From Bryum argenteum (taxonomy: Eukaryota > Streptophyta > Bryopsida > Bryales > Bryaceae), in contig CM073325.1 of assembly GCA_037043015.1 (NCBI GenBank), positions 21,989,001 through 22,053,000 of the forward strand: DNA of 64,000 nucleotides, written 5' to 3'. A program made the translations under genes and the position numbers. Of the stretch, positions 1 through 64,000 are shown piece after piece. A model generated the notes under the pieces. It did not search any database, had not been told where the DNA came from, and saw only the letters and a list, made by a program, of their open reading frames with translations. Every line of letters begins with the position of its first letter. Position 1 is the first letter of the stretch.

Positions 1-164
1 CGATCATACTGAAATGAAGTAAGTTGGAAGAAGGCATAGAATTCTGATAATCAAACACGTTGATTTACAGGATTCAGTGCACCGGGGGATCCGTAGATGC
101 GTTGTCCGTACAACTCATGTAGAAATTTTCTGTGATTGATTGCAAGGAATACAATGTGATTGAT

Positions 165-760
165 GCCAAGCAGATGGGGCGATCGCCCGATGCTGCTAAG
201 CAGATGGGGCGATCGCCCCATGTCGCTGAAGATGGGGGCGTCGCCCGATCGTCTTGGCTGAGCGAGATGGGGCCATCGCCGTCTGCTGAGCGAGATGGGG
301 CGGCGATCGCCCGTCTTGCTAAGCGAGATGGGGCGATCGCCCCATGCTGTTGAGTAGATGGGCGATCGCCCCATGCTGCTAAGCAGATGGGGCGATCGCC
401 CCATGCTCCTAACCCGTTGGTAGCATGAGGCTCTAACCTGATGCTGGTAAGTGGATGGGGCGATCGCCCGATGCTGGTCAGTAGATGGAGCGATCGCTCG
501 ATGATGCTTAGTTCTAACGAGGACTAAGAACTTAGTTCCAAAATGGCGTATCTCAATATTCATTTCGTTAGATTATGCTTGTAGTTAAGTAGGAAGACTT
601 AATAATCGTTGTGTATTATACGCACAGCCCTTCGAATCATAGAAGTGGTGATCAGATGGGGCGATCGCCCGATGTGTCCTTGTTGATGGGGGCCCACACG
701 ATGCTGATATGCCAATGGGGCGATCGCCCGATATGTCCTATTGGATGGGGCGATCCCCCC
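165..760. repeat. 30-bp tandem array of a GCGATCGC palindrome, then scattered copies
   Basis: Units of about 30 bp are built on GGGGCGATCGCCCC followed by atgctgctaag. The 8-bp core GCGATCGC lies at 179, 209, 303, 333, 362, 392, 460, 490, 661 and 720. Spacing is 29-30 bp inside the array, and two degenerate units fill 231-290. The repeats sit directly upstream of the first exon of the ParB-domain gene, and the same motif recurs in introns and spacers as far as about 9.3 kb. Short open frames on both strands here are artefacts of the repeat. Confidence 0.9.
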
Positions 761-843
761 ATCATAAGTGTTAGTTGCAGTCAGTTTGTTAGAGTATATC
801 AGAATGTCCACTGTGAGAAACTGACAGCAAGTTGATTCCTGCA

Positions 844-3517
844 GTCATCCAAATTATACAGAGGCACCTGCGGAACTTCAGCCAAAACGCCTATCCCGAT
901 ATGTCAATACCTGGCTGCGTGAAGAATTCTACGAGTTGGATGACGGAACCGCTGTCGGAATGACTTTCACAGCTGATCCTAAACTAGAAGCCTGGGGGTT
1001 GATTTGGCAAAAGAAACCAGACGAGCGAGCCCGTATCGTCCCGGTATTAGTGGCAGGAGGGGGGAAGTTTAAGAGTACAGCAGTAGGTGTCCAAGTTCTT
1101 GGAATGAAGGTGCCACGAAATAATGGGCTGCAGGTTGTACTAATAATTGAAGAGCTGCCACTCGGGAAGGAGAAGAATAACCGACGATATGGGTGAGTGT
1201 TGACGCTGGGAAGTTAGACTCGGCGTTATCAAGATCTCACATCGAGAGGGGGTTTGAAAATACGACGACCCACACTTACGGTGGAGGATATTGAGAAGTC
1301 GTGGGAGCTTCTCATCGATGCCCTAGACGAATCTCTTTGTTGGGGAGGACCCGCCGGCAAATCCGGCATCCGCGAGCAAGAAGCGGAAGTCACCGATAAA
1401 GCCGAAACGTCCAAAAAAGGGTACAACGGACAAAGTAGAAAGCGGCAAAAAACTATCACTCGCAGATGCAGTGAATTTCTCGGCCGAAGATAGTAAGCGG
1501 TTAACTCCTGAGTTGAGGGAAGAAATCAGAAAGTTATACGATACCGAGTTCTCCCCTCTGTATATTCATCATTCAGACGATACTGTCGGGATGGAATCAT
1601 GGAAGGGTGCAGACGGCAAGGAGCTCCATGTGCACTACGACCACCTTCACCGCGCTCCTCCCGGGAAGATTGTGTACCGAGGCCTGGTTCAAGACAGGGT
1701 TGATCGCATTGCGATGGCGGTAGAAATCGTGCCAGACATGAGCATGGTTAGAGCTCAGGTGATCGTTTTGCCACTTAAGGGATTCCTGAACAACAAGCCG
1801 ATATACTTCACAACGAAGCCCGAGAAGAAGGACATTCAAGCTGCTACTCACTACTATATCATTGGTGGCCAGCACACAGTAGCAGCTCACCAGAAGGTTC
1901 TCGCGAATAAGGAGCGACTTTCTGACTATAAGAGAGGATTGCTGGAAAAGTTTAGCATCATCCCAGTCTGGTGCCCTGAGAGTCAGTTCCAGAAGCTACT
2001 TTACCTCTCCCGTGTTTTAAATCAAGATGTTGCGGGCGAGCGAACGGAACAAACGTTTCTGCAACAGCTCGCGAACGCTCGAGTAGCGTGGAACGATATG
2101 GGAAAGCCGATGCCTGCTTTATGTGGACGCGTGCATTCCTCTCAATTTAAGGTGAGATGACCTTATTATGTTCATATTCGAAGGGTAGAGATCGAGCTTG
2201 ATTTTCATATAGACCATCGGGCGATCGCCCGATGTACAAATTGATTAGAGGATTCAAAATGGTATCCGAGAATATTTATTTGACTTTGATGAACTCATCG
2301 GGCGATCGCCCCATGTGATTTCCGAGTACTGTGTGTGTAGGGTATTGCATGGGGCGACCCACCCATGCCAAAACAGGCTTGCTCACAACGATTTGTTTCT
2401 TCCGTGCGCAGAATGAGTTTCTTCCAAAGGTGAAGCTGATATTCGCAGGAAAAACAGTGAAATCCAAGAATGCAGGTGACGGTAGGCTTCCGTTGCTTTA
2501 CCTCGAGAACGATCATTTCGACAAGTGGGTTTCGATTGAGAACGAGTGGTTAGCGGGGAAGACTTCCCGACCAATGGGGAAAGGTAGTACCTCCGCATGA
2601 GCAAGGGTTTAGCGGCGGGGAAGAATTTTGTTGAAAACGACTTAAAGATTCTGCACAATATGCGGAATGAGGATGTCGCGGTTGTTGCCACTTATATCCA
2701 GGAGAAGAAAATCTGCGTCAAGAGTACACACTCGAAAAGCGTACCTCCAACTTTGATGTCGATGGTGGATTTTTGTAACCAGGAGAAGAGGATCCGAGTC
2801 ATGAAGGACGAGCTTATGAATCTCTTTAAGGATAAGCCGCTTCCTAGCAAGAAGGCAGAATACGTTCCTTATACAGCGCTTGAATGGGATGATCTCGCTA
2901 GGGAACGGGGTTATACTCGCGACACTATGATGGCACTACTTTCGCGAATTCAGAAACTCCCGGAGGGTGAGCTCTACTTTAATCGCCGACTCGACAACTT
3001 AGTGAAGAATCCCAAGGAAGGCGACCTCCCCGAACATATCAAGAGCGTCTACGAGTCCTATGGCGAGGGGGCAACTGACCGACTCGAACTCGAAGTCGAT
3101 GATTCGTTTTCCAAGAAGTACAAATGCGCCACATTTGACTGGTTTAAAGGGAACCTCAGTGCCACGATGAAAGAGAATGGCGAGGTTCTTGACTGGATAA
3201 TGGACAACAACGAGGAAGTAAAATTCCTCTTCCTCTGTTTCTGCTTCACAACTGCAGAGAATGGAAAGTCGAAGCCAAGATTGCTTGAAGACAGAAGACT
3301 TTCAGGCATTTTCGACGCATGCGAGGTGAAGGAAAACGCAAAAATCGATATTCAGTCACCTGCAATCATTATTACGGACGTGCACGGAATGTCACAAATT
3401 GCTAAGGAGATAGAGGTGCGGATGAGAAGATCGAGCTCATCACCATGGGATTATCATGTGGTTCACTACCTTCCACAACCTGATGATGAATTTCCTCCAT
3501 GTGACATCGGTTCCCAG
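844..3517 (+). CDS. ParB-like domain protein, split gene (gene A), probably decayed
   Basis: Three coding blocks are bounded by plausible splice sites: 844-1192 (acceptor gcag, donor gtgagt), about 1250-2151 (donor gtgaga) and 2412-3517. The middle block has a Lys/Arg-rich stretch and then a ParB/Srx-type domain, whose hallmark YIIGGQHTVAAH (near 1853-1888) fits the GxHRxxA box of ParB N-terminal domains. The last block is helical and ends with RRLSGIFDAC and AIIITDVHGMS. That resembles, weakly, the segment around methyltransferase motif IV in the E1 gene (GRRLYFEGIL, then DLMLADYPDG), but with TDVHG in place of DPPY. A catalytically dead methyltransferase relative is therefore possible. Frame changes of one base appear near 1345 and 2590, so this is a pseudogene or contains unseen introns. 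The intron at 2152-2411 holds copies of the GATC palindrome. A further exon-like stretch lies at 3690-3780. Confidence 0.55.
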
Positions 3518-3850
3518 GTTCTCGTATATATCGTTTTCATCTTTGGAAGAACCACTCGTGGAAGACGTTCAGACTTTGATTTCTACTTCGAGCGGGAGAG
3601 GGGATCTCGGGAGAGGCTGTCGGCCCTCTACTCAGCAGTTCAGTTTGCCGATGACACCGTCGACCGCGAATGGCGAATTCAAGGAACTGCATCTTTGAAT
3701 TTGAGACCGCCTTGGCAATGTTGACTCCTTTCTTAGGCAGGATATACTTCTTGTCAATCGCACGGAGGACCAAATTTTACTAACGCCGGACTGGTAAGTT
3801 ATCAAGTTCTTGATGGCGTGAGTGTCTCCGTGATGTAAACCTGGTAGTTT

Positions 3851-4050
3851 ATCGGGGATCGCCCCATCCGTTCGGAGGATTTCACTAACTCTATTTTGTC
3901 TCTCTACCGTCATCCACATCGGGGATCGCCCCATCTCGTGTAGTGAATTTCACTAACCTTCTTCTATCACTCTACCCGTCGTGCGCATCGGGGATCGCCC
4001 CATCCTTGTAGAGGATTTCACTAATCTTCTTATGTCACGCTCTCTGTCAT
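3851..4050. repeat. Three tandem units of about 68 bp carrying the GATC palindrome
   Basis: ATCGGGGATCGCCCCATC recurs at 3851, 3918 and 3987. Each copy is followed by related sequence (gaggatttcactaa...) and a pyrimidine-rich tail, giving a period of 67-69 bp. The block lies between coding remnants, so it is probably intronic or intergenic. Confidence 0.8.
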
Positions 4051-4059
4051 GCGCAGAGG

Positions 4060-4490
4060 AACAACGCCACGGTCTTGGAATTCGTTGAGAACGATTCTAA
4101 GCTGGACGATGCCAAAAGTCGAACCGAACGAATGTGGGCTGTCATCACCAAAGATGTCAATTTCGAGAATCCTGCGCCGTCATCTCTTCTTTCGACAAAT
4201 CATCGTGCGCTTCTTCGTCGTTCAACGGACCCTTCCACAACTTCGATGCATAACACTAGATCGCCTTCCCGCCGCAACATCGATGTCGATCTTGTAAGCC
4301 CCAACCTTTGGCGATAGCATTGACGGGGCTGACGATAGCATACGCAACGCCGCTATGGACGTTGATTCTGCATCCCTCGCACCCCATGCACAGTCCAGTG
4401 CGGGAACAACTACATCTGCGGCCAGGGCACTGTTTCAACTAGGCAATGACGAAGCTCGAACTCATGCTGCCGAGGATTCGAGCCTGGTAT
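4060..4490 (+). other. Degenerate coding stretch downstream of gene A
   Basis: Two neighbouring frames each read as ordinary hydrophilic protein: about 4063-4314 (contains ENDSKLDDAKSRTERMW) and about 4318-4488 (Ser/Ala-rich, ends before taa). They look like one or two decayed exons of gene A or of the next gene. I recognise no domain. A further 74-codon block opens at 4588 after a splice-acceptor-like ccatgcag and closes at 4809. Confidence 0.3.
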
Positions 4491-4809
4491 GATAAACATT
4501 TCTAAGCTTTTTGTAAAGAGATATATGGCACTCTATCAATTCATCCTTAATTAACTTTTGCCGACTCTACTTGTTCTGTGACCCATGCAGGAAGTACTGT
4601 TCCATGCTAATATGTATGTCGGGAAACTTTCTATGTCTAACGCTGATCTCACTGATGAAAATTCGTGGGCTCAGTTGCCTGGATCAGGCTATAGGGATTC
4701 TATCTCTATAGCTAGAAAGTATGCGGAGCGAGTTCATACAAGGCACCTGCCGTTGCGTACTCTTGCATATGATGACATGCAACAAGTGCATCCATCCGTG
4801 ACATGGTAG

Positions 4810-5940
4810 CTAACCCCACTACATCGACCTTAATACGGGTGACTCGAGTTGAACAAATGACGGAATTCTTCACCTCGTAAGTCCGACACCGACGAACCCC
4901 AAAGAGCCGAGAATCCCATCGATCGTTCTACTCGCCGCGATCGGAAGCTATCCCCGGCATCGGTTCTAACCAAGTTGTATCATCAAGGCACAGGATGCTT
5001 CACGATCGCAAGAAGATGCGATGGCGCAGTCACCCCTTAACGAAGCTAATGCGGACGTTGAGGCGTCCATTCAAGAGAATTCATTGGATGGATCGAGTTC
5101 CATACAAAGACTAGCTTTAATTGGGCTATCGGGCGATCGCCCCATCATTGATCTTTGCAAATGCGGGTGCCGGCGAAGTAGAACCTCGGACTCATGCATG
5201 GTGGACTCCATGATCGATCTCGAGAGAATGAGTCCAGCTCGCGATCGTGCAAGTGAGCATCCCGACGGAGTTCGTTCTCGTGACATTCCTTTAGCGGGCG
5301 TCAGATAGTACCTAGGGACAAGGCCGTTTCGCGGAAGTTGAAGATACCGCAATGGAGGAGTCATCTGCGGGAGTTGAGGCGGTGGAGCGTTCAACGGAGA
5401 TTGTTTTCGACGCCTTGGCTATTCGTGAAGAACCTCGCGGGAAAGCTTTGTTAGTAACGCAGAGTTAGAGCCTTCAAATAAGCGGAAGGCGAATGTCGGG
5501 GACTTGTTGACGGTGAGGGGCGGGAGGAGGAAGGAGGGAGGACGAAGGTGAAAAATATTCCGGTATCAAAAGCCTCGCGACACAACGAAAAGTCCATTAA
5601 GTCCCGACATGACACTTTACCACTAATTTCTCGAGGTATTTGAGCAAGTCCTTGCAATTTCTTGCACATGGTGTTTAACTTTATGCCTACTCTCAATTCC
5701 AAGTTTCAATGTTAATTTGGTATTGATAATTATTGGTTCCCGGGGAGCACTTAGTCGATGTAAACACCTTATCGGGCGGTCGCCCGATCTCGTGTGTCCG
5801 CACAAGTGCGGTTAGTCCTGTGGAACAGGTGGTACAGTGTAATGATCCCAAGGGTACGTAGTTAATTTCCTCATCGTTCTTGCTCATGGTTTCAGCTTCT
5901 TCCTTTACCATACTGATTAATCTGCCGATTCCAATATTGA
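4810..5940. other. Spacer without a convincing gene
   Basis: Only short open frames are present. Two GATC palindromes occur (about 5128 and 5772). The stretch 5021-5290 could be a low-complexity exon, but no domain or splice structure supports it. The sequence just before 5951 ends in a good acceptor (tttcctgcag) for the phosphatase-like exon. Confidence 0.3.
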
Positions 5941-5950
5941 TTTCCTGCAG

Positions 5951-6600
5951 AGAGACTCCCGAAAGGAGTTATCGGGCCGAGCCTCCCAAAAGAAAAAACA
6001 AAGGTACCGCCACCACGATACATTGTAGTGTTTGACTTGAATGGGGTCCTCTGTTATAGAAGCCCTTTCGAACAGGGTAAGCAGAGGATTGTTTATCCTC
6101 GACCTGGTTGTGCGGAGTTGTTGAATTTTGTAAGAAGCCGGGCTCAAATTGTGATATGGAGTTCCGCTACCTCGAAGAATGTCGCCAATATGGTGAATGT
6201 GGTCACGAAGGGTTGCTCCTTCAACGCACAGGAGCTGCTTCAGCTTTCTCAAGCTGATTGTTCGTTCGCTGAAAACGTGCTCGATAATAACAAGACGTTG
6301 TATCTCAAGGATCTAACCGTTGTGCAGCGGCGTTTGTCTTTAAATACTCCTGATCGTATTGTATTAGTGGATGATTCTCCGTTGAAGTCTTCGCTCAACG
6401 CCAATCATACCATGATCCACCCACCATCTTGGCATGGTGATCAAGCCGATATCTTCTTAGACTCCGTTTACGGCCTTGGCTACAAGGCCTTTTTGACTCA
6501 GTCTATCTGTTCAAGATTATGTCACCAAACAATCCGCTTCCGGTGGCGGAGATGCCATCGACAAGAATGTTCAAGTGAGGATTTTGGAGTCATGACGTAG
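5951..6600 (+). CDS. FCP1/NIF-type phosphatase-like domain (HAD superfamily)
   Basis: After the acceptor at 5941-5950 an open frame of about 216 codons runs to a tag stop. It contains YIVVFDLNGVL near 6019-6051, PRPGC, IVIWSSATSKNV and RIVLVDDSPLKS, followed by a WHGDQADIFLD tail. These are the ordered signatures of the FCP1 homology domain, which in FCP1 and SCP proteins removes phosphate from the RNA polymerase II tail. The usual catalytic DxDxT reads DLNGV, so the second, acid/base aspartate is asparagine. That change predicts weak or no phosphatase activity, although similar DLNG forms occur, as I recall, in plant FCP1-like families. The first exon is not identified. A second, partial copy follows at 8119. 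It could be the last exon of a longer gene beginning with gene A. Confidence 0.6.
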
Positions 6601-6709
6601 GTAGTGCGATGGAGTGATTAAAGTCTCCGGCCTCTTATCTTGTTTTTACATTTTATGTTTTAGAATGTGTTTTTCGTATTTTGACCAATGAACTTAGAAT
6701 ACTGAACTA

Positions 6710-7720
6710 CAGCGGCCATCGGGCGATCCCCCGATATGATCACTGCTCTCTCTCGTGGACCAGTACTTGTATAAGTTGTTGTAATTGTTAATTAGTATGT
6801 TTCTTATCATTACACTTCGTAGGTTGACCATACCATAACATTAATTTTCATCCACTGCCTAGTGCGAAGGTTTTAGTAAATGAATGAATACTTTTGTAGT
6901 TTTGTGATTCAATACTAGCCTCTGATTCATTAAACGTTTGATCAGTAGTTAGAATGGACATGGACATGGGGCGATCCCCCGATAGGGCGATCCTCCGATA
7001 GGTATGGCTATTGGTCGTTCATCCTGATTTCTCCTTGGACTTGGCTATCAACTGCGTGTGATACTTAATAAGTATGTTTCTTCTAATTACACTTCTTAGG
7101 TTGACGACCGTTCCATAACATTAATTTTTGTCCACAGCCTAGTACATACGTATTAGTAAATGAATGGATTCTTTTCTAATTTTCAGATACGTTACTTGCC
7201 TTTGACTCATTAAACTTTTCAACAGTAGTTAGAATGGACATGGACGTCGATGGGGCGATCCCCCGATTGGTATGGCTATTGGTCGTTCAGCCTGATTCCT
7301 CCTTCGACTTCGCTATCAACTGCCTGTCATACTTAATAATTATGTTTCTTCTAATTACACTCGTGAGGTTGATGACAATACTATAACATTAATTTTTGTC
7401 CAAAGACTACTGCAAACGTATTAGTAAATGAAAGGATCCTTTTCTAATGTTGACATTTTTACTTGCCTTTTATTCATTATGCTCTTCAACAGTAGTTAGA
7501 TTGGACATGGACGTCGATAGGGCGATCCCCCGATAGGTATGGCTATTGGTCATTCAGCCGATTCTAACTCGGACTTCGCTATCAAGTTCGTGTGACATTT
7601 TATAAGTATGTTTCTTTTAATTTCTCTTGCTAGGTTGTCGACCATACCATAACATTGATTATCATTCATTGCTTAATTGAAAAGGTATTAGTATTTGGTT
7701 CTGATGAGTGGAAGGGGATT
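6710..7720. repeat. Tandem array of ~270-bp units
   Basis: Units contain ggacatggac, a GATC palindrome ending cccccgat, ggtatggctattggtcgttca, tgtttcttctaattacact, aggttgacgaccataccataacatt and aaatgaatgga...ttttctaatttt. The ggacatgg landmark falls at about 6956, 7236 and 7504 (spacing 280 and 268), with partial units on both sides. The array separates the two FCP1-like copies and may be an intron or a duplicated spacer. Confidence 0.8.
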
Positions 7721-8118
7721 TTCATGAATTACTTTTATGTTGACGCTTCACATATCACCAAAGACAACTATTCTTTTTTTTTATTATCGAAGTTAAGAAA
7801 TAAGTTGCTATGAACTATTTTTCGTCACAGCGGATCGGGCGATCTCCGATATGCTATTGTAACTCTTTACCATGAGTTGGATATCACGTTAACGCTTGTA
7901 TCGGCTATTGCGAACGTGATTGTGTTTTTTTCGTCAACGGTGTACTTTGCTTTGAGGATTACATGGGCATCAACCTGCGGAGTTTGACGCAACGAGAATC
8001 CGTCGGCGACCCGGATTGCATGGTTTTCTCCGAATCTCATGAAGCATTTTTATGTTGGCATTTGGTCATCGATGCCTGTTGGTCGACTTCGACATGTTAT
8101 TGAATTTTTTTTGCGCAG

Positions 8119-8486
8119 AAATTTCCTCATGACTATTATTTGTTTATGGACGAAATAAATGCCATAATCCGATCGGTACCCCTCTATCGCGAGAAGTTCA
8201 TGAAGCGGCTAATGAAAGGTTCCAGGACTTGGAAAGTTTGTCGTCCGGATCGTATATTGATGGTGGATGATCGCCAATGGAGGAATAGGCGGAATGGTGA
8301 TTCATGCCGCTATTTTCCAAGGTCCTGGTTTGGGGAGCTCGAGTTTCCAAATTCTCGGAACGTCATTCCAAATATTTCTACAAAGCGTTGCTTCCCTTTA
8401 TTATGCCTCTTCGTTCTTATGATAGTGTTAGTCAATTCCTCTTGAACTCTGAGATGGATGGAAAATTCCGTCGCCGACTCTTGTGA
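8119..8486 (+). pseudogene. Partial second copy of the FCP1-like domain
   Basis: After an acceptor-like ttgcgcag, a frame reads KFPHDYYLFMDEINAII and then RPDRILMVDD, which parallels TPDRIVLVDD of the first copy. The expected NGxxI...F segment that follows is found only in another frame (MVIHAAIFQGPGLG). The N-terminal half, with the catalytic aspartate, is missing. I read this as a decayed tandem duplicate of the C-terminal half of the 5951-6600 domain. Confidence 0.4.
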
Positions 8487-8639
8487 GAGGCTATGCCGCA
8501 CTTGAGTTCTTTTGTATAGGTGTACTTGACTCTCATGGCAGTCATTCTAACAATATGTAGCTTTTGACGGCTTCACGTGGGGGATCCTTTGTATAATTTA
8601 TTGCTTGAAATTCGGGAAGAAATAGAGATTCTTACTTCA

Positions 8640-9030
8640 GTACCTTTTGCTCAATACCTTAACCTAGATTCGTTACTTGCCTTTGATATCTTTAACTCTA
8701 CAACTTCTATTACAATGGACACGGACGGCGATGGGGCGATCCCCCGATTGTATGGCTATCGCCCATTCTGAGTTTTTCTTGGAATTTGCTATGAAGTTCG
8801 TGTGACATTTTATTAGTTCGTGTCTGCTAATTACACTTCTTAGGTTGTTCACCATACCATCACAGTAATATTCATCCACTGTTGGTCCAAAGGTTTCAGA
8901 AAATGGAAGGTTACTTTTCTAATTTTCAAAACGTTACTTGCCTTTGAATCTTTTATCTTTAGAACTTGATTAGAATGGACACGGGCGCGATGGGGCGATC
9001 CCCGATTCTATGGTCGACCCCGATTCATGT
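8640..9030. repeat. Further degenerate ~265-bp units
   Basis: Two more copies of the unit seen at 6710-7720, with landmarks ggacacgg at about 8715 and 8976, each with its GATC palindrome. They lie downstream of the second FCP1-like fragment, so the array and the gene fragment appear to have been duplicated together. Confidence 0.7.
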
Positions 9031-9039
9031 GGCCACCGA

Positions 9040-9430
9040 TCTTCCCTTCGAATGTTGTCAAGCTTTATTTTTGTTCAATACTTAGTACAACCTGATTAGA
9101 TTTTGTGGAAACATATTTGTTCTTATTAATCTTAAGACGAAACCGCTAAGATAATAGTTTAAGGCCACTCTGTGTCACATTGGTATCATTCCTATGTACC
9201 TCCACTATTTCTTTTCCTCCACTATTTCTTTTCCTCCACTATTTCTTGGTATGGATTGTATTTTCAGTTTGATCTCGTGAATTTTCATGTCATTAGTCCT
9301 ATTTATTGGAAGAAATCGGGAGATCGCCCCATCCCACTTACCATGTTTCAGTCCAGAATTGACGCCAAAGTCCATATTTAGTTAAATCGCATTGAAAGCA
9401 CTGAAAATGCATACTTAAGAATCATTATTT
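9040..9430. other. AT-rich spacer with a short pyrimidine repeat
   Basis: No gene is seen. A threefold 18-bp repeat tccactatttcttttcc lies at about 9200-9250. The last GATC palindrome variant of region A is near 9316. Confidence 0.5.
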
Positions 9431-9740
9431 TAGATCATGGAAAGCGGAAGAGTTTTAAAGCAAAGAGACAGTACCTTCAGTGTCCTAGAGGTTAGCTCTA
9501 TGATCTGCACACTATTGTCAACTAGGTAACCTCGCATTTGAAGCATGATCTGCTTCACAAGATGATCTGGGGCCTCCTTACTAACACCATACTCCTGCCG
9601 CATGAGACCACACCATCAAGTAGCGGCTGGCACTGCTTTCGTCCCACGGGCAATGTGCTCAAACGCAAACGACAAGAGCGCATCACCAGCAAGCACGGCT
9701 ATGCCCTCGTTGTGCACCTGGTCACCCACCGCATGTGAGC
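9430..9740 (-). pseudogene. Geranylgeranyl diphosphate synthase fragment
   Basis: On the minus strand 9737-9615 reads VHNEGIAVLAGDALLSFAF and continues EHIARGTKAVP. The VLAGDALLxFAFEHxA segment is a hallmark of plant and bacterial GGPP synthases, which make the C20 precursor of carotenoids and chlorophyll side chains. The reading then meets an in-frame TGA at 9615 and continues open (RQEYGVSKEAPDHLVKQIM) towards 9430. Both aspartate-rich motifs are missing. This is most likely a host gene fragment carried or broken by mobile DNA. The minus-strand frame at 9972-10301 is on the same side upstream but shows no prenyltransferase signature. Confidence 0.45.
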
Positions 9741-9971
9741 GAGCAATTCCAGTCTATCAACATCCCAATCGCTATTTCGGAAAAGAAAAGAAAGAATTAT
9801 GCGAGCGCGTATTGGGAAAGTACTTACAGTGAAGAATCTGGCGTGTTACCTTGTGGAGGGTGGGTCGGCGAGATCACGAAACAGTGGAGATCCAACAGAA
9901 ACTTAAGATCCGGACAAGAATAAGTTTGTATTACCAAAATATAAGTTTGAAAGAGGAGAGAGGATAACATG

Positions 9972-10301
9972 TTAAGGAGAGGGTGATGGATACTCAAACA
10001 TACCATGAATCAAGAGATGAAATAAACACCACATAGCATCCTCGCTCCCTTCCATCCGGTCTTCCTCTGCTCTTGCTAAATTGCTTGATGGTTTGCTAAA
10101 CGAGTGCTTCAAAAGAGCGATGATAGATTTCTCCCTAGTAACTTCCGGAAGAAGTTCAACATCAAGCCCTTTTGTAGCAAAGACCGAGGCAATTCGGAGG
10201 ACGAAAGAGTCACGAAGGGATCCTCGTGGAAAACGAGATCGAAGAGGTGTAAGGCTCAACACTTGGAACCGCTTGAACCGGGGAGCGATCGGTTGCGCCA
10301 A
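9972..10301 (-). CDS. Unrecognised minus-strand open frame
   Basis: An ATG-initiated frame of 109 codons (MAQPIAPRFKRF...), arginine-rich at the start and then helical (LLPEVTREKSIIALLKH). I recognise no domain. Its position upstream of the GGPP synthase fragment on the same strand could make it an N-terminal exon of the same broken gene, but this is not shown. Plus-strand frames over the same stretch are equally long, so the coding call is weak. Confidence 0.2.
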   Translation of the reverse strand: MAQPIAPRFKRFQVLSLTPLRSRFPRGSLRDSFVLRIASVFATKGLDVELLPEVTREKSIIALLKHSFSKPSSNLARAEEDRMEGSEDAMWCLFHLLIHGMFEYPSPSP

Positions 10302-10309
10302 TCTCTCAA

Positions 10310-10990
10310 ATGACCTCTGCTATGAGTCTTCAGCTGCTGCGACTGAACGGAGGATAGAAACAAGGATTAATACATGCTCTTGAACTAGTCTTTCGTCACT
10401 ATTTTTTGCAATAAAGAGCCATTCAGAGGTGTTTAATAATTTTGCATCAGAGGACATTTGGGTGGAGTACATATTTGAACAGTAATTCCGAGATCACCAT
10501 CCAAGCCTCTGAGGAAGCAGAAGCATGAATCAAAAATTTGTGGAGGTCGATGCGACAACGTCCGTTTCCGGCACTTCATCCACCAGGCCGGCACTAAGAA
10601 TCGAGTGGAGGATAGAGGAGGCTCGGCGAAGGGCAAGCACTTACCGAAGGAGACAGGGGAAACCCTCGGCCGGAAACGCGCGCAGTGAGGGTGACGTCCG
10701 ATTTACGGGGATGTGTGTGAGAAAGAGAAAGGGGGCAAGATCAAGACAGATAGAGAGGAGCAGTGCTTGAAGGAGGAAGCTCAACGTGGCCGCCGAGAGA
10801 TTCCTTCGTTCGCGGCAACATGCACACCTGTGGTCGGGTGGCTTGGCTGGGCTAGGGCGGTTTCAGATCTAAGTTACTGTTCACATCCATTATTCGAGGA
10901 GCAAGTGGAGCCGAAGAGTCTGGAAGTACGAAGAGAGCGAGGCAAATAGAAATGAGTAGCATTTTTTTGGTTTTTGACTTTTGGACATAG
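10310..10990. other. GC-richer stretch without an assignable gene
   Basis: Short open frames occur on both strands (for example 10525-10770 plus and 10433-10636 minus), none with a domain I know. Composition is richer in GC and purines than the AT-rich stretch that follows at 11.1 kb. Confidence 0.3.
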
Positions 10991-10994
10991 TATA

Positions 10995-11066
10995 AGGGCA
11001 AATATTTCTAAACGACCGTTCAAAAACATTGTTGTTCTTGAACGGCCGTTGAGAAATATTTGCCCT
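10995..11066. repeat. Hairpin-forming inverted repeat, 29-bp arms
   Basis: The left arm begins AGGGCAAATATTTCT and the right arm ends AGAAATATTTGCCCT. The arms match at about 27 of 29 positions around a 14-bp loop. The inner part of each arm carries an AACGNCCGTT palindrome, which resembles the GGNCGNTCAG motif scattered through 13.4-16.1 kb. It could be a small MITE-like element or a terminal structure of the transposon remains to its right. Confidence 0.75.
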
Positions 11067-11179
11067 ATCATGTCAAAACTCGACAAAAACCGACATCATT
11101 TTTTTCATTGTAAGCACCCCAAAAAGCGCCATATTAGCGGAATAACGCCATTTTAACAAAATTGGTTCAAGTGACAAAA

Positions 11180-12330
11180 TAACCAATATGTTGTGAAAAA
11201 AAAGTTTTTTCCCATATGCATAATCAAGTTGGGTACCCTCGAGTAGAATTTTGGAGACTTATTTTAATTTTATGAACTTCATGCAAACTATATTTTCTAG
11301 AAGAAGGTCAAGAAACAAAAACATAGGAAAACATGCATATAAGATCATATAAGATATATTTGGTTCAAGACAAATACGAACGACAAGCACCTCTCTTTAC
11401 AAGTTTGTGAATTTTAAGAAATGTTTCTTTTGCAAATATTCCGAAATCTTGAATTTTGGAAGAAATAACTTTGAAATTACTAGAATTTTGCAAGATTATT
11501 TTTGAAAATTTTGGAGGGTGTCCACGTAGAATTGGCAAGCTCTTTCACGTGGGTTACTTCACAGCTTAAGTATCGATTTGTTTATGGACATGTTCCAAAA
11601 AGCAAAATTCAAGAAATAATAATTTTAAACTACCCGTTCTAGTCTTGAAACCTAAAGTTTCTAAATGAAGATTTTTAATTTGGAAAATGGCTTTGCTTAT
11701 TTTACCACATATACTTTGCAATATCCAAGCTGGAAGAACCTTTATCCAATCCGTTGGAATGCGCAAACGGTTTAATCTAATATTCATTGTCTGTTTTAGT
11801 AAATGTTTTCATTACATTAATATTTACAAATGTTGTGAGACTTTAAGTTGTTGAGAGAGGGTTAGAGGTTGAGATCTTTATGATTTGAGAATTTTAACGC
11901 TCAATGAATATTAGACACAAACAAGTGTGATATTATGGTATTTTTAATGAATCTTACGGATTCAGAAATTGCATAATATCATGAAGGGATTAATATTGAT
12001 TTCCCATTTCATGCAAAATCTGGTTACTAATATTCATTAAAAATTATATCGAGATTCAATTATATATTTCTATACATATGGAGTTCCCGGATATTATACT
12101 TCACATAGTGCCCCTAGACTATCTAAAGGTTATGATTATGTTCTAGGGCGACATACTCAAAATTGATGTGATATTATAGAGGTCGAAGGTGATATTATGG
12201 AAAATGAGTGGCTCTGTACATAACTATGGAGAAGTTCACTTCGTTGGTGTCTTTCTGTAATCATACAGCCCTTTTCCGATCAATGAATTTCAAAGTGAGA
12301 TCCGGTTATTTGGACGTGCAAGCTTCATTC
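11180..12330. other. AT-rich stretch, no gene seen
   Basis: Low-GC sequence without a coding frame of note. Two GTGATATTAT repeats lie near 12167-12200, the same short motif that forms a tandem array at 18.6 kb. Confidence 0.5.
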
Positions 12331-12332
12331 TC

Positions 12333-12731
12333 ATGTCCTATTCCCGTATGGCGGACATGCTATTTAAAGCGGAGGCGATAACGTGGCATTGCGGTGGCGC
12401 TCTTTTCGAGGTCCGACAAGAAGTAGTTATGACCGGGGTGCACTTCACGCGCGACGCCGCAAAGATTCATTCTCGATTTGTTTTTCGCAGAGTCGCTTCC
12501 ACCGTGAGAGCATACGTCGTGGTCACGGTTAGAGATCACACCGACGGGCGGTCGAGCCGCCGTTTGAAGGAGAATGAGTCGTTCTACTTCGGATTTTTTG
12601 AGGAGTTTGAGGCGGTAGGTGGTGACCGCACTCACGCATCCGAGCCATTGACCGACTTCGGCTCGGCCGACGGGACTCGACCGAACAGCACCGTCCGCTT
12701 CCTTCTCTCGGGTTCCACCTCACTTTGTTAA
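12333..12731 (+). other. GC-rich island with open frames on both strands
   Basis: A 132-codon plus-strand frame (MSYSRMADMLFKAEAITWHC...) and a 91-codon minus-strand frame share this island, which stands out from AT-rich flanks. Neither has a domain I recognise. It may be a decayed first exon or promoter-proximal sequence of the transposon gene downstream. Confidence 0.2.
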
Positions 12732-15259
12732 CATGTAGAATTAGCTTGTTGTCATATTTGCTTAGCTACTAGCGACTCAATCCTCGCTCGAGATAGTACA
12801 AGACAAGAGCTCCGAGGTCATTACGATGATTGAATGTCCTGTACTAGTCATTGAAGCCGTTGCGTTGTCAGGGCCGGTCGGGGACGTCGGTAGTTACTAC
12901 GAGCGTTCGATGTGCAGTTCATACTTCAAGTTAACTTCAGTTCACTTGAACCCCAAGTTCACTTACTATAGTTAGTAGTTGGCACCCATACACTCAGTGA
13001 TTGTGCTAGCAATTGAACCAGATTGAATGGAGAGTGACTGAAATCTTTATAGTAAGTGCATCATGCTGTTGAATTGAGTTCATTAGATTGCAGACTACTT
13101 GTGGCCACTCTTATAATACCTGCTCATTGATTCCCTCATTCAATCAGTCTACGACTAGTAAGATTCAATACAGTCAGTTGAATTCTTAGTACTTTAGTTA
13201 GTAGTACTTACTAGACTGAGGAATGTCATGATCATTACGTATTAGAAGTTAGATCAATTCATGAATTTTCACTGAACAATCATGCATTCCTATACTTGAA
13301 ATGCTCAATGACACCTAGTTACTTTGCTTCATATTATGCAGTTTCATGCAAAATTTGAGTAATCTGCGTGGCTGTGAGTAATACTATACATTCAATGAAA
13401 ATGTTAGCAAGGTTCGTAGAGGAAAAGATACAGATTGAGAAGCAGTCTGGCGAATCGCGATGGAGAATTGTCCAGTTTAATCCGAGCGTTTGTCCAGTTT
13501 AATCCGAGCGGCCGTGCAAATCCTCAATTCTGTAAAAATGGCATCATGCCGCTAATATGGCACACATCTACTTTCTGGACGACAGTACAAAAACTGATGT
13601 GATATTACATAATTCTCAGATGATATTATGGAAAATGAATGACAATGTTTATAATGGCGTGATATTATTAAAATAATCGCCAAGCCCGTATGAGCGGTTC
13701 ACTGATATATTGAGGGGACATGCTGTACTGACTACTGAGGTGGTCGAGAGGCACGTGTAGCGATCGAGTGACAAATGAATCTGGGCGGTCGTTCAGATTT
13801 GGTTTATTCATAGTTCAGCGATCAGCCAATTTGGACTGCGGATCTGTTTCACTTGAAATGAGCTCAACTGTAAATGTTCCTGCATGGGCGTTGAAGATTT
13901 CGAGGTAAGCAGTATGTGGTAATCGCTGCTAAGATGTATGTGGTTCTCGCGGATCGTTTTCAGTTCTGGACGACCGTTTAAATTCTGGCGCAAGATGCAG
14001 ATTTCATTTCTCTAAAGCACGCCGATTAGTATTATCTGGTGCGCAAATTGTAGATATTCTTGGGCGGCCGCTCAGATATGCGTACCCACACCCGTCGAAA
14101 GATGCTGTCTGGACTGTACTTCTAAATGTTATCGGGGTACCATGATGGTAGCTTGTATGGCGGCCATGTTACAAAATCCAGAAAGCATATGGGCGGTGGT
14201 TCTCCATTGCCCTACGCATTCTGTCTGCGATGTTTTCTGGACGGTCGTTCAGATTAATTGTTTGATCCACTTTTGTGGAAGGTACCGGTGACTTTTGGCG
14301 GAGTCAATTGCTTGAAGTCGTGGGTCACTGGTTCTGGGCGGCCGCGCAGATTTATTTGTGAAGTTTTAGGATGAAGTTTTCGGTTTCTCCTATTTACTGA
14401 TGTGATCATGTTACCTCCCTTCAAGTTGTTGTCCCAGCCTTTTCTGATGTCGTTCTCTGTTTACAGCGGTGCACTCACTTGGAGGGCTCGGAAGATTGAT
14501 GTCATTCTTCTACTTCGGTGGAATCCTATATCTCTTGCACTTCTTTATTCAGCATGTCAGGGTCCTCTGTATCTACAGACAATGTCGACTACACATCGAG
14601 TCCTCAAAGAATCGACTCGCACGTGTCGTGCACATCATCGATGGTAGTCAATTCCTCCCGGACGGCAAAACATTCTTGTCTCCGTGCTCACCGAACCGTA
14701 TTGTTTGCGTGGTTTCACGGATTATGACGAGACAGACTCGGGGTTGAGAGTCATCAAGACTCGGTGGATGATGATCCTATTCCCGAGTGTGAGGGGATTG
14801 GGAATCGACCAATGGTCGGGAATGGCCTTACTTGCAAAACATGATGACGGGAGCGACTTTTGCGGACGTCATTATAGTGAACGTGGATCCGAATGCGTGT
14901 ATTGACGGCCAGGCGTTTTGGGAGAAGGGAATGTTGGCATCGTAGTTCTCGTGAGTAATCGACGGAGATGTCGCTCTTGTCGACATGCTCATACCATGGC
15001 CAAAGCGTCAAGTTTTTCATTGCGTCGGAGAGAGAGGTGAGTGTGTACGACCACGCTAGGAAGAACATGGCGCTCGGCCGATGCAAGGAATGGTGGGCCT
15101 AGGACTCCGGGAAAGCGTAGGTATCGCTATCAAACAAGATCTCGTCGTGCGTGCAGCGAAAAGAAGATAGGCGGAAGTCCTTGTTATCGACGAGGCGCTT
15201 GCAAGAGTCTTCGTTCAAAGATGCCGCAACCAAGGTTGTACTAGAAAGTTCGGGGTGGG
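12732..15259. other. Spacer with scattered short repeats, no convincing gene
   Basis: Apart from the motif copies listed separately and two GTGATATTA repeats (13600-13670), I see only short frames. Frames at 14402-14905 overlap one another in three phases and look like decayed coding sequence belonging to the N-terminal side of the transposase pseudogene. Confidence 0.3.
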
Positions 15260-16050
15260 GTGGTCCGTGCATTACGCACCGAGATGCACATGCAGTCGTT
15301 CCAGACGAAGTCGATGAAGAACCTTGACGTTCACCGAGGCATGCACGACGTTTACGGTGGAAAAGCGAAGGTGGTCACGGTGGAGGGGGAGGAGATTTGC
15401 ATAAAAGCCTGGCGGATAATCCACAATGTAAAGTCCGCGGACGTTCCAGTGCACGCTTCTAGGGTGAAGCGACAAGAGAGAGGGGCTCCTCACGGCAACT
15501 TGTCGCGCAGTAAGTGTCGGACTAAGAGTCTCCAAGCCGTCGAGACTCTTCGCTCATTACTGTCGACAAAGGCAGACCACATGCCCCACATGCACCGGAC
15601 GCTTTCTTCTGGTGAGAGGGCGCTCGTGAAGGTTCTTCCCGCAGAACACGTTGGAGTTCGCTCCTAGAGGACGTCAACAAGGTAATTGTCAATTTTCAAC
15701 TCGGACATTCCATTTTCCTCGATCGTTGTTCCAATGCGATCATCCTATCCGAGTTCACTCGGTTTTGGAGTGGCGCAAAAAATTCTCCATGGAATTGTTA
15801 GTTAGTTTCTGAGCGGTCGTTCAAAATGATCCTCCAATAATTCTCTCGGGCTGCCTTCCACTGAGAAGGGGTGGGGGATGACACTATGGATGCAAGGCAG
15901 AATATACCGAGGATACATGTATCCGGGCGGTCGCTCGAAGTAATTACTTCGACGACGTTCGGGGTCATCTGCGAGTGCATGTGCACCGCATTGTTTCTAG
16001 GACGGCCACCGAGAAGAATCATGATCGAATGTAGACCTCAATTTCTGGAC
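13460..16050. repeat. Dispersed GGNCGGNCGNTCAGAT motif family
   Basis: Short copies centred on CGGTCG or CGGCCG, often preceded by ctgg and followed by cagat, occur near 13490, 13520, 13783, 13968, 14066, 14240, 14336, 15808, 15925 and 15999. They are spread over noncoding sequence, unlike a tandem array. Such short imperfect palindromes scattered in the flanks of a transposase gene resemble subterminal transposase-binding repeats, but I cannot show binding. Confidence 0.5.
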
Positions 16051-17947
16051 GCTATTGAGGGAAATGCTTTTGACCCCTTCAACGTTGCTTCGTCACCATT
16101 CCTGTGTCAATGAGGGGCTCGGCCACGACACGATCTCTCTCGACCTTGCTTGAAGAAGATACGTGGCAAGCATTTTCAGGACTTTTGGTGAAGGGCGAGG
16201 AGATGACTTCTCAAGGTGCGGCGAATGTGACAAGCCGAGGGCCCTTCGCGCGACGTTCGCCGCGATCGAGAGGAATTCGAACGCGTCAACCGGAAGTTCC
16301 GATTACACCTCTTCACGCAGAGGCATGTCGGGCGGGCGATATCGCAGCAGGCGCTATCAAAATATCGGCCCTCACGAATGTTGTCTATTATCCACGTTAA
16401 GATGGACCATTCCAAAACAGCGTGCCCTGCGTTTGCAAGGAAGACCAAGTCCTTGGACGCTTACATGAAGCTACCGGTCATGGTGACGGGGATGTTTGCT
16501 CACGGGCACGGTGACGAGAAGTACGCGCACTACAGCTTGCCCATATTCGATTCCGATAGCAATTTCTCAGTGGGATCAATCGCGAAGTTGCTGCGTGATC
16601 TTGAGGAACCGCCCGTCAGTAGTTCCCGAAGCCTATTCAGAGGGTCCGGCTCCACGCCACTATTCCGGGCGCTGTTGCATGGAAGTGAGGTTTGTAGGGC
16701 TTCGTTAAAAGAGGCAAGTGAGGGCAGAATGGATGCCGTGCCCCTTCCGCCTGTGCTCCACATCCAAATGGACAACAATTGGAAGGATAACAAAAACCGA
16801 TATGTCTTTTGCTTTTGGTCTCTATTGGTTGCCAAACGTATTGTGAAGGAAGTGGTGGTCTCATTTATGATGGTCGGGCACACTCATGATGACATTGATG
16901 CATCCTTCGGGCGTTGGAGTATGAAATTGCGGGAGAATGACTATCCAACTCTGCCCTTGTTGATGCGGTCTTACATGGACATGGAAGAAGATGCCACGAT
17001 TCCTCACCTCGTGGAGGAGGTCCCAAACTTCAAGGATTTCATAAAACCATTTATAGCAACCGGTGCGAAGAGGCTAGTCGGGCATGCAAAGGGACGGCAA
17101 TTCAAGTTCTTTGTGGATGACAATGGTTGGCCGATCATGCAATATAAGTTGAATTGCACAAGAAAGGAGTGGAAGCCTGCTCTCGGAATCAAGTCGTGGA
17201 AGACGGACGCGAGAAGGCCGACCAATGCCGCTGAGAAGGAGAGCCCATGGCGGTGAGGCCGCAAGCATTGAAGGGTGAAGACGACATACTTCACGGACTA
17301 GATGGATACATCAAGCATTGGGAGAGCTTGTTGGAAGAGGAAGCTGGGTCTAATTTCCACGCACATGTATCACGCCGTATCCAACACCGGACGAGGTAAG
17401 AGATAGCGTGAGTGAGAAGGACTACTTGATGGGTTCTCGTGAGTTGCGGTGTGGATTTCGGCCTCACACGAGACAACAAGGAGACATCATGACAGACATC
17501 ATGGAGGATGGAAGAACTCGAGAGGAGATGGATGAAGACGAACCGTACATCGGAAGTTTGGATGCCAGACCACCACCGTCTTACAATGTTGCCGTCGATG
17601 CAAAGAAGGGGTTCCTCCTCTTTGTGCGACCCGCCTCCGAGGCAAGGGAGCCGATATGGATGGGAATGGCGGACGACGATCCACAGTTTGATCCTACTCG
17701 GGAACATTTTCGAGAGATCCCCATGAGGTGGTATGTACCATGTGCAACTGGAGGCAATGTGATAGAAAGGTATCAAGGTTGGGACAGACATAAGCGATTC
17801 ATGTGGAAGCCCGATCCTACGTGCACCATGGCAGACTATACATCAACCGATAGCATCCTTGCATCGTGGAAGCCGAGGTCAGCCAAAAACAACACGCAAG
17901 TCGCACCGAATAAGCAAATACAATTTGCTTTGGACAACTTACGCTGA
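15260..17947 (+). pseudogene. Decayed DUF7869-type transposase
   Basis: Three blocks belong together by family resemblance. 15260-15667 contains VHGGKAK-like VYGGKAKVVTVEGEEICIK. 16378-17256 contains HIQMDNNWKDNKNRYVFCFW, VSFMMVGHTHDDIDASF and an upstream MDHSKT...GMFAHGHG. 17408-17947 forms the C-terminal part, with WYVPCATGG and HKRFMW. The QxDNxxxxNK...VGHTHxDID pattern is typical of the DUF7869 family, which is common in genomes rich in DNA transposons and thought to have an RNase H-like fold. The blocks lie in different frames with no clean splice sites, and HIDGMD of the family reads HVKMD here. I infer a pseudogene. Confidence 0.6.
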
Positions 17948-17949
17948 AT

Positions 17950-18600
17950 TGAGGTTCACGAGAGTCTCGACATGTGAAGAATATGAGCATTTCTACATGG
18001 TAGGGAGGTTTGAGGTAGCCGCCGTAAAGACGTGTTGACTAGCCCAAGTTAGGACAAGATCGTGGACATCATTGGAGAAAACTTCAAGGAAGTTTGAGGA
18101 AGCCCTGAAAATTGTCGGCAAAGTGTGGTAAGAAGTGAGTGAATATACCAAGAAGAGAGTGTGCAAGGTACATTCCGTACGGTTATATGAGTAAGTTATA
18201 GCAATGATACACCGCGTTATCTAATGCGCATACCAAAAGACGGAAGCAACGTGTGAACATAACGAGTGCATCGTAGAAGGTTTATATTCCAAATTTCCGG
18301 ATGTAGTAGATTACAATTATGTTTTATGTCAACGTTACGTAAACAGTAAACATTTCAGTCCTTCCAGGAACATGACAGGAGGTTTTGTATGTATTGAGTA
18401 AAATGAAGATGAATATTACAAAGTTTGTTACTAGTGTTTGACTCTCAATGAATGTAATGTACAACACAATGGTCCAGTATTTACTTTCACTATTGGAAAC
18501 CAAGTCTTGTGTATTCCCATGTCCCATGTGGAGGCATCACATCTCACATTGAAATTCTTCTCTTTCACTTGGTTTCTGAACTGCATGACTCAAAAAGTTA
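17950..18600. other. Spacer, no gene seen
   Basis: AT-rich sequence downstream of the transposase pseudogene. No domain-bearing frame, RNA gene or repeat was recognised. Confidence 0.4.
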
Positions 18601-18601
18601 T

Positions 18602-18790
18602 AGTGTGACATTACAGAGTCCCTGTGATATTATAGAGTCTATGTGATATTATAGAATCCGTGTGATAATATGAAGTCCATGTGATATTACAAAGTCCGTG
18701 TGATATTATGAAGTTCATGTGATATTACAAAGTCCGTGTGATATTACGAAGTCCAACTTAGAATACAAAGTCCTAGTGATATTACAGAGT
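18602..18790. repeat. Ten 19-bp tandem units of GTGATATTAT
   Basis: Units follow the pattern ccNtGTGATATTATNNAGT with a strict 19-bp period and about ten copies; the ninth is degenerate. Single copies of the same core occur at 12.2 and 13.6 kb, tying these positions to one element or repeat family. Confidence 0.85.
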
Positions 18791-18799
18791 ACAGAAAGC

Positions 18800-19280
18800 A
18801 TTCTCAACTACCTCCTATTGTGCCATTTTGCAAGAATATGTCACCAAAATGCCACGTTTTCGCAAAAACTCAATTTTGCTCCTTGGCAAAATGGCACAAG
18901 GAATGTTGCCATTTTAACGGAATTGAGGTTAAAGTCACGAACTAGGTGCAAAATCAACCTTTACTCACGGGTGCGGAAACACAAAAAGACCCGAAGTGCT
19001 CCGCAGAGCCTTCGACAAGTACAGGGAGGGTTCCGGATTTCCCGGAAACCCTATCAGATCCGGAATTCCCGGGTCTCCGAGATTCCCGGGGTGAGTGGTA
19101 GAGAATGCATCTACTATTCTTAGCTAATTCTAACCTAACTATCATTACTGGCTATCTACCTCCGGCGGCGTGGTACGGCTCGAGGTGTCTGGCGGCGGGG
19201 TACTCCTCCTGGGGCTTGTTTTCACTCGTGGGGGGGGTTTGACTCATGGATCAATCCGAGTATGGCTGTAAACTCCAGGT
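18800..19280. other. Spacer with the right-hand direct repeat and a GC shift
   Basis: Holds the 18900-18945 copy of the direct repeat. After it the sequence becomes GC-rich with several ttcccggg/ccggaa blocks (19030-19090), leading into the GC-rich ORFs. No gene is seen. Confidence 0.4.
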
Positions 19281-21449
19281 TTACTGCGTTCTCCGGCTCT
19301 TCCACCTATTCCGGAGTGCCTTCAACTTCGATGGAGGGGGCACGGGTTGGACTTCCACTTCTTCCTGAGGGACCATGGGCTCCTCCTGCTGTTCCTGAGG
19401 GGCCACGAGTTCATCCCGCTGGTCCTGTTCGCCCGGATCTCCCACCTCGTTGACTTGGGCCTCCGGGTGAGGTACCACCTCCTCAACCTGCTCGGGGAGT
19501 CCTGCCCCTTCTCCCGTGATACCGTCCACCGGGTTCTCATCCGGTTGTTGAGAGGGGTTAACCTCTCCTTCCACCACCTCTTCCACCTCGGAGGGACCGG
19601 GTAGTCCTGGTTCACTCGGGATATCATCTCCCCAAGGGGGAGTTACAACTCGATCTTCCTCCCTGTTCTCCAGAACGTCACCGTCAACTGGAATCCCCTG
19701 CTCCTCTGAAACGGGCAGGGACACCTCCTCGATCTCCATGGGCACTGACCCCTCCGTGGGCACCTCCGGGGGTGCAAGGGTATCCTCCTCAGGGATTGCT
19801 GGATCCTTCATTTCTACGTGGGGGAGGGCTCCCAGCAACCTACCCGTAAGAGTCCGAAACTCCTTGAGGCACTGATTGATGCCTGTTGCGTGTCTCCTGA
19901 GCAACTCCACGGATTGGGGTGACTCGCTGACCCCAATCCGGGCATCATAGAAGGCCGCCTTCGTCTGCGCCTCCGCATCCGGTTGCAGCACCTTCAGAAT
20001 GGAATGCAACACCGTCCTGTCGATGCTCTGCAACTTCCGGAGGGCAGCCTCCTGCTCCTGCACAATCCTCCTGAGGGCTTCCACCTCCGGATGTGCCTCC
20101 GTGTCCGAGGGGTCCGATCCGCACTGAACTCCCACGGATGCATTCTCCTTCGGCCGGGCCTTCAGCACCAGCTCCACCTTCTCCCTCCTTAGCCGGGCTG
20201 TTTCTCGCTGCATCTCCTCGGCTAACTCTGGATACCTCTCCACGTTGGGGGTCTGGAAGACCCGCTCGAGTCGCGCCAGGGAGGTGAACAATTGTTCATT
20301 CTCCCGATCCACCTCCTCCATGGCTAGCCGGATGGGGTGGAGGATACCCTCGCTGGGTATCCGGTAGTAGGGACGGGGGAGCACCGGGGTGGTGTTTCCC
20401 GTCCCGGGGGTCACAACCCCCCTGTGGGACGACTCCGGGGCTGCCACTGATGCTGGGGTGGCAGGGGCTGGGTCGCTCCTCTGCTCCGGTAACTCCAGCC
20501 GGGGAGGTGTGGTCCTCTCCGGAGTGTCTTCCTCCTCTGTAATGAGCAGCCTTCTCTTCACCTTGGGCTGGCTCTCCGGGATCGGGGTAGGAGCCGGGTC
20601 CTGCATGGGTGCGGGGTCCGGACTTGGGGCCTGCTCCTCCTCAATGGCCCTCGGTTGTATCACCGGACTCGCTGACCTCTTCCTCTTCTTGGCCTTGCGC
20701 TTCAGGTTGGGTACCCTCCCTCCTAGGGGTCTCTCTCCGGGTGGAGGCACCTCCGCATTGGCCCCGGTCGCAGCTACCTCCTCGTCTGGGGCTCCCTGTT
20801 CTACCGGGGAAGGGAGTCGGACGGGAGAACGTCTCCTCCCAAAACCCGTCGTGTCCTTCCTCCTCACCCCTCGGGATGGTCTTGCATGTCGAGGTGGGGC
20901 TTCCTCTTCTTCCTCTTCCTCGTCGTCTTCGTCCTGGTCATTCTCCTCCGCGGACTGGTCTCCACCCGCCTCGGCTATCTCCTCGGCCCTTCTCCGTTGG
21001 GCTCTCGTCCTCCGGATGAGAGGGACGACCTCTTCTTCTTCCTCCTCTTCCTCCTCTGCATTTGGCATGAACAGGGAGGGCATCGGCTGGTGAGCCCGGG
21101 TAGGATTCACCCGGTTACTTCCTTCTTCTTGTGCGGCCACCTGGGGTGCTGTGCTGGGTCCGGCTTGACTGGGTCCCACCGCTCTGGTCTGTCGAGTGGC
21201 TAGTTCCGGTGATCCCTCCAGGTCAGTGGCCCGGACTTCCTCCATCTCGTCCCCGGACTCAGAAAGGACGGCCCCTGCGGATCCCCGGATGGAAGGTCGT
21301 GCTTCTCGTGCCAGTAGAAGATCTCCCGGTCGGTGAGGATGCCGTGCCGTTGATAGGGGTGGAAGATGTAGGGGGCCAGTGGGCACCCCTTCTGATTCCC
21401 GATCTTCATCACCTCCCGCTGCACCACCTCGTTGATGATGTGGTGCCAC
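19281..21449 (-). CDS. Long acidic, Glu/Pro-rich coiled-coil protein
   Basis: A 722-codon GC-rich frame on the minus strand. It contains poly-glutamate runs, basic patches (KRKAKKRKRS) and a heptad-like helical middle (REKVELVLKAR, EVEALRRIVQEQEAALRKL), and it ends in a proline/glutamate-rich tail. The composition fits a nuclear scaffold-like or element-encoded accessory protein. It overlaps the start region of the neighbouring minus-strand frame and the two are probably related. Long antisense frames with such composition are known from some plant Ty3/gypsy elements, and the integrase remnant lies just to the right, so it may belong to a retroelement fossil. No catalytic motif is seen. Confidence 0.4.
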   Translation of the reverse strand: MAPHHQRGGAAGGDEDRESEGVPTGPLHLPPLSTARHPHRPGDLLLAREARPSIRGSAGAVLSESGDEMEEVRATDLEGSPELATRQTRAVGPSQAGPSTAPQVAAQEEGSNRVNPTRAHQPMPSLFMPNAEEEEEEEEEVVPLIRRTRAQRRRAEEIAEAGGDQSAEENDQDEDDEEEEEEEAPPRHARPSRGVRRKDTTGFGRRRSPVRLPSPVEQGAPDEEVAATGANAEVPPPGERPLGGRVPNLKRKAKKRKRSASPVIQPRAIEEEQAPSPDPAPMQDPAPTPIPESQPKVKRRLLITEEEDTPERTTPPRLELPEQRSDPAPATPASVAAPESSHRGVVTPGTGNTTPVLPRPYYRIPSEGILHPIRLAMEEVDRENEQLFTSLARLERVFQTPNVERYPELAEEMQRETARLRREKVELVLKARPKENASVGVQCGSDPSDTEAHPEVEALRRIVQEQEAALRKLQSIDRTVLHSILKVLQPDAEAQTKAAFYDARIGVSESPQSVELLRRHATGINQCLKEFRTLTGRLLGALPHVEMKDPAIPEEDTLAPPEVPTEGSVPMEIEEVSLPVSEEQGIPVDGDVLENREEDRVVTPPWGDDIPSEPGLPGPSEVEEVVEGEVNPSQQPDENPVDGITGEGAGLPEQVEEVVPHPEAQVNEVGDPGEQDQRDELVAPQEQQEEPMVPQEEVEVQPVPPPSKLKALRNRWKSRRTQ

Positions 21450-22255
21450 CCCACCTGCATCCGCCCATCGTAATTTGCCAGGATGGCCTTCATCAGCTTC
21501 ACGGTGCAGGTGGTTGGTTTATCCGGGCTGAGTATGGGGAGGAGAAACCGGAGGAGGCGCATCACCCGGGGGTCCTTGCAATCTTCCGGTTTGAACCCGT
21601 CTTTCTCCGTTGGCCCCCTGCAGAACCGGTTCCTCAGCCCGTCGTCACCCTTCTTCTTGATGTAGCCGATTGGGGACTCCGGGAACTTGTAGGTCGCCCT
21701 CCAATGGCGAGGTCCCCAGTTGTCTGTCTTCCCCCTCAGGGGGTGCGTCACGTACATCTCGGGAAAGCGGTGGGTGACGGTCTCCTCGATGATGGCCTGA
21801 TCCGCCAAATCCCACGGGGCGTCGTAGAGCCCGGCGCATCCCATCCGGAGGAGGTCCTCTCTCAACTCCGCCTGGTGCAGTGGGAGCTCGGGCACCTGCG
21901 GCTTCACCGACTTGAGGGGGATCGGCATCCCGGGTCGCCATGGGACGACTTCCCTCCTCTTCGGCATTGTTCCGGTTCTACTCTCCTGTAGATGTCCGGG
22001 AGTACTCTCTCCCTGTCTCTCCGGACTGACTCCGGTAGAAACCCTACTCCCTGAAACCCTAACCTCAACAAACTCTGCTTTTCCAACTCTCGCGGATTGC
22101 TGGGCGCCCAAGACTGCTCGATCTCTGAAAACGCGCGGACTGGAATGGCTGAGAATGGTGGCGGCGGCTCCTAATAACAACAAACCGGAGTTCTCATTCC
22201 GAGACATCATCACCCCGCACTCGAGACGTACACCGGGAATTACCCCGGTCATCAT
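21200..22255 (-). CDS. Plant-transposon-protein-like frame, minus strand
   Basis: A frame of 351 codons. An internal start gives MPKRREVVPWRPGM. It contains a globular stretch with RHWRATYKFPESPIG, VMRLLRFLLPILS and VGWHHIINEVVQREVMKIG. This pattern recalls the domain usually labelled putative plant transposon protein, seen in accessory frames of plant retroelements, but the match is by general resemblance only. It is GC-rich like the frame it overlaps and differs sharply from the AT-rich integrase remnant. It may be a fossil accessory gene of an LTR element. Confidence 0.35.
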   Translation of the reverse strand: MMTGVIPGVRLECGVMMSRNENSGLLLLGAAATILSHSSPRVFRDRAVLGAQQSARVGKAEFVEVRVSGSRVSTGVSPERQGESTPGHLQESRTGTMPKRREVVPWRPGMPIPLKSVKPQVPELPLHQAELREDLLRMGCAGLYDAPWDLADQAIIEETVTHRFPEMYVTHPLRGKTDNWGPRHWRATYKFPESPIGYIKKKGDDGLRNRFCRGPTEKDGFKPEDCKDPRVMRLLRFLLPILSPDKPTTCTVKLMKAILANYDGRMQVGWHHIINEVVQREVMKIGNQKGCPLAPYIFHPYQRHGILTDREIFYWHEKHDLPSGDPQGPSFLSPGTRWRKSGPLTWRDHRN

Positions 22256-22259
22256 TGAG

Positions 22260-22525
22260 CCGCCGGTGGTTCTGTCGGGCGCCCGCGAGTTTTCCGGCCC
22301 TTTCTCCGGGTCGACCGGCGGCCCCGGTCATCAGCCCGGTAGGAGAACAGGCCCATCCGGACATCTCAGGGTATCAGCCGGATACCAATACGGGTACCCG
22401 GTAAGCTCTAAAATCCCCTAAGGTTAGCCGGAGGAATCCTAACACAAAATTACTATCTACGAACCGGTTTAAGCAGACCGATTTTTATTTCTACTTGCTA
22501 AAATTACTATTTTACTCCTAATTAA
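22260..22525. other. Junction from GC-rich to AT-rich sequence
   Basis: The first 170 bases continue the GC-rich ccgg-laden composition, after which an abrupt AT-rich stretch leads into the integrase remnant. The change suggests an insertion or deletion boundary between two elements, but I found no target duplication. Confidence 0.35.
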
Positions 22526-23303
22526 TTGCTAAAAACAAAAATATTGGAGAACAGGGTTCGACACCCCGCAGGCGGACATCAAGGACCGGAGACCACAGTC
22601 CAAAAAATATTCGCAGCCAAATATTGGTGGCCCACGGTGCACAAAGATGTCCACACCTATATTAAAAACTGTCACGTGTGCCAAACCGCACCCACAAATT
22701 TCCAGCATCAAAGACGAGTGCCACTAAAATCAATCCCACCACTGGGACCATTTCAAAGATGGGGACTCGACTTTGTGGGACCAATCAAACCGGCAACAAA
22801 GCAGGGATACAAATACATCTTGGGTGCCACAAATTACACCACCAAATGGGTAGAGGCGAAGCCTTTACGCAACAATACTGCCATGGTCACCGCTACTTTC
22901 CTCTACGAAAATGTAATCACGCGGTTTGGGTGCCCTTTGGAAATCGTTTCGGATCAAGGCACGCATTTCGTCAATGCAGTCATCGAAGATCTCATGGACA
23001 ACCATCTCATCAAACACAGGACCAGCACAGTTTATTATCCCCAAGGAAATGGACAAGCAGAATCTACCAACAAAACTATTCTAACCATGTTGCGCAAATT
23101 CGTGATAGCTAACCAAGTCGACTAGGATGACTGTTTGCCTGCAGCTTTGTGGGCCTACAGAGTAGCTACCAAAGCAGCCACTCATTTTAGCCCATTCGAA
23201 CTCGTGTATGGGGCACAACCGTTGTTACCGACAGAATATATTGTGCCAACCTTTAGATCCATGCAGCCACGTGATTACCAACCTCACCGTATCCTCGCAG
23301 CCC
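22526..23303 (+). mobile_element. Ty3/gypsy integrase fossil, left part
   Basis: This fossil holds the integrase zinc finger (GGHQ at the start, then CHVC) and the catalytic core with DFVGPI, IVSDQGTHF and YPQGNGQAE, which are the ordered marks of a Ty3/gypsy integrase. The rest of pol and the 5' end of the element are not in the window. The copy is interrupted by the 22.6-kb transposon E1 and has about one further break. Its right part resumes at 45869. It is older than E1, which is inserted in it. Confidence 0.9.
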
Positions 23304-23375
23304 AGGATCCCAGTTGTGCGAGCAGTGAGCCGTGAGCGATGAGCAGACTTTTAATTAGTCGTGAGCAGACTTTTT
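23304..23375 (+). repeat. E1 left terminal inverted repeat with GTGAGC motifs
   Basis: Contains GAGCAGTGAGCCGTGAGCGA and two copies of GTGAGCAGACTTTT or a close variant. Reverse complement of the right end shows the same run of GTGAGC units followed by two GTGAGCAGATTT copies, so the inverted repeat is imperfect but clear. Confidence 0.75.
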
Positions 23376-23892
23376 TAAAAATATTGGACACTTAAAAGTG
23401 TGTAAAGTACACTTTATCAATCTTAGATTTTCGAAAAAGGTTGAACATGTAGTGTGCAAATCCGTGGGAAAACCTTATAACCGTGTGGGCGATGGTAACA
23501 AAATATTCCGATTCTAGGAAATGGATTTATAAATATGGGGTCTATGTTGATATAACTGTGGTGTACTACGTTCATAACAATACTTATAGGAGTAACTAAA
23601 TTAGGGCTGACGTCAGCATTCTACTCTTTATAAGTAGGGCGGCTAATACGGCAGGACGCGGCAAGTGTTTGCAGAGTGATTTAGGGTTTAGTGCGGTGAG
23701 CAGCACGAGTTTGACCGCTGCCAATCTTGCTCTATTGTGAAATCAGTCCGTTATCACTTTGCCGCCGGGAGAGGGTCCGCCGGCACCTGATGGGGTGAGA
23801 CGATATGTGTAGTGTCAAAATTATTATTTTGAATCGCTCGACGATTGGCAATTGTGGATTTATTCGCTTTTCCGTTAAAATTTTTGCTCGCA
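23376..23892. other. E1 left subterminal region and presumed 5' leader of ADD gene 1
   Basis: AT-rich, with a small palindrome acacttaaaagtgt at about 23386. The presumed promoter lies at 23608-23634 and leader or first-exon sequence follows, but no coding frame of note is seen before the acceptor at 23892. Confidence 0.4.
23608..23634 (+). promoter_or_regulatory. CRE-like TGACGTCA and TATA box upstream of ADD gene 1
   Basis: The palindrome TGACGTCA (23608-23615), a classic bZIP site, lies 13 bases before CTTTATAAGTAGGGCGG. The plus-strand promoter of E2 at 51687 has a similar arrangement, CTTAAATAGGAGTAGGGCG. Confidence 0.45.
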
Positions 23893-24372
23893 GGTGCAGA
23901 TGATGCTAATGGCAAAGATGACACTAATTTGCACAGCTTGCGGAGAGACTATAGAGAGCTTGGAGGAGGTCGATTATCATCAGAGTTAAATGTTATAATG
24001 TGTGTGGGATGTGTGGCGTTTTTGCAAAGATCGATTGTGCGCCATCATCACGGATTGAATAATGTAAGAAAGTAGTGACTTTCGTGTATAAGAGGTGTGA
24101 AGTTGTAGGTCAATCAAGCTGCCTCAGTCGGTGCTCACTAGGTTGGATCTGTGTAGGCGGTGGAAGTGCCTACATGCTCTTGGTGTGGACAGACAGAAAA
24201 CCTCACCGAGTGTAGCTGCTGCGTACTAAGCTGGTGTGCGGCTTGCATCATTCGGAACTATGGTGACGACACCCTTGAAGGAGACATGGTGGACGACATG
24301 TGCTGGGCTTGCTTCCTTTGCAACCCAGAGCATATATCAGGGCTCATACTGGAGGCGGAGTTCAACAACTAA
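23893..24372 (+). CDS. ADD-domain zinc-finger protein 1
   Basis: Two exons are likely. The first, after the acceptor ctcgcag, carries CTACGETIESLEE and ELNVIMCVGC. The second begins near 24160 after tgtgtag and carries CSWCGQTENLTECSCC, WCAACIIRNYGDD and CWACFLCNPEH before a taa stop. The order CxxC, VxxCxxC, CxWCG...CxxC, WCAxCI.RN.GDD, WxCxxC is that of the ADD domain of ATRX and DNMT3, which binds the H3 tail. The two halves of the first finger lie in frames one base apart near 23985, so this copy may be damaged. Exon-like sequence follows at 24410-24510 (EWPKFERGIDWLMQLPEL) and 24550-24650 (LRIKLKDIWNGTFEALG), perhaps an alternative C-terminus. Confidence 0.6.
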
Positions 24373-24399
24373 CACTAAAATACATTTTTTGGGTTCATG

Positions 24400-25013
24400 G
24401 TGTAGGGCGCTGAGTGGCCCAAGTTCGAGCGGGGCATCGACTGGCTTATGCAACTACCTGAGTTAGTCTTTGCACAACCCAAACGCGGGCTGCTGAGCAA
24501 CTTTGCGACGTGATTGGCGATCCTAGGACACGGGCCTCGCCGCGCAATTACGCATCAAGCTGAAAGATATTTGGAATGGAACATTCGAAGCACTAGGACT
24601 AACGACATGGCGAGTGCCATCAAAACAGGATTACGAATCAAGGCGACGTGTTTGACTGTCGAACTAGTAAGTGAGGACTACCATATTGTTTTTGCACTGA
24701 GGGTTTCATTATATAGTAAAAATTTGCGTCCGAAACCATGCCTGCGCCTACTAATTTTCTAAATTACATCAGCAGCTGCATCTAATGCAAGTGCCAAAAT
24801 AATTCGATTTATCACATCCAGTGCATGGATGTGAACTTGATTGTGAAGTGCTTTTCTCCTAGAAATGGACAATTTTGAACTTCGTCGCAACGATGGTAGG
24901 CTGTCACAGGAAAGAGTGAGTTCAGAAGTATAATTAAAGCATGAATACCAGAGAAGAAATATATATATATAAGATAAATATATAATAATCAAAATAACAA
25001 AAACAAAATGTGC
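24400..25013. other. Spacer downstream of ADD gene 1
   Basis: Holds the two exon-like stretches mentioned for ADD gene 1 (about 24410-24510 and 24550-24650), then AT-rich sequence with a tatata run at 24960-24990. No separate gene is seen. Confidence 0.4.
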
Positions 25014-28000
25014 TCAGGAGTCGGATTCTGATGCACTCAAGTCTAAATATCGCTTCACACCCGGATGATATCTAGGAATCGTAGCAATATCAGGGGAAGA
25101 GTCTGATAACACAGTACTATAAGCTTCCGCTAAGACTTCCGCATATGAGGGAAGTGTAAACGATAATGGTGGGCTAATTTGAAGCTTGGAGAGTGTGTCA
25201 AATACACTCACTAAACTGCACAAGCAACCACATAACATGATTAGAATATATTATCAAAAAATTAAAATGAATGGAATTCCAAGACAACGGAGTGCGACTC
25301 ACAGAATCCATCTCGCTGTGCGGCTTGGATTGGTGACTCGTCGCCCGAAGGCCCTCCGGTTGGCACGGCTGGTGTGCCCGAGGTTAGCTGTGCTGGAATT
25401 GTAAGTGGCAGAAGCACCTCATTGAAAATCTCACGGTCGCCCTCTAGTGCCAAAATGTTGCGGTTGAGGGAAAGCGCTGCTTGAACGGATGTGCCTGCAG
25501 TTAAGAAATTAATACAGTCAGTTATGTAGTTGTTGAGTGTAAAGGATGATGTCAATGGAATGAGAACCAACCTGTTGCTGCTCCAAAGTCAAGGACGAGT
25601 CCTCTCTCCGGACACATCCCATATATGAGTGGTTTGAAAAACAGCTCCGTGCGCTGCTTTGGACCCCTCCATGGTTTCCCATCTGAGGTCTTTCGAAGAA
25701 GACCCTGATCGTCGATTGCGTTGAATAACATGTCCTCCTTATTGAGGTCAACACCGGGTGTAAACGGGTTGAGCTTTACAACGAGGGGAGTTGGCTGTCG
25801 GCGAGCAGTAGGCGGAAGGGCCCTCACCATAACGACGGCCTTGGAGATGTATGTCTGCAAGAAAAAATACAAGTTTAGAAAAATAACACGATGCTATGCA
25901 CGCCACAGCAGGTCTGCCGGCACCAAGAGGTCGTGGTACCAGCAGGGGCTAACAAGACCGCGGACACCAAGGCACCACTCAGTCATCCGCCGGCACCACG
26001 CAGGCTTCTGGCGGCACCAGCAGCCACCCGCCGAAACCATCAAGGCTCGTCGGAAAGGCAGCTGTTTTGAGAGGTCTGCCGGCACCACTTGGGGAGCGCC
26101 AGGTCTGCCGGCACCACTTGGGAAGCGCCAGTACGCAGTGGGGTAAGCCGGCACCGGTACGCAGTGGGGTAAGCCGGCACCGGCAGGAGTCCGACGGAAC
26201 AAAAGAGCAGGGTATGCAGGCTCCAGCATGTGTCAACAATCCACTGGCAACCTGATTTTAAGCAACATAGCGAAATAGCCCAGGATTGGCGATTTCTTTG
26301 GCAAGATTACATCTACATATAGAGAAGCAAAGGCTCTGCCTAGCATTATCTTCAGTTATTATCAACTTAAGTATCCGCCTAACGAGACACACGAAAACAC
26401 AAGTAAGTTCATATCTTACCAAACGTGTTGGATCCGAGGGGCTGCACAGCGGAAGAGAGTTAAGAATTTTCCACTCCAGTGCAATCTTCAGGTTGAAATT
26501 CGCCGTAAATGCCTCTATCTTCTTTCTCACGACATATGAATCTGGATAGAAGATCACGATTGCCCCGTCGTCATGCAGGTACCTGAAGGCAAATTCAGCA
26601 ATTGTCTTTAAAAAGTTTGGTTGAAGAGAATTCCATCGAGGAATCTGGTGCTCGGGATCGGAGACTTCTGGAACTCGCATTCCATCTGGATAGTCGGCTA
26701 GCATTAAATCGACGCCTGCATGTCCAACTTCGAGAATACCTTCAAAATATAGACGGCGACCTGTAGAAACCTGTGGTGGAAATGGAACATGCGAATGTCA
26801 AAACTCAATCGAGATACACGTCTCTGAAATGAACATGAGTGAAGATGTACCTCGGTTAAGAACGATTTCGCTTCGTCGTACTCTAGAGGAAAAGGGTCTC
26901 CAACTGACTTCACATCCCACCAACGGATGAGAGAGTCGTTGATGATCTTGACTCGAGCGCCGTTAGGATTCATAACGGGATGAATATCCAGCATCATTCC
27001 ACGTAGAGCAGAAGGGAGCATCGAATCCGATGCATTCGTGGTCTCAGTACAAAGTGGCGAAGTTTTGACTTGAGTTAAACCTCGAGGTCTCTTAGTGAGC
27101 GGCATGGACCTCGTGATCTCGTCCATGGAGTCTTGAAACGGGTCGATTGGAGAAGCTGCGGGCAATGCATCTTCTTCATCTCCTTCGTGCAGGTCGATCA
27201 CATCCTTCAATCGTGGGCGAGAATCTGTAGACAATGGAGCATCAATGGGCGGTGTTACAACGGCTGGTGCAGCCTTTCGCTTGCGTCGACTCCGTGAGTT
27301 CTCTGGCTGAGAGTCTGTCGGAACTATGGCTTTCTTGAGTTTCAGAAGCTCCGGCTCGATCTTTCCGAGCATTTCTTCCTCAAACTCAGGGCATTGGCCC
27401 TTCTCCATGTCCATGTACCAACCACAAGCAGCATAGTGCTGCTTCTTGAAGTCCTTCAGCTGACCTGCGGTATACATGCACTTCTCGTCGCTTGCGTTGG
27501 TGTAATTGACAAAGGATGTTGGTGTCTTCAAAATCGCCTTCTGTGGAAGTAGAACGTGCTTTACGTATCTGTAAAGGACCCGAGAAGTCGCCTTCTCAAA
27601 GTTTGGCTGCTTCTCGGGGGGGTCGTTTTTGTGCACACCCTTCCCTCCTCCTTCCTTGTAAGCATCCTTGTCTTTTATGGAAAATTCTCTGTAGAATGCG
27701 GTATCTTAGAGCGCGATACGCATCCGCTCGACATATTCTGTGATAGTGTCGATGGGCTCCTCAGCACCTGGCGGGTTGTAATTAACAACTTGTTTTGCCA
27801 TGTCCATCTCGACATTGAACTCCTTGGCAACAGCAATTGAGAGCTGAACACCACAAAACTCAAATGTAAGTTAATAATTTTGTAACAGGGCATTGTCAAC
27901 CACACCATCAACACATCAACACTTGGTTGTGACACGACAAATAAAGAGAATATTGCTTAAACATCAAACTTATATGATTCAAAGAAACTGTTTGATTCAA

Positions 28001-31000
28001 TTCTACGTACCTGCGACCACCAAGTCGCCTTGTTAAGGAAGCTGAGATATGCTTGCTCAGTAAACCCAGCTTTGGGAAATCGTTGATTCTCACGAAACTT
28101 AAACGACTTGTTCCACCGTTCCAACCAGAGAAGCTTCGAATCGATGTCCATAGCGCAGGTTGCAAAATACCACAACTTCTCCTGCGACATCTCCACCTCA
28201 CAGAATGTTTCGTAATGTTCCTTCTCAAGCTCGAGGAACCTATCTGTGTTGTCGGGATGGCAAATCGGTAGTTGTTTTCTCAACTCGCTCAATGTTGTAG
28301 ATTTCTTCTCTTGAACAGCCTTGTTGACCGCATCATGAATTGTTGCCGCGGTAAACTTGCCCAAACCGGAATCACGCCTAAAGTCTGAAGCAGCTTTTGC
28401 CGCGGCTTGAGCAAAGTCCGTCTGAGAAAAAGAAAATAATTATAAAGAGCATGAATGTGGTCAACTTGGTTGATAAAAATTTAAAATTCGTACCTGATAC
28501 AACACATTGCACAAAGCATTGATCGTGAGCTTATACCAAGTCGATTTGGTCAAGTTCTTGAGATTGGAGGCAGCTTCTTCCTCCGGTGTGATGATCCCTT
28601 TGAAGTATGAAATGTCTTGACGCCCAATGCGTTGCACTCGGTAAAGCTTGTGCACCAAGTTTAATTGAACGTGTGAGTTTTCATTTCGCCTGTCAATCAT
28701 TCAAGTGTTGCAGCTTTGTTAAAATTTCAATTACAAGTTGATTCATCAAGCAACCAATACCAAATACAATTCCAAAATTCTATATCCAAATGGACTGCCA
28801 AATTCTACCTATACATTTCAACGAATGAAGGAAACGGAGCGCTAGGCCATGTCGACTCGAGCTTACCAATTTATCTCGTGAAGAGCAGTCAAAGCTGCCA
28901 TGTTATCACCTTTAAGCTCCAACAAGATGCAGTCGACTTTGAAGTGCCATACAAGATCGTTGGTTTTCTCGGCGTTGATGAATGGATACCAGGCTTGGAG
29001 CCGGTGGTTTCCATCCCAAACGTGAAACATCTTGTTGCTAAACTTCTGAAGGTCAGGGTCAGCTTGTAAGAATTTCTCAAAGTCATTGTTTACCTGTACC
29101 CAATTCTCGCTCCACGATGCAACGGTTTCAGGTGACACGTCAACTGTCTTGACACCATCCTTGGCGTCATTCTCAATGGAGACGTAGAACACGCCTTGGC
29201 CTTCGACATAGCCAACGGCACGAAAATGGTCCTGGAGCCTTGCGATGTCGGATTTCATTGCCGGTCTCACAACTGGGAGCCCCACCAACCGATAAAGAGG
29301 AATGCACATCCTGGATTTGTGAACCGGTTGAAAGCGCAACTGCTGAATTTTGGAGACGCTTACAGCTGCTTCTTGTGTAACAAGCTTGTTAACCTCCTTT
29401 GCAATATCTGCTTCTGACAAGACGTCAGCCACAGTATCACCATCTCCACGTTCTTCCACAGGGTCCTCGAGAGCTGGAAACTCAACAAATGAATCCTGCA
29501 GTTTTGAGGGATCATTTGCAACATCCCTCTCTCCATCTGCGATACAATTCGAAACCAAATCAGTTCATTGCAATGCCTAATTAAATGAGAAGGATCCCGC
29601 TGGCACAAGAAAGAGTGATCCGGCAGCATGAGGGGTGAGCCGGCACGAGACGTCCTCCCGAAGAGCGAGCAGACGCTTCCATTAGCATGGTCGAGGGGGG
29701 AGGTGATCTGACAGGGCCTGCTGGGAAGAGGCTAGCCGGCACGAGAAAAGGGTAGGCCGGCAGCCGACGTGATACGCCGGCACCGGAAGGATATCGAACT
29801 GGGCCTGCCGGCACCACCTGTGCTGAGCCGCTGCAACAATGGTCTGGCCTTTGGGATCGAGGACCTGCGCATTCCATTTCGAAATTTCCGTTAATCCCGG
29901 ATCGACTGCGCGACAGGAGAAGCAGGAGATGAAACAAGCTGTGCTGGTGCCATGGCCATGAATTCGGAAGAACTAGCAACCTAGATTGCAAGGAAAAGCA
30001 TGAGCAGCACCGATTGGTGCCGCAGGGGATGAAAGCCTGCAACAAAATGTGGCTTAGTAGAAGTCAATGCTCACAAGATTATGTATGCGATCCATGACGA
30101 CTGAGGTGGGGTGCGCCGGGACACATGATGCTTGCGCCGGCAAAAGAGGCCGACTGCCGGCTCCGGAAGGGCAGGCCCGCTCGCACCGAGAGTGGTGCGC
30201 CGGCAGAAGAAGCCATCTGCCGGCACCGTATGAGCAGGGACTTACAGCAGCGAATGTGGACTGCCGGCCCCTTCGGGGGACCATCGAGATCACCTCTGCG
30301 AAGGTTCTTCCTGATCATGATCATGCAAAGAGGTAAGGAGGCAGTTGTGCGAAAGAAAAATATCCCGCATTCTCCAACACTGAAGCACTTTAAGCATGTT
30401 GTTTATGATATTAGTCAAAGTATATCTGTCAAAAGAGGCTTTAGCGAGGCATTCTTACCTCAAAATTGTAGCTCCAATCCTAAAATTCCAGATTGGCGCG
30501 CCCTATGCCTGACTGCAAACTGAGTTCACAGGCCACTCCTAGATAACTCAAGCCAAGCCAGTATGGGCTGTGGGTGGCGGCAATGGTCGCCGAAGCCAAA
30601 CCACGAATGTCCACAATTGTCTTGAGGGTGGCGGCAGTGCTTGCTTTGTAATTTCGAACCTCATGGATTTGCTCGCCACAAATGCACTGTGGGTGCCGGC
30701 AGCGCACGACATGATTGCCCTTTGGGTGCCGGCAGTGTACGCCACGGGTGTCTTGAGGGTGAAAACCTCACGGCAGTGGTTGCCACGAATAAACTCTAGG
30801 TGCCGGCAGTGCTTGCCAATGCTCCATGAATGGCTACGAGCAATCATCGCAGACAATAGCCTCGTGCTGCCCCGAGACTGACTGAGCATGGGTCTGATGT
30901 CACCACCGACAATGAGCTGGCAGGTGCAGGTGGTCTGCCGGGGATAGCACGGGGTCTGCCGGCACCGAATAGGAGGTGCCGGCACCGGCGGGCTGCATGT

Positions 31001-34000
31001 GGACATGGATCTCCTGGCATCGAACTTCATGGCAGAGCTCGTAACGAATGCACTGGGTGCCGGCAGTGCTCGCCAGAATGTGTAGAGAATGCAAACCACA
31101 CGGCAGTGCTTGCCACGAATAAACTCTAGGTCCCGGAAGTGCTTGCCGATGCTCCGCCATGGATGGCTACGAAAGTACTGGCGGTGCCTCCAGTGCTCTC
31201 CTCGGTTGTCCTTTGGCATTGCTCACAATGGGCTCAAATCCGGTTGGTGCCGGCAGTGCATCCGCTACGCGCATGCCAAGCTCCGCCGCGAGTGGAAAGG
31301 AGCCTGTGGGTGCCGGCTGTGCTCAGAGTGGACTTGAATCTGGTGCCACGAATGTGGGTGCCGGCGCTGCTCAAACTTCAGCTCTCATCGCAGACAACAG
31401 CGTCGTTCTGCCCCGAGACTGACTGAGCATGGGTCTGATGTCACCACCGACGATGGCCGGGCAGTGCAGGGAGGTCGCCGGCGATAAGCGCTTGGGTCCG
31501 CCCGGCACCGAATAGGAGGTGCCGGCACCGGCGGGCTGCAGGTGCACATGGTTCACCCGGCACCATTCTTGATTGCGTTGTACCTTCGAACTTCATGGCA
31601 GTGCTCAAAACGAATGCACTGGGTGCCGGCAGTGCACGCCAGGATGTGTAGAGAATGCAAACCACAGGGCAGTGCTTGCCACGAATAAACTCTAGGTGCC
31701 GGCAGTGCTTGCCGATGCTTCGCTCTGGATGGCTACGAAAGCACTGGCGGTGCCTCCAACTGCTCTCCTTGGATGTCCTTTGTCATTGCTCACAATGGGC
31801 TCAAATCCTGTTGGTGCCGGCAGTGCATCTGCTACGCGCATCCCAAGCTCCGCCGCGAGTGGCAAGGAGCCAATGGGTGCCGGCTGTGCTCAAAATAGAA
31901 TCGAATCCGGTGCCACGAATGTGGGTGCCGGCACTGCTCACACTTCAGCTCTCATCGCAGACAACAGCCTCGTGCTGCCCCGAGACTGAATGAGCAGGGG
32001 TCCGATGCCACCACCGACAATGAGCTGGCAGGTGCAGGAGGTCTGCCGGCATTAGCACGGGGTCTGCCGGCATTAGCACGGGGTCTGCCGGCACCGACTA
32101 GGTGATGCCGGCACCGGCGGGCTGCATGGCGTTGTACTTTCGAACTTCATGGCAGAGCTCGTAACGAATGCACTGGGTGCCGGCAGTGCTCGCCAGAATG
32201 TGAAGAGAATGCAAACCACACGGCAGTGCTTGCCACGAACAAACTCTAGGTGCCGGCAGGGCTTGCCGATGCTCCGCCATGGATGGCTACGAGAGTACTG
32301 GCGGTGCCTACACTGCTCTCCTTGGATGTCCTGTGGCATTGCTCACAATAGGCTCAAATCCTGTTGGTGCCGGCAGTGCGTCATCTACGCGCATGCAAAG
32401 CTACGCCGCGAGTGGCAAGGAGCCTGTGGGTGCCGGCTGTGCTCAAAATAGACTTGAATCCGGTGCCACGGATGTGGGTGCCGGCGCTGCTCACACTTCA
32501 GCTCTCATCGCAAACAACAGCCTCGTGCTGCCCCGAGACTGAATGAGCAGGGGTCTGATGTCACCACCGACAATGAGGTGGCAGGTGCAGGAGGTCTGCC
32601 GGCGTTAGCACGGGGTCTGCCGGCACCGACTAGGTGATGCCGGCACCGGCAAGGTGCTGGTGCACATGGTTCTCGCGGCACCATTGTGTGCTTGCTTGAT
32701 TGACTTTTACTCATGGCAGTGCTTGGAACGAATGCACTGGGTGCCGGCGGTGCTCCCCACCGTGTGTAAAGAATGCAAACCCCACGGTAATTTTTGCCAT
32801 GAATAAACTCTCGGTGCCGGCAGGGATTGCGTAAGGGATTGCATCTGCTACGCGCATGCCAAGCTCCGCCGCGAGTGGCAAGGAGCCTGTGGGTGCCGGC
32901 TGTGCTCATAATAGACTTGAATCCGGTGCCACGGATGTGGGTGCCGGCGCTGCTCACACTTCAGCTCTCATCTCAGACAACAGCCTCGTGCTGCCCCGAG
33001 ACTGAATGAGCAGGGGTCTGATGTCACCACCGACAATGAGCTCGCAGGAGCAGGGGGTCTGCCGGCGTTAGCACGGGGTCTGCCGGCACCGACTAGGTGA
33101 TGCCGGCACCGGCAAGGTGCTGGTCCACATGATTCTCCCGGTGCTGGTCCACATGGTCCACACCATTCTCCCGGCTTGCTTGATTGACTTTTACTCATGG
33201 CAGTGCTTGGAACGAAAGCACTGGGTGCCGGCGGTGCTCGCCACTGTGTGTAAAGATTGCAAACCCCACGGTAATTTTTGCCACGAATAAACTCTCGATG
33301 TCGGCAGTGCATCTGCTTCGCGCAAGCCAAGCTCCGCCGCGACTCGCAAGGAGCCTGTTGGTGGCGGCTGTGCCCAGAATGGACTTGAATCATGTTGCCA
33401 CGGATGTGGGTGCCGGGGCTGCTCACACTTCAGCTTCATCGCAGGCAACAAGCTCGCGCTGCCCCGAGACTCATCGAGCATGGGTCTGATGTCACCACCG
33501 AATTTGAGCTGGCAGGAGTAGGAGATAGCAAGGGGTTTGCCGGCACCGAATAGGAGGTGCCGGCACCGGCAAGGTGCTTGTGCACATGGTTCTCCCGGCA
33601 CCATTGTGTGCTTGCTTGATTGCGTTTTACTTTTGAACTTCACTGCAGTGCTTGTAACGAATGCACTGGGTGCCGGCGGTGCTCTCCTCTGATGTCCTGT
33701 GGCATTGCTTACAGTGGGCTCAAATCCTCTTGGTGCCGGCAGTGCATCAGCTTCGTGCATGCCAAGCTCCGCCGCGAGTGGCAAGTAGGTTCCTGTGGGT
33801 GCAGGCGCTACTCACACTTCATCTCTCATAGCAGACCGAATATGAGCTGGCAGGAGCAGGAGGTGAGCAGGGCGTACCGCCGCTACAGTGCCGCTCTCGA
33901 ATTCGCAGAAAATGATACCACAGCCTGTCTGAGGAACGTGGTGAAAGTGCTTGAGTCGGTCTCAGATGTGCCATTTGGACTTGTCCCGAGTTTCTGTTCA

Positions 34001-36108
34001 TGTTCCCGTAAGCCATTGTCATGTGGCCTACTGCCACGGCCGTATTCGGAGTATGCAAATCCTCAAGCTGCGAGCAGATAGGGGTGCCTTCGTGGAGTCT
34101 TAAGCCCGTCCCGTGCAGGCTCCACCGTTGGATCTCAAAGAACTCACTCGCACGTTTGTACATTAAGAAAAATGAACTATTGCATCATCATGAAAATTAA
34201 TTAGTGGATTTACCTGTTCTAGTCATTGCCGTGTCCGACCGTGGGGTACCCGTCGCAGCGACTACGGAAAAAGCCTCCGCAGCCTCCTCACCAGACATTT
34301 GAGGTGATTCCGGCGAACAATCCCCCCCCGCAGAATGCTCTGACAGCTCATGATCCTCATGCGTTGGCGAGACCTGCGTCATTTCTTGTCCTACATGGAA
34401 GTCAACGGCTTGCACAGTAAGTTTCATCATATGAAACGGCGATTATCGCAACGTCGTTTACACAACAACGAATTATCGCAACGTCATTTACACAACAACG
34501 AAGCACTTGCACATCGGCCAAGCTGCCACAACGAAGGTGTCGGTGCCCTGTACGTAACGCCTGCTGTACGTGTATGCCTTGTAAAGCATGGCCACACGTG
34601 CGTGATGAAGCTGTCATGCACCCTCACGTCGTGCTGCAGATCGGCCATGTACGTCACTACACTCAACACTCAAATACAATGTTCCGATGAATTCTAATGA
34701 ATGTGAAGCTGGCTACTATCGGCAGCCTTCGCGATCTTGCTCTGCTTGCCAGATACTGAATGCGTCAACTGAGGCACTGCGGAAATGCGTCATCCGGCGA
34801 CGCAGGGGCAGGGAAAAGGGGAGAAGTGCAAACATCTCATCCACCACCAGGGGTCACGCAATTACCGACAAAAATGGAGTCACTGAAATCAGCTCTCAGC
34901 TTGACAAAGAATTCGAGAAGTGCAAAAAGGAAACTCAAGCAACTGTGGGCATGCGAAAAGAGCGCACGGCGGCTTCGAGCTAGACTCATACTCTTCGATC
35001 CAGGCGCGATTAGGGTATAGTTAGGAACCTGATGTTGGTCGGTGGCACGCCGGCACACCCAACCTCGCCTGCGCGATAGCGATTCGGTGGCCACGAACGG
35101 CATGTCGATGGCTTGTAACAGAGCGCAGTACGCTGTTGACGAGGGCTCGGTTACAGGACAGGTCGGTGACAAGACAGTGCCGGCAGTGTCGATGTTGCAA
35201 CCGGGGAGCCCAAAGCAAAGCGCTTGACCGAAACGCAATTAGGGTTGGGTCGGGAAGCTGATGCTGGTTGGTGAATCAGCAGCTTGCCTGAGCTGGCCTT
35301 ACCTATCACGATGCCGGAAGATTAGTCGGGGAGTCAAAGAAAATAGTCGAAGTGCGTGAGCGTTGCCGCGGAAGGAATAGGGTAGGCGGGATATCAAATT
35401 TCAATGAATTGACGGGCTACAACTAAGAGCGTTAGGGGTTAACTAAGAGCGTTAGGGATTAGCATCCCGCTATGCGAGAAGAGGGTACGGTAGATGCCTG
35501 AAAGCGATCACAAGAAACTCCAATTGAAGTCACTAGTACCGTAATGTCACGACCTAGGCCTCCGCATCGTAAATTGACCGTCGCATTCATAGTTTTCACA
35601 TCAATCATAAGTTGAATTTGATTCAAATAAAACTGTCTACGTCAACAGCTAAAACATCTTACCTTCATTATCTTCGTCGTCGCTGTCATCGCTTCTGAGT
35701 TTCTCATTCTTCCAGTTCAAATCGTCCTCAGACAGTTCTTCATTTTCCTACGTCCCAAATAAGAAATAAGCTTCTGGATTCTAACACAATTCGTCAAATC
35801 TAACAAAAAGTAGAAAAGCTTGCCTGATTCCTGCGCCTGCTATACGTGGTTTGAGCGCGCCCCATGGAGCCCTCCCTTGCCTCTTCAATTTGTAAATCAC
35901 ATCCAATGTTCTCTAATATGGGAAATAATGCTTTTGCTGTATTGCCTATATTGCTTGAGCGCTCGCGACTAACTCTCTCCTTCATCTGCGTGACACTAGA
36001 TCGTCTTTTGGAGAAATACAAGCGACCTCCTGCTACCCTCTTCTTACGTCTCTTACTTCTAGCACTCTTACTATTTTGATCGTGCTCAGCTCGACTTTGC
36101 GGCATCAC
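25014..36108 (-). CDS. ParB-like domain / DNA amino-methyltransferase fusion, 11 exons
   Basis: My exon model, phase-consistent throughout, is 36108-35824, 35747-35663, 34408-34214, 29536-28867, 28689-28494, 28421-28011, 27843-26851, 26770-26420, 25854-25572, 25494-25303 and 25210-25014, about 1,285 codons. Residues 1-190 are basic and then acidic, a likely nuclear tail. Exon 4 holds a ParB/Srx-type domain (MFHVWDGNHRLQAW, residue ~363). Exon 8 has DLMLADYPDG (residue ~970) where DPPY, motif IV, is expected. Exons 9-10 read KQRTELFFKP, then VLDFGAATGTSVQAA and RNILALEGD, the classic motif X/I layout. Motif IV before motif I defines the beta/N6_N4_Mtase order. Such ParB-methylase fusions are known from phages and bacteria. 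The first intron begins with GC. One in-frame TAA lies at 27706-27708 in exon 7. The substrate (6mA or 4mC) is unknown. Confidence 0.75.
25880..26230. repeat. Intron-borne GCCGGCAC repeats
   Basis: Lies inside the intron between exons 8 and 9 of the methyltransferase gene. Two tandem duplications are clear: ggtctgccggcaccacttgg (26070 and 26101) and a 26-bp unit with aagccggcaccg (about 26131-26185). The core is the same GTGCCGGCA motif that fills the large intron and the region 3' of the transposase. Confidence 0.8.
29590..34060. repeat. GTGCCGGCAG repeat block with ~500-bp higher-order units, in one intron
   Basis: The 4.7-kb intron between exons 3 and 4 of the ParB-methyltransferase gene is filled with GTGCCGGCA motifs. 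From about 30600 to 33800 they are organised in some six units of 460-570 bp. The landmark tgagcagggGTCTGATG or its variant tgagcatgg falls at 30883, 31424, 31991, 32544, 33007 and about 33477. Many open frames of 60-150 codons on both strands arise from this repetition and are not genes. The presence of such a repeat inside an intron is odd, and the splice phases on both sides still agree. Confidence 0.85.
34430..35660. other. Intron 2 of the ParB-methyltransferase gene, no repeats of note
   Basis: Between exons 3 and 2 of the minus-strand gene. Contains a tandem duplication of about 27 bp (ttatcgcaacgtcNTTTACACA, 34442 and 34469) and several unremarkable frames on both strands. I recognise no separate gene. 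Confidence 0.4.
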
Positions 36109-36608
36109 TTAGACATACTATGTAGTTCTCAGATGCCACTAAAAATGCAAGGTATCCTGAGATTAGCATCTCCTTACCATGAGTTCTCTGACGGTGCGTA
36201 AATTGAAAAAGCTCCCATGCACGTTTAGCATTGATAACGGCGCAGTAAGTTCCATTATTACCACTCTGTACTTCGCAAATTCCGTCGGTTCTGACACCAC
36301 TAACCTTCTGTAATTACATCTTCTAAGTGGCCGCACTTACATAATGGTCGTCATTTTTAGAGTACCCCCATACCATGTTTAAAACTTTCAATTTCAATTG
36401 CTAACATCCTTTATTTCTTGTGGCGGCCACTTTAGTATGCTCCAGTGTGTCAGATTACCTGATTTAGTTTGTATTATTTATTTCCACGACGAACGTAATT
36501 TTAATTTGACGGCTATTATGAACTAAGAGTTCTTTGCATTTCATGTATCCACTGCAACTAACTTGAAATCATACGTGCAATCAACAGGTTCTGAAATATT
36601 TTTCTCCG
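36109..36608. promoter_or_regulatory. Divergent promoter region of E1
   Basis: These 500 bases separate the start of the minus-strand ParB-methyltransferase gene from the ATG of the plus-strand transposase. They contain an inverted repeat, CTAAGTGGCCGC (36323-36334) and GCGGCCACTTTAG (36423-36435). An intron may end at 36588 (caatcaacag) in the transposase leader. E2 has the same head-to-head arrangement with a GACGGCGGCCGTC palindrome, which suggests a shared control site. Confidence 0.5.
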
Positions 36609-39600
36609 ATGGCAACTATCCGAGTGGATGGTGGGCGAGCCCCGTTGCGTGTGCTACCTCAATCTGATGGTCGAATCGTCGTGAGTGCTAGAATGTTGTC
36701 TGCGAAGTTTACTTTGGGTTTAGATTCGCTCTTCCTGGAGGAAGAAGTCTTGGACGATGTCGGGAATCTTTCATACACTGTGCACATTGAGCCTTCCGAG
36801 GGTGAGGATGTAGTGTGGATATTACAATCATCGCAGTACCGTGTTCACGGTGTTGTCATTCCTTCACAACCGGCATTAGCGACCTCAGCGTCTGAGTGCG
36901 AGATTCTTCCATCTAGTGCGAAAATGAATCCACTTATGAAATGCGATGAGAGTGATGTACAGTCCGTTCGGGAGACAGAGCCTGCTTCGCACGATACTGT
37001 GTTACCTCCAAATCCTCAACCAACCTCTATAGCTCCGTCTCCATCTAGGTCTGAGAGTTTCAATAAGAAGCCTCCGCTTCCACCATCTAACAATGACCCC
37101 GTTAGTGCTGTCTCATGCATCCGCAAACTGCAGTACAGGAAAGGCGCAAAGAGTGAACTTAGCAAGATAGAGTTGAATACCTTTCAGTACTCCTTCGTCC
37201 ACTATTTGCCGGCCCAGTATGATGGCAATCTAGTTTTTGAGTTTCCACCGCCTCTACAGGATACCAAGATGGGCACTGCGAAAAAATTGTCGGGAATGGA
37301 CAAACATCACGATGGTCATACATGGTGCAATCTGCACACTCGTAACATTCAAAATGACCATGGTCTTACCTTCCGCATTGCATATTGTGCTGGTCATTTA
37401 CGTTGTGAGAATGCAGAGTGCGGTTTTCTTCAGAGAGAGAGTCGGGAGGATGATGTCAACGAGAAGCTGTGGGATGGCTTTGTCAAGAAGCCGTTTCTTG
37501 GTAAATGCCCTCAGTCTGAGTCAACGCTCGTGTGTGCAATTTGCAAGGAACCAGCGACTTGTATTCAAAAATGCTCAGCGTTGATGTACTACGTCACGGG
37601 TGATACTAATACGACCAAAGCATGTATTCACATCGGACACCACAATCACCCTGTGGGGCGTGGTACGTGTAGGGAGTCTCTGGATCTCCGCGATCACTTA
37701 TTACAGGGAGCACTTGAGAGAACACCGAAGGCGTCTCCATCAGCGATTGCATTGTCAGCTAGTTCCGAGTTCCTTGGAGACTACCTTTTAAAGAAGGATG
37801 GAGAGACTCAGTCTGTGTTAACGGATAAGGAATTGCAGGATGTTATGTTCAAGTTTGAGAGTTTCACAAGTCCCACAATTCGACACAACGTGTCGCATTT
37901 TAGAAGGATGGGAAGAAATGGCATAATCGACGGAGTCTGCGAGTTGAGGGGGACTTCACGGTGGCCATATGTGCAGGAGAACAGATTTCCTGGCCAAGGG
38001 ATTAAATCAGACAAGGTGTTCGTGTTCAAAATGTCAGAGCTTGGACCTGGATCGGGCGTTGATCTCGTCAGACGAATGCAACCTGGAGGAAAGTTGCAAA
38101 ATGCCTGGGTCATGTTCGACCACGTAAAGCACATCAAACGCTACACAACCTTTGCATGCCACGTGTACGAGCCGAAGTATCGGAAGGTGATGACGATCGC
38201 AATTTGCGACATGATGTCCGAAACTCAAGATGCACAGTCATACCTGTGGAGAGGAATCAATGCTGTCATGGCTGAGCACGGAGTTCACAACGTTAACTTT
38301 GCGGGCTTTATGGCAGACAGTGCGCAGGCTAATTGGAATGTTGTTCGGGAAATCTACGGTTCAGGTGATAAATCCGTTCCAATGCCAAATAAGGAGCGTT
38401 CATGTCTCCTACATTGGACTACTTGATGCAGAGAGCAACAAACAGTTATATTAAGCCTGAACTTCGCGACGAGCACAAGCGACTGTGCACTCAGTGGAAG
38501 GATGCGCGTACAGCTGATGAAGCAGAATCGCATTGCATGGCGATTCGATCATGGTGGTCTACAAGCGGAGCAGCCAGCGACTCGGACATCCACGCACTCG
38601 ACAACTGGTTAGCGTGGTGGCACTTCCGATATTGGCAATGGGGCGGGTACATGGACATGGTACTTGTCCGGATTTCTTTTGCTTGTTCGTATTCCTCTCG
38701 TATATATTCTGTAATCAATGCGCCCGACCTTTCTTGCTTGTGTTCATTTGCTAAGACTACTGTTTTGCATGTTCAGAAACTTACGGAGGACCAGAGAGCG
38801 GAGATGCCCATGTGCAATTTATCTGAGACTATCCATGCATCATGGAGCAAGCAATCCGGTAAACTCTGTGATAATATTTTTGAGGCTACCATCGAAGACT
38901 ACTGTCGTGCATTCGTTCAATGCACCAGGTACAATGCATTTGACAAAGGTCGTGGATCTGGTACCGGTCCAACTCTCGAGGAATTGCGCTTTCGTGCTGC
39001 TACCCGCTCTGCTTCTAAGAGCGGCAATCTTAAATCAGTTTACCGTGCGATGGATCTTGTACCGGGGGCGGATGAATTTCTCGTTGGCGCAGCATCGTAC
39101 GCAGGGGAAGAAGTGTTTGGATCCACAAAACGAAGGCTTGATTCCGAACCAGGTGGTGAAAACGACTCTCACAGGTTTGACAAGGTGAACTTCTCGCAGC
39201 CGAAGACCATGAGGACACAGGAGCATGGATCTCCCTCCACACCGATTCAATTGGATGCTAACAAAGACGACAATGACAATGTCCAAGTCGTAATGGAGAC
39301 AAGCCCGGTTCATGCTCGCGAAGGTGTGCAGCACGTCACGAGGGTTCTCGAGCTTGAATGCTCACCAAAGATGTGGCACATTCGCCGAATGCCTTCTGTA
39401 GGAACGAAGATTTGTACGGCCATGATCCCGGACACCAACAGAAAGTGTAATCGCGGGCTTCCAAATGGAGAACCTGCTCCAGCCTACCACGGCGTGAAGC
39501 ACGTTTGCGCCAAGAACAAGAACTATGCGCAGTTCTTTTTTTTTTGTGCAGACAATGCTATAGGGTGCTTAGCAGGAAAAAGGCGTAGATGGTTCCCTGA

Positions 39601-40225
39601 TTCGCCAAAGGTGCCACACATTTGGCCCGTGCAAAAGGGAACTAACCTCACAACGCGGGAAATCCTCACTTTAGAGGCGGCAGGATTTCAGTTGCAACAG
39701 AAACCACCAATGCCGACCGAGAGGCAGTTTGGAAATGATTCGGCAATCGCAGCCAGTATTGCGAACATTCCGGCACCGGAAAAACCCGACAAGTTTCTCA
39801 ATATAAGAAGCTCTCGCCCTTGTCGTCGCAATGTTACAAAGAAGGTGGCCGCTCAGCAGTTGAACAAGTGGGAATCAGCCATGTTACTCGACGTCGTCCT
39901 AACTCGCATTATGTTGGTGCCAAGCCCCGGACTTGGGGCAGTGATTGATATAATATCCAAGAAGGGTCCTGCGAAAGATGCGCAAAAGTACAAGGTAAGC
40001 ATTGGTACATTTCCAGAGTGCACGTGTCCTAGCTTCAAGAGCATGTACATTCAGTTCAAATCGCGTAAATCCTACGAAAACTGCAAGCACATTTACTACA
40101 TCTATCGTGTGGTTTGTGGCCTCGACCAAGAGAGAGACCGGTTTGTACACGGCCCGACATTGAGCTTCAACGAGATCAAGCGACTTCTTCTGAACGGAAT
40201 TATCCAGCGGATTCCAAGCACTTAG
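36609..40225 (+). CDS. Mutator-like transposase with SWIM finger (E1 copy)
   Basis: Reading in order: N-terminal region (residues ~1-190), a GCM/WRKY-like finger (CAGHLRCENAECGFL, then HIGHHNHP), and an RNase H-like core with MFDHVK, CHVYEPKYRKVMTIAICD and GFMADSAQANW followed by CLLHW (the CxxH of Mutator transposases). After these come QWGGYMDM, a middle Cys-containing stretch (KCNRGLPNG, FFFCADNAIGC) and a C-terminal SWIM motif (CTCPSFK...NCKHIYYIY). It cuts and joins element ends. An intron of 117 bases at 38660-38776 keeps the frame open and has gta...cag borders. One apparent one-base frame change near 38420 separates the two long frames (36609-38426 and 38402-40225). The E2 copy reads through that place. 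It is divergent to the ParB-methyltransferase gene. Confidence 0.8.
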
Positions 40226-40639
40226 ACATTTTTTCTAGGAATCATGACATCTGTAGTCTGATTTAAGTACTCTGTTTTATGCTTCTATACATTGAAGTAC
40301 AAGCCATTTCTACATGGGAAGTAATATGTAGTCTTAGATCTATGATTGCGTCAACTTCAATGCAAACCTTAACCTACTAATCTATTTCTCAACGATAACA
40401 GTGGTGATAACGCATTCTTCTCTTCATACATGCCCTATTGTTCCGTGAGACATATATATGAATTTTGTTCCGAACAACCTGCAAACGTCGAAGTCCAAAT
40501 AGTTCCCTTGTATGATGCTGCTGTTGCTGAGTTAAGACTCTTTACCATATGTAGTCCTTTGACGCCATGTCGACTTGTAAGTGTGTTGCCGTTCCCACTT
40601 CAAATGTGCCGATGCTATAAAGAGCCTTTGTAGAATAAC
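40226..40639. other. Transposase 3' flank, nothing recognised
   Basis: AT-rich sequence after the transposase stop, probably its 3' untranslated region. No gene or repeat is seen. Confidence 0.4.
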
Positions 40640-41300
40640 AACCTGTGCGCCGGCGCCGGCGGACCCCTGCTGATGCCGGCGGACCTCTCGTGGTGCCACC
40701 ATACCTCATCTGGTGGCTGCCGACCGTTGCCTCTAGCGTGCTGTTGCTCTCGCCGGCGTACCCCTCTGCTGGTACCGGCGGACATCTCGTGGTGCCGGCA
40801 TACCCCATCTGGTGGCGGTCAGCCGGCTCAATTGCCCCTACCGTATCGTTGCCGGCGCCGGCAAACCCCTGTTTGTGCCGGCAGACCTGAGGTGGTTCCG
40901 GCAGACCTGAGGAGGTGCCGGCAGACCTGAGGAGGTGCCGGCATACCCCATCTGGTGGCGATCAGCCGGCACACTTGCCCCTACCGTATCGTTGCCGGCG
41001 CCGGCAAACCCCTGTTTGAGCCGGCAGACCTGAGGTGGTTCCGGCAGACCTGAGGAGGTGCCGACAGACCTGAGGAGGTGCCTGCAGATCTGAGGAGATG
41101 CCAACAGACCTGAGGAGGTGCCGGCACACCTGAGGAGGTGCCGGCAGACCTGAGGAGGTGGCGGCAGACCTGCGAAGGTGCCAGCAGACCTGTGGCGTGC
41201 AGCCAACAAACACTTGACTCCTGCGTTCCATTGATGACGCAGTCCACCCCTGCTGGTACCGGCGGACCTCTAATAGTGCCGGCGGACCCCTACCTCTTCA
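40640..41300. repeat. Tandem GTGCCGGCAGACCTGAGGAG array 3' of the transposase
   Basis: A ~20-bp unit, ggtgccggcagacctgagga, is repeated about a dozen times between 40870 and 41200. A larger duplication of about 143 bp (landmark cttgcccctaccgtatcg, near 40832 and 40974) overlies it. The core is the same as in the introns of the methyltransferase gene. Minus-strand frames here are products of the repeat. Confidence 0.85.
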
Positions 41301-41999
41301 TACCCATGCTCGTGCAGGAGGACCTCTGGTAGATCTGGCATACCCGTTATTGTTCTGGGGAACGCTCCGTGATGCTAGCACGTCCCTTCTTGCACTTGGT
41401 GGTTGTGGCCTTGGAGCCTTCTTGTGCCGGCGGAGCCTTGTTGCTGCAGGAAGACCCCTCGTAGTATGGAACTCCGTGGTCTTGTTTTCGGACGCGTTGG
41501 GCCAACTCGAGTGCGTGCGTTGCTGTGCTGTACGCACTGCCGGCGCTGGCGCTCTTACTTGATATCGACCGCTATCAGCGGTCCCGCCCTTCGCGAGTGT
41601 TCTATCAGGGTGGTGACGAGGGCGCACTTGGCTAAGTTTCAGAGTTGTGTTTAGTCAAGAGTCTGGGCGCGGCATGCCAACACGTGTGCCAGCTCTATAG
41701 GGTGCTACCGCTCTCGTGCTGAACCGCGTACCGACTCTTAACTTTAACGCGATGAAGCGTCTTCTACTAGGTGGATTTATCTACCGTGTTCTTTGCGCTT
41801 GATGCTCTTCTAGACATTTCATACGACAATGAAACGAGTTGTAAGGCGAAAAAAAGGTTGAAAGAGCATTCCATATTAGAAGCAAAATTTTGCGTATGTT
41901 TAGATATCGAAACAGCTTTTACCATATCAGTCCAATATCACTATGTTATGTCAACTTGACATACGTCACACATATACATTCACATCCAGAATGTACTCA
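41301..41999. other. Spacer with fading GCCGGC repeats
   Basis: Isolated copies of the GCCGGC motif continue to about 41545. After this the sequence becomes AT-rich. No gene is seen. Confidence 0.4.
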
Positions 42000-42577
42000 C
42001 TAAGGGATATTGTTATCTTCAATACCTTCCTCTACTGCATCTTCCCAAATGGATGGTGATAGTGGAGGGTCGTAGTTCTTTGCTGTGTCACGGAACTCTT
42101 CCCATGTCTTGGTCAATTCGGTGTACGTGCTGCTGTCACAACTAAAGCACTTCCAAATCTCTACAGCGCGTTGGATCTCTACTACGTACTCGTCACCTTT
42201 GTTGTTCGATATACAACCAGCACACCACATCTTCGGGCACGTTCCACAACTGATCATATTGTAGTGATGGTCGAAGCACCAACTGCAGCACTCTTCCTTC
42301 CCAGCCTCATTCTGCCGAAATCAAGTGGAACACGAATTAGACCAGTTGTGAGCATTCAGTGATCTGAACAAACTTTGTAACATCAGACATGACAACCACA
42401 ATATATTCCATTCTGTAAAATTCCTACCTTTGTCCACTTCTTCGTTGCATAGTCTGCACGACATTGACAAGAAAGACCAACTGCGAGACGCGGGTGCTGT
42501 TTAAAGGAAATCTGAAACCTCGTATCCCCACAAGCGGAACAATCGTAGGTTGGACCACTGAGAGTGACTGAAGCCAT
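42000..42577 (-). CDS. ADD-domain zinc-finger protein 2
   Basis: Two exons with clean borders, 42577-42428 (donor gtagga) and 42311-42000, giving about 153 residues. Exon 1 holds YDCSACGDTRFQISFKQHPR and then VGLSCQCRADY. Exon 2 holds CCSWCFDHHYNMISCGTC, WCAGCISNNKGDEY and IWKCFSC, followed by a tail TWEEFRDTAKNYD and an acidic end. This is the complete order of the ATRX/DNMT3 ADD module: a GATA-like finger with HPxLxV, then a PHD-like finger. In ATRX the module reads H3 with K9 methylated and K4 unmethylated. A role in binding chromatin near the element is inferred. An upstream in-frame GTG gives a longer frame, but the ATG at 42577 is the likelier start. Confidence 0.75.
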
Positions 42578-42639
42578 ACTAAAGAATCCGAGCGTTCTCG
42601 CAGCAACGACATACAAAAATGAACCATCCGTTGCCACTC

Positions 42640-44076
42640 TATATACTTATGTAATAAGATCTCTCAACCACTCTTTTGTCAGACAATATCTATTTGTCAG
42701 AAGACAGATCATGATCTCCCACGAAGCCTTCTTCAATTTTCACTCGCCCTGGGTCCACTGCCTTCTACGCTGGCCCCACCAACACGCGCTAGGTCCACCG
42801 CGTTGTTCGCCGGCCCCCATTATAACTAGATGCAGGTGCTTTGATTTCGAACGGTACCAAAGTATTTTGTGGTAATGGGGCATTGAGTAATTTTCTTTAT
42901 TTACTCTGTCAGGGGTCTGTTCTTCGCTTCTCAGTTCTGGTGTTCCTCAGTTTGTTCATACTAAGTCCATTTTGTGTGGTCGGCCAATTCTTGTGCACCT
43001 CCTACATTTCAAAATCAGTGCCTAACATCGTCAAAAATTGTGTCCTTATACATATTCGAATTTCATTATCGCTAGATCTTGTGCATGCCCTCGGTTTGAC
43101 ATCATAGATGTCCGCAAGATCAGAGCCATAGGCCGGTTTGAGTACTGTACCGTCAACAATAGGCATCAGTTTTTTACCGAACACGATGGCTTGCATTTGA
43201 AATTTCTAAAGATGAAAACTGGTTCCCTTAAAGCAAGACATGCTACCAAGATCGCGAGTTCTATCACCGAAGGTATATTAAGTTACTGTATGTAGAATTA
43301 CACATATCTCTGAACTAAACAAATCTGCACAGAGTAGACACACCTCACTTGACCAAACACAAACAAACAAGCACACTCCTGATCACTTCTACAGATCACT
43401 GTTACTTATACTGACTCCTCTCACTCATGAGAGAGACGACACAGTTACTATCTCCTGGCAGCACTAACGGCTCAACTGATTAACAATGATTGCAAGTCGA
43501 TGCTGGCAAGATCGTCTACATGGCAAGTAAGAATGCCACCTCCACAGAATCACTGGTCCACGTGCCAGACAAAAGTCATCACAGTGTTGAAACTAATTCA
43601 ATGACTATAGATGTCAAACCTCTGGATACCAAGATTCCGATGTTTGATCACTAAGCCCAAGAATTTTTGTTTGGCAGTTACTCTTAAAATAATGTTTGTT
43701 AAATCCATCAACACATCTTCCATTTCATCACCTCGGAATGGATCACCTCAGAATGGATGTGCTCAATAGAATTGCCTGAGATAGCGAGCGAGATACTATT
43801 CGGTGAGCACTCCTGTTTCTGTTAAATTGGTTCATGTCATCGGAAAAAACTGGCCAAAGGTTAAGACTTTAATCACATTGCTTGATCAAATAGACAATTA
43901 CAAAGACTTGATGATAGTCCACCAAAGGTGCATTACGAAGCAGATGATGTGGCCTGGTGCAAGCGAAAGTAGCAAGATTGAAGTCGGTAATTTGTATTCA
44001 AAAAATTCCAACACATACAAGTCAACTCTCAATCCAAGTGAGTCGTAGCAATACAACTGCTATAACTATCAATCCG
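42640..44076. other. Spacer between ADD genes 2 and 3
   Basis: Contains short frames only, such as 43803-44048 on the plus strand, which opens with GTG and has no known domain. AT-rich with no repeats of note. Confidence 0.35.
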
Positions 44077-44514
44077 CTACTCGTAGTTGGAATCACTATC
44101 AGAATCACTGCTGCTGCGATCACCCGCTTCTGAAGTGAATTCCAGGAAATCCTCCCAAATCGTCTGCAGAGGCACTAACTCATACTTGTTGCAGCTGAAG
44201 CACCCCCAATTTTTGCCCGTCATGTCCTTCAGGTAGTCGTCTCCCTTGTTCCGTGCGATACACGCTGCACACCACACCTTGTTACAATAGTCACACGGGA
44301 TCACAAACTGAATTCCCCCACACCAATTGCATTGCTCATCATCGTACTGGGCGTTCTTCGTGAACACAACGTCATCCAACACAAGTTTGCACGAAATGCA
44401 TATGCCAACACCGAGACGAGGATGCTCCAACAAACAAGCACGGATTTTTTTCTCCCTACAGGCAGTGCAAGAATACAAGTACAATGGATCAAAATCGCCC
44501 GAATGCCCCGCCAT
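44077..44514 (-). CDS. ADD-domain zinc-finger protein 3
   Basis: A single exon of 145 codons from MAGHSGDFD. An open frame extends 34 codons further upstream. The domain reads YSCTACREKKIRACLLEHPR, then GVGICISCKLVLDD, DDEQCNWCGGIQFVIPCDYC, WCAACIARNKGDDYL and NWGCFSC, and ends with a Ser/Asp-rich tail. All cysteines of the ADD module are present, and the DEQCxWC and CDxC...C spacing closely follows human ATRX as I recall it. It shares the WCAxCIxxNKGD core and the TIWEDF-type segment (TWEEF in protein 2) with its neighbour, so the two arose by duplication inside the element. It probably reads histone H3; the tail may mediate other contacts. Confidence 0.8.
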   Translation of the reverse strand: MAGHSGDFDPLYLYSCTACREKKIRACLLEHPRLGVGICISCKLVLDDVVFTKNAQYDDEQCNWCGGIQFVIPCDYCNKVWCAACIARNKGDDYLKDMTGKNWGCFSCNKYELVPLQTIWEDFLEFTSEAGDRSSSDSDSDSNYE

Positions 44515-44619
44515 TTGATCCACAACAGTCCAATAGTGAGAAGCTTCATAAATGAGATGGCCAACAAGAAGCTTAAAAAACGAGAATTGCTTTGAGATGC
44601 TGCCTACCCTGCTCATCCG

Positions 44620-45789
44620 TTCTCGTATATAAACGGAGAACTCCGGATTTCCTTTCCAACCTCACCAACCGGATTTCTCATCACCGGCAGTGCCACTTGC
44701 CACATTCTCATCACCGGCAATGCCGTCAGGATCAACACATCCGCAGCGCGGTCAAGATCGACATACCGGTAGCCGTAGCGAGGCAGCTTTTTTGTACATG
44801 GCACCGACATTTTAACGAATCACAAATCGACATTGAAATTTTTTTACATTCTCATGACAATTGACATGAGTTCTCGGGGAGACCGTCGCAGCACTTTTCT
44901 TACATTCTCGTGAGTAATGAGCACCGACACAATGAGCACCGACACTGTACAGGTACATGGGACGTATTCACCCCTTAACCGACACTCCTTATGACACAAC
45001 CCATCCAATCTCATAAACTCTAACGTCATAATGCATGAGCACCAACATTTTGTGCATGGGACGTATTCACCGACCGACACTCCGACACAACCCAACCCAT
45101 TTCTAGTACAAAAACTTGTTTTTTGTTGTTGTAATATGAGAACATTTTTTTTTTTTCACAAATCAGCTAACCCATTTCATCCTTTACGGCCGAGGGCGCC
45201 CTTCCTGGATCCGGCAGTATTTGAAGGCAGCCACGAATTACAAGGTCGACAATTAAATGAGTTCCCCGAGGATCTCATAAATGGAATCTCAACTGCCGGA
45301 TCTCTAGATAGTGAGAATTCACTAACGTTTCGCCACATGGATCAGGATATTGATTCCTTTTTGAGGAGGCTACGATTGACACAAATAAAAAGTGTACCAT
45401 GACGAACTGTTTCACAAGGGCACATTTGGCCGGTTTGATCGACGAGTTCGATTTTTCAAAATCGATATGCTGGGACCAGCCTCCACTCGGAACATATGAA
45501 CTTCGTTTGAGCACAATTGTCATTGTGGGGTCAAGAGGGCTCCAAGTTCATTGTGCATGGGATCATTAGTTGCGCACTTTCAGTGCCCTCCACAATCATT
45601 CAGCTGAGCCCAATTTGACCAAATTTGGCAGGCTCGGCCCAAAAGTATTAAGAGCAAAACAACAAAAAAATCCCAATTCACCACGGTTGTAGGGTCTCGA
45701 TTGTTATGTATCCGCAGTATTTCCACGGCTTTAGGGGTACACAAATATTGAATTTGTTCAAATTAAATTAACTAATATTCTCTTTTTGA
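44620..45789. other. E1 right subterminal region, no gene seen
   Basis: Contains short direct repeats with caccgacac and acattctcatgac (44690-45080) and an AT-rich stretch near the end. A plus-strand frame at 45031-45402 has no known domain. Confidence 0.4.
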
Positions 45790-45868
45790 CTAGAATATTC
45801 CCTCGAAATCTGCTCACTGCTCATTGAAAATCTGCTCACCGCTCACCGCTCACACCGTAATCACATTG
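45790..45868 (-). repeat. E1 right terminal inverted repeat
   Basis: Reads on the minus strand as GTGTGAGCGGTGAGCGGTGA followed by GCAGATTTT and a second GTGAGCAGATTT, then gaatattc. The same order, including the inner gaatattc and a further ccgtgga segment, is found at the E2 end beginning at 47129. This shows that the two elements share this terminus. Confidence 0.75.
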
Positions 45869-47128
45869 CCTTGCAGCCCGCATGGACGATTTACACCGGC
45901 TTGAAGAATTTCGTGGAGAAGCAAAACTAAATATCCTACGAAGACAGGCGCTAAGTGCGAAATATTTCCAAGGCACTAAACCCCCTCGGGTATTTCAAAA
46001 AGGTGATCAAGTGCTATGGTGCCCAAGAGACCCAAAAATCAGGAAAGCCAAATTCGGGACAATTTGGCATGGACCCTACAGGGTGCAGTTAGATTTACCA
46101 AATAACACAGTACTTTTGGTAAATAACGACAACTACGACACCCAGGCTACCATCGTTAACGCGGCAAAATTAAAGAAATACCATTCCAATACTACAAACC
46201 ACCAGCCCACTATAAGTTTAGGACAATTACAAAACCTACTGTCCACAGAGGCACAGGAACAAACACCAACGCAAGACATCAAAAGCTTCACAGATTCCAC
46301 GGAAAACATGGATATCACAGATGGCAAGGATAGCGGGGAGGCAAATACCCCAATATTATATGTGAGTCACATACAAGTGGCCTATAATAACGACCAAAAC
46401 CATCAGTGCCGTCATGCACGAATAGACACCGCGGACATCAGCAAAAATGAGGCAGACCCCCTCATGTCACATACACAGGCCATCATGGATATCAAAGGAG
46501 CTACCACAGCCGCCGAAACGGCTCTTGACCGATGGCCACTGACAGCACTTACTCCCACTCCGCCGACATTTACTCCCGCCATCGTGGAAGCCACAGACTA
46601 CTTAAAATCGCCGCCCTGCCCTCACTGCTCTCTCTCTCCTACACTCCCGCGCTGCCTCACTGCTCACTCTCTCCCTGTGCGCCGCCATTGCTTGTTGCCT
46701 CGGCCCTTTGCTGCGATTCTCTTGCGTGACCTCACAGTCACACAATCCACGGTTTCCATGGCAGCTCGCAATCTCACTCCACAGAAGCCGAAGCCGGAGG
46801 CCCCCTTTTTCATGCCGAAGCAGCTCCTTGACTGGCGCAGCAGAATCGATGGAGTTTGGACACAAAACACAGGGTTGCATCGTTTTTGGGAAGATATGAA
46901 AACCTGGAGGCTCAACATCAACCACTGCAAGCAATTCGTTGAGACCATGGCGCCTCAAAGCTGCGGAGGCAGCTACCCCACCGGTACCGTAGATGGCGTG
47001 CAAGTGCAATTTTCCGCGGCTTACCTGTATCACCAGTATGGGTGGGATGGCACGGGACTCACACAATGGACAGAGAATTGCGGCTCCCCAAGGCCGGACA
47101 TCGCACAGAGGCTGCGGACGTAGCTACC
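45869..47128 (+). mobile_element. Ty3/gypsy integrase fossil, right part
   Basis: The open stretch 45882-47121 carries the C-terminal part of a gypsy integrase (LHRLEEFRGEAKLNILRRQ, then FQKGDQVLWCPRDPKIRKAK and GPYRVQL). A long poorly conserved extension follows. It belongs to the fossil whose left part ends at 23303. The transposon E1 was inserted between them, and the E2 terminus begins just after, at 47129. The 3' LTR is not recognised. Confidence 0.8.
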
Positions 47129-47180
47129 GTGTAAGCGGAGAGCGGTGAGCGGTGAGCATTGAGCCATCAAGTTTCAGAAA
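47129..47180 (+). repeat. E2 left terminal repeat
   Basis: Series of GAGAGCGGTGAGCGGTGAGC units starting at 47140, matching the GTGAGC-rich ends of E1. It follows directly after the stop of the gypsy fossil frame. Confidence 0.7.
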
Positions 47181-47596
47181 TTTGAGAGGTGAATTGGTAT
47201 TTTTAGCAAAAAAATTTCTAAAACTAACATTTTACTATTTTTTTCTAGAATATTCTCAAGAATATTCTAATATTCTTGACTTATTACCGTAGTTTTGTGT
47301 TCCTAAACCCGTGGAGATAAGGCTAAAATTTCAGAAATTTGGTAGACTTAAACCACGTTTTCAAACGTTAAGAGACATTTACAAATTTTACAAAGTAGGC
47401 TAGTATATCATATCATTGAAATCGGAAGTCGAACTTGTATAGCAGTTCATAAATTTATGTAAATAGGGATACATTTATTGACTTTTGTAAAACGCTGAAA
47501 TCAAAATAAATAACGTGTGAAACACACGATTACAGGGATAACATGTATAATGGGTAGATGTGGATGTTGCTTTACGTAATGTGACCTTGAGGTAGT

Positions 47597-50500
47597 CTAC
47601 TCTCTAACTTGGTCTAGGATTCCCCGCTCTAGAATGGTTTTCACCTCGTTGAAACTGAGGGTGGGCGCGTGGATGAAGAGGTCTTTATCAATATCAAATT
47701 TGCATACCAATACCAACACGAAGTATAGGTGCTTGCAATGTCTATACGGTTCGCCTTTTCGTCCCAGCTTAGCTATGGTTTTTTTGAACACCGGGCAAGA
47801 ACACTCAGGGTTCTCACTTAGAGATAGTTTATAGATAGACTCTGAATCCGACTCCAAAGCGACGATACATCCAAACCCAGGTTGTGGTATCATGGTCACC
47901 TCAAGTATTTTTGCCTCCATGGCACGAGCTGAGTCAATGTTCTTCATGTGCTTCGAAGTCACAGCCTTGATGCGTCGAAGAACTTTAGACTTGCGTGATT
48001 TGGGGTACAGATCAGCCTTGTCCGGCACAGGAATATGTGACAAGTCCCTCGGTGGCGCAGAAGTATTGAATGTGCGGTTGAGTGGAAGGCGTTCCTTTTG
48101 TGGGAGCCGAAAACCCGCATTCTCCAACGCCTCTATTTCGTCGAGTGTCAGATTAGTACCAATCTTCACGGGCCAAATTGAGGGAATAGGCGGTCGACCT
48201 TGTTTCCGAGAGAACGGCTCAATCCATTTACGACGACTGCCCTTCACACAACGCTCAATGTCGTCTGGACAAAAGAAAAACTGATCAGTTTTTTTTGGAC
48301 CCTCTTGAGGACGTTGCCATACTCCGGTGTAAGTTGGAGCTGCGGTTGCCTTCCCGTTTTGGACAATGCGGGATTCGCATTTCTTCCTGTTCTTAGCCAT
48401 AATACCCCAACAAGCCTTGGATGATGATTCCTTCAAACGAGCAATGTGCCATAGCCGCTCATTCACCCTCGTCTCTTGGATAGCAATGACGTGCTGACTA
48501 CTGAGTCTTGGAGAAGCGGGTTGTTCCTGCGGTTGCTCCTGAACCTCATCTTCTTCGTGGATAGGACTGAGATTCTCAGCAAGAGCTCGTGTGACTCTTC
48601 TGCCTATTCGAGGACGTGAGTAACTCACGGTGTCAGGTCGATGAGTTTCATCTTCAGCTCCAATGGGAACATCAGCCTTCCGTTTCCTAGAACCAAAAAT
48701 CTCTGCCCCCTCCAAGTGGGCGTCACGCGTACAGTAAGCTTCTGCTTCAGGGAAGTCCAGAACTGCCTTGTTCAAGCAAGATGGATTGCCGGATCGATTG
48801 GCACGACGTTGAGCGGTATAAAGACGTTGACGAAGTTCTTCTACGGATGGTCCAGAACCACTTGCACCGCCTTTGTTGAATTGATGGTAGTCGACCACTT
48901 GGAGGAAGGCCCGAACGTAGTCATCAACCGCTGCGACGTAGAGATCCCTACCCTTATTGCCAGACGCTTGCAGCCACTTGTTATGGATTGACTCCGCAAG
49001 ATTTCATGAAGGCATCTCTGCGAGTTCTTCTGCAGAATTTTTTTTTTCCAGCAATGTACAGACGTATTAATACTTTATTCATAATTAAGATTTGTACTTA
49101 ATATACAGATTAACAGTATAGAAATCCGTATAGTTTTGCTGTAAAGCATGTCATAAGCAAAGACACCACAATAGATGGATACTTACCAGTTCCATAAATC
49201 CACCCCATTGTCTGTATCTGAAGTGCCAGTACGCAAGCTTATGACCTAAGTGTTCTAAACCAACTTCGGACGTGGCCTTTGAGGATGCCCACCACGCTCT
49301 TATAGCCCAATATCGGGTCTCAGCCTCTTCTATGGTGCGTGCATCCTTGTACTGCTTACAGAGAATCCGGTGTTGGCCTTGCAATTCGGGCACAATGTAT
49401 TGTTTTGTATGTTTCTCAAGAGACTGCGTCCAATGGAAATTACATGTGCGTTCGCGGCCTTCCATGGGGACAGCAGGGTTTCCAGAGCCGTAGATGATGC
49501 GCACAGCGTTCCAGTTGGCTTGGGCACTATCAGCCATAAATCCTTGGAACTGCGGCTTAGGGACTCCGTTTCTTGCCATCACATGATTAAGGTTCTTCCA
49601 GAAGACGAGTTGAGCATCTTTGTCCTCTGACTGAAAATCACAGCATGCAATGGTTAGAATGCGTTGGTAACGTGAGTCGTACACGTGGCAGGCCATGGTG
49701 GTCCAATCCGTAACGCGTTTGACATGGTCGAACATCATCCATGCGTGGGAGAGATTTCCTCCAGGCTGCATACGGCGAACTAGATCAACACCGCTACCGG
49801 GGCCGACCTCCGACATCTTGAAGATGAAGACTTTCTCGGATTCATCGCCTTGGCCAGGGAACATGTTGCGTTGCACATATGCCCAGTTGCTGAGACCTCT
49901 GAGCTTTGTAATCCCATCGAGAATGCCATACCTACGCAAGTACTTGAAAGTGTAGATACGATTCCGCATACTGGGAGAGTTTAACTCTTTGCATTGTTCA
50001 AAGACTGGTTCCAGCTGCTGAAGAGAAAGATTGCCGGTTTCGGGGTCACCTTCGTCACGGAGAAGTAAGTTTCCTAACAAGTCTTTACTGGTTTCCATAA
50101 CTATTTTGGAAACGGTTGCTTGAGGGTTACGGTCAACATGCTCTTCTAGTAACTCATCTATTTGTTTTCTTACACATCTGTAATCTCCAACTTTGACAGG
50201 GTGTTCGTGCGTTCCTATATGAACACATGCACGCTCCTCACAATCTTCTCCAACTACGTAAAAGATCTTTGCAGAACAAGGCGCAACACAAACAGGAGGT
50301 TGTTTGCAAAGCTTACAGACCAACGTCGAGGTGGGCGGGGGTGATCCGCCTACTGGGAAGGGGTCTTTGGTAATGCCTTCAAACTCCACATCGTTCACTC
50401 CAGCGACGCGATCAGGTCGTTGCAAGAAGTCGCAGTTCGGGTTGTGGCACTCTAGATGTCCTACACAGTTCGAGTATCGGAAAGACAAGCCTTGCGTATT

Positions 50501-51310
50501 GCTGATGTTGGTGGTCATCGTCCTAGTCCACACATGACCGTCGTACCGTTTATCCATCCCCTCCATGGACTTCGCAGCCTTGTGAGTTGCGGACGGAAGA
50601 GTGGGCGGAAAGATGAAGAGTACATCGCCATTGAATGACGGAGGCAAGAAAGATACGTTGACAGTGCGGATGGTTTTGAAATCAATTTTTTTGAGGACAG
50701 TCTTGCTACTGGGCATACTAGCGAGATTGCAGAGGGATGGAAGTATTTTTTTGGGTTTTACAATTTGCGATGAAACTAAAGCCGGAGGGGTGGCTCTCAG
50801 ATAGTTATCCCTAACAGGAGGTGGCAATGGAATATCAGACGATAGACGACATGGTTGCAGAGGAGACTTCTTCTCGTCTTCTGATGAATCTGATATGTCA
50901 ATGGTGACTTCCAGACCTGGTTCAACTTTGACACGAGCAAGAGATGGAACAACTGTGGAAATAGTAGACGAACTACGTGGGGTCAGGAGAACTGTTGAGG
51001 CGTTCATGACGGACTCCGTCAAGCCGTAGAGGCGATACTTTCCAGCTCTAAGCTTCCAGATTGTAGTATTATTCTCTAGGATGATTGGATCTACGACCAT
51101 GGAGAATTGAACATGATTAGTATCAGGTTCTAGAACTTCTCTCTCTAACCACAGTGAAGATGCATCGTAGCCAAATCGAATTCCAAGCCACGATGCTGTG
51201 ATTTCAACGACACCTTCAAGCCCTACGGACATGCAAATGGGAACAAGTGCTCCCTGTGACACAATCTCAACGATCTCTGCAGGAGCGCGTTCAGAGGAGG
51301 GGGAAGCCAT
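47597..51310 (-). CDS. Mutator-like transposase with SWIM finger (E2 copy)
   Basis: Exon 1 runs from the ATG at 51310 (MASPSSERAP) to a donor gtaagt at 49187. Exon 2 runs from about 49029 to 47597. Motifs in order: CVGHLECHNPNCDFLQ with HIGTHEHPV (zinc finger), MFDHVKRVTDW, GFMADSAQANW, CNFHWTQSL (CxxH), QWGGFMEL, then in exon 2 FFFCPDDIERC and the SWIM motif CSCPVFK...YRHCKHLYF. The intron position equals that in the E1 copy. Exon 2 carries an in-frame TGA at 49006-49004, where E1 reads a cysteine codon (EMPMCNL against EMPS-stop), and the exon phase does not fit perfectly. This copy is probably inactive unless re-read. A TATA-like TTATAAAC lies about 60 bases upstream of the ATG. Confidence 0.75.
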
Positions 51311-51799
51311 GATGCGAGAATGGACAGCGGATGTGAGAAAGGGATACACACTAGGTATGATGCAGTTTATAAGGGAATATTGGTAGTTGGAAGTTGTAAA
51401 TATTGAAAAAAATTACAGTAGATTGAATAAATTTGTGAATTACAATATTGAAGAGTAAATGATGTATACCATGAGGCAATCGTCGTTACTGCGCAACTGT
51501 TGACAGTCTTAATTTTGAAAAAGTGACGGCGGCCGTCCTTGTCAGAGCATTTGTATGGAAATTCGAAAAATAGATTAGCATCTCATGTCAGGGACTGTCA
51601 TATTTGGCAGCCCTTGAGCCGTCACAGTTGTGGCGATAATTAATGATGAACTGCGGAAATTATGTTAGGGGCGGCTTGTAAACTTTGCTTAAATAGGAGT
51701 AGGGCGATGATATGGTCCTTTTCATTGTTAGTTGAGTTGGTGTTGTCAAGGTTTTGAGAAGGTAGGAACTCTGATCATTTGAACAGAGTCTTGAACGTC
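51311..51799. promoter_or_regulatory. Divergent promoter region of E2
   Basis: Separates the transposase start (minus) from the ATG of the plus-strand gene at 51800. Elements seen: TATA-like TTATAAAC on the minus strand at about 51371-51364, the palindrome GACGGCGGCCGTC at 51525-51537, and CTTAAATAGGAGTAGGGCG at 51687 on the plus strand. The GCGGCC core also occurs as an inverted repeat in the E1 divergent promoter. Confidence 0.5.
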
Positions 51800-54700
51800 A
51801 TGGACGTAGTAAGCATGGGGTCGGAGAGATCCAATGAGAGTGTGCCTAAGAAGAAGAAGAAGAGAGGGGGTACTCGTTTTAGTAACACGAAAGCGCGCAA
51901 ACGGAGCGCATTGCGAAAAGTTGGTGCGCCTACACCGAGTGGAGATGAGGGAGGCCCTGCTGATTTTAACTTGGACGATGATGAAGTCGGGCCGCAGTAC
52001 AGGCGGAATTTCAAAATGCGGTCGATCAATCTAGACACCGTGTCCGAGATTGTCGAGAAAGATACAGTTGAAGATGTGACCGAGTTCAGGAGATTTATTG
52101 ATGAGCAGGAGCGCGGTAGACGTGGATCGACATCGAGCGATTCTCTGTGTTATTACGTAACAGGTGATGAGACTGCGCAGGATACCGAGAAGCAAGTACG
52201 GTACTATTCTTAACTTTTTGCTAATAAGTTATTGCAGTTTGGGTTTAATGAGTTGAATGTTTGCATATTAGGGTGATGGCGAGGAAGGTCACAAGGACGA
52301 TGACGTAGATGATTTATGTTTAGACGTTACGGAGAAAGATGAGAAGGAGTGTTCTGAGAACGAAGAGCGGGTGGACAAGAAGAAGATGTTGGAAGATGTT
52401 GGAGTATATGAAGATACCACTGATTGCAGTTTAGAGGAGGAGGTAAACGACATGACGTTTTTCTTGAATGTCATGCAAGAGTCAGGGCACATTTTAGCAT
52501 TCACCTCCATTGTTTAGACATCTGAATATGTGTGCCTGGTACGCCAATTAAGATATCAACTAAGTATTGGTGATGAAAGGAAAATAAGAACAAGTAATGA
52601 CTAAATGTGAGAATTGTTGCAATACGTATAAATCACATCAATATGTATTGGTGGGACTTCGCATGATAATATTCGTAATTGGGAATACAATGCATTGTGT
52701 GGGTGAAATTATCGCGGTGTGTACAAATTAGCATTCTATAATACATTAGGTATAGGTCCAGGCCCTAAGCTTCTACATTGGTAGAGAACCTGTCCATGCC
52801 CGCGAACTCCCTTGGATTGAGAACCTTAATCGTTGATGTCTCTGCGCCGCCCTCCTACCCGCTTAAGTTGATGACCGGACCCGCTGTAAAGCCCTGCCCG
52901 CACGGACCCTCTGAATAGCAGAGGTTGAGGACCGGACCCGCTGTATGGCCCTGCCCAAAGGGACCTCCTGAACCCAATTGGTTGAGGTACGGCCCGCTGT
53001 AAAGCCCTGCCCGTTCCGACCCCCTCCCCAGCATGGGTTGAGGACCGGCTCGCTGTAAAGCCCATCCCCGTCCCTGCCGAGATTGATAACTGCCGCGCCG
53101 GCTTCTACCCGCCTTCGGGTCCGGTCCGGCCAACGGTGGCGCAGTTTAGATCCTGCTACGGGCGCTGGCAGTGAGGTACGACCCTGCGGCCCTGCCCTGG
53201 TATCGATATTGCATGGGAGGGGGGGCTTCTATCATCGCAGTGTAGGACTGGGCGTGAAACTTGGTGCGGACTCCGACGGCGCGGCGGCCTTCGTCGGCTC
53301 CAGCGCTTCCGATGAGCCAGAATCCATCAATCCATCAATGAGCTTGCGCCTCTGATGAGCGCCACAGATCCCTAATTCTATTTTGATAAGGCGCCAGGTC
53401 GAGCCGCCTAGTGAATTGATAGGGTGTCTTAAAATAAGTCAGAAAAGATGCCTGACAGAAAGAGTGGCAGAATTGTTTGTAGCACCAAATATAGGAAGGA
53501 TCGAAGATGCTTTCGTTGGCCTACGTTAACTTATCTACGGCACCGGAGAGAAGGATCGCTTACAAATGAAGTGTGTAAAAGTCTTGGCCGTTTCTTGCAC
53601 ATTGTAGGAAGGAGCTGCAATTTTTGAAGCAGAGGAAGACATGACGAACCTTGTGGAGAAGGAGGTTTCAATGATTCGTGAAGAAGAGAACGTCGAGAAG
53701 AATTTAGAGAATGTGAGTTCCGATTCAGAGTCAAGCATTTTTTCTGAGTTTTACAGAGAATACGCTCTCCAATACGCTCCAGGAGTAGAAATGAAGACTC
53801 GAGCTGAAAAGGAGGCGTGGTTCGTGAGGTGCGTCAAGGTTAGAATCACCTCCTTCATCATGTACTGAATCTGCTACTTGTGAAAATATTAGCTTAGTGA
53901 GTGTTGTGTCTCACTCGAATTTTAGAACAAAAACGAGAGAAGTTTTTAGGGTTTTGATTGCATTACATCATCTGAACTGCTGGGATATTGTGAGCGTCGG
54001 CGCGGGCTGTAGGCTTGGGCGCTGGGATTGTGCCTCGCAGCTTCAATGGGGTCGATGAAGGCAGGCGTTGCAGTGATCTGACGAGCCTGAGGCCTCACCG
54101 TACCCGGCTGCGAATTGCCAATAGTGGGCATTCCTCTGCATATTCGTCCTTTTAGGAAACAAGATGCGATTTATGTTTGAATCCATCAGAAAGCCCCCCC
54201 GGGCTCTGTACTTGGGCGCGCGGGCTAATTGCCTGGCAGCTATAGTGGGGTCGATGAAGGCCAGTTTGCACGGAACGGCTGAGTCGGAGGCCTCACCGAA
54301 GGAGCCTTCGGGCAATTATATTTTCTGCTGTTCTGCATTCGTGGTGAAAGTTTGGTTTTTTTGGGTATCATGTTACACTTGATCTCTTGAATCGCTCCAA
54401 CAGGTGCCAGACTTGCGTCGACGCAAGTCTGGAGGAGAGACGGCACTTTCTTTAAGGTTTTTTGCTTTTAAATCCTGTTTTCTTGCATTCATGTTTGAAT
54501 CCTTCTGCTAGCTTCCCCCGGGCTCTGTACTTGGGCTCAGCGCTGTGTGCTTGGCAGCTTGAGTGGGGCCGATGACGGCCGGATCGCACAGATCTTATCA
54601 GCCTGCGGCCTCCGCGAAATACCTTTCGGGCTCTTTTTTTCTGGAATCAAGATGCAAATCATGTTTGAATCCTTCTGCTAGCCTCTCCCGGGCTCTGTAT

Positions 54701-56032
54701 TTGGGCTCAGGGCTAACTGCTTGGCAGCTTGAGTGGGGCCGATGAAGGCCGGATCGCACAGGTCTGATCAGCCTGAGGCCTCCGCAAAATACCATTCGGG
54801 CTCTTATTTTCTCGAATCAAGATGCAATTCATGTTTGAATTCTTCTGCTAGCCTCTCCCGGGCTCTGTACTTGGGCTCAGGGCTGTGTGCTTGGCAGCTT
54901 GAGTGGGGCCGATGAAGGCCGGATCGAACAGATCTGATCAGCCCGAGGCCTCCGCGAAATACCTTTCGGGCTCATTTTTTCTCGAAACAAGATGCAATTC
55001 ATGTTTGAATTCTTCTGCTAGCCTCTCCCGGGCTCTGTACTTGGGCTCAGGGCTGTGTGCTTGGCAGCTTGAGTGGGGCCGATGAAGGCCGGATCGAACA
55101 GATCTGATCAGCCCGCGGCCTCCGCGAAATACCTTTCGGGCTCATTTTTTCTCGAAACAAGATGCAATTCATGTTTGAATCCTTCTGCTAGCCTCTCCCG
55201 GGCTCTGTACAGTGGCTCGCGGGCTGTGTGCCTGGCAGCTTGATGGGGTCGATGAAGGCTGGGGCGAGCTGATCTGCAAAGCCTGAGGCCTCCGCGAAAC
55301 AGCCTTCGGGCGTTTTTTTGTCTGCTGTTCTGCATTCGTGCTGTAAGTTGGTATGATTTGGAAAGCACGTTGCACTTGGTTTTTTGAATCGCTCCAACAG
55401 GTGCCAGACTTGCGTCGACGCAAGTCCGGAGGGGTGACGCCACTTTCAAATTTTTTTTTGATTTTTCACCCGGCTTTCTTGCATTCTTGATTGAATCCTT
55501 CTGCTAGCCTCTCCCGGGCTCTGTACAGTGGCTCGCGGGCTGTGTGCCTGGCAGCTTGATGGGGTCGATGAAGGCCGGCGAAGCACTAATTTGTTATGCC
55601 TAAGGCCACACCCGAGCTGCCTTGGGGCTCCCAATTTTAGCACTTGTGAATTTTCATTTTAGTCGTAATTCAATTGTTTTGTATTTGAAAGTTGGACTGG
55701 TGGTAATTTTCCAGGATCCTTTAAAGCTACGTGGAGTTCAAGCAGAAGTGGAATCAGATGGAGATAGCGACCTCTCCGCTTTGAGAGACCATGTTTTGGC
55801 TGTAGTGGAGTCGCGTCGATTAGTCATGGCATTGTCTTCAGTTCCGGATACTCCACCTCCTGCCTCACCTGTCCGTCACACTTCACATGGTCACGTTGAT
55901 CGGATTGCACGAGCGGTTAACTTGCGAATTAAAAAGAATGAGGCCAAATCTCGTCGTATCCAAGAAAAAGAATTAGCTAGACTTGCTCCCAGACGTTCTC
56001 CGCGATTGGCCACAAAGTTGCAGTCTTCTTAG
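51800..56032 (+). CDS. Basic/acidic nuclear-type protein divergent to the E2 transposase
   Basis: Likely exons are 51800-52195 (MDVVSMGSER, then PKKKKKRGGTRF), 52272-52441 (acidic, LEEE end, donor gtaaac), about 53620-53838 (EKEVSMIREEENVEKN...) and 55714-56032 (after ttttccag; ends RRSPRLATKLQSS and tag). The pattern of a Lys/Arg-rich start followed by an acidic exon matches exons 1-2 of the E1 ParB-methyltransferase gene, in the same divergent position. In E1 these exons splice on to the ParB exon. Here a stop intervenes at 56030 and the ParB frame reopens at 56171 after an acceptor-like attgccag, so alternative splicing into one gene is possible. No enzyme motif is seen. The intron at 53839-55713 is filled with tandem repeats. 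Confidence 0.45.
52780..53090. repeat. ~60-bp tandem units in an E2 intron
   Basis: About four units with ctgtaaagccctgcccg...ggttgaggaccggacccg, period near 60 bp, GC-rich against AT-rich flanks. Lies between the second and third exons of the basic/acidic gene. The minus-strand frames over it are repeat artefacts. Confidence 0.75.
54000..55620. repeat. 170-bp and ~320-bp tandem units in the E2 intron, with a long palindrome
   Basis: The landmark atgtttgaat falls at 54491, 54661, 54831, 55001 and 55171, an exact 170-bp period. Two longer units of about 320 bp flank them (landmarks 54173 and about 55489). Each long unit carries a palindrome: 54407-54432 is a perfect 26-bp palindrome with centre GCGTCGACGC, and 55404-55429 is the same with one change. 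The array lies in the intron just upstream of the last exon of the basic/acidic gene and upstream of the ParB gene, the place where E1 has its GTGCCGGCA block. Confidence 0.9.
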
Positions 56033-56170
56033 TTGGAATGCACATCATATGATATATATATCATATACTTAATTACAAAAAAAACTATGTATTACTTTTT
56101 ATATATGATTGATTATTTGACATTATCTTATTTTTTTGTGGTGTGTTGAATATGGTTATTGGATTGCCAG

Positions 56171-57594
56171 ATGAACTTAGCTCCAGTCAATCTCATTCAA
56201 GATGAAGATGCCAACCCGCCTCTTCTAAATCCTCATCAAACTGTATCTTTCGACGGTGACCAACTCATACTTGATAGTGCAAGGCACAATGTTGAAGGCT
56301 TTGAAAGTAGAGTTCCGCAACTGAGTCTCTTGGAAACCCGCGGCGAAGCAATGGATGACGAATGCAATGCAGTTTCAAGTGACATTCCTCTCGAGGCTGC
56401 AGATATTCATCTTCCAACTCAAGACCAGGATGGCCACCATTCTCTCTCGGATGAGAAAACCTTCATTGCCTGAAGGTGTGAACGTTGGCCTCATTCACAT
56501 GCCTCAACATCTTCAAAACAAGGACCCCGACTGGAGTGCAAACGAGATGCGCATGCTCCACAAGAGCGATTCGATTGCAATCATCAACAGGTTACGCTAT
56601 AAACCTGTTAAGAAGTCCCGAATGCTAATTCCACTTTGTCGCCTTGTTTGTTATCCGAAGGTTCGCCCGATCTCAGAACAAGATGTCAGAAAGCTCGAGA
56701 GTTCAACAAAGGATACCGGGAAGGCGATCGGGTAATGTATGTGTCTCCCTTTGACAGAAAAGGCCGTGAAAAAATCGTTGACACTCAAGATGAACTCTGG
56801 ACCAACCCACTTTGGAAAGCTGCAAATGAAGAGTTTGAGAGTTCGCTGCGGTCCGATCCAGATCTTCATGACCTGTGTGACAAATATTTTTATGTCTATG
56901 AAGGGAACCACCGCGTTACAACGTGGATGCGCCATATTGAGAGGTATCACAAGAATGAGCCCTCGTGGTACATTTCGGTTGATTTCATCGTACTCGATGC
57001 CCGTGGAGAGAGCAATGTCCTCCTCGATGCAATGATCGACATCAATTGGTAAGTATATGTCGCATTCCTTAAAATCATTTATCTTTATGATTTTGTCATA
57101 TAAAATATGATCTCATCTCTCGTTCTCATTTGTAGGTCCACTGAACATGATCATGTCGAAGACAGCTTGTGTGCCAAACTTCAACGGATGAGGAAGTTTG
57201 GTAAATTGAAACTCAAAGATTTCAAGGACCTTATTTCTCCAGAGGATTACAGGATCTGTAAGAACGCGAAAGCAAAAAAGGAGACTTGGTATCCTGTCAC
57301 GATAGACGTTTTTGTAAAGTTTCTATACGCGGTACGTTCAGTGCACATGTGATTGACTCCTCTCCTTCAAAATTTATTAATAAAAATTCTGATTTGTGTT
57401 CTGGTTGGAATATAGAGGAAGTTAGCAAAAGCATCGGACGATGCGGAAGCTACGTACTACGCCACGGTTCCAAAAGAGAAACAAACTGGACCCGGAGTAT
57501 GGAGTGCTATGGATAATGCCATTAAGGCTGAAATCAAGTCAATTCGTGGGAAGAATTTCGACAAAATGGTGGCTGTCGCTAATAACAAACTGTG
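56171..57594 (+). CDS. ParB-like domain protein of E2, without methyltransferase domain
   Basis: Exons 56171-57048, 57136-57331 and 57416-57594 use the same splice phases as exons 4-6 of the E1 fusion gene (INW split as TG/G). The ParB domain reads LRYKPVKKSRMLIPLCRLV, RVMYVSPFDRKG and YFYVYEGNHRVTTW, against KSRMCIPLYRLV and FHVWDGNHRLQAW in E1. The final exon (LAKASDDAEATYYATV) parallels FAQAAAKAASDFRR of E1 exon 6, but stops at tga 57592-57594, so the methyltransferase part is absent. Two one-base frame changes seem to lie near 56465 and 56710, suggesting decay or sequencing error. A partner methyltransferase could be encoded separately beyond the gypsy insertion. Confidence 0.65.
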
Positions 57595-57783
57595 AGCCAT
57601 ACAAATGGCTCACGTATTAGTTATTGAATATCTAGATACAAAATACATTTGATTATAGTAGTTTGTGTGGTTCCTATAGGCTAAATGCATTAAATTTGAA
57701 TTTATAGAAATAGGCTCGGAAGTTATTAGAATAATTAAGAAAAGCATTGAGTATGGCAATTTAGTGACAATTCCATGATTTTA

Positions 57784-58931
57784 TGTTAGGGAGGATAACT
57801 AAATTGTTAGAATTGAAGAATATTTGATGTGAGGTAGTATTAGAGTTAGAGGTAGATAGGCAATTTAGAAAGTAGAAAGGTAAGAAGGAAGGTGAGGGAG
57901 TAGGATTTCTCCCTCATGCTTCCCCTCTCCCCTTTATCTTTTCTTTCTTTCTCATTTCTTTTTACTTGTCTCTCTCTTTTGCTAGGGTTTGCTAGTTTTG
58001 TCTCTCTTGTTTTTTGGTGTATGTGTGTGGTTTTGAGATGCTTCTAGGTTGTGGCTATGGAGAATGGAGTTAGTGATCTAAGATGGAGAAAACACACAAG
58101 TAGAATGTGTGGAGTTGTTGGATGTGGGTGTGAGTGTGGGTAGGTTAGGGTAGAAGATAGGAGAGTGGATTTCCCGACCAAGATCTGGATCTGCCAACTT
58201 TGGGAAGGTGTAGCGTTTGGCTGGAGACGAGTTTGAGCAAGCCCTTTGGAGGAAAGGAGCGTCTTGAAGCCAGCTTTCCAACGAGCCCAAGCGCGCGGTC
58301 ATAGGAGCAGCGACGGGGAGCTATGGCGGATCTCCCAAGAGGACTTCACCGGCTTGCGGCGGACGGCGAGAAGAGGCGGCGCTGACTTGAAGAACGATTT
58401 CTATCGGTAGGAGACAAATCTGAGCAAGCCCTTTGGAGGAGAGGAGCGCCTTGAAGCCAGCTTTCCAAAGAGCCTAGGCTTCCTCTTTTTGGATCATGGA
58501 CGGAGGAATGGTGATCGATTAAGTGAAAGCATGTCTACTGTGGAGGGCAAATTGAAGGCCTGACTTTGAGGCCGCATAACTCAAGTTTTAGGAAGAACCA
58601 CGAGACGTGCTTCCGGATTCAAGTACATCATCAAGCTAGCTCTCTGTAGACTCTAGCTTGCCTCAAGAAGAGCAAGGACGAGGGAGATACGGCCATTTTA
58701 GTGGCCAAGGGTCCAGCTGAGGTTGGACCCCAATTGTACTTCTTCTTCCCCATTGGTTTTCTTGTGATGTTTATTGCATCTCGTGTCTTGATGATCGTGT
58801 GATGGTGGATGCATGGTGTTTGTGAATGCTTGTTAGGATTTAGAGTCCATTGCTTGGAAGGGCTAGGTAGGTGTCTCCACTCTCAACCGGCCCAACTCTA
58901 GGGCTTTTCTTCCTACGGGTTGAATTGCTCA
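57784..58931 (+). repeat. Likely 5' LTR of the gypsy element
   Basis: Begins TGTTAGGGAGGATAAC and ends in CA at 58931, just before TTTGGTGCGTCTGCCGGGAG (58937-58956). That sequence resembles the TTTGGCGCCGTTGCCGGGGA that follows the 5' LTR in many plant Ty3/gypsy elements and so marks the primer-binding site. The LTR contains an internal direct repeat of about 66 bp (58222-58287 and 58410-58475, gagcaagccctttggagg). Confidence 0.6.
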
Positions 58932-60631
58932 TAGAATTTGGTGCGTCTGCCGGGAGAGAGTGTCATCTAACTTGTGGTAAAAGTGTGTGAAATGATTTTT
59001 GAAGGATATGCGTACGGACTAGGAGCTTGAAGGCATGTGTGTTGTTTGTGTTTGTGTTTTCATTTCAATTGCAATTGTGGGTTGGGCGTTTTGTGGGTGT
59101 TGTTGCCCTTGTGAGTAGCTCATGACATTGCGTCGTGAGTGTGAAGGGGATTGTGCCACCATTGTTGGGTGGGGCTCCTTTGGTGTTGTATTAGTCGCTT
59201 TTCTTTATTAGGTCGTGGTTTCTGTATGACGGTGAGGTCGGATTAGTGGCCGGCGGGACCGTTTATGTCGTTTGAAATTGGGGGAATTGGGAGTGATGCC
59301 CCAAGGATCCTAAGAGCTTGTGGATGCAGGTTGAACATACAGGTTGCCCTTCACCCGTCCATCACATCTTTTGTGGTCCATCCATGTGTGAACTTAAGAA
59401 AAAATAAATAAATTAAATTCTTGTAAACCTTTCGTTGATCCGTAACCCAAGTGGGAAATTGGAAGTGGATTGGGTGATGCCGCCCATTCAAGAACCGGCA
59501 CGAGGTTCTTGATTGGATTCCACTTCCAAGACGTGCACCAATACGGTAAGGGGTAGAGGATTATTTGTTCATGAATGTAGTAAGGCATTAGGTTGTAATT
59601 TTCACTCACCAAGAAGGAAGGTATGGACTTCGCATGCTGAAATTTTCTTAGAGAGGTGTGTTTTGGCCTTTTAAGTCATCCAAACACTTTAATGGACTCA
59701 AAAATTTCACCCTTTGCTTGATGTACTTCCCTTGCTTGCTTTTATTCTTAAATTTATGTAAGAGTGGTGTTTGAAAGGAACTTAGAGGCAATTATAAGGT
59801 GGAGGTAGGTAGGAGGGTCTTGAGTTTGAAGTGGTGTGTGTGGCTTGTACAAAGGTTGATCATTTCAAAAGAGTTGTGTGATTATGAGGAAACAAGGGGA
59901 GAAGGCAAGGCTACCGTTTCTTTCTCTATTTTGCAAAACATATGATCATGACTTGATTGGATTAAGATAACTTTGATACAAAATTGCACACTTACTTCAA
60001 GTAGTGTGTGTGAGGATGTACAAAGGTTGATCATTTCAAAAGAGTTGTGTGATTATGAGGAAACAAGGGTAGAAGGCAAGGCTACCGTTTCCTTCTCTAT
60101 TTTGCAAAACATATGATCATGACTTAATTGGATTAAGATAACTTTGATACAAAATTGCACACTTTACTCGAACTCCCGGACCTTAACTCCTATCTTTGCT
60201 ACCTCCTTTCCATTGCAAGTCTAGGAGTCACAATTTTGCATTGATAGTTATTTTTGAGTTTGGAGTGACTTTCTATTAATAGTAATCTGGACCTTGTACC
60301 CAAGTACTCTTATATGATTCAAGTGAGCCAGGTGGTGATTGATGATTCTAAACCTTGTTAGGAAACCATTAGAATGAGTAGAATTTGTTTCACCTTTGAA
60401 TGAAGTGGGTAGTAGAGGCATGAGGTCTTGAAACCTTGACTTGGCTATATATAGTATCTTTGGACCTCCAACCGTTTATTGCATCTCTTCAACATTTGGG
60501 TGAAATAGTCCTTGTAGTCATCTTCTTGCTTCGGTGTTGAAAGGATTGGCGCGGTTACAAAAACTTAGTTTAGGTCAAACCTTGGAGTAGCTCAAATAGC
60601 ATCCTAAGGATGACATGGATAGTACGCCCGA
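58932..60631 (+). repeat. Gypsy leader with a ~155-bp tandem duplication
   Basis: Untranslated leader between primer-binding site and gag. A block starting gtacaaaggttgatcatttc at 59847 is repeated at 60018 (period 171) with few differences. No gene is seen in the leader. Confidence 0.7.
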
Positions 60632-61939
60632 ATGGTGACTACCCGATCACAATACCGTCAACGCCAATCTTTACACGATAGAGAAGAAGAGACTAATAGG
60701 GAAAAACATTCAAGCCCAATAGTTGGAAGAAATAGAGAACCATCACCAATTTCTGTTGTTGCTCCCGAACCCTTAGAAGAGGAATCCACTTACACTATAG
60801 AGCCAAACGATAGGATAGAGGAAGACAATCTACTCCCACCCATGGATCCTAACAATGCGGCGGATGCCATGATGGCACCCCGTGGATTGCCCATTGTAAT
60901 GCCCCAAAACTTAGCACCACGATCCATGCCCATACACTTGCCTAAGTTTTCAGGAATGTCTCATGAGGATCCTTCACACCACATTGAGCGGTATATAGAG
61001 GCTCTTATTACAAACGTGATTCCCGAAGAGACTTATAGATTAGTTTGGTTCTCCACTACATTGGAAGGCCAAGCTTACAATTGGTACCGATCACATGCTC
61101 CCGAAACCTTTGCTAATTGGCAAGCTCTTCAAACCGCATTCTTGAGACAATTTAGACCGGAGACTGGACAACAAAGTGCCTTAGTAGCTCTCACGGGAAT
61201 GCGCCAAGGTCTATCCGAAGAAATTTCGGAATACATTCGCCGTTTCAATACGGTTATAACCCGCTTTGTTGGTAACCACCTCACTGATGAGACCATCCGG
61301 TATTACTTCATTCAAGGCTTCAACAAGCATGCCACTATGAGAGAGATTTTAAATGCACACCCACGAACTTTGGAGGATGCGCAGAAAGAAGTCGCCCGAC
61401 ATGTAGAGAGGATTGAGAAGGAAAATGATAGGATGTGGAATCGAACCATAGCACCGGTGCCGGCATTTATTCCTGCACACTATACACCTCCAAATCCTTT
61501 GGTCCCTTCTAGAGAGCAATCTTATACTCCTCCTAACAATCAACCGGTGCCTTTGGACTCTAGGTTGCCGGTTCCTCAACTTGAATGGCATGCACAAGCG
61601 GAGTCCTCACGATTTGAGAAGATGGAGAGAAGGCTTGATGATGCAATTAAGAGCTTTGGGAACCAAATTGCTATGGCTATCAATGCAAAATCAGCACATG
61701 CGCCTCCTCCCTTGAATGAGACGGAAATTTCCCCACCAACATGTGGTGTAGGAATTGCAACCAATATGGCCATAGTGAGACACATTGCCAATTGCCAAAG
61801 ACTCAAGGTCCGTATGTGGCCCCTTTACCACGTCCAAATCCACCTATGCAACCAAGAGGTGCTCAACCTCAATCCAAAGGTATTCCATGCCCCACTTGTC
61901 ATCGAATGCATCCTCTTGGCCCTGGACTTTGTTGGGTAG
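60632..61939 (+). CDS. Gypsy gag (fossil)
   Basis: Starts MVTTRSQYRQRQ. Holds the retrotransposon gag capsid-like domain, with MPIHLPKFSGMSHEDPSHHI, WFSTTLEGQAYNWY and ISEYIRRFNTVITRF over roughly residues 100-270. The zinc-knuckle region with CCHC-type motifs (CRNCNQYGHSETHC and others) lies around 61740-62010. Typical of plant Ty3/gypsy elements. The copy is a fossil, counted with the element as a whole. Confidence 0.85.
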   Translation: MVTTRSQYRQRQSLHDREEETNREKHSSPIVGRNREPSPISVVAPEPLEEESTYTIEPNDRIEEDNLLPPMDPNNAADAMMAPRGLPIVMPQNLAPRSMPIHLPKFSGMSHEDPSHHIERYIEALITNVIPEETYRLVWFSTTLEGQAYNWYRSHAPETFANWQALQTAFLRQFRPETGQQSALVALTGMRQGLSEEISEYIRRFNTVITRFVGNHLTDETIRYYFIQGFNKHATMREILNAHPRTLEDAQKEVARHVERIEKENDRMWNRTIAPVPAFIPAHYTPPNPLVPSREQSYTPPNNQPVPLDSRLPVPQLEWHAQAESSRFEKMERRLDDAIKSFGNQIAMAINAKSAHAPPPLNETEISPPTCGVGIATNMAIVRHIANCQRLKVRMWPLYHVQIHLCNQEVLNLNPKVFHAPLVIECILLALDFVG

Positions 61940-62986
61940 AATCTGGTGTAACATGTGGAAATTGCGGAGGCAATCATCCTACCGAGAGGTGTAGAAGACC
62001 TCAAGGGAACCCAACTTGGGCAATTCAACCACTCCAAACCCTCCTCCGAATTTGTTCTACAACCGCCCACCTCAAGGGACTCAACAAGGTTATTACATTA
62101 ATCCCCAACCGGCCCAATGGTACCCTCAAGGTGTTGGACAACCACATGGACCTCCTATGGTGGCACACTCATCATATTCTCACCAACCACCAAATGTTCA
62201 CCAAGTGCCAACCCCAGGTCCTAATCATGTGCATTCTCAATACTACATGGGAATTCATCCTACTCCTCCTCATATGCAACAGGGTGTCACTCATCAACCT
62301 CCAATTGTCTCACAAGATGCTCGAAACGAAGTGGTTTTTCATCCCAATGTGGCTCAATTTCCTACATCTTCCACTCAATCGGAATTCAAGGCAAATCAAA
62401 GTGCCAATATGATCATTCATGAGTTGGAGACACAAGTCATGACCTCATCTAGTCACCATCCACCCATGCAACATGTGGCGGTGATGACAAGGCAACAACG
62501 CTTGAACAATCCTTCCTTGGATGCCATCTCAAAAGAAACTAGTAGCATAGGAGATGCCCATGATGTTCAAGCTATGAAGAATTTTGTTGGTGAGCAAACT
62601 AGAGAGATTCTTCATGAGCCACCTTTAGATAATCCCTCCATGGAAGATGCACCACTATATGAGCTACTTAGTGATGAGGAAGATGATCTTCACCAATTTG
62701 TGGAACCCATGGAGGTTTGCAATCAAGATAAGAGGGTGTCAAAAAATCGGCATAGCCGTGTATTCAATCCGGCGGAGGAGTATGATTTGTGGTCTGATCT
62801 TTGCACTCTCCAAGCTAATATCTCTATAGCCCAACTCATCCAAGTTGCTCCTTCTTTGAGGAAGGAATTTAAGGAGGGAGCCACAATGCCTCGTAGACCT
62901 AAACAAAAGATCATGACTACAAGGGTGTATGTAGAGAGCTTGATTGATGATGGAGCTTTTGAAATTGATGTCTCTATTCTAGACAG

Positions 62987-63931
62987 GTGATTCCACATGC
63001 CTTGATAGATGGAGGAAGCGGTATTAATATCATGCCACTTTCTACAATGGAGAGTTTGGGTTTGGTACTAACCGGTCCTTCACCATACATAGTGAAGGTG
63101 GCGGATGAGCGCTCCATCAAGCCACTTGGCCAAATTGTGAATTGTCAAATGGAAGCCGGAGGAGAAATCTACACATTGACTTTTCATGTTTTGAGGTTGT
63201 TGAGAAAAGAGGGGGCATATCCTCTTATTTTAGGCCGAGATTGGTTGAGGAGGGCCAATGCTTCCGATTGTTGGTCTATTACTACATCCACCTTGACATT
63301 TGGTCCATTTGATAACCGGGCCTTGGTGACGTTGGGTACTCCAACCACTTCACAAAGTTCAATCATAGGAGAGAAAACAAAAACCAAAGATGAGCTTAGT
63401 GTTGAGAAGGTGGGTTATGTACATCCTATGTTGATTGTGGGAAAGAATCCTATTGATTTAGGGCCAATTAAGAATTTAGGTCCCGGCCTTTATGATTGGG
63501 AAGATGATGGTGAATTCACTACGTGGCTTCAAGAGCATCTTGAGGATCATGAGACACCTCGAGTCCAAGCGGTGCATGTCATTTCCACGAGGAGAGAGGA
63601 AGTACATGAGGTTGACATTGATTCCGGTTTGGTGACCTTGCTTGATGAAGTGGAGTATGAAGCGGTGTATAATCTTGAGATTGATGGCACCCAACCTCAT
63701 GGTATGGAAGGATTGTTGAATGAAGAGGACATTCTACCACCACCACTTCATTTCCGCAAAACCTCCACAAGTTTGGAGGTTGGAAGTGACCTCCTATATA
63801 CCCCGCGGTTCCTAGTGATTGGTATCATGGCCCTACAAATCCAATTACGGTTCCTATTAATAATTGCCAAGATGTGGATGTTTCATTGGAGAATGAGGAG
63901 GCACGATTCATCAAAATGGGAGCTCAATTGA
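62987..63931 (+). CDS. Gypsy aspartic protease region (fossil)
   Basis: HALIDGGSGINIMPLSTMES near the start is the active-site region of a retroviral-type aspartic protease (DGGSG in the DTG/DSG position). It is followed by LILGRDWLR, the usual flap-distal motif. Downstream linker sequence leads to the start of reverse transcriptase at the window edge. Confidence 0.8.
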   Translation: MIPHALIDGGSGINIMPLSTMESLGLVLTGPSPYIVKVADERSIKPLGQIVNCQMEAGGEIYTLTFHVLRLLRKEGAYPLILGRDWLRRANASDCWSITTSTLTFGPFDNRALVTLGTPTTSQSSIIGEKTKTKDELSVEKVGYVHPMLIVGKNPIDLGPIKNLGPGLYDWEDDGEFTTWLQEHLEDHETPRVQAVHVISTRREEVHEVDIDSGLVTLLDEVEYEAVYNLEIDGTQPHGMEGLLNEEDILPPPLHFRKTSTSLEVGSDLLYTPRFLVIGIMALQIQLRFLLIIAKMWMFHWRMRRHDSSKWELN

Positions 63932-64000
63932 CAAAGGAGGAGATAGCAAAGTACAAAGAGCTAGTGCTAGAATTTCGAGACATTTTTGCTTGGTCTTATA

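Follow-up and report, generated by a model that had tools for sequence, protein, structure and literature searches.

In the brown alga Ectocarpus, the transposon Sola1-1_Ec32 is described in a passage of PMC12477816 as encoding a 1104-aa ParB-methyltransferase on the strand opposite to the transposase, and green and red algal parallels are cited there (via Iyer 2011 and Petroll 2025). The VANC proteins of the Arabidopsis VANDAL elements, which are MULEs, are likewise encoded by transposons and associated with arrays of element-private noncoding motifs; according to part of PMC5735166, their targets are short motifs that form tandem repeats within introns and elsewhere in the noncoding sequence of the element, their effect is a loss of methylation, and they are not described there as methyltransferases. 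Amino-methyltransferases are also known from other eukaryotic settings, namely (i) the Dam-like adenine methyltransferases of DIRS elements, which are likewise carried by a eukaryotic transposable element but differ in that DIRS are retrotransposons and that the relevant passages of PMC5890265 mention no ParB-like part, and (ii) the bdelloid N4CMT, a permuted enzyme of the PF01555 family which, as portrayed in sections of PMC8885841, differs in being a host gene fused to a chromodomain that deposits 4mC on transposons.

The window analysed here (the whole 64,000-nucleotide stretch of Bryum argenteum contig CM073325.1) contains a probable transposon of about 22.6 kb, element 1, which holds a ParB-like/methyltransferase gene. 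A reading made from the sequence only knew of no described plant transposon with such content; as novelty this was too strong, because the same architecture is already in print for Sola1-1_Ec32, with its algal parallels and with the function that this reading suggested, in the portion of PMC12477816 cited above. The likeness to that element is one of described layout, a fusion gene opposite a transposase inside a large transposon. By contrast with it, element 1 has a transposase that is not assigned to Sola1 (its end is SWIM-like, and the duplication at the flanks measures 7 to 11 bp), and the Bryum copy is decayed and accompanied by ADD genes and private palindrome arrays. The likeness to VANC is a resemblance of layout; the VANC21 motif given in the excerpt of PMC5735166, YAGTATTAY, is non-palindromic and in one orientation, unlike the GCCGGC arrays of element 1. 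What is new in element 1 is the possibly MULE-like transposase, the ADD (ATRX-type) genes and the element-private noncoding palindromes.

Element 1, its transposase and a diverged relative

Element 1 (23304-45868; 22,565 bp) is a probable giant DNA transposon delimited by inverted repeats and a flank duplication. These bear out the transposon context first proposed for the fusion gene, although the extent given to it then (25014-36108) was too short, as the element appears to run from 23304 to 45868. In detail, (i) the left inverted repeat (23325-23372, plus strand) begins 21 bp inside the assumed end and the right one (45806-45853, minus strand) 15 bp inside, with 40 of 48 positions identical, and the extreme terminal bases on the left and right do not match, (ii) a target-site duplication, CCTYGCAGCCC, is present at 23293-23303 and 45869-45879 (plus strand, 10/11 identical), and its length may be anywhere from 7 to 11 bp, (iii) on the left the element is flanked by an integrase frame of the Ty3/gypsy type (PF00665, E 1.7e-12 at 22526-23122). 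Pfam gave no match for the frame on the right (45861-47120), so that the split gypsy pol gene, of which it is read by eye as the continuation, rests on the reading of the frame. An Rfam scan gave nothing at gathering score.

The transposase gene of element 1 (36567-40225, plus strand) is made up of two overlapping frames, 36567-38426 and 38393-40225, with a frame break between them, and the ParB-like/methyltransferase gene stands head to head with it on the opposite strand. The encoded protein ends in CxC..CxH, which we take to be a SWIM-like signature; a SWIM match was obtained for this transposase only (E 0.039, below the cut-off), and no MULE model was matched in profile scans of the transposases. 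The enzyme is possibly MULE-like, and a target-site duplication of 8-11 bp is given for MULEs in part of PMC6446971. An AlphaFold model of the transposase from a two-row alignment reached a pLDDT of 30, too poor for a fold search; with the transposase alignment, a PDB sequence search (E up to 10) returned nothing and a scan of viral contigs confirmed no relatives.

A diverged relative, element 2, lies at 47124-57592; its left border is approximate, a repeat at 47140-47158 having served to place it by eye, and the element is apparently interrupted near 57.6 kb by a retrotransposon. Its transposase gene (47597-51412, minus strand) is 40% and 35% identical to that of element 1 across the two frames, and its ParB-like exons (56541-57592, plus strand) switch frame near 56.70 kb. 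Within the window, a methyltransferase part was not found for this element. The first two introns of the element 1 chain have matching sites in element 2 (57.04-57.42 kb, plus strand). A divergent transposase/ParB-like pair is thus common to the two diverged elements.

Structure and decay of the ParB-like/methyltransferase gene

The gene forms a minus-strand chain of seven exons (29536-25303) with GT-AG borders, a single continuing phase and 1032 codons, one of which is a stop. It comprises exon 1 (28867-29536), which encodes the ParB-like stretch (FHVWDGNHRLQAW ... LHEINW) and has a related exon at 56541-57049; exons 2 (28494-28689), 3 (28011-28421) and 4 (26851-27843), verified by borders and phase, exon 4 holding an in-frame TAA at 27706-27708; and exons 5 to 7, which were assigned by the PF01555 match and by alignment with two phage enzymes. 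Exon 5 (26420-26770) encodes the methyltransferase's N-terminal half and has VDLMLADYPDGM where motif IV lies, exon 6 (25572-25854) encodes PKQRTELFF and VLDFGAAT (AdoMet motif I), and exon 7 (25303-25494) the remaining motif I region with RNILALEGD. Codon positions 1 and 2 are less changed than position 3 (ratios 0.71, 0.55 and 0.62). A ParB-like part and an amino-methyltransferase layout within one exon chain, as the sequence-only reading had it, are borne out; of its 11-exon, phase-consistent gene, seven exons stand, the chain is not open, and those placed upstream of 29536, like the final one (to 25014), are at most phase-possible by eye.

The ParB_N hallmark is a GxxR box followed by a helix ending in EN... 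The N-terminal part matched none of the ParB models of Pfam, PHROGs and NCBIfam, and PF02195 (ParB_N) gave nothing up to E 10. A ParB profile of our own, built from 33 proteins, aligned GerRlaA on DGNHRLQA, weakly, at 0.8 bits. The hhalign alignment was in the correct register but weak (probability 8%, score 20.7); none of 200 column shuffles reached this score, by a narrow margin, the best being 20.43. An AlphaFold model of the exon from a three-row alignment (pLDDT 37) was too poor for a fold search, a PDB sequence search with the exon (E up to 10) returned nothing, and a scan of viral contigs with the 470-aa N-terminal part confirmed no relatives. The ParB-type domain proposed from WDGNHRLQAW is retained as a putative identity that rests on motif and register, with no significant profile match.

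The N6_N4_Mtase identity proposed for the C-terminal exons held: PF01555 matched the 248-aa domain alone with E 4.7e-6 and 27.1 bits (cut-off 26.7), and scored 22.1 bits, under the cut-off, on the whole 1031-aa chain; the two phage reference enzymes score 105.5 and 106.7 bits. In the alignment with these enzymes the motif order is permuted, with the motif IV position and PxQ preceding AdoMet motif I. At the level of sequence, the domain is shown to be homologous to the permuted (beta-class) amino-methyltransferases. Six PHROG matches (E 0.003 to 0.32) are all methyltransferase families. In tblastn searches, 70 phage records were obtained at E up to 1, and among the 20 listed (E 6e-3 to 0.2) 16 are a methyltransferase or methylation subunit and four are hypothetical; nine plasmid records (E 0.2 to 0.6, covering 19-26% of the query) include six annotated as methyltransferase, one as 'rmsM: hypothetical' and two without annotation. 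Scans with alignment A3 yielded 15 loci in viral contigs and at least one in genome contigs, the frames from these 16 loci being 205 to 370 aa long. With the methyltransferase part alone, a scan of viral contigs confirmed no relatives and a PDB sequence search (E up to 1) returned nothing. A ParB domain was found by Pfam scan in none of four prokaryotic or phage enzymes.

The catalytic motif IV of amino-methyltransferases is (D/N/S)PP(Y/F/W), a pattern from which the DYPD of element 1 departs. The 22 relatives retrieved include several near-identical ones; three end before the site and the 19 that cover it all read D-P/L-P-Y/F. Motif I reads GAATG, departing from FxGxG, and is CIGSG in one of the two phage enzymes and FSGSA in the other. 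The bdelloid N4CMT paper (PMC8885841) contains the term SPPY four times, against the DYPD of element 1. Judged from the stop in exon 4, the frame break in the transposase and DYPD at motif IV, this copy of the gene is decayed, and it is probably catalytically dead; given the same features, the self-marking activity earlier suggested for it was too strong a claim.

Palindrome arrays and ADD genes

The motifs GCCGGC and GCGATCGC were first spotted by eye. Of the 81 GCCGGC sites in element 1, 80 fall outside the listed reading frames, and the other 41.4 kb of the window have seven such sites; by motif count the main cluster (29639-33740) lies upstream of the ParB-like exon and further clusters at 25916-26178 and 40649-41544. 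The TGCCGGCA palindrome cores are found in the introns of the fusion gene and downstream of the transposase. These palindromes could represent ordinary minisatellite spread.

Elsewhere in the window, the 18-bp ATSGGGCGATCGCCCSAT has 26 sites at up to 4 mismatches within 174-9332 and none outside that region. A region with a DUF7869 gene gives no tblastn match to the ParB-like frames and yet has a private palindrome, so that such a palindrome does not go exclusively with a ParB-like gene. It too was spotted by eye; a count then gave 21 sites in the window at up to 5 mismatches, and the six sites with no more than 3 mismatches all begin within 13780-15922. When 16-mers resembling palindromes were searched for blindly, one 14-member cluster emerged at 175-6719 and none in five shuffles; the element 1 motif, which has a shorter conserved core, was missed. 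Element 2 has no clear dispersed palindrome, just tandem arrays of 56 and 170 bp, and CCCGGG was dropped as its private palindrome (seven copies, five inside one 170-bp tandem array).

Element 1 also encodes an ADD-domain protein, a 194-aa frame with both finger parts (44080-44661, minus strand). ATRX ADD chains match it across both fingers with E 4e-13 over residues 62-172, DNMT3A with just 0.9, and Pfam ADD_ATRX with 0.016, below the cut-off. Two ADD-like paralogs are present, one apparently of two exons (42003-42646, minus strand; exons 42646-42386 and 42320-42003) and one with only the C-terminal part of the finger (24157-24369, plus strand); neither matches an ADD model by itself. A scan of viral contigs with the ADD protein confirmed no relatives, and no ADD genes in transposons showed up among the papers listed in literature searches.

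Possible roles of the fusion gene

Our tentative preference, given just under an even chance, is that the gene is an accessory of a giant transposon, addressed to the repeats of its own element and serving in anti-silencing or self-marking. A ParB-like N-terminus of DNA-binding type, joined to a permuted amino-methyltransferase and head to head with the transposase, would in its intact form bind the dispersed palindromes of the element; these would be methylated or covered, and in that case only its own family would be shielded from silencing or readied for transposition. The VANC proteins may offer a parallel, achieving this by other means, and the ADD proteins of element 1 would serve as readers of histone H3 on silent copies. 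A fuller version, which we hold to be rather unlikely, has giant elements of this genome using private palindromes scattered through their noncoding parts as parS-like addresses where the ParB-methyltransferase would write 4mC or 6mA, with ADD proteins reading silent chromatin and a target evolving by repeat expansion; such a self-addressed kit would resemble VANC in its repeat-driven target and differ in its bacterial-type DNA mark.

On the DYPD and GAATG motifs, set against the 19 relatives and the two phage enzymes, the methyltransferase fold could instead be a catalytically dead module for DNA binding or target recognition, a pseudo-enzyme that regulates the transposase. We regard this too as improbable, though by no means negligible: the stop codon and the transposase frame break lie in the same copy, so DYPD may belong to its decay, and the methyltransferase part is available from one copy only. 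It is distinctly less probable that the gene was captured, in the manner of Pack-MULEs, from the host or a bacterium and does nothing for the element. Mutator-like elements do take up gene fragments, as stated in a part of PMC6431247, but the head-to-head pair recurs in two elements whose transposases are 35-40% identical and which have two intron sites in common, and the Sola1-1_Ec32 account (PMC12477816) shows this pairing in a brown algal transposon that belongs to another superfamily. The lowest probability, a very small one, falls to two adjoining genes, to which about 530 aa without a family match between the two parts (residues 225-757) could point; one phase runs through all seven GT-AG exons, a single 993-nt exon spans 331 of the intervening residues, and one Ectocarpus product holds both domains, in the same account of PMC12477816.

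For the accessory reading, the private palindromes are a concrete candidate target site for the class of ParB-methyltransferases, the target site of the transposon-encoded proteins not being named in the literature examined, and the ADD genes suggest histone reading by the same element. If intact copies work in this way, a bacterial-type amino-methyl mark, aimed by internal repeats, would be used against or around host silencing.

Reading chain and domains of the ParB-methyltransferase gene

The sequence-only reading had proposed an 11-exon minus-strand gene fusing a ParB domain to an amino-methyltransferase in element 1, a probable giant DNA transposon (23304-45868). Indeed, seven exons from 29536 to 25303 (-), totalling 1032 codons, form a single reading chain with GT-AG borders and consistent phase, but exon 4 carries a TAA (27706-27708), the sole in-frame stop. 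Two introns of this chain have matching places in the copy of element 2, a diverged relative of element 1 (47124-57592), at about 57.0-57.4 kb (+). Upstream, a candidate exon at about 34.4-34.2 kb appears phase-compatible by eye, and a candidate last exon reaching 25014 is phase-compatible only if TTTAG is used as acceptor.

No ParB model of Pfam, PHROGs or NCBIfam matched the N-terminal region, and a DndB match was weak (E 0.096). In a custom ParB profile of 33 proteins (31 from genomes in the phylum of an archaeal MAG, together with P1 ParB and F SopB) the GerRlaA box falls on DGNHRLQA (0.8 bits). With both elements aligned, hhalign against the ParB profile gave a probability of 8% and a score of 20.7, which none of 200 column shuffles reached (best 20.43). 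On these comparisons, the N-terminal part is graded ParB-like and not ParB.

The C-terminal 248 aa, scanned alone, match Pfam N6_N4_Mtase with 27.1 bits (E 4.7e-6; cut-off 26.7), whereas the whole chain scores 22.1, under the cut-off. A tblastn search of phage with the methyltransferase part returned 70 records with an E-value of at most 1 (6e-3 for the best, 0.2 for both records spanning 91% of the query); among the 20 matches listed, 16 are annotated as a methyltransferase or methylation subunit and four as hypothetical. Nine weak plasmid matches (E 0.2 to 0.6, 19-26% of the query) comprise six annotated methyltransferases, one 'rmsM: hypothetical' and two records without annotation. In alignment with two phage enzymes, (i) VDLMLADYPDGM stands opposite VDMILCDLPYGM and VDLILTDPPYAI, (ii) PKQ follows opposite HPTQ, and (iii) VLDFGAATGTS lies last, opposite VLDNCIGSGTT and VLDFFSGSATT; this motif order reads as the permuted beta order. 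Of 22 relatives fetched, three end before the catalytic motif and all 19 that span it, several of them near-identical and thus not independent cases, read D-P/L-P-Y/F. The element 1 copy has Asp in place of the aromatic Y/F, which argues against its activity; of all the results, this one counts most against the sequence-only reading.

Borders and transposases of the two elements

A Ty3/gypsy-type frame with an integrase (PF00665, E 1.7e-12) extends to 23303 (...HRILAA) and, as judged by eye, continues in a frame from about 45870 (LAARMDDLHRL...), for which no Pfam match was found. The flanks share CCTYGCAGCCC (10/11 identical), and inverted repeats of 48 bp (40/48) begin 21 bp in from the assumed left end and 15 bp in from the assumed right end; at their outermost bases, these ends do not match each other. 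On this reading of the borders, element 1 measures 22,565 bp. Its transposase gene (36567-40225, +) lies head to head with the ParB-methyltransferase gene and has a frame break at 38393-38426, a point at which the frame of element 2 stays open. Given how long the flank duplication is and a weak match to SWIM (E 0.039), this transposase may be MULE-like; it matched no MULE model.

Element 2, with its left border placed by eye near 47.12 kb, encodes a transposase relative (-) with 40% and 35% identity to that of element 1 over two frames (42% in alignment for the first) and, on the plus strand, carries ParB-like exons. Divergence between the elements is lower at codon positions 1+2 than at position 3 (ratios of 0.71 and 0.55 for two ParB parts and 0.62 for the transposase), as would be expected for genes kept by selection. 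The ParB-like gene is apparently interrupted near 57.6 kb by a retrotransposon (57592-63931) with a gag at 60623-61936 (PF03732, E 1.9e-14), so that any methyltransferase part of element 2 would lie outside the window. A weak aspartyl-protease frame (E 0.017) was also seen in this retrotransposon.

Private palindromes and ADD-type genes

Palindromes concentrated in one stretch of the window were found at three places. In element 1, GCCGGC occurs 81 times against a first-order expectation of 4.5, with 80 copies outside the listed reading frames, and seven times in the other 41.4 kb; TGCCGGCA occurs 39 times, against once in the rest of the window. These motifs sit downstream of the transposase and, at the ParB-methyltransferase gene, in its introns or upstream portions. 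The 18-bp palindrome ATSGGGCGATCGCCCSAT has 26 sites at 174-9332 (up to four mismatches) and none elsewhere in the window; base-shuffling the first 10 kb 20 times gave a mean of 0. The sites lie dispersed about the exons of a gene whose frame at 1327-2160 contains GGQHTVAAHQ. This possibly ParB-like frame gave 0.85% in hhalign to the ParB profile, and a NIF/small CTD phosphatase-like frame lies nearby (5941-6597, +; PF03031, E 1.3e-17). A third private palindrome, about TCTGRRCGGYCGYTCAGA, occupies approximately 11007-15939, its sites with up to three mismatches starting at 13780-15922. It precedes a gene for a DUF7869 protein (16231-17256; Pfam E 1.3e-43), and tblastn with the ParB-like frames found no relative in this region. 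Element 2 shows no palindrome that is clearly dispersed, but it does hold tandem arrays with units of 56 and 170 bp. A blind palindrome search recovered only the family of the first 10 kb.

An ADD-type (ATRX-like) gene and two paralogs lie between the ends of element 1: a 194-aa frame (44080-44661, -) matching both fingers of the ATRX ADD domain (E 4e-13), and the paralogs at 42003-42646 (-) and 24157-24369 (+), neither of which matched an ADD model when scanned alone. They would belong to element 1 itself, unless they entered it with a nested insertion; tblastn with the 194-aa frame gave no convincing match within the portion of element 2 present in the window (E 0.71 at best).

Relation to described systems and proposed role

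The sequence-only reading knew of no described plant transposon with such content. ParB-methyltransferase accessory proteins have already been described, for example opposite the transposase in Ectocarpus Sola1-1_Ec32, with green and red algal parallels cited (PMC12477816), and the gene is therefore a further case of that class. New here are a transposase not identified as Sola1, the ADD genes and the candidate target repeats. VANC proteins, which Arabidopsis VANDAL transposons encode, recognise short motifs of their own element that build up in tandem repeats within introns and elsewhere in its noncoding sequence, and their action leads to loss of DNA methylation at the bound element (PMC5735166). 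The layout of element 1 is alike, with private motifs in noncoding parts. The likeliest role that we infer, in binding, methylation and effect alike, is that an intact ParB-methyltransferase protein would address the element's own repeats and then mark or shield them.
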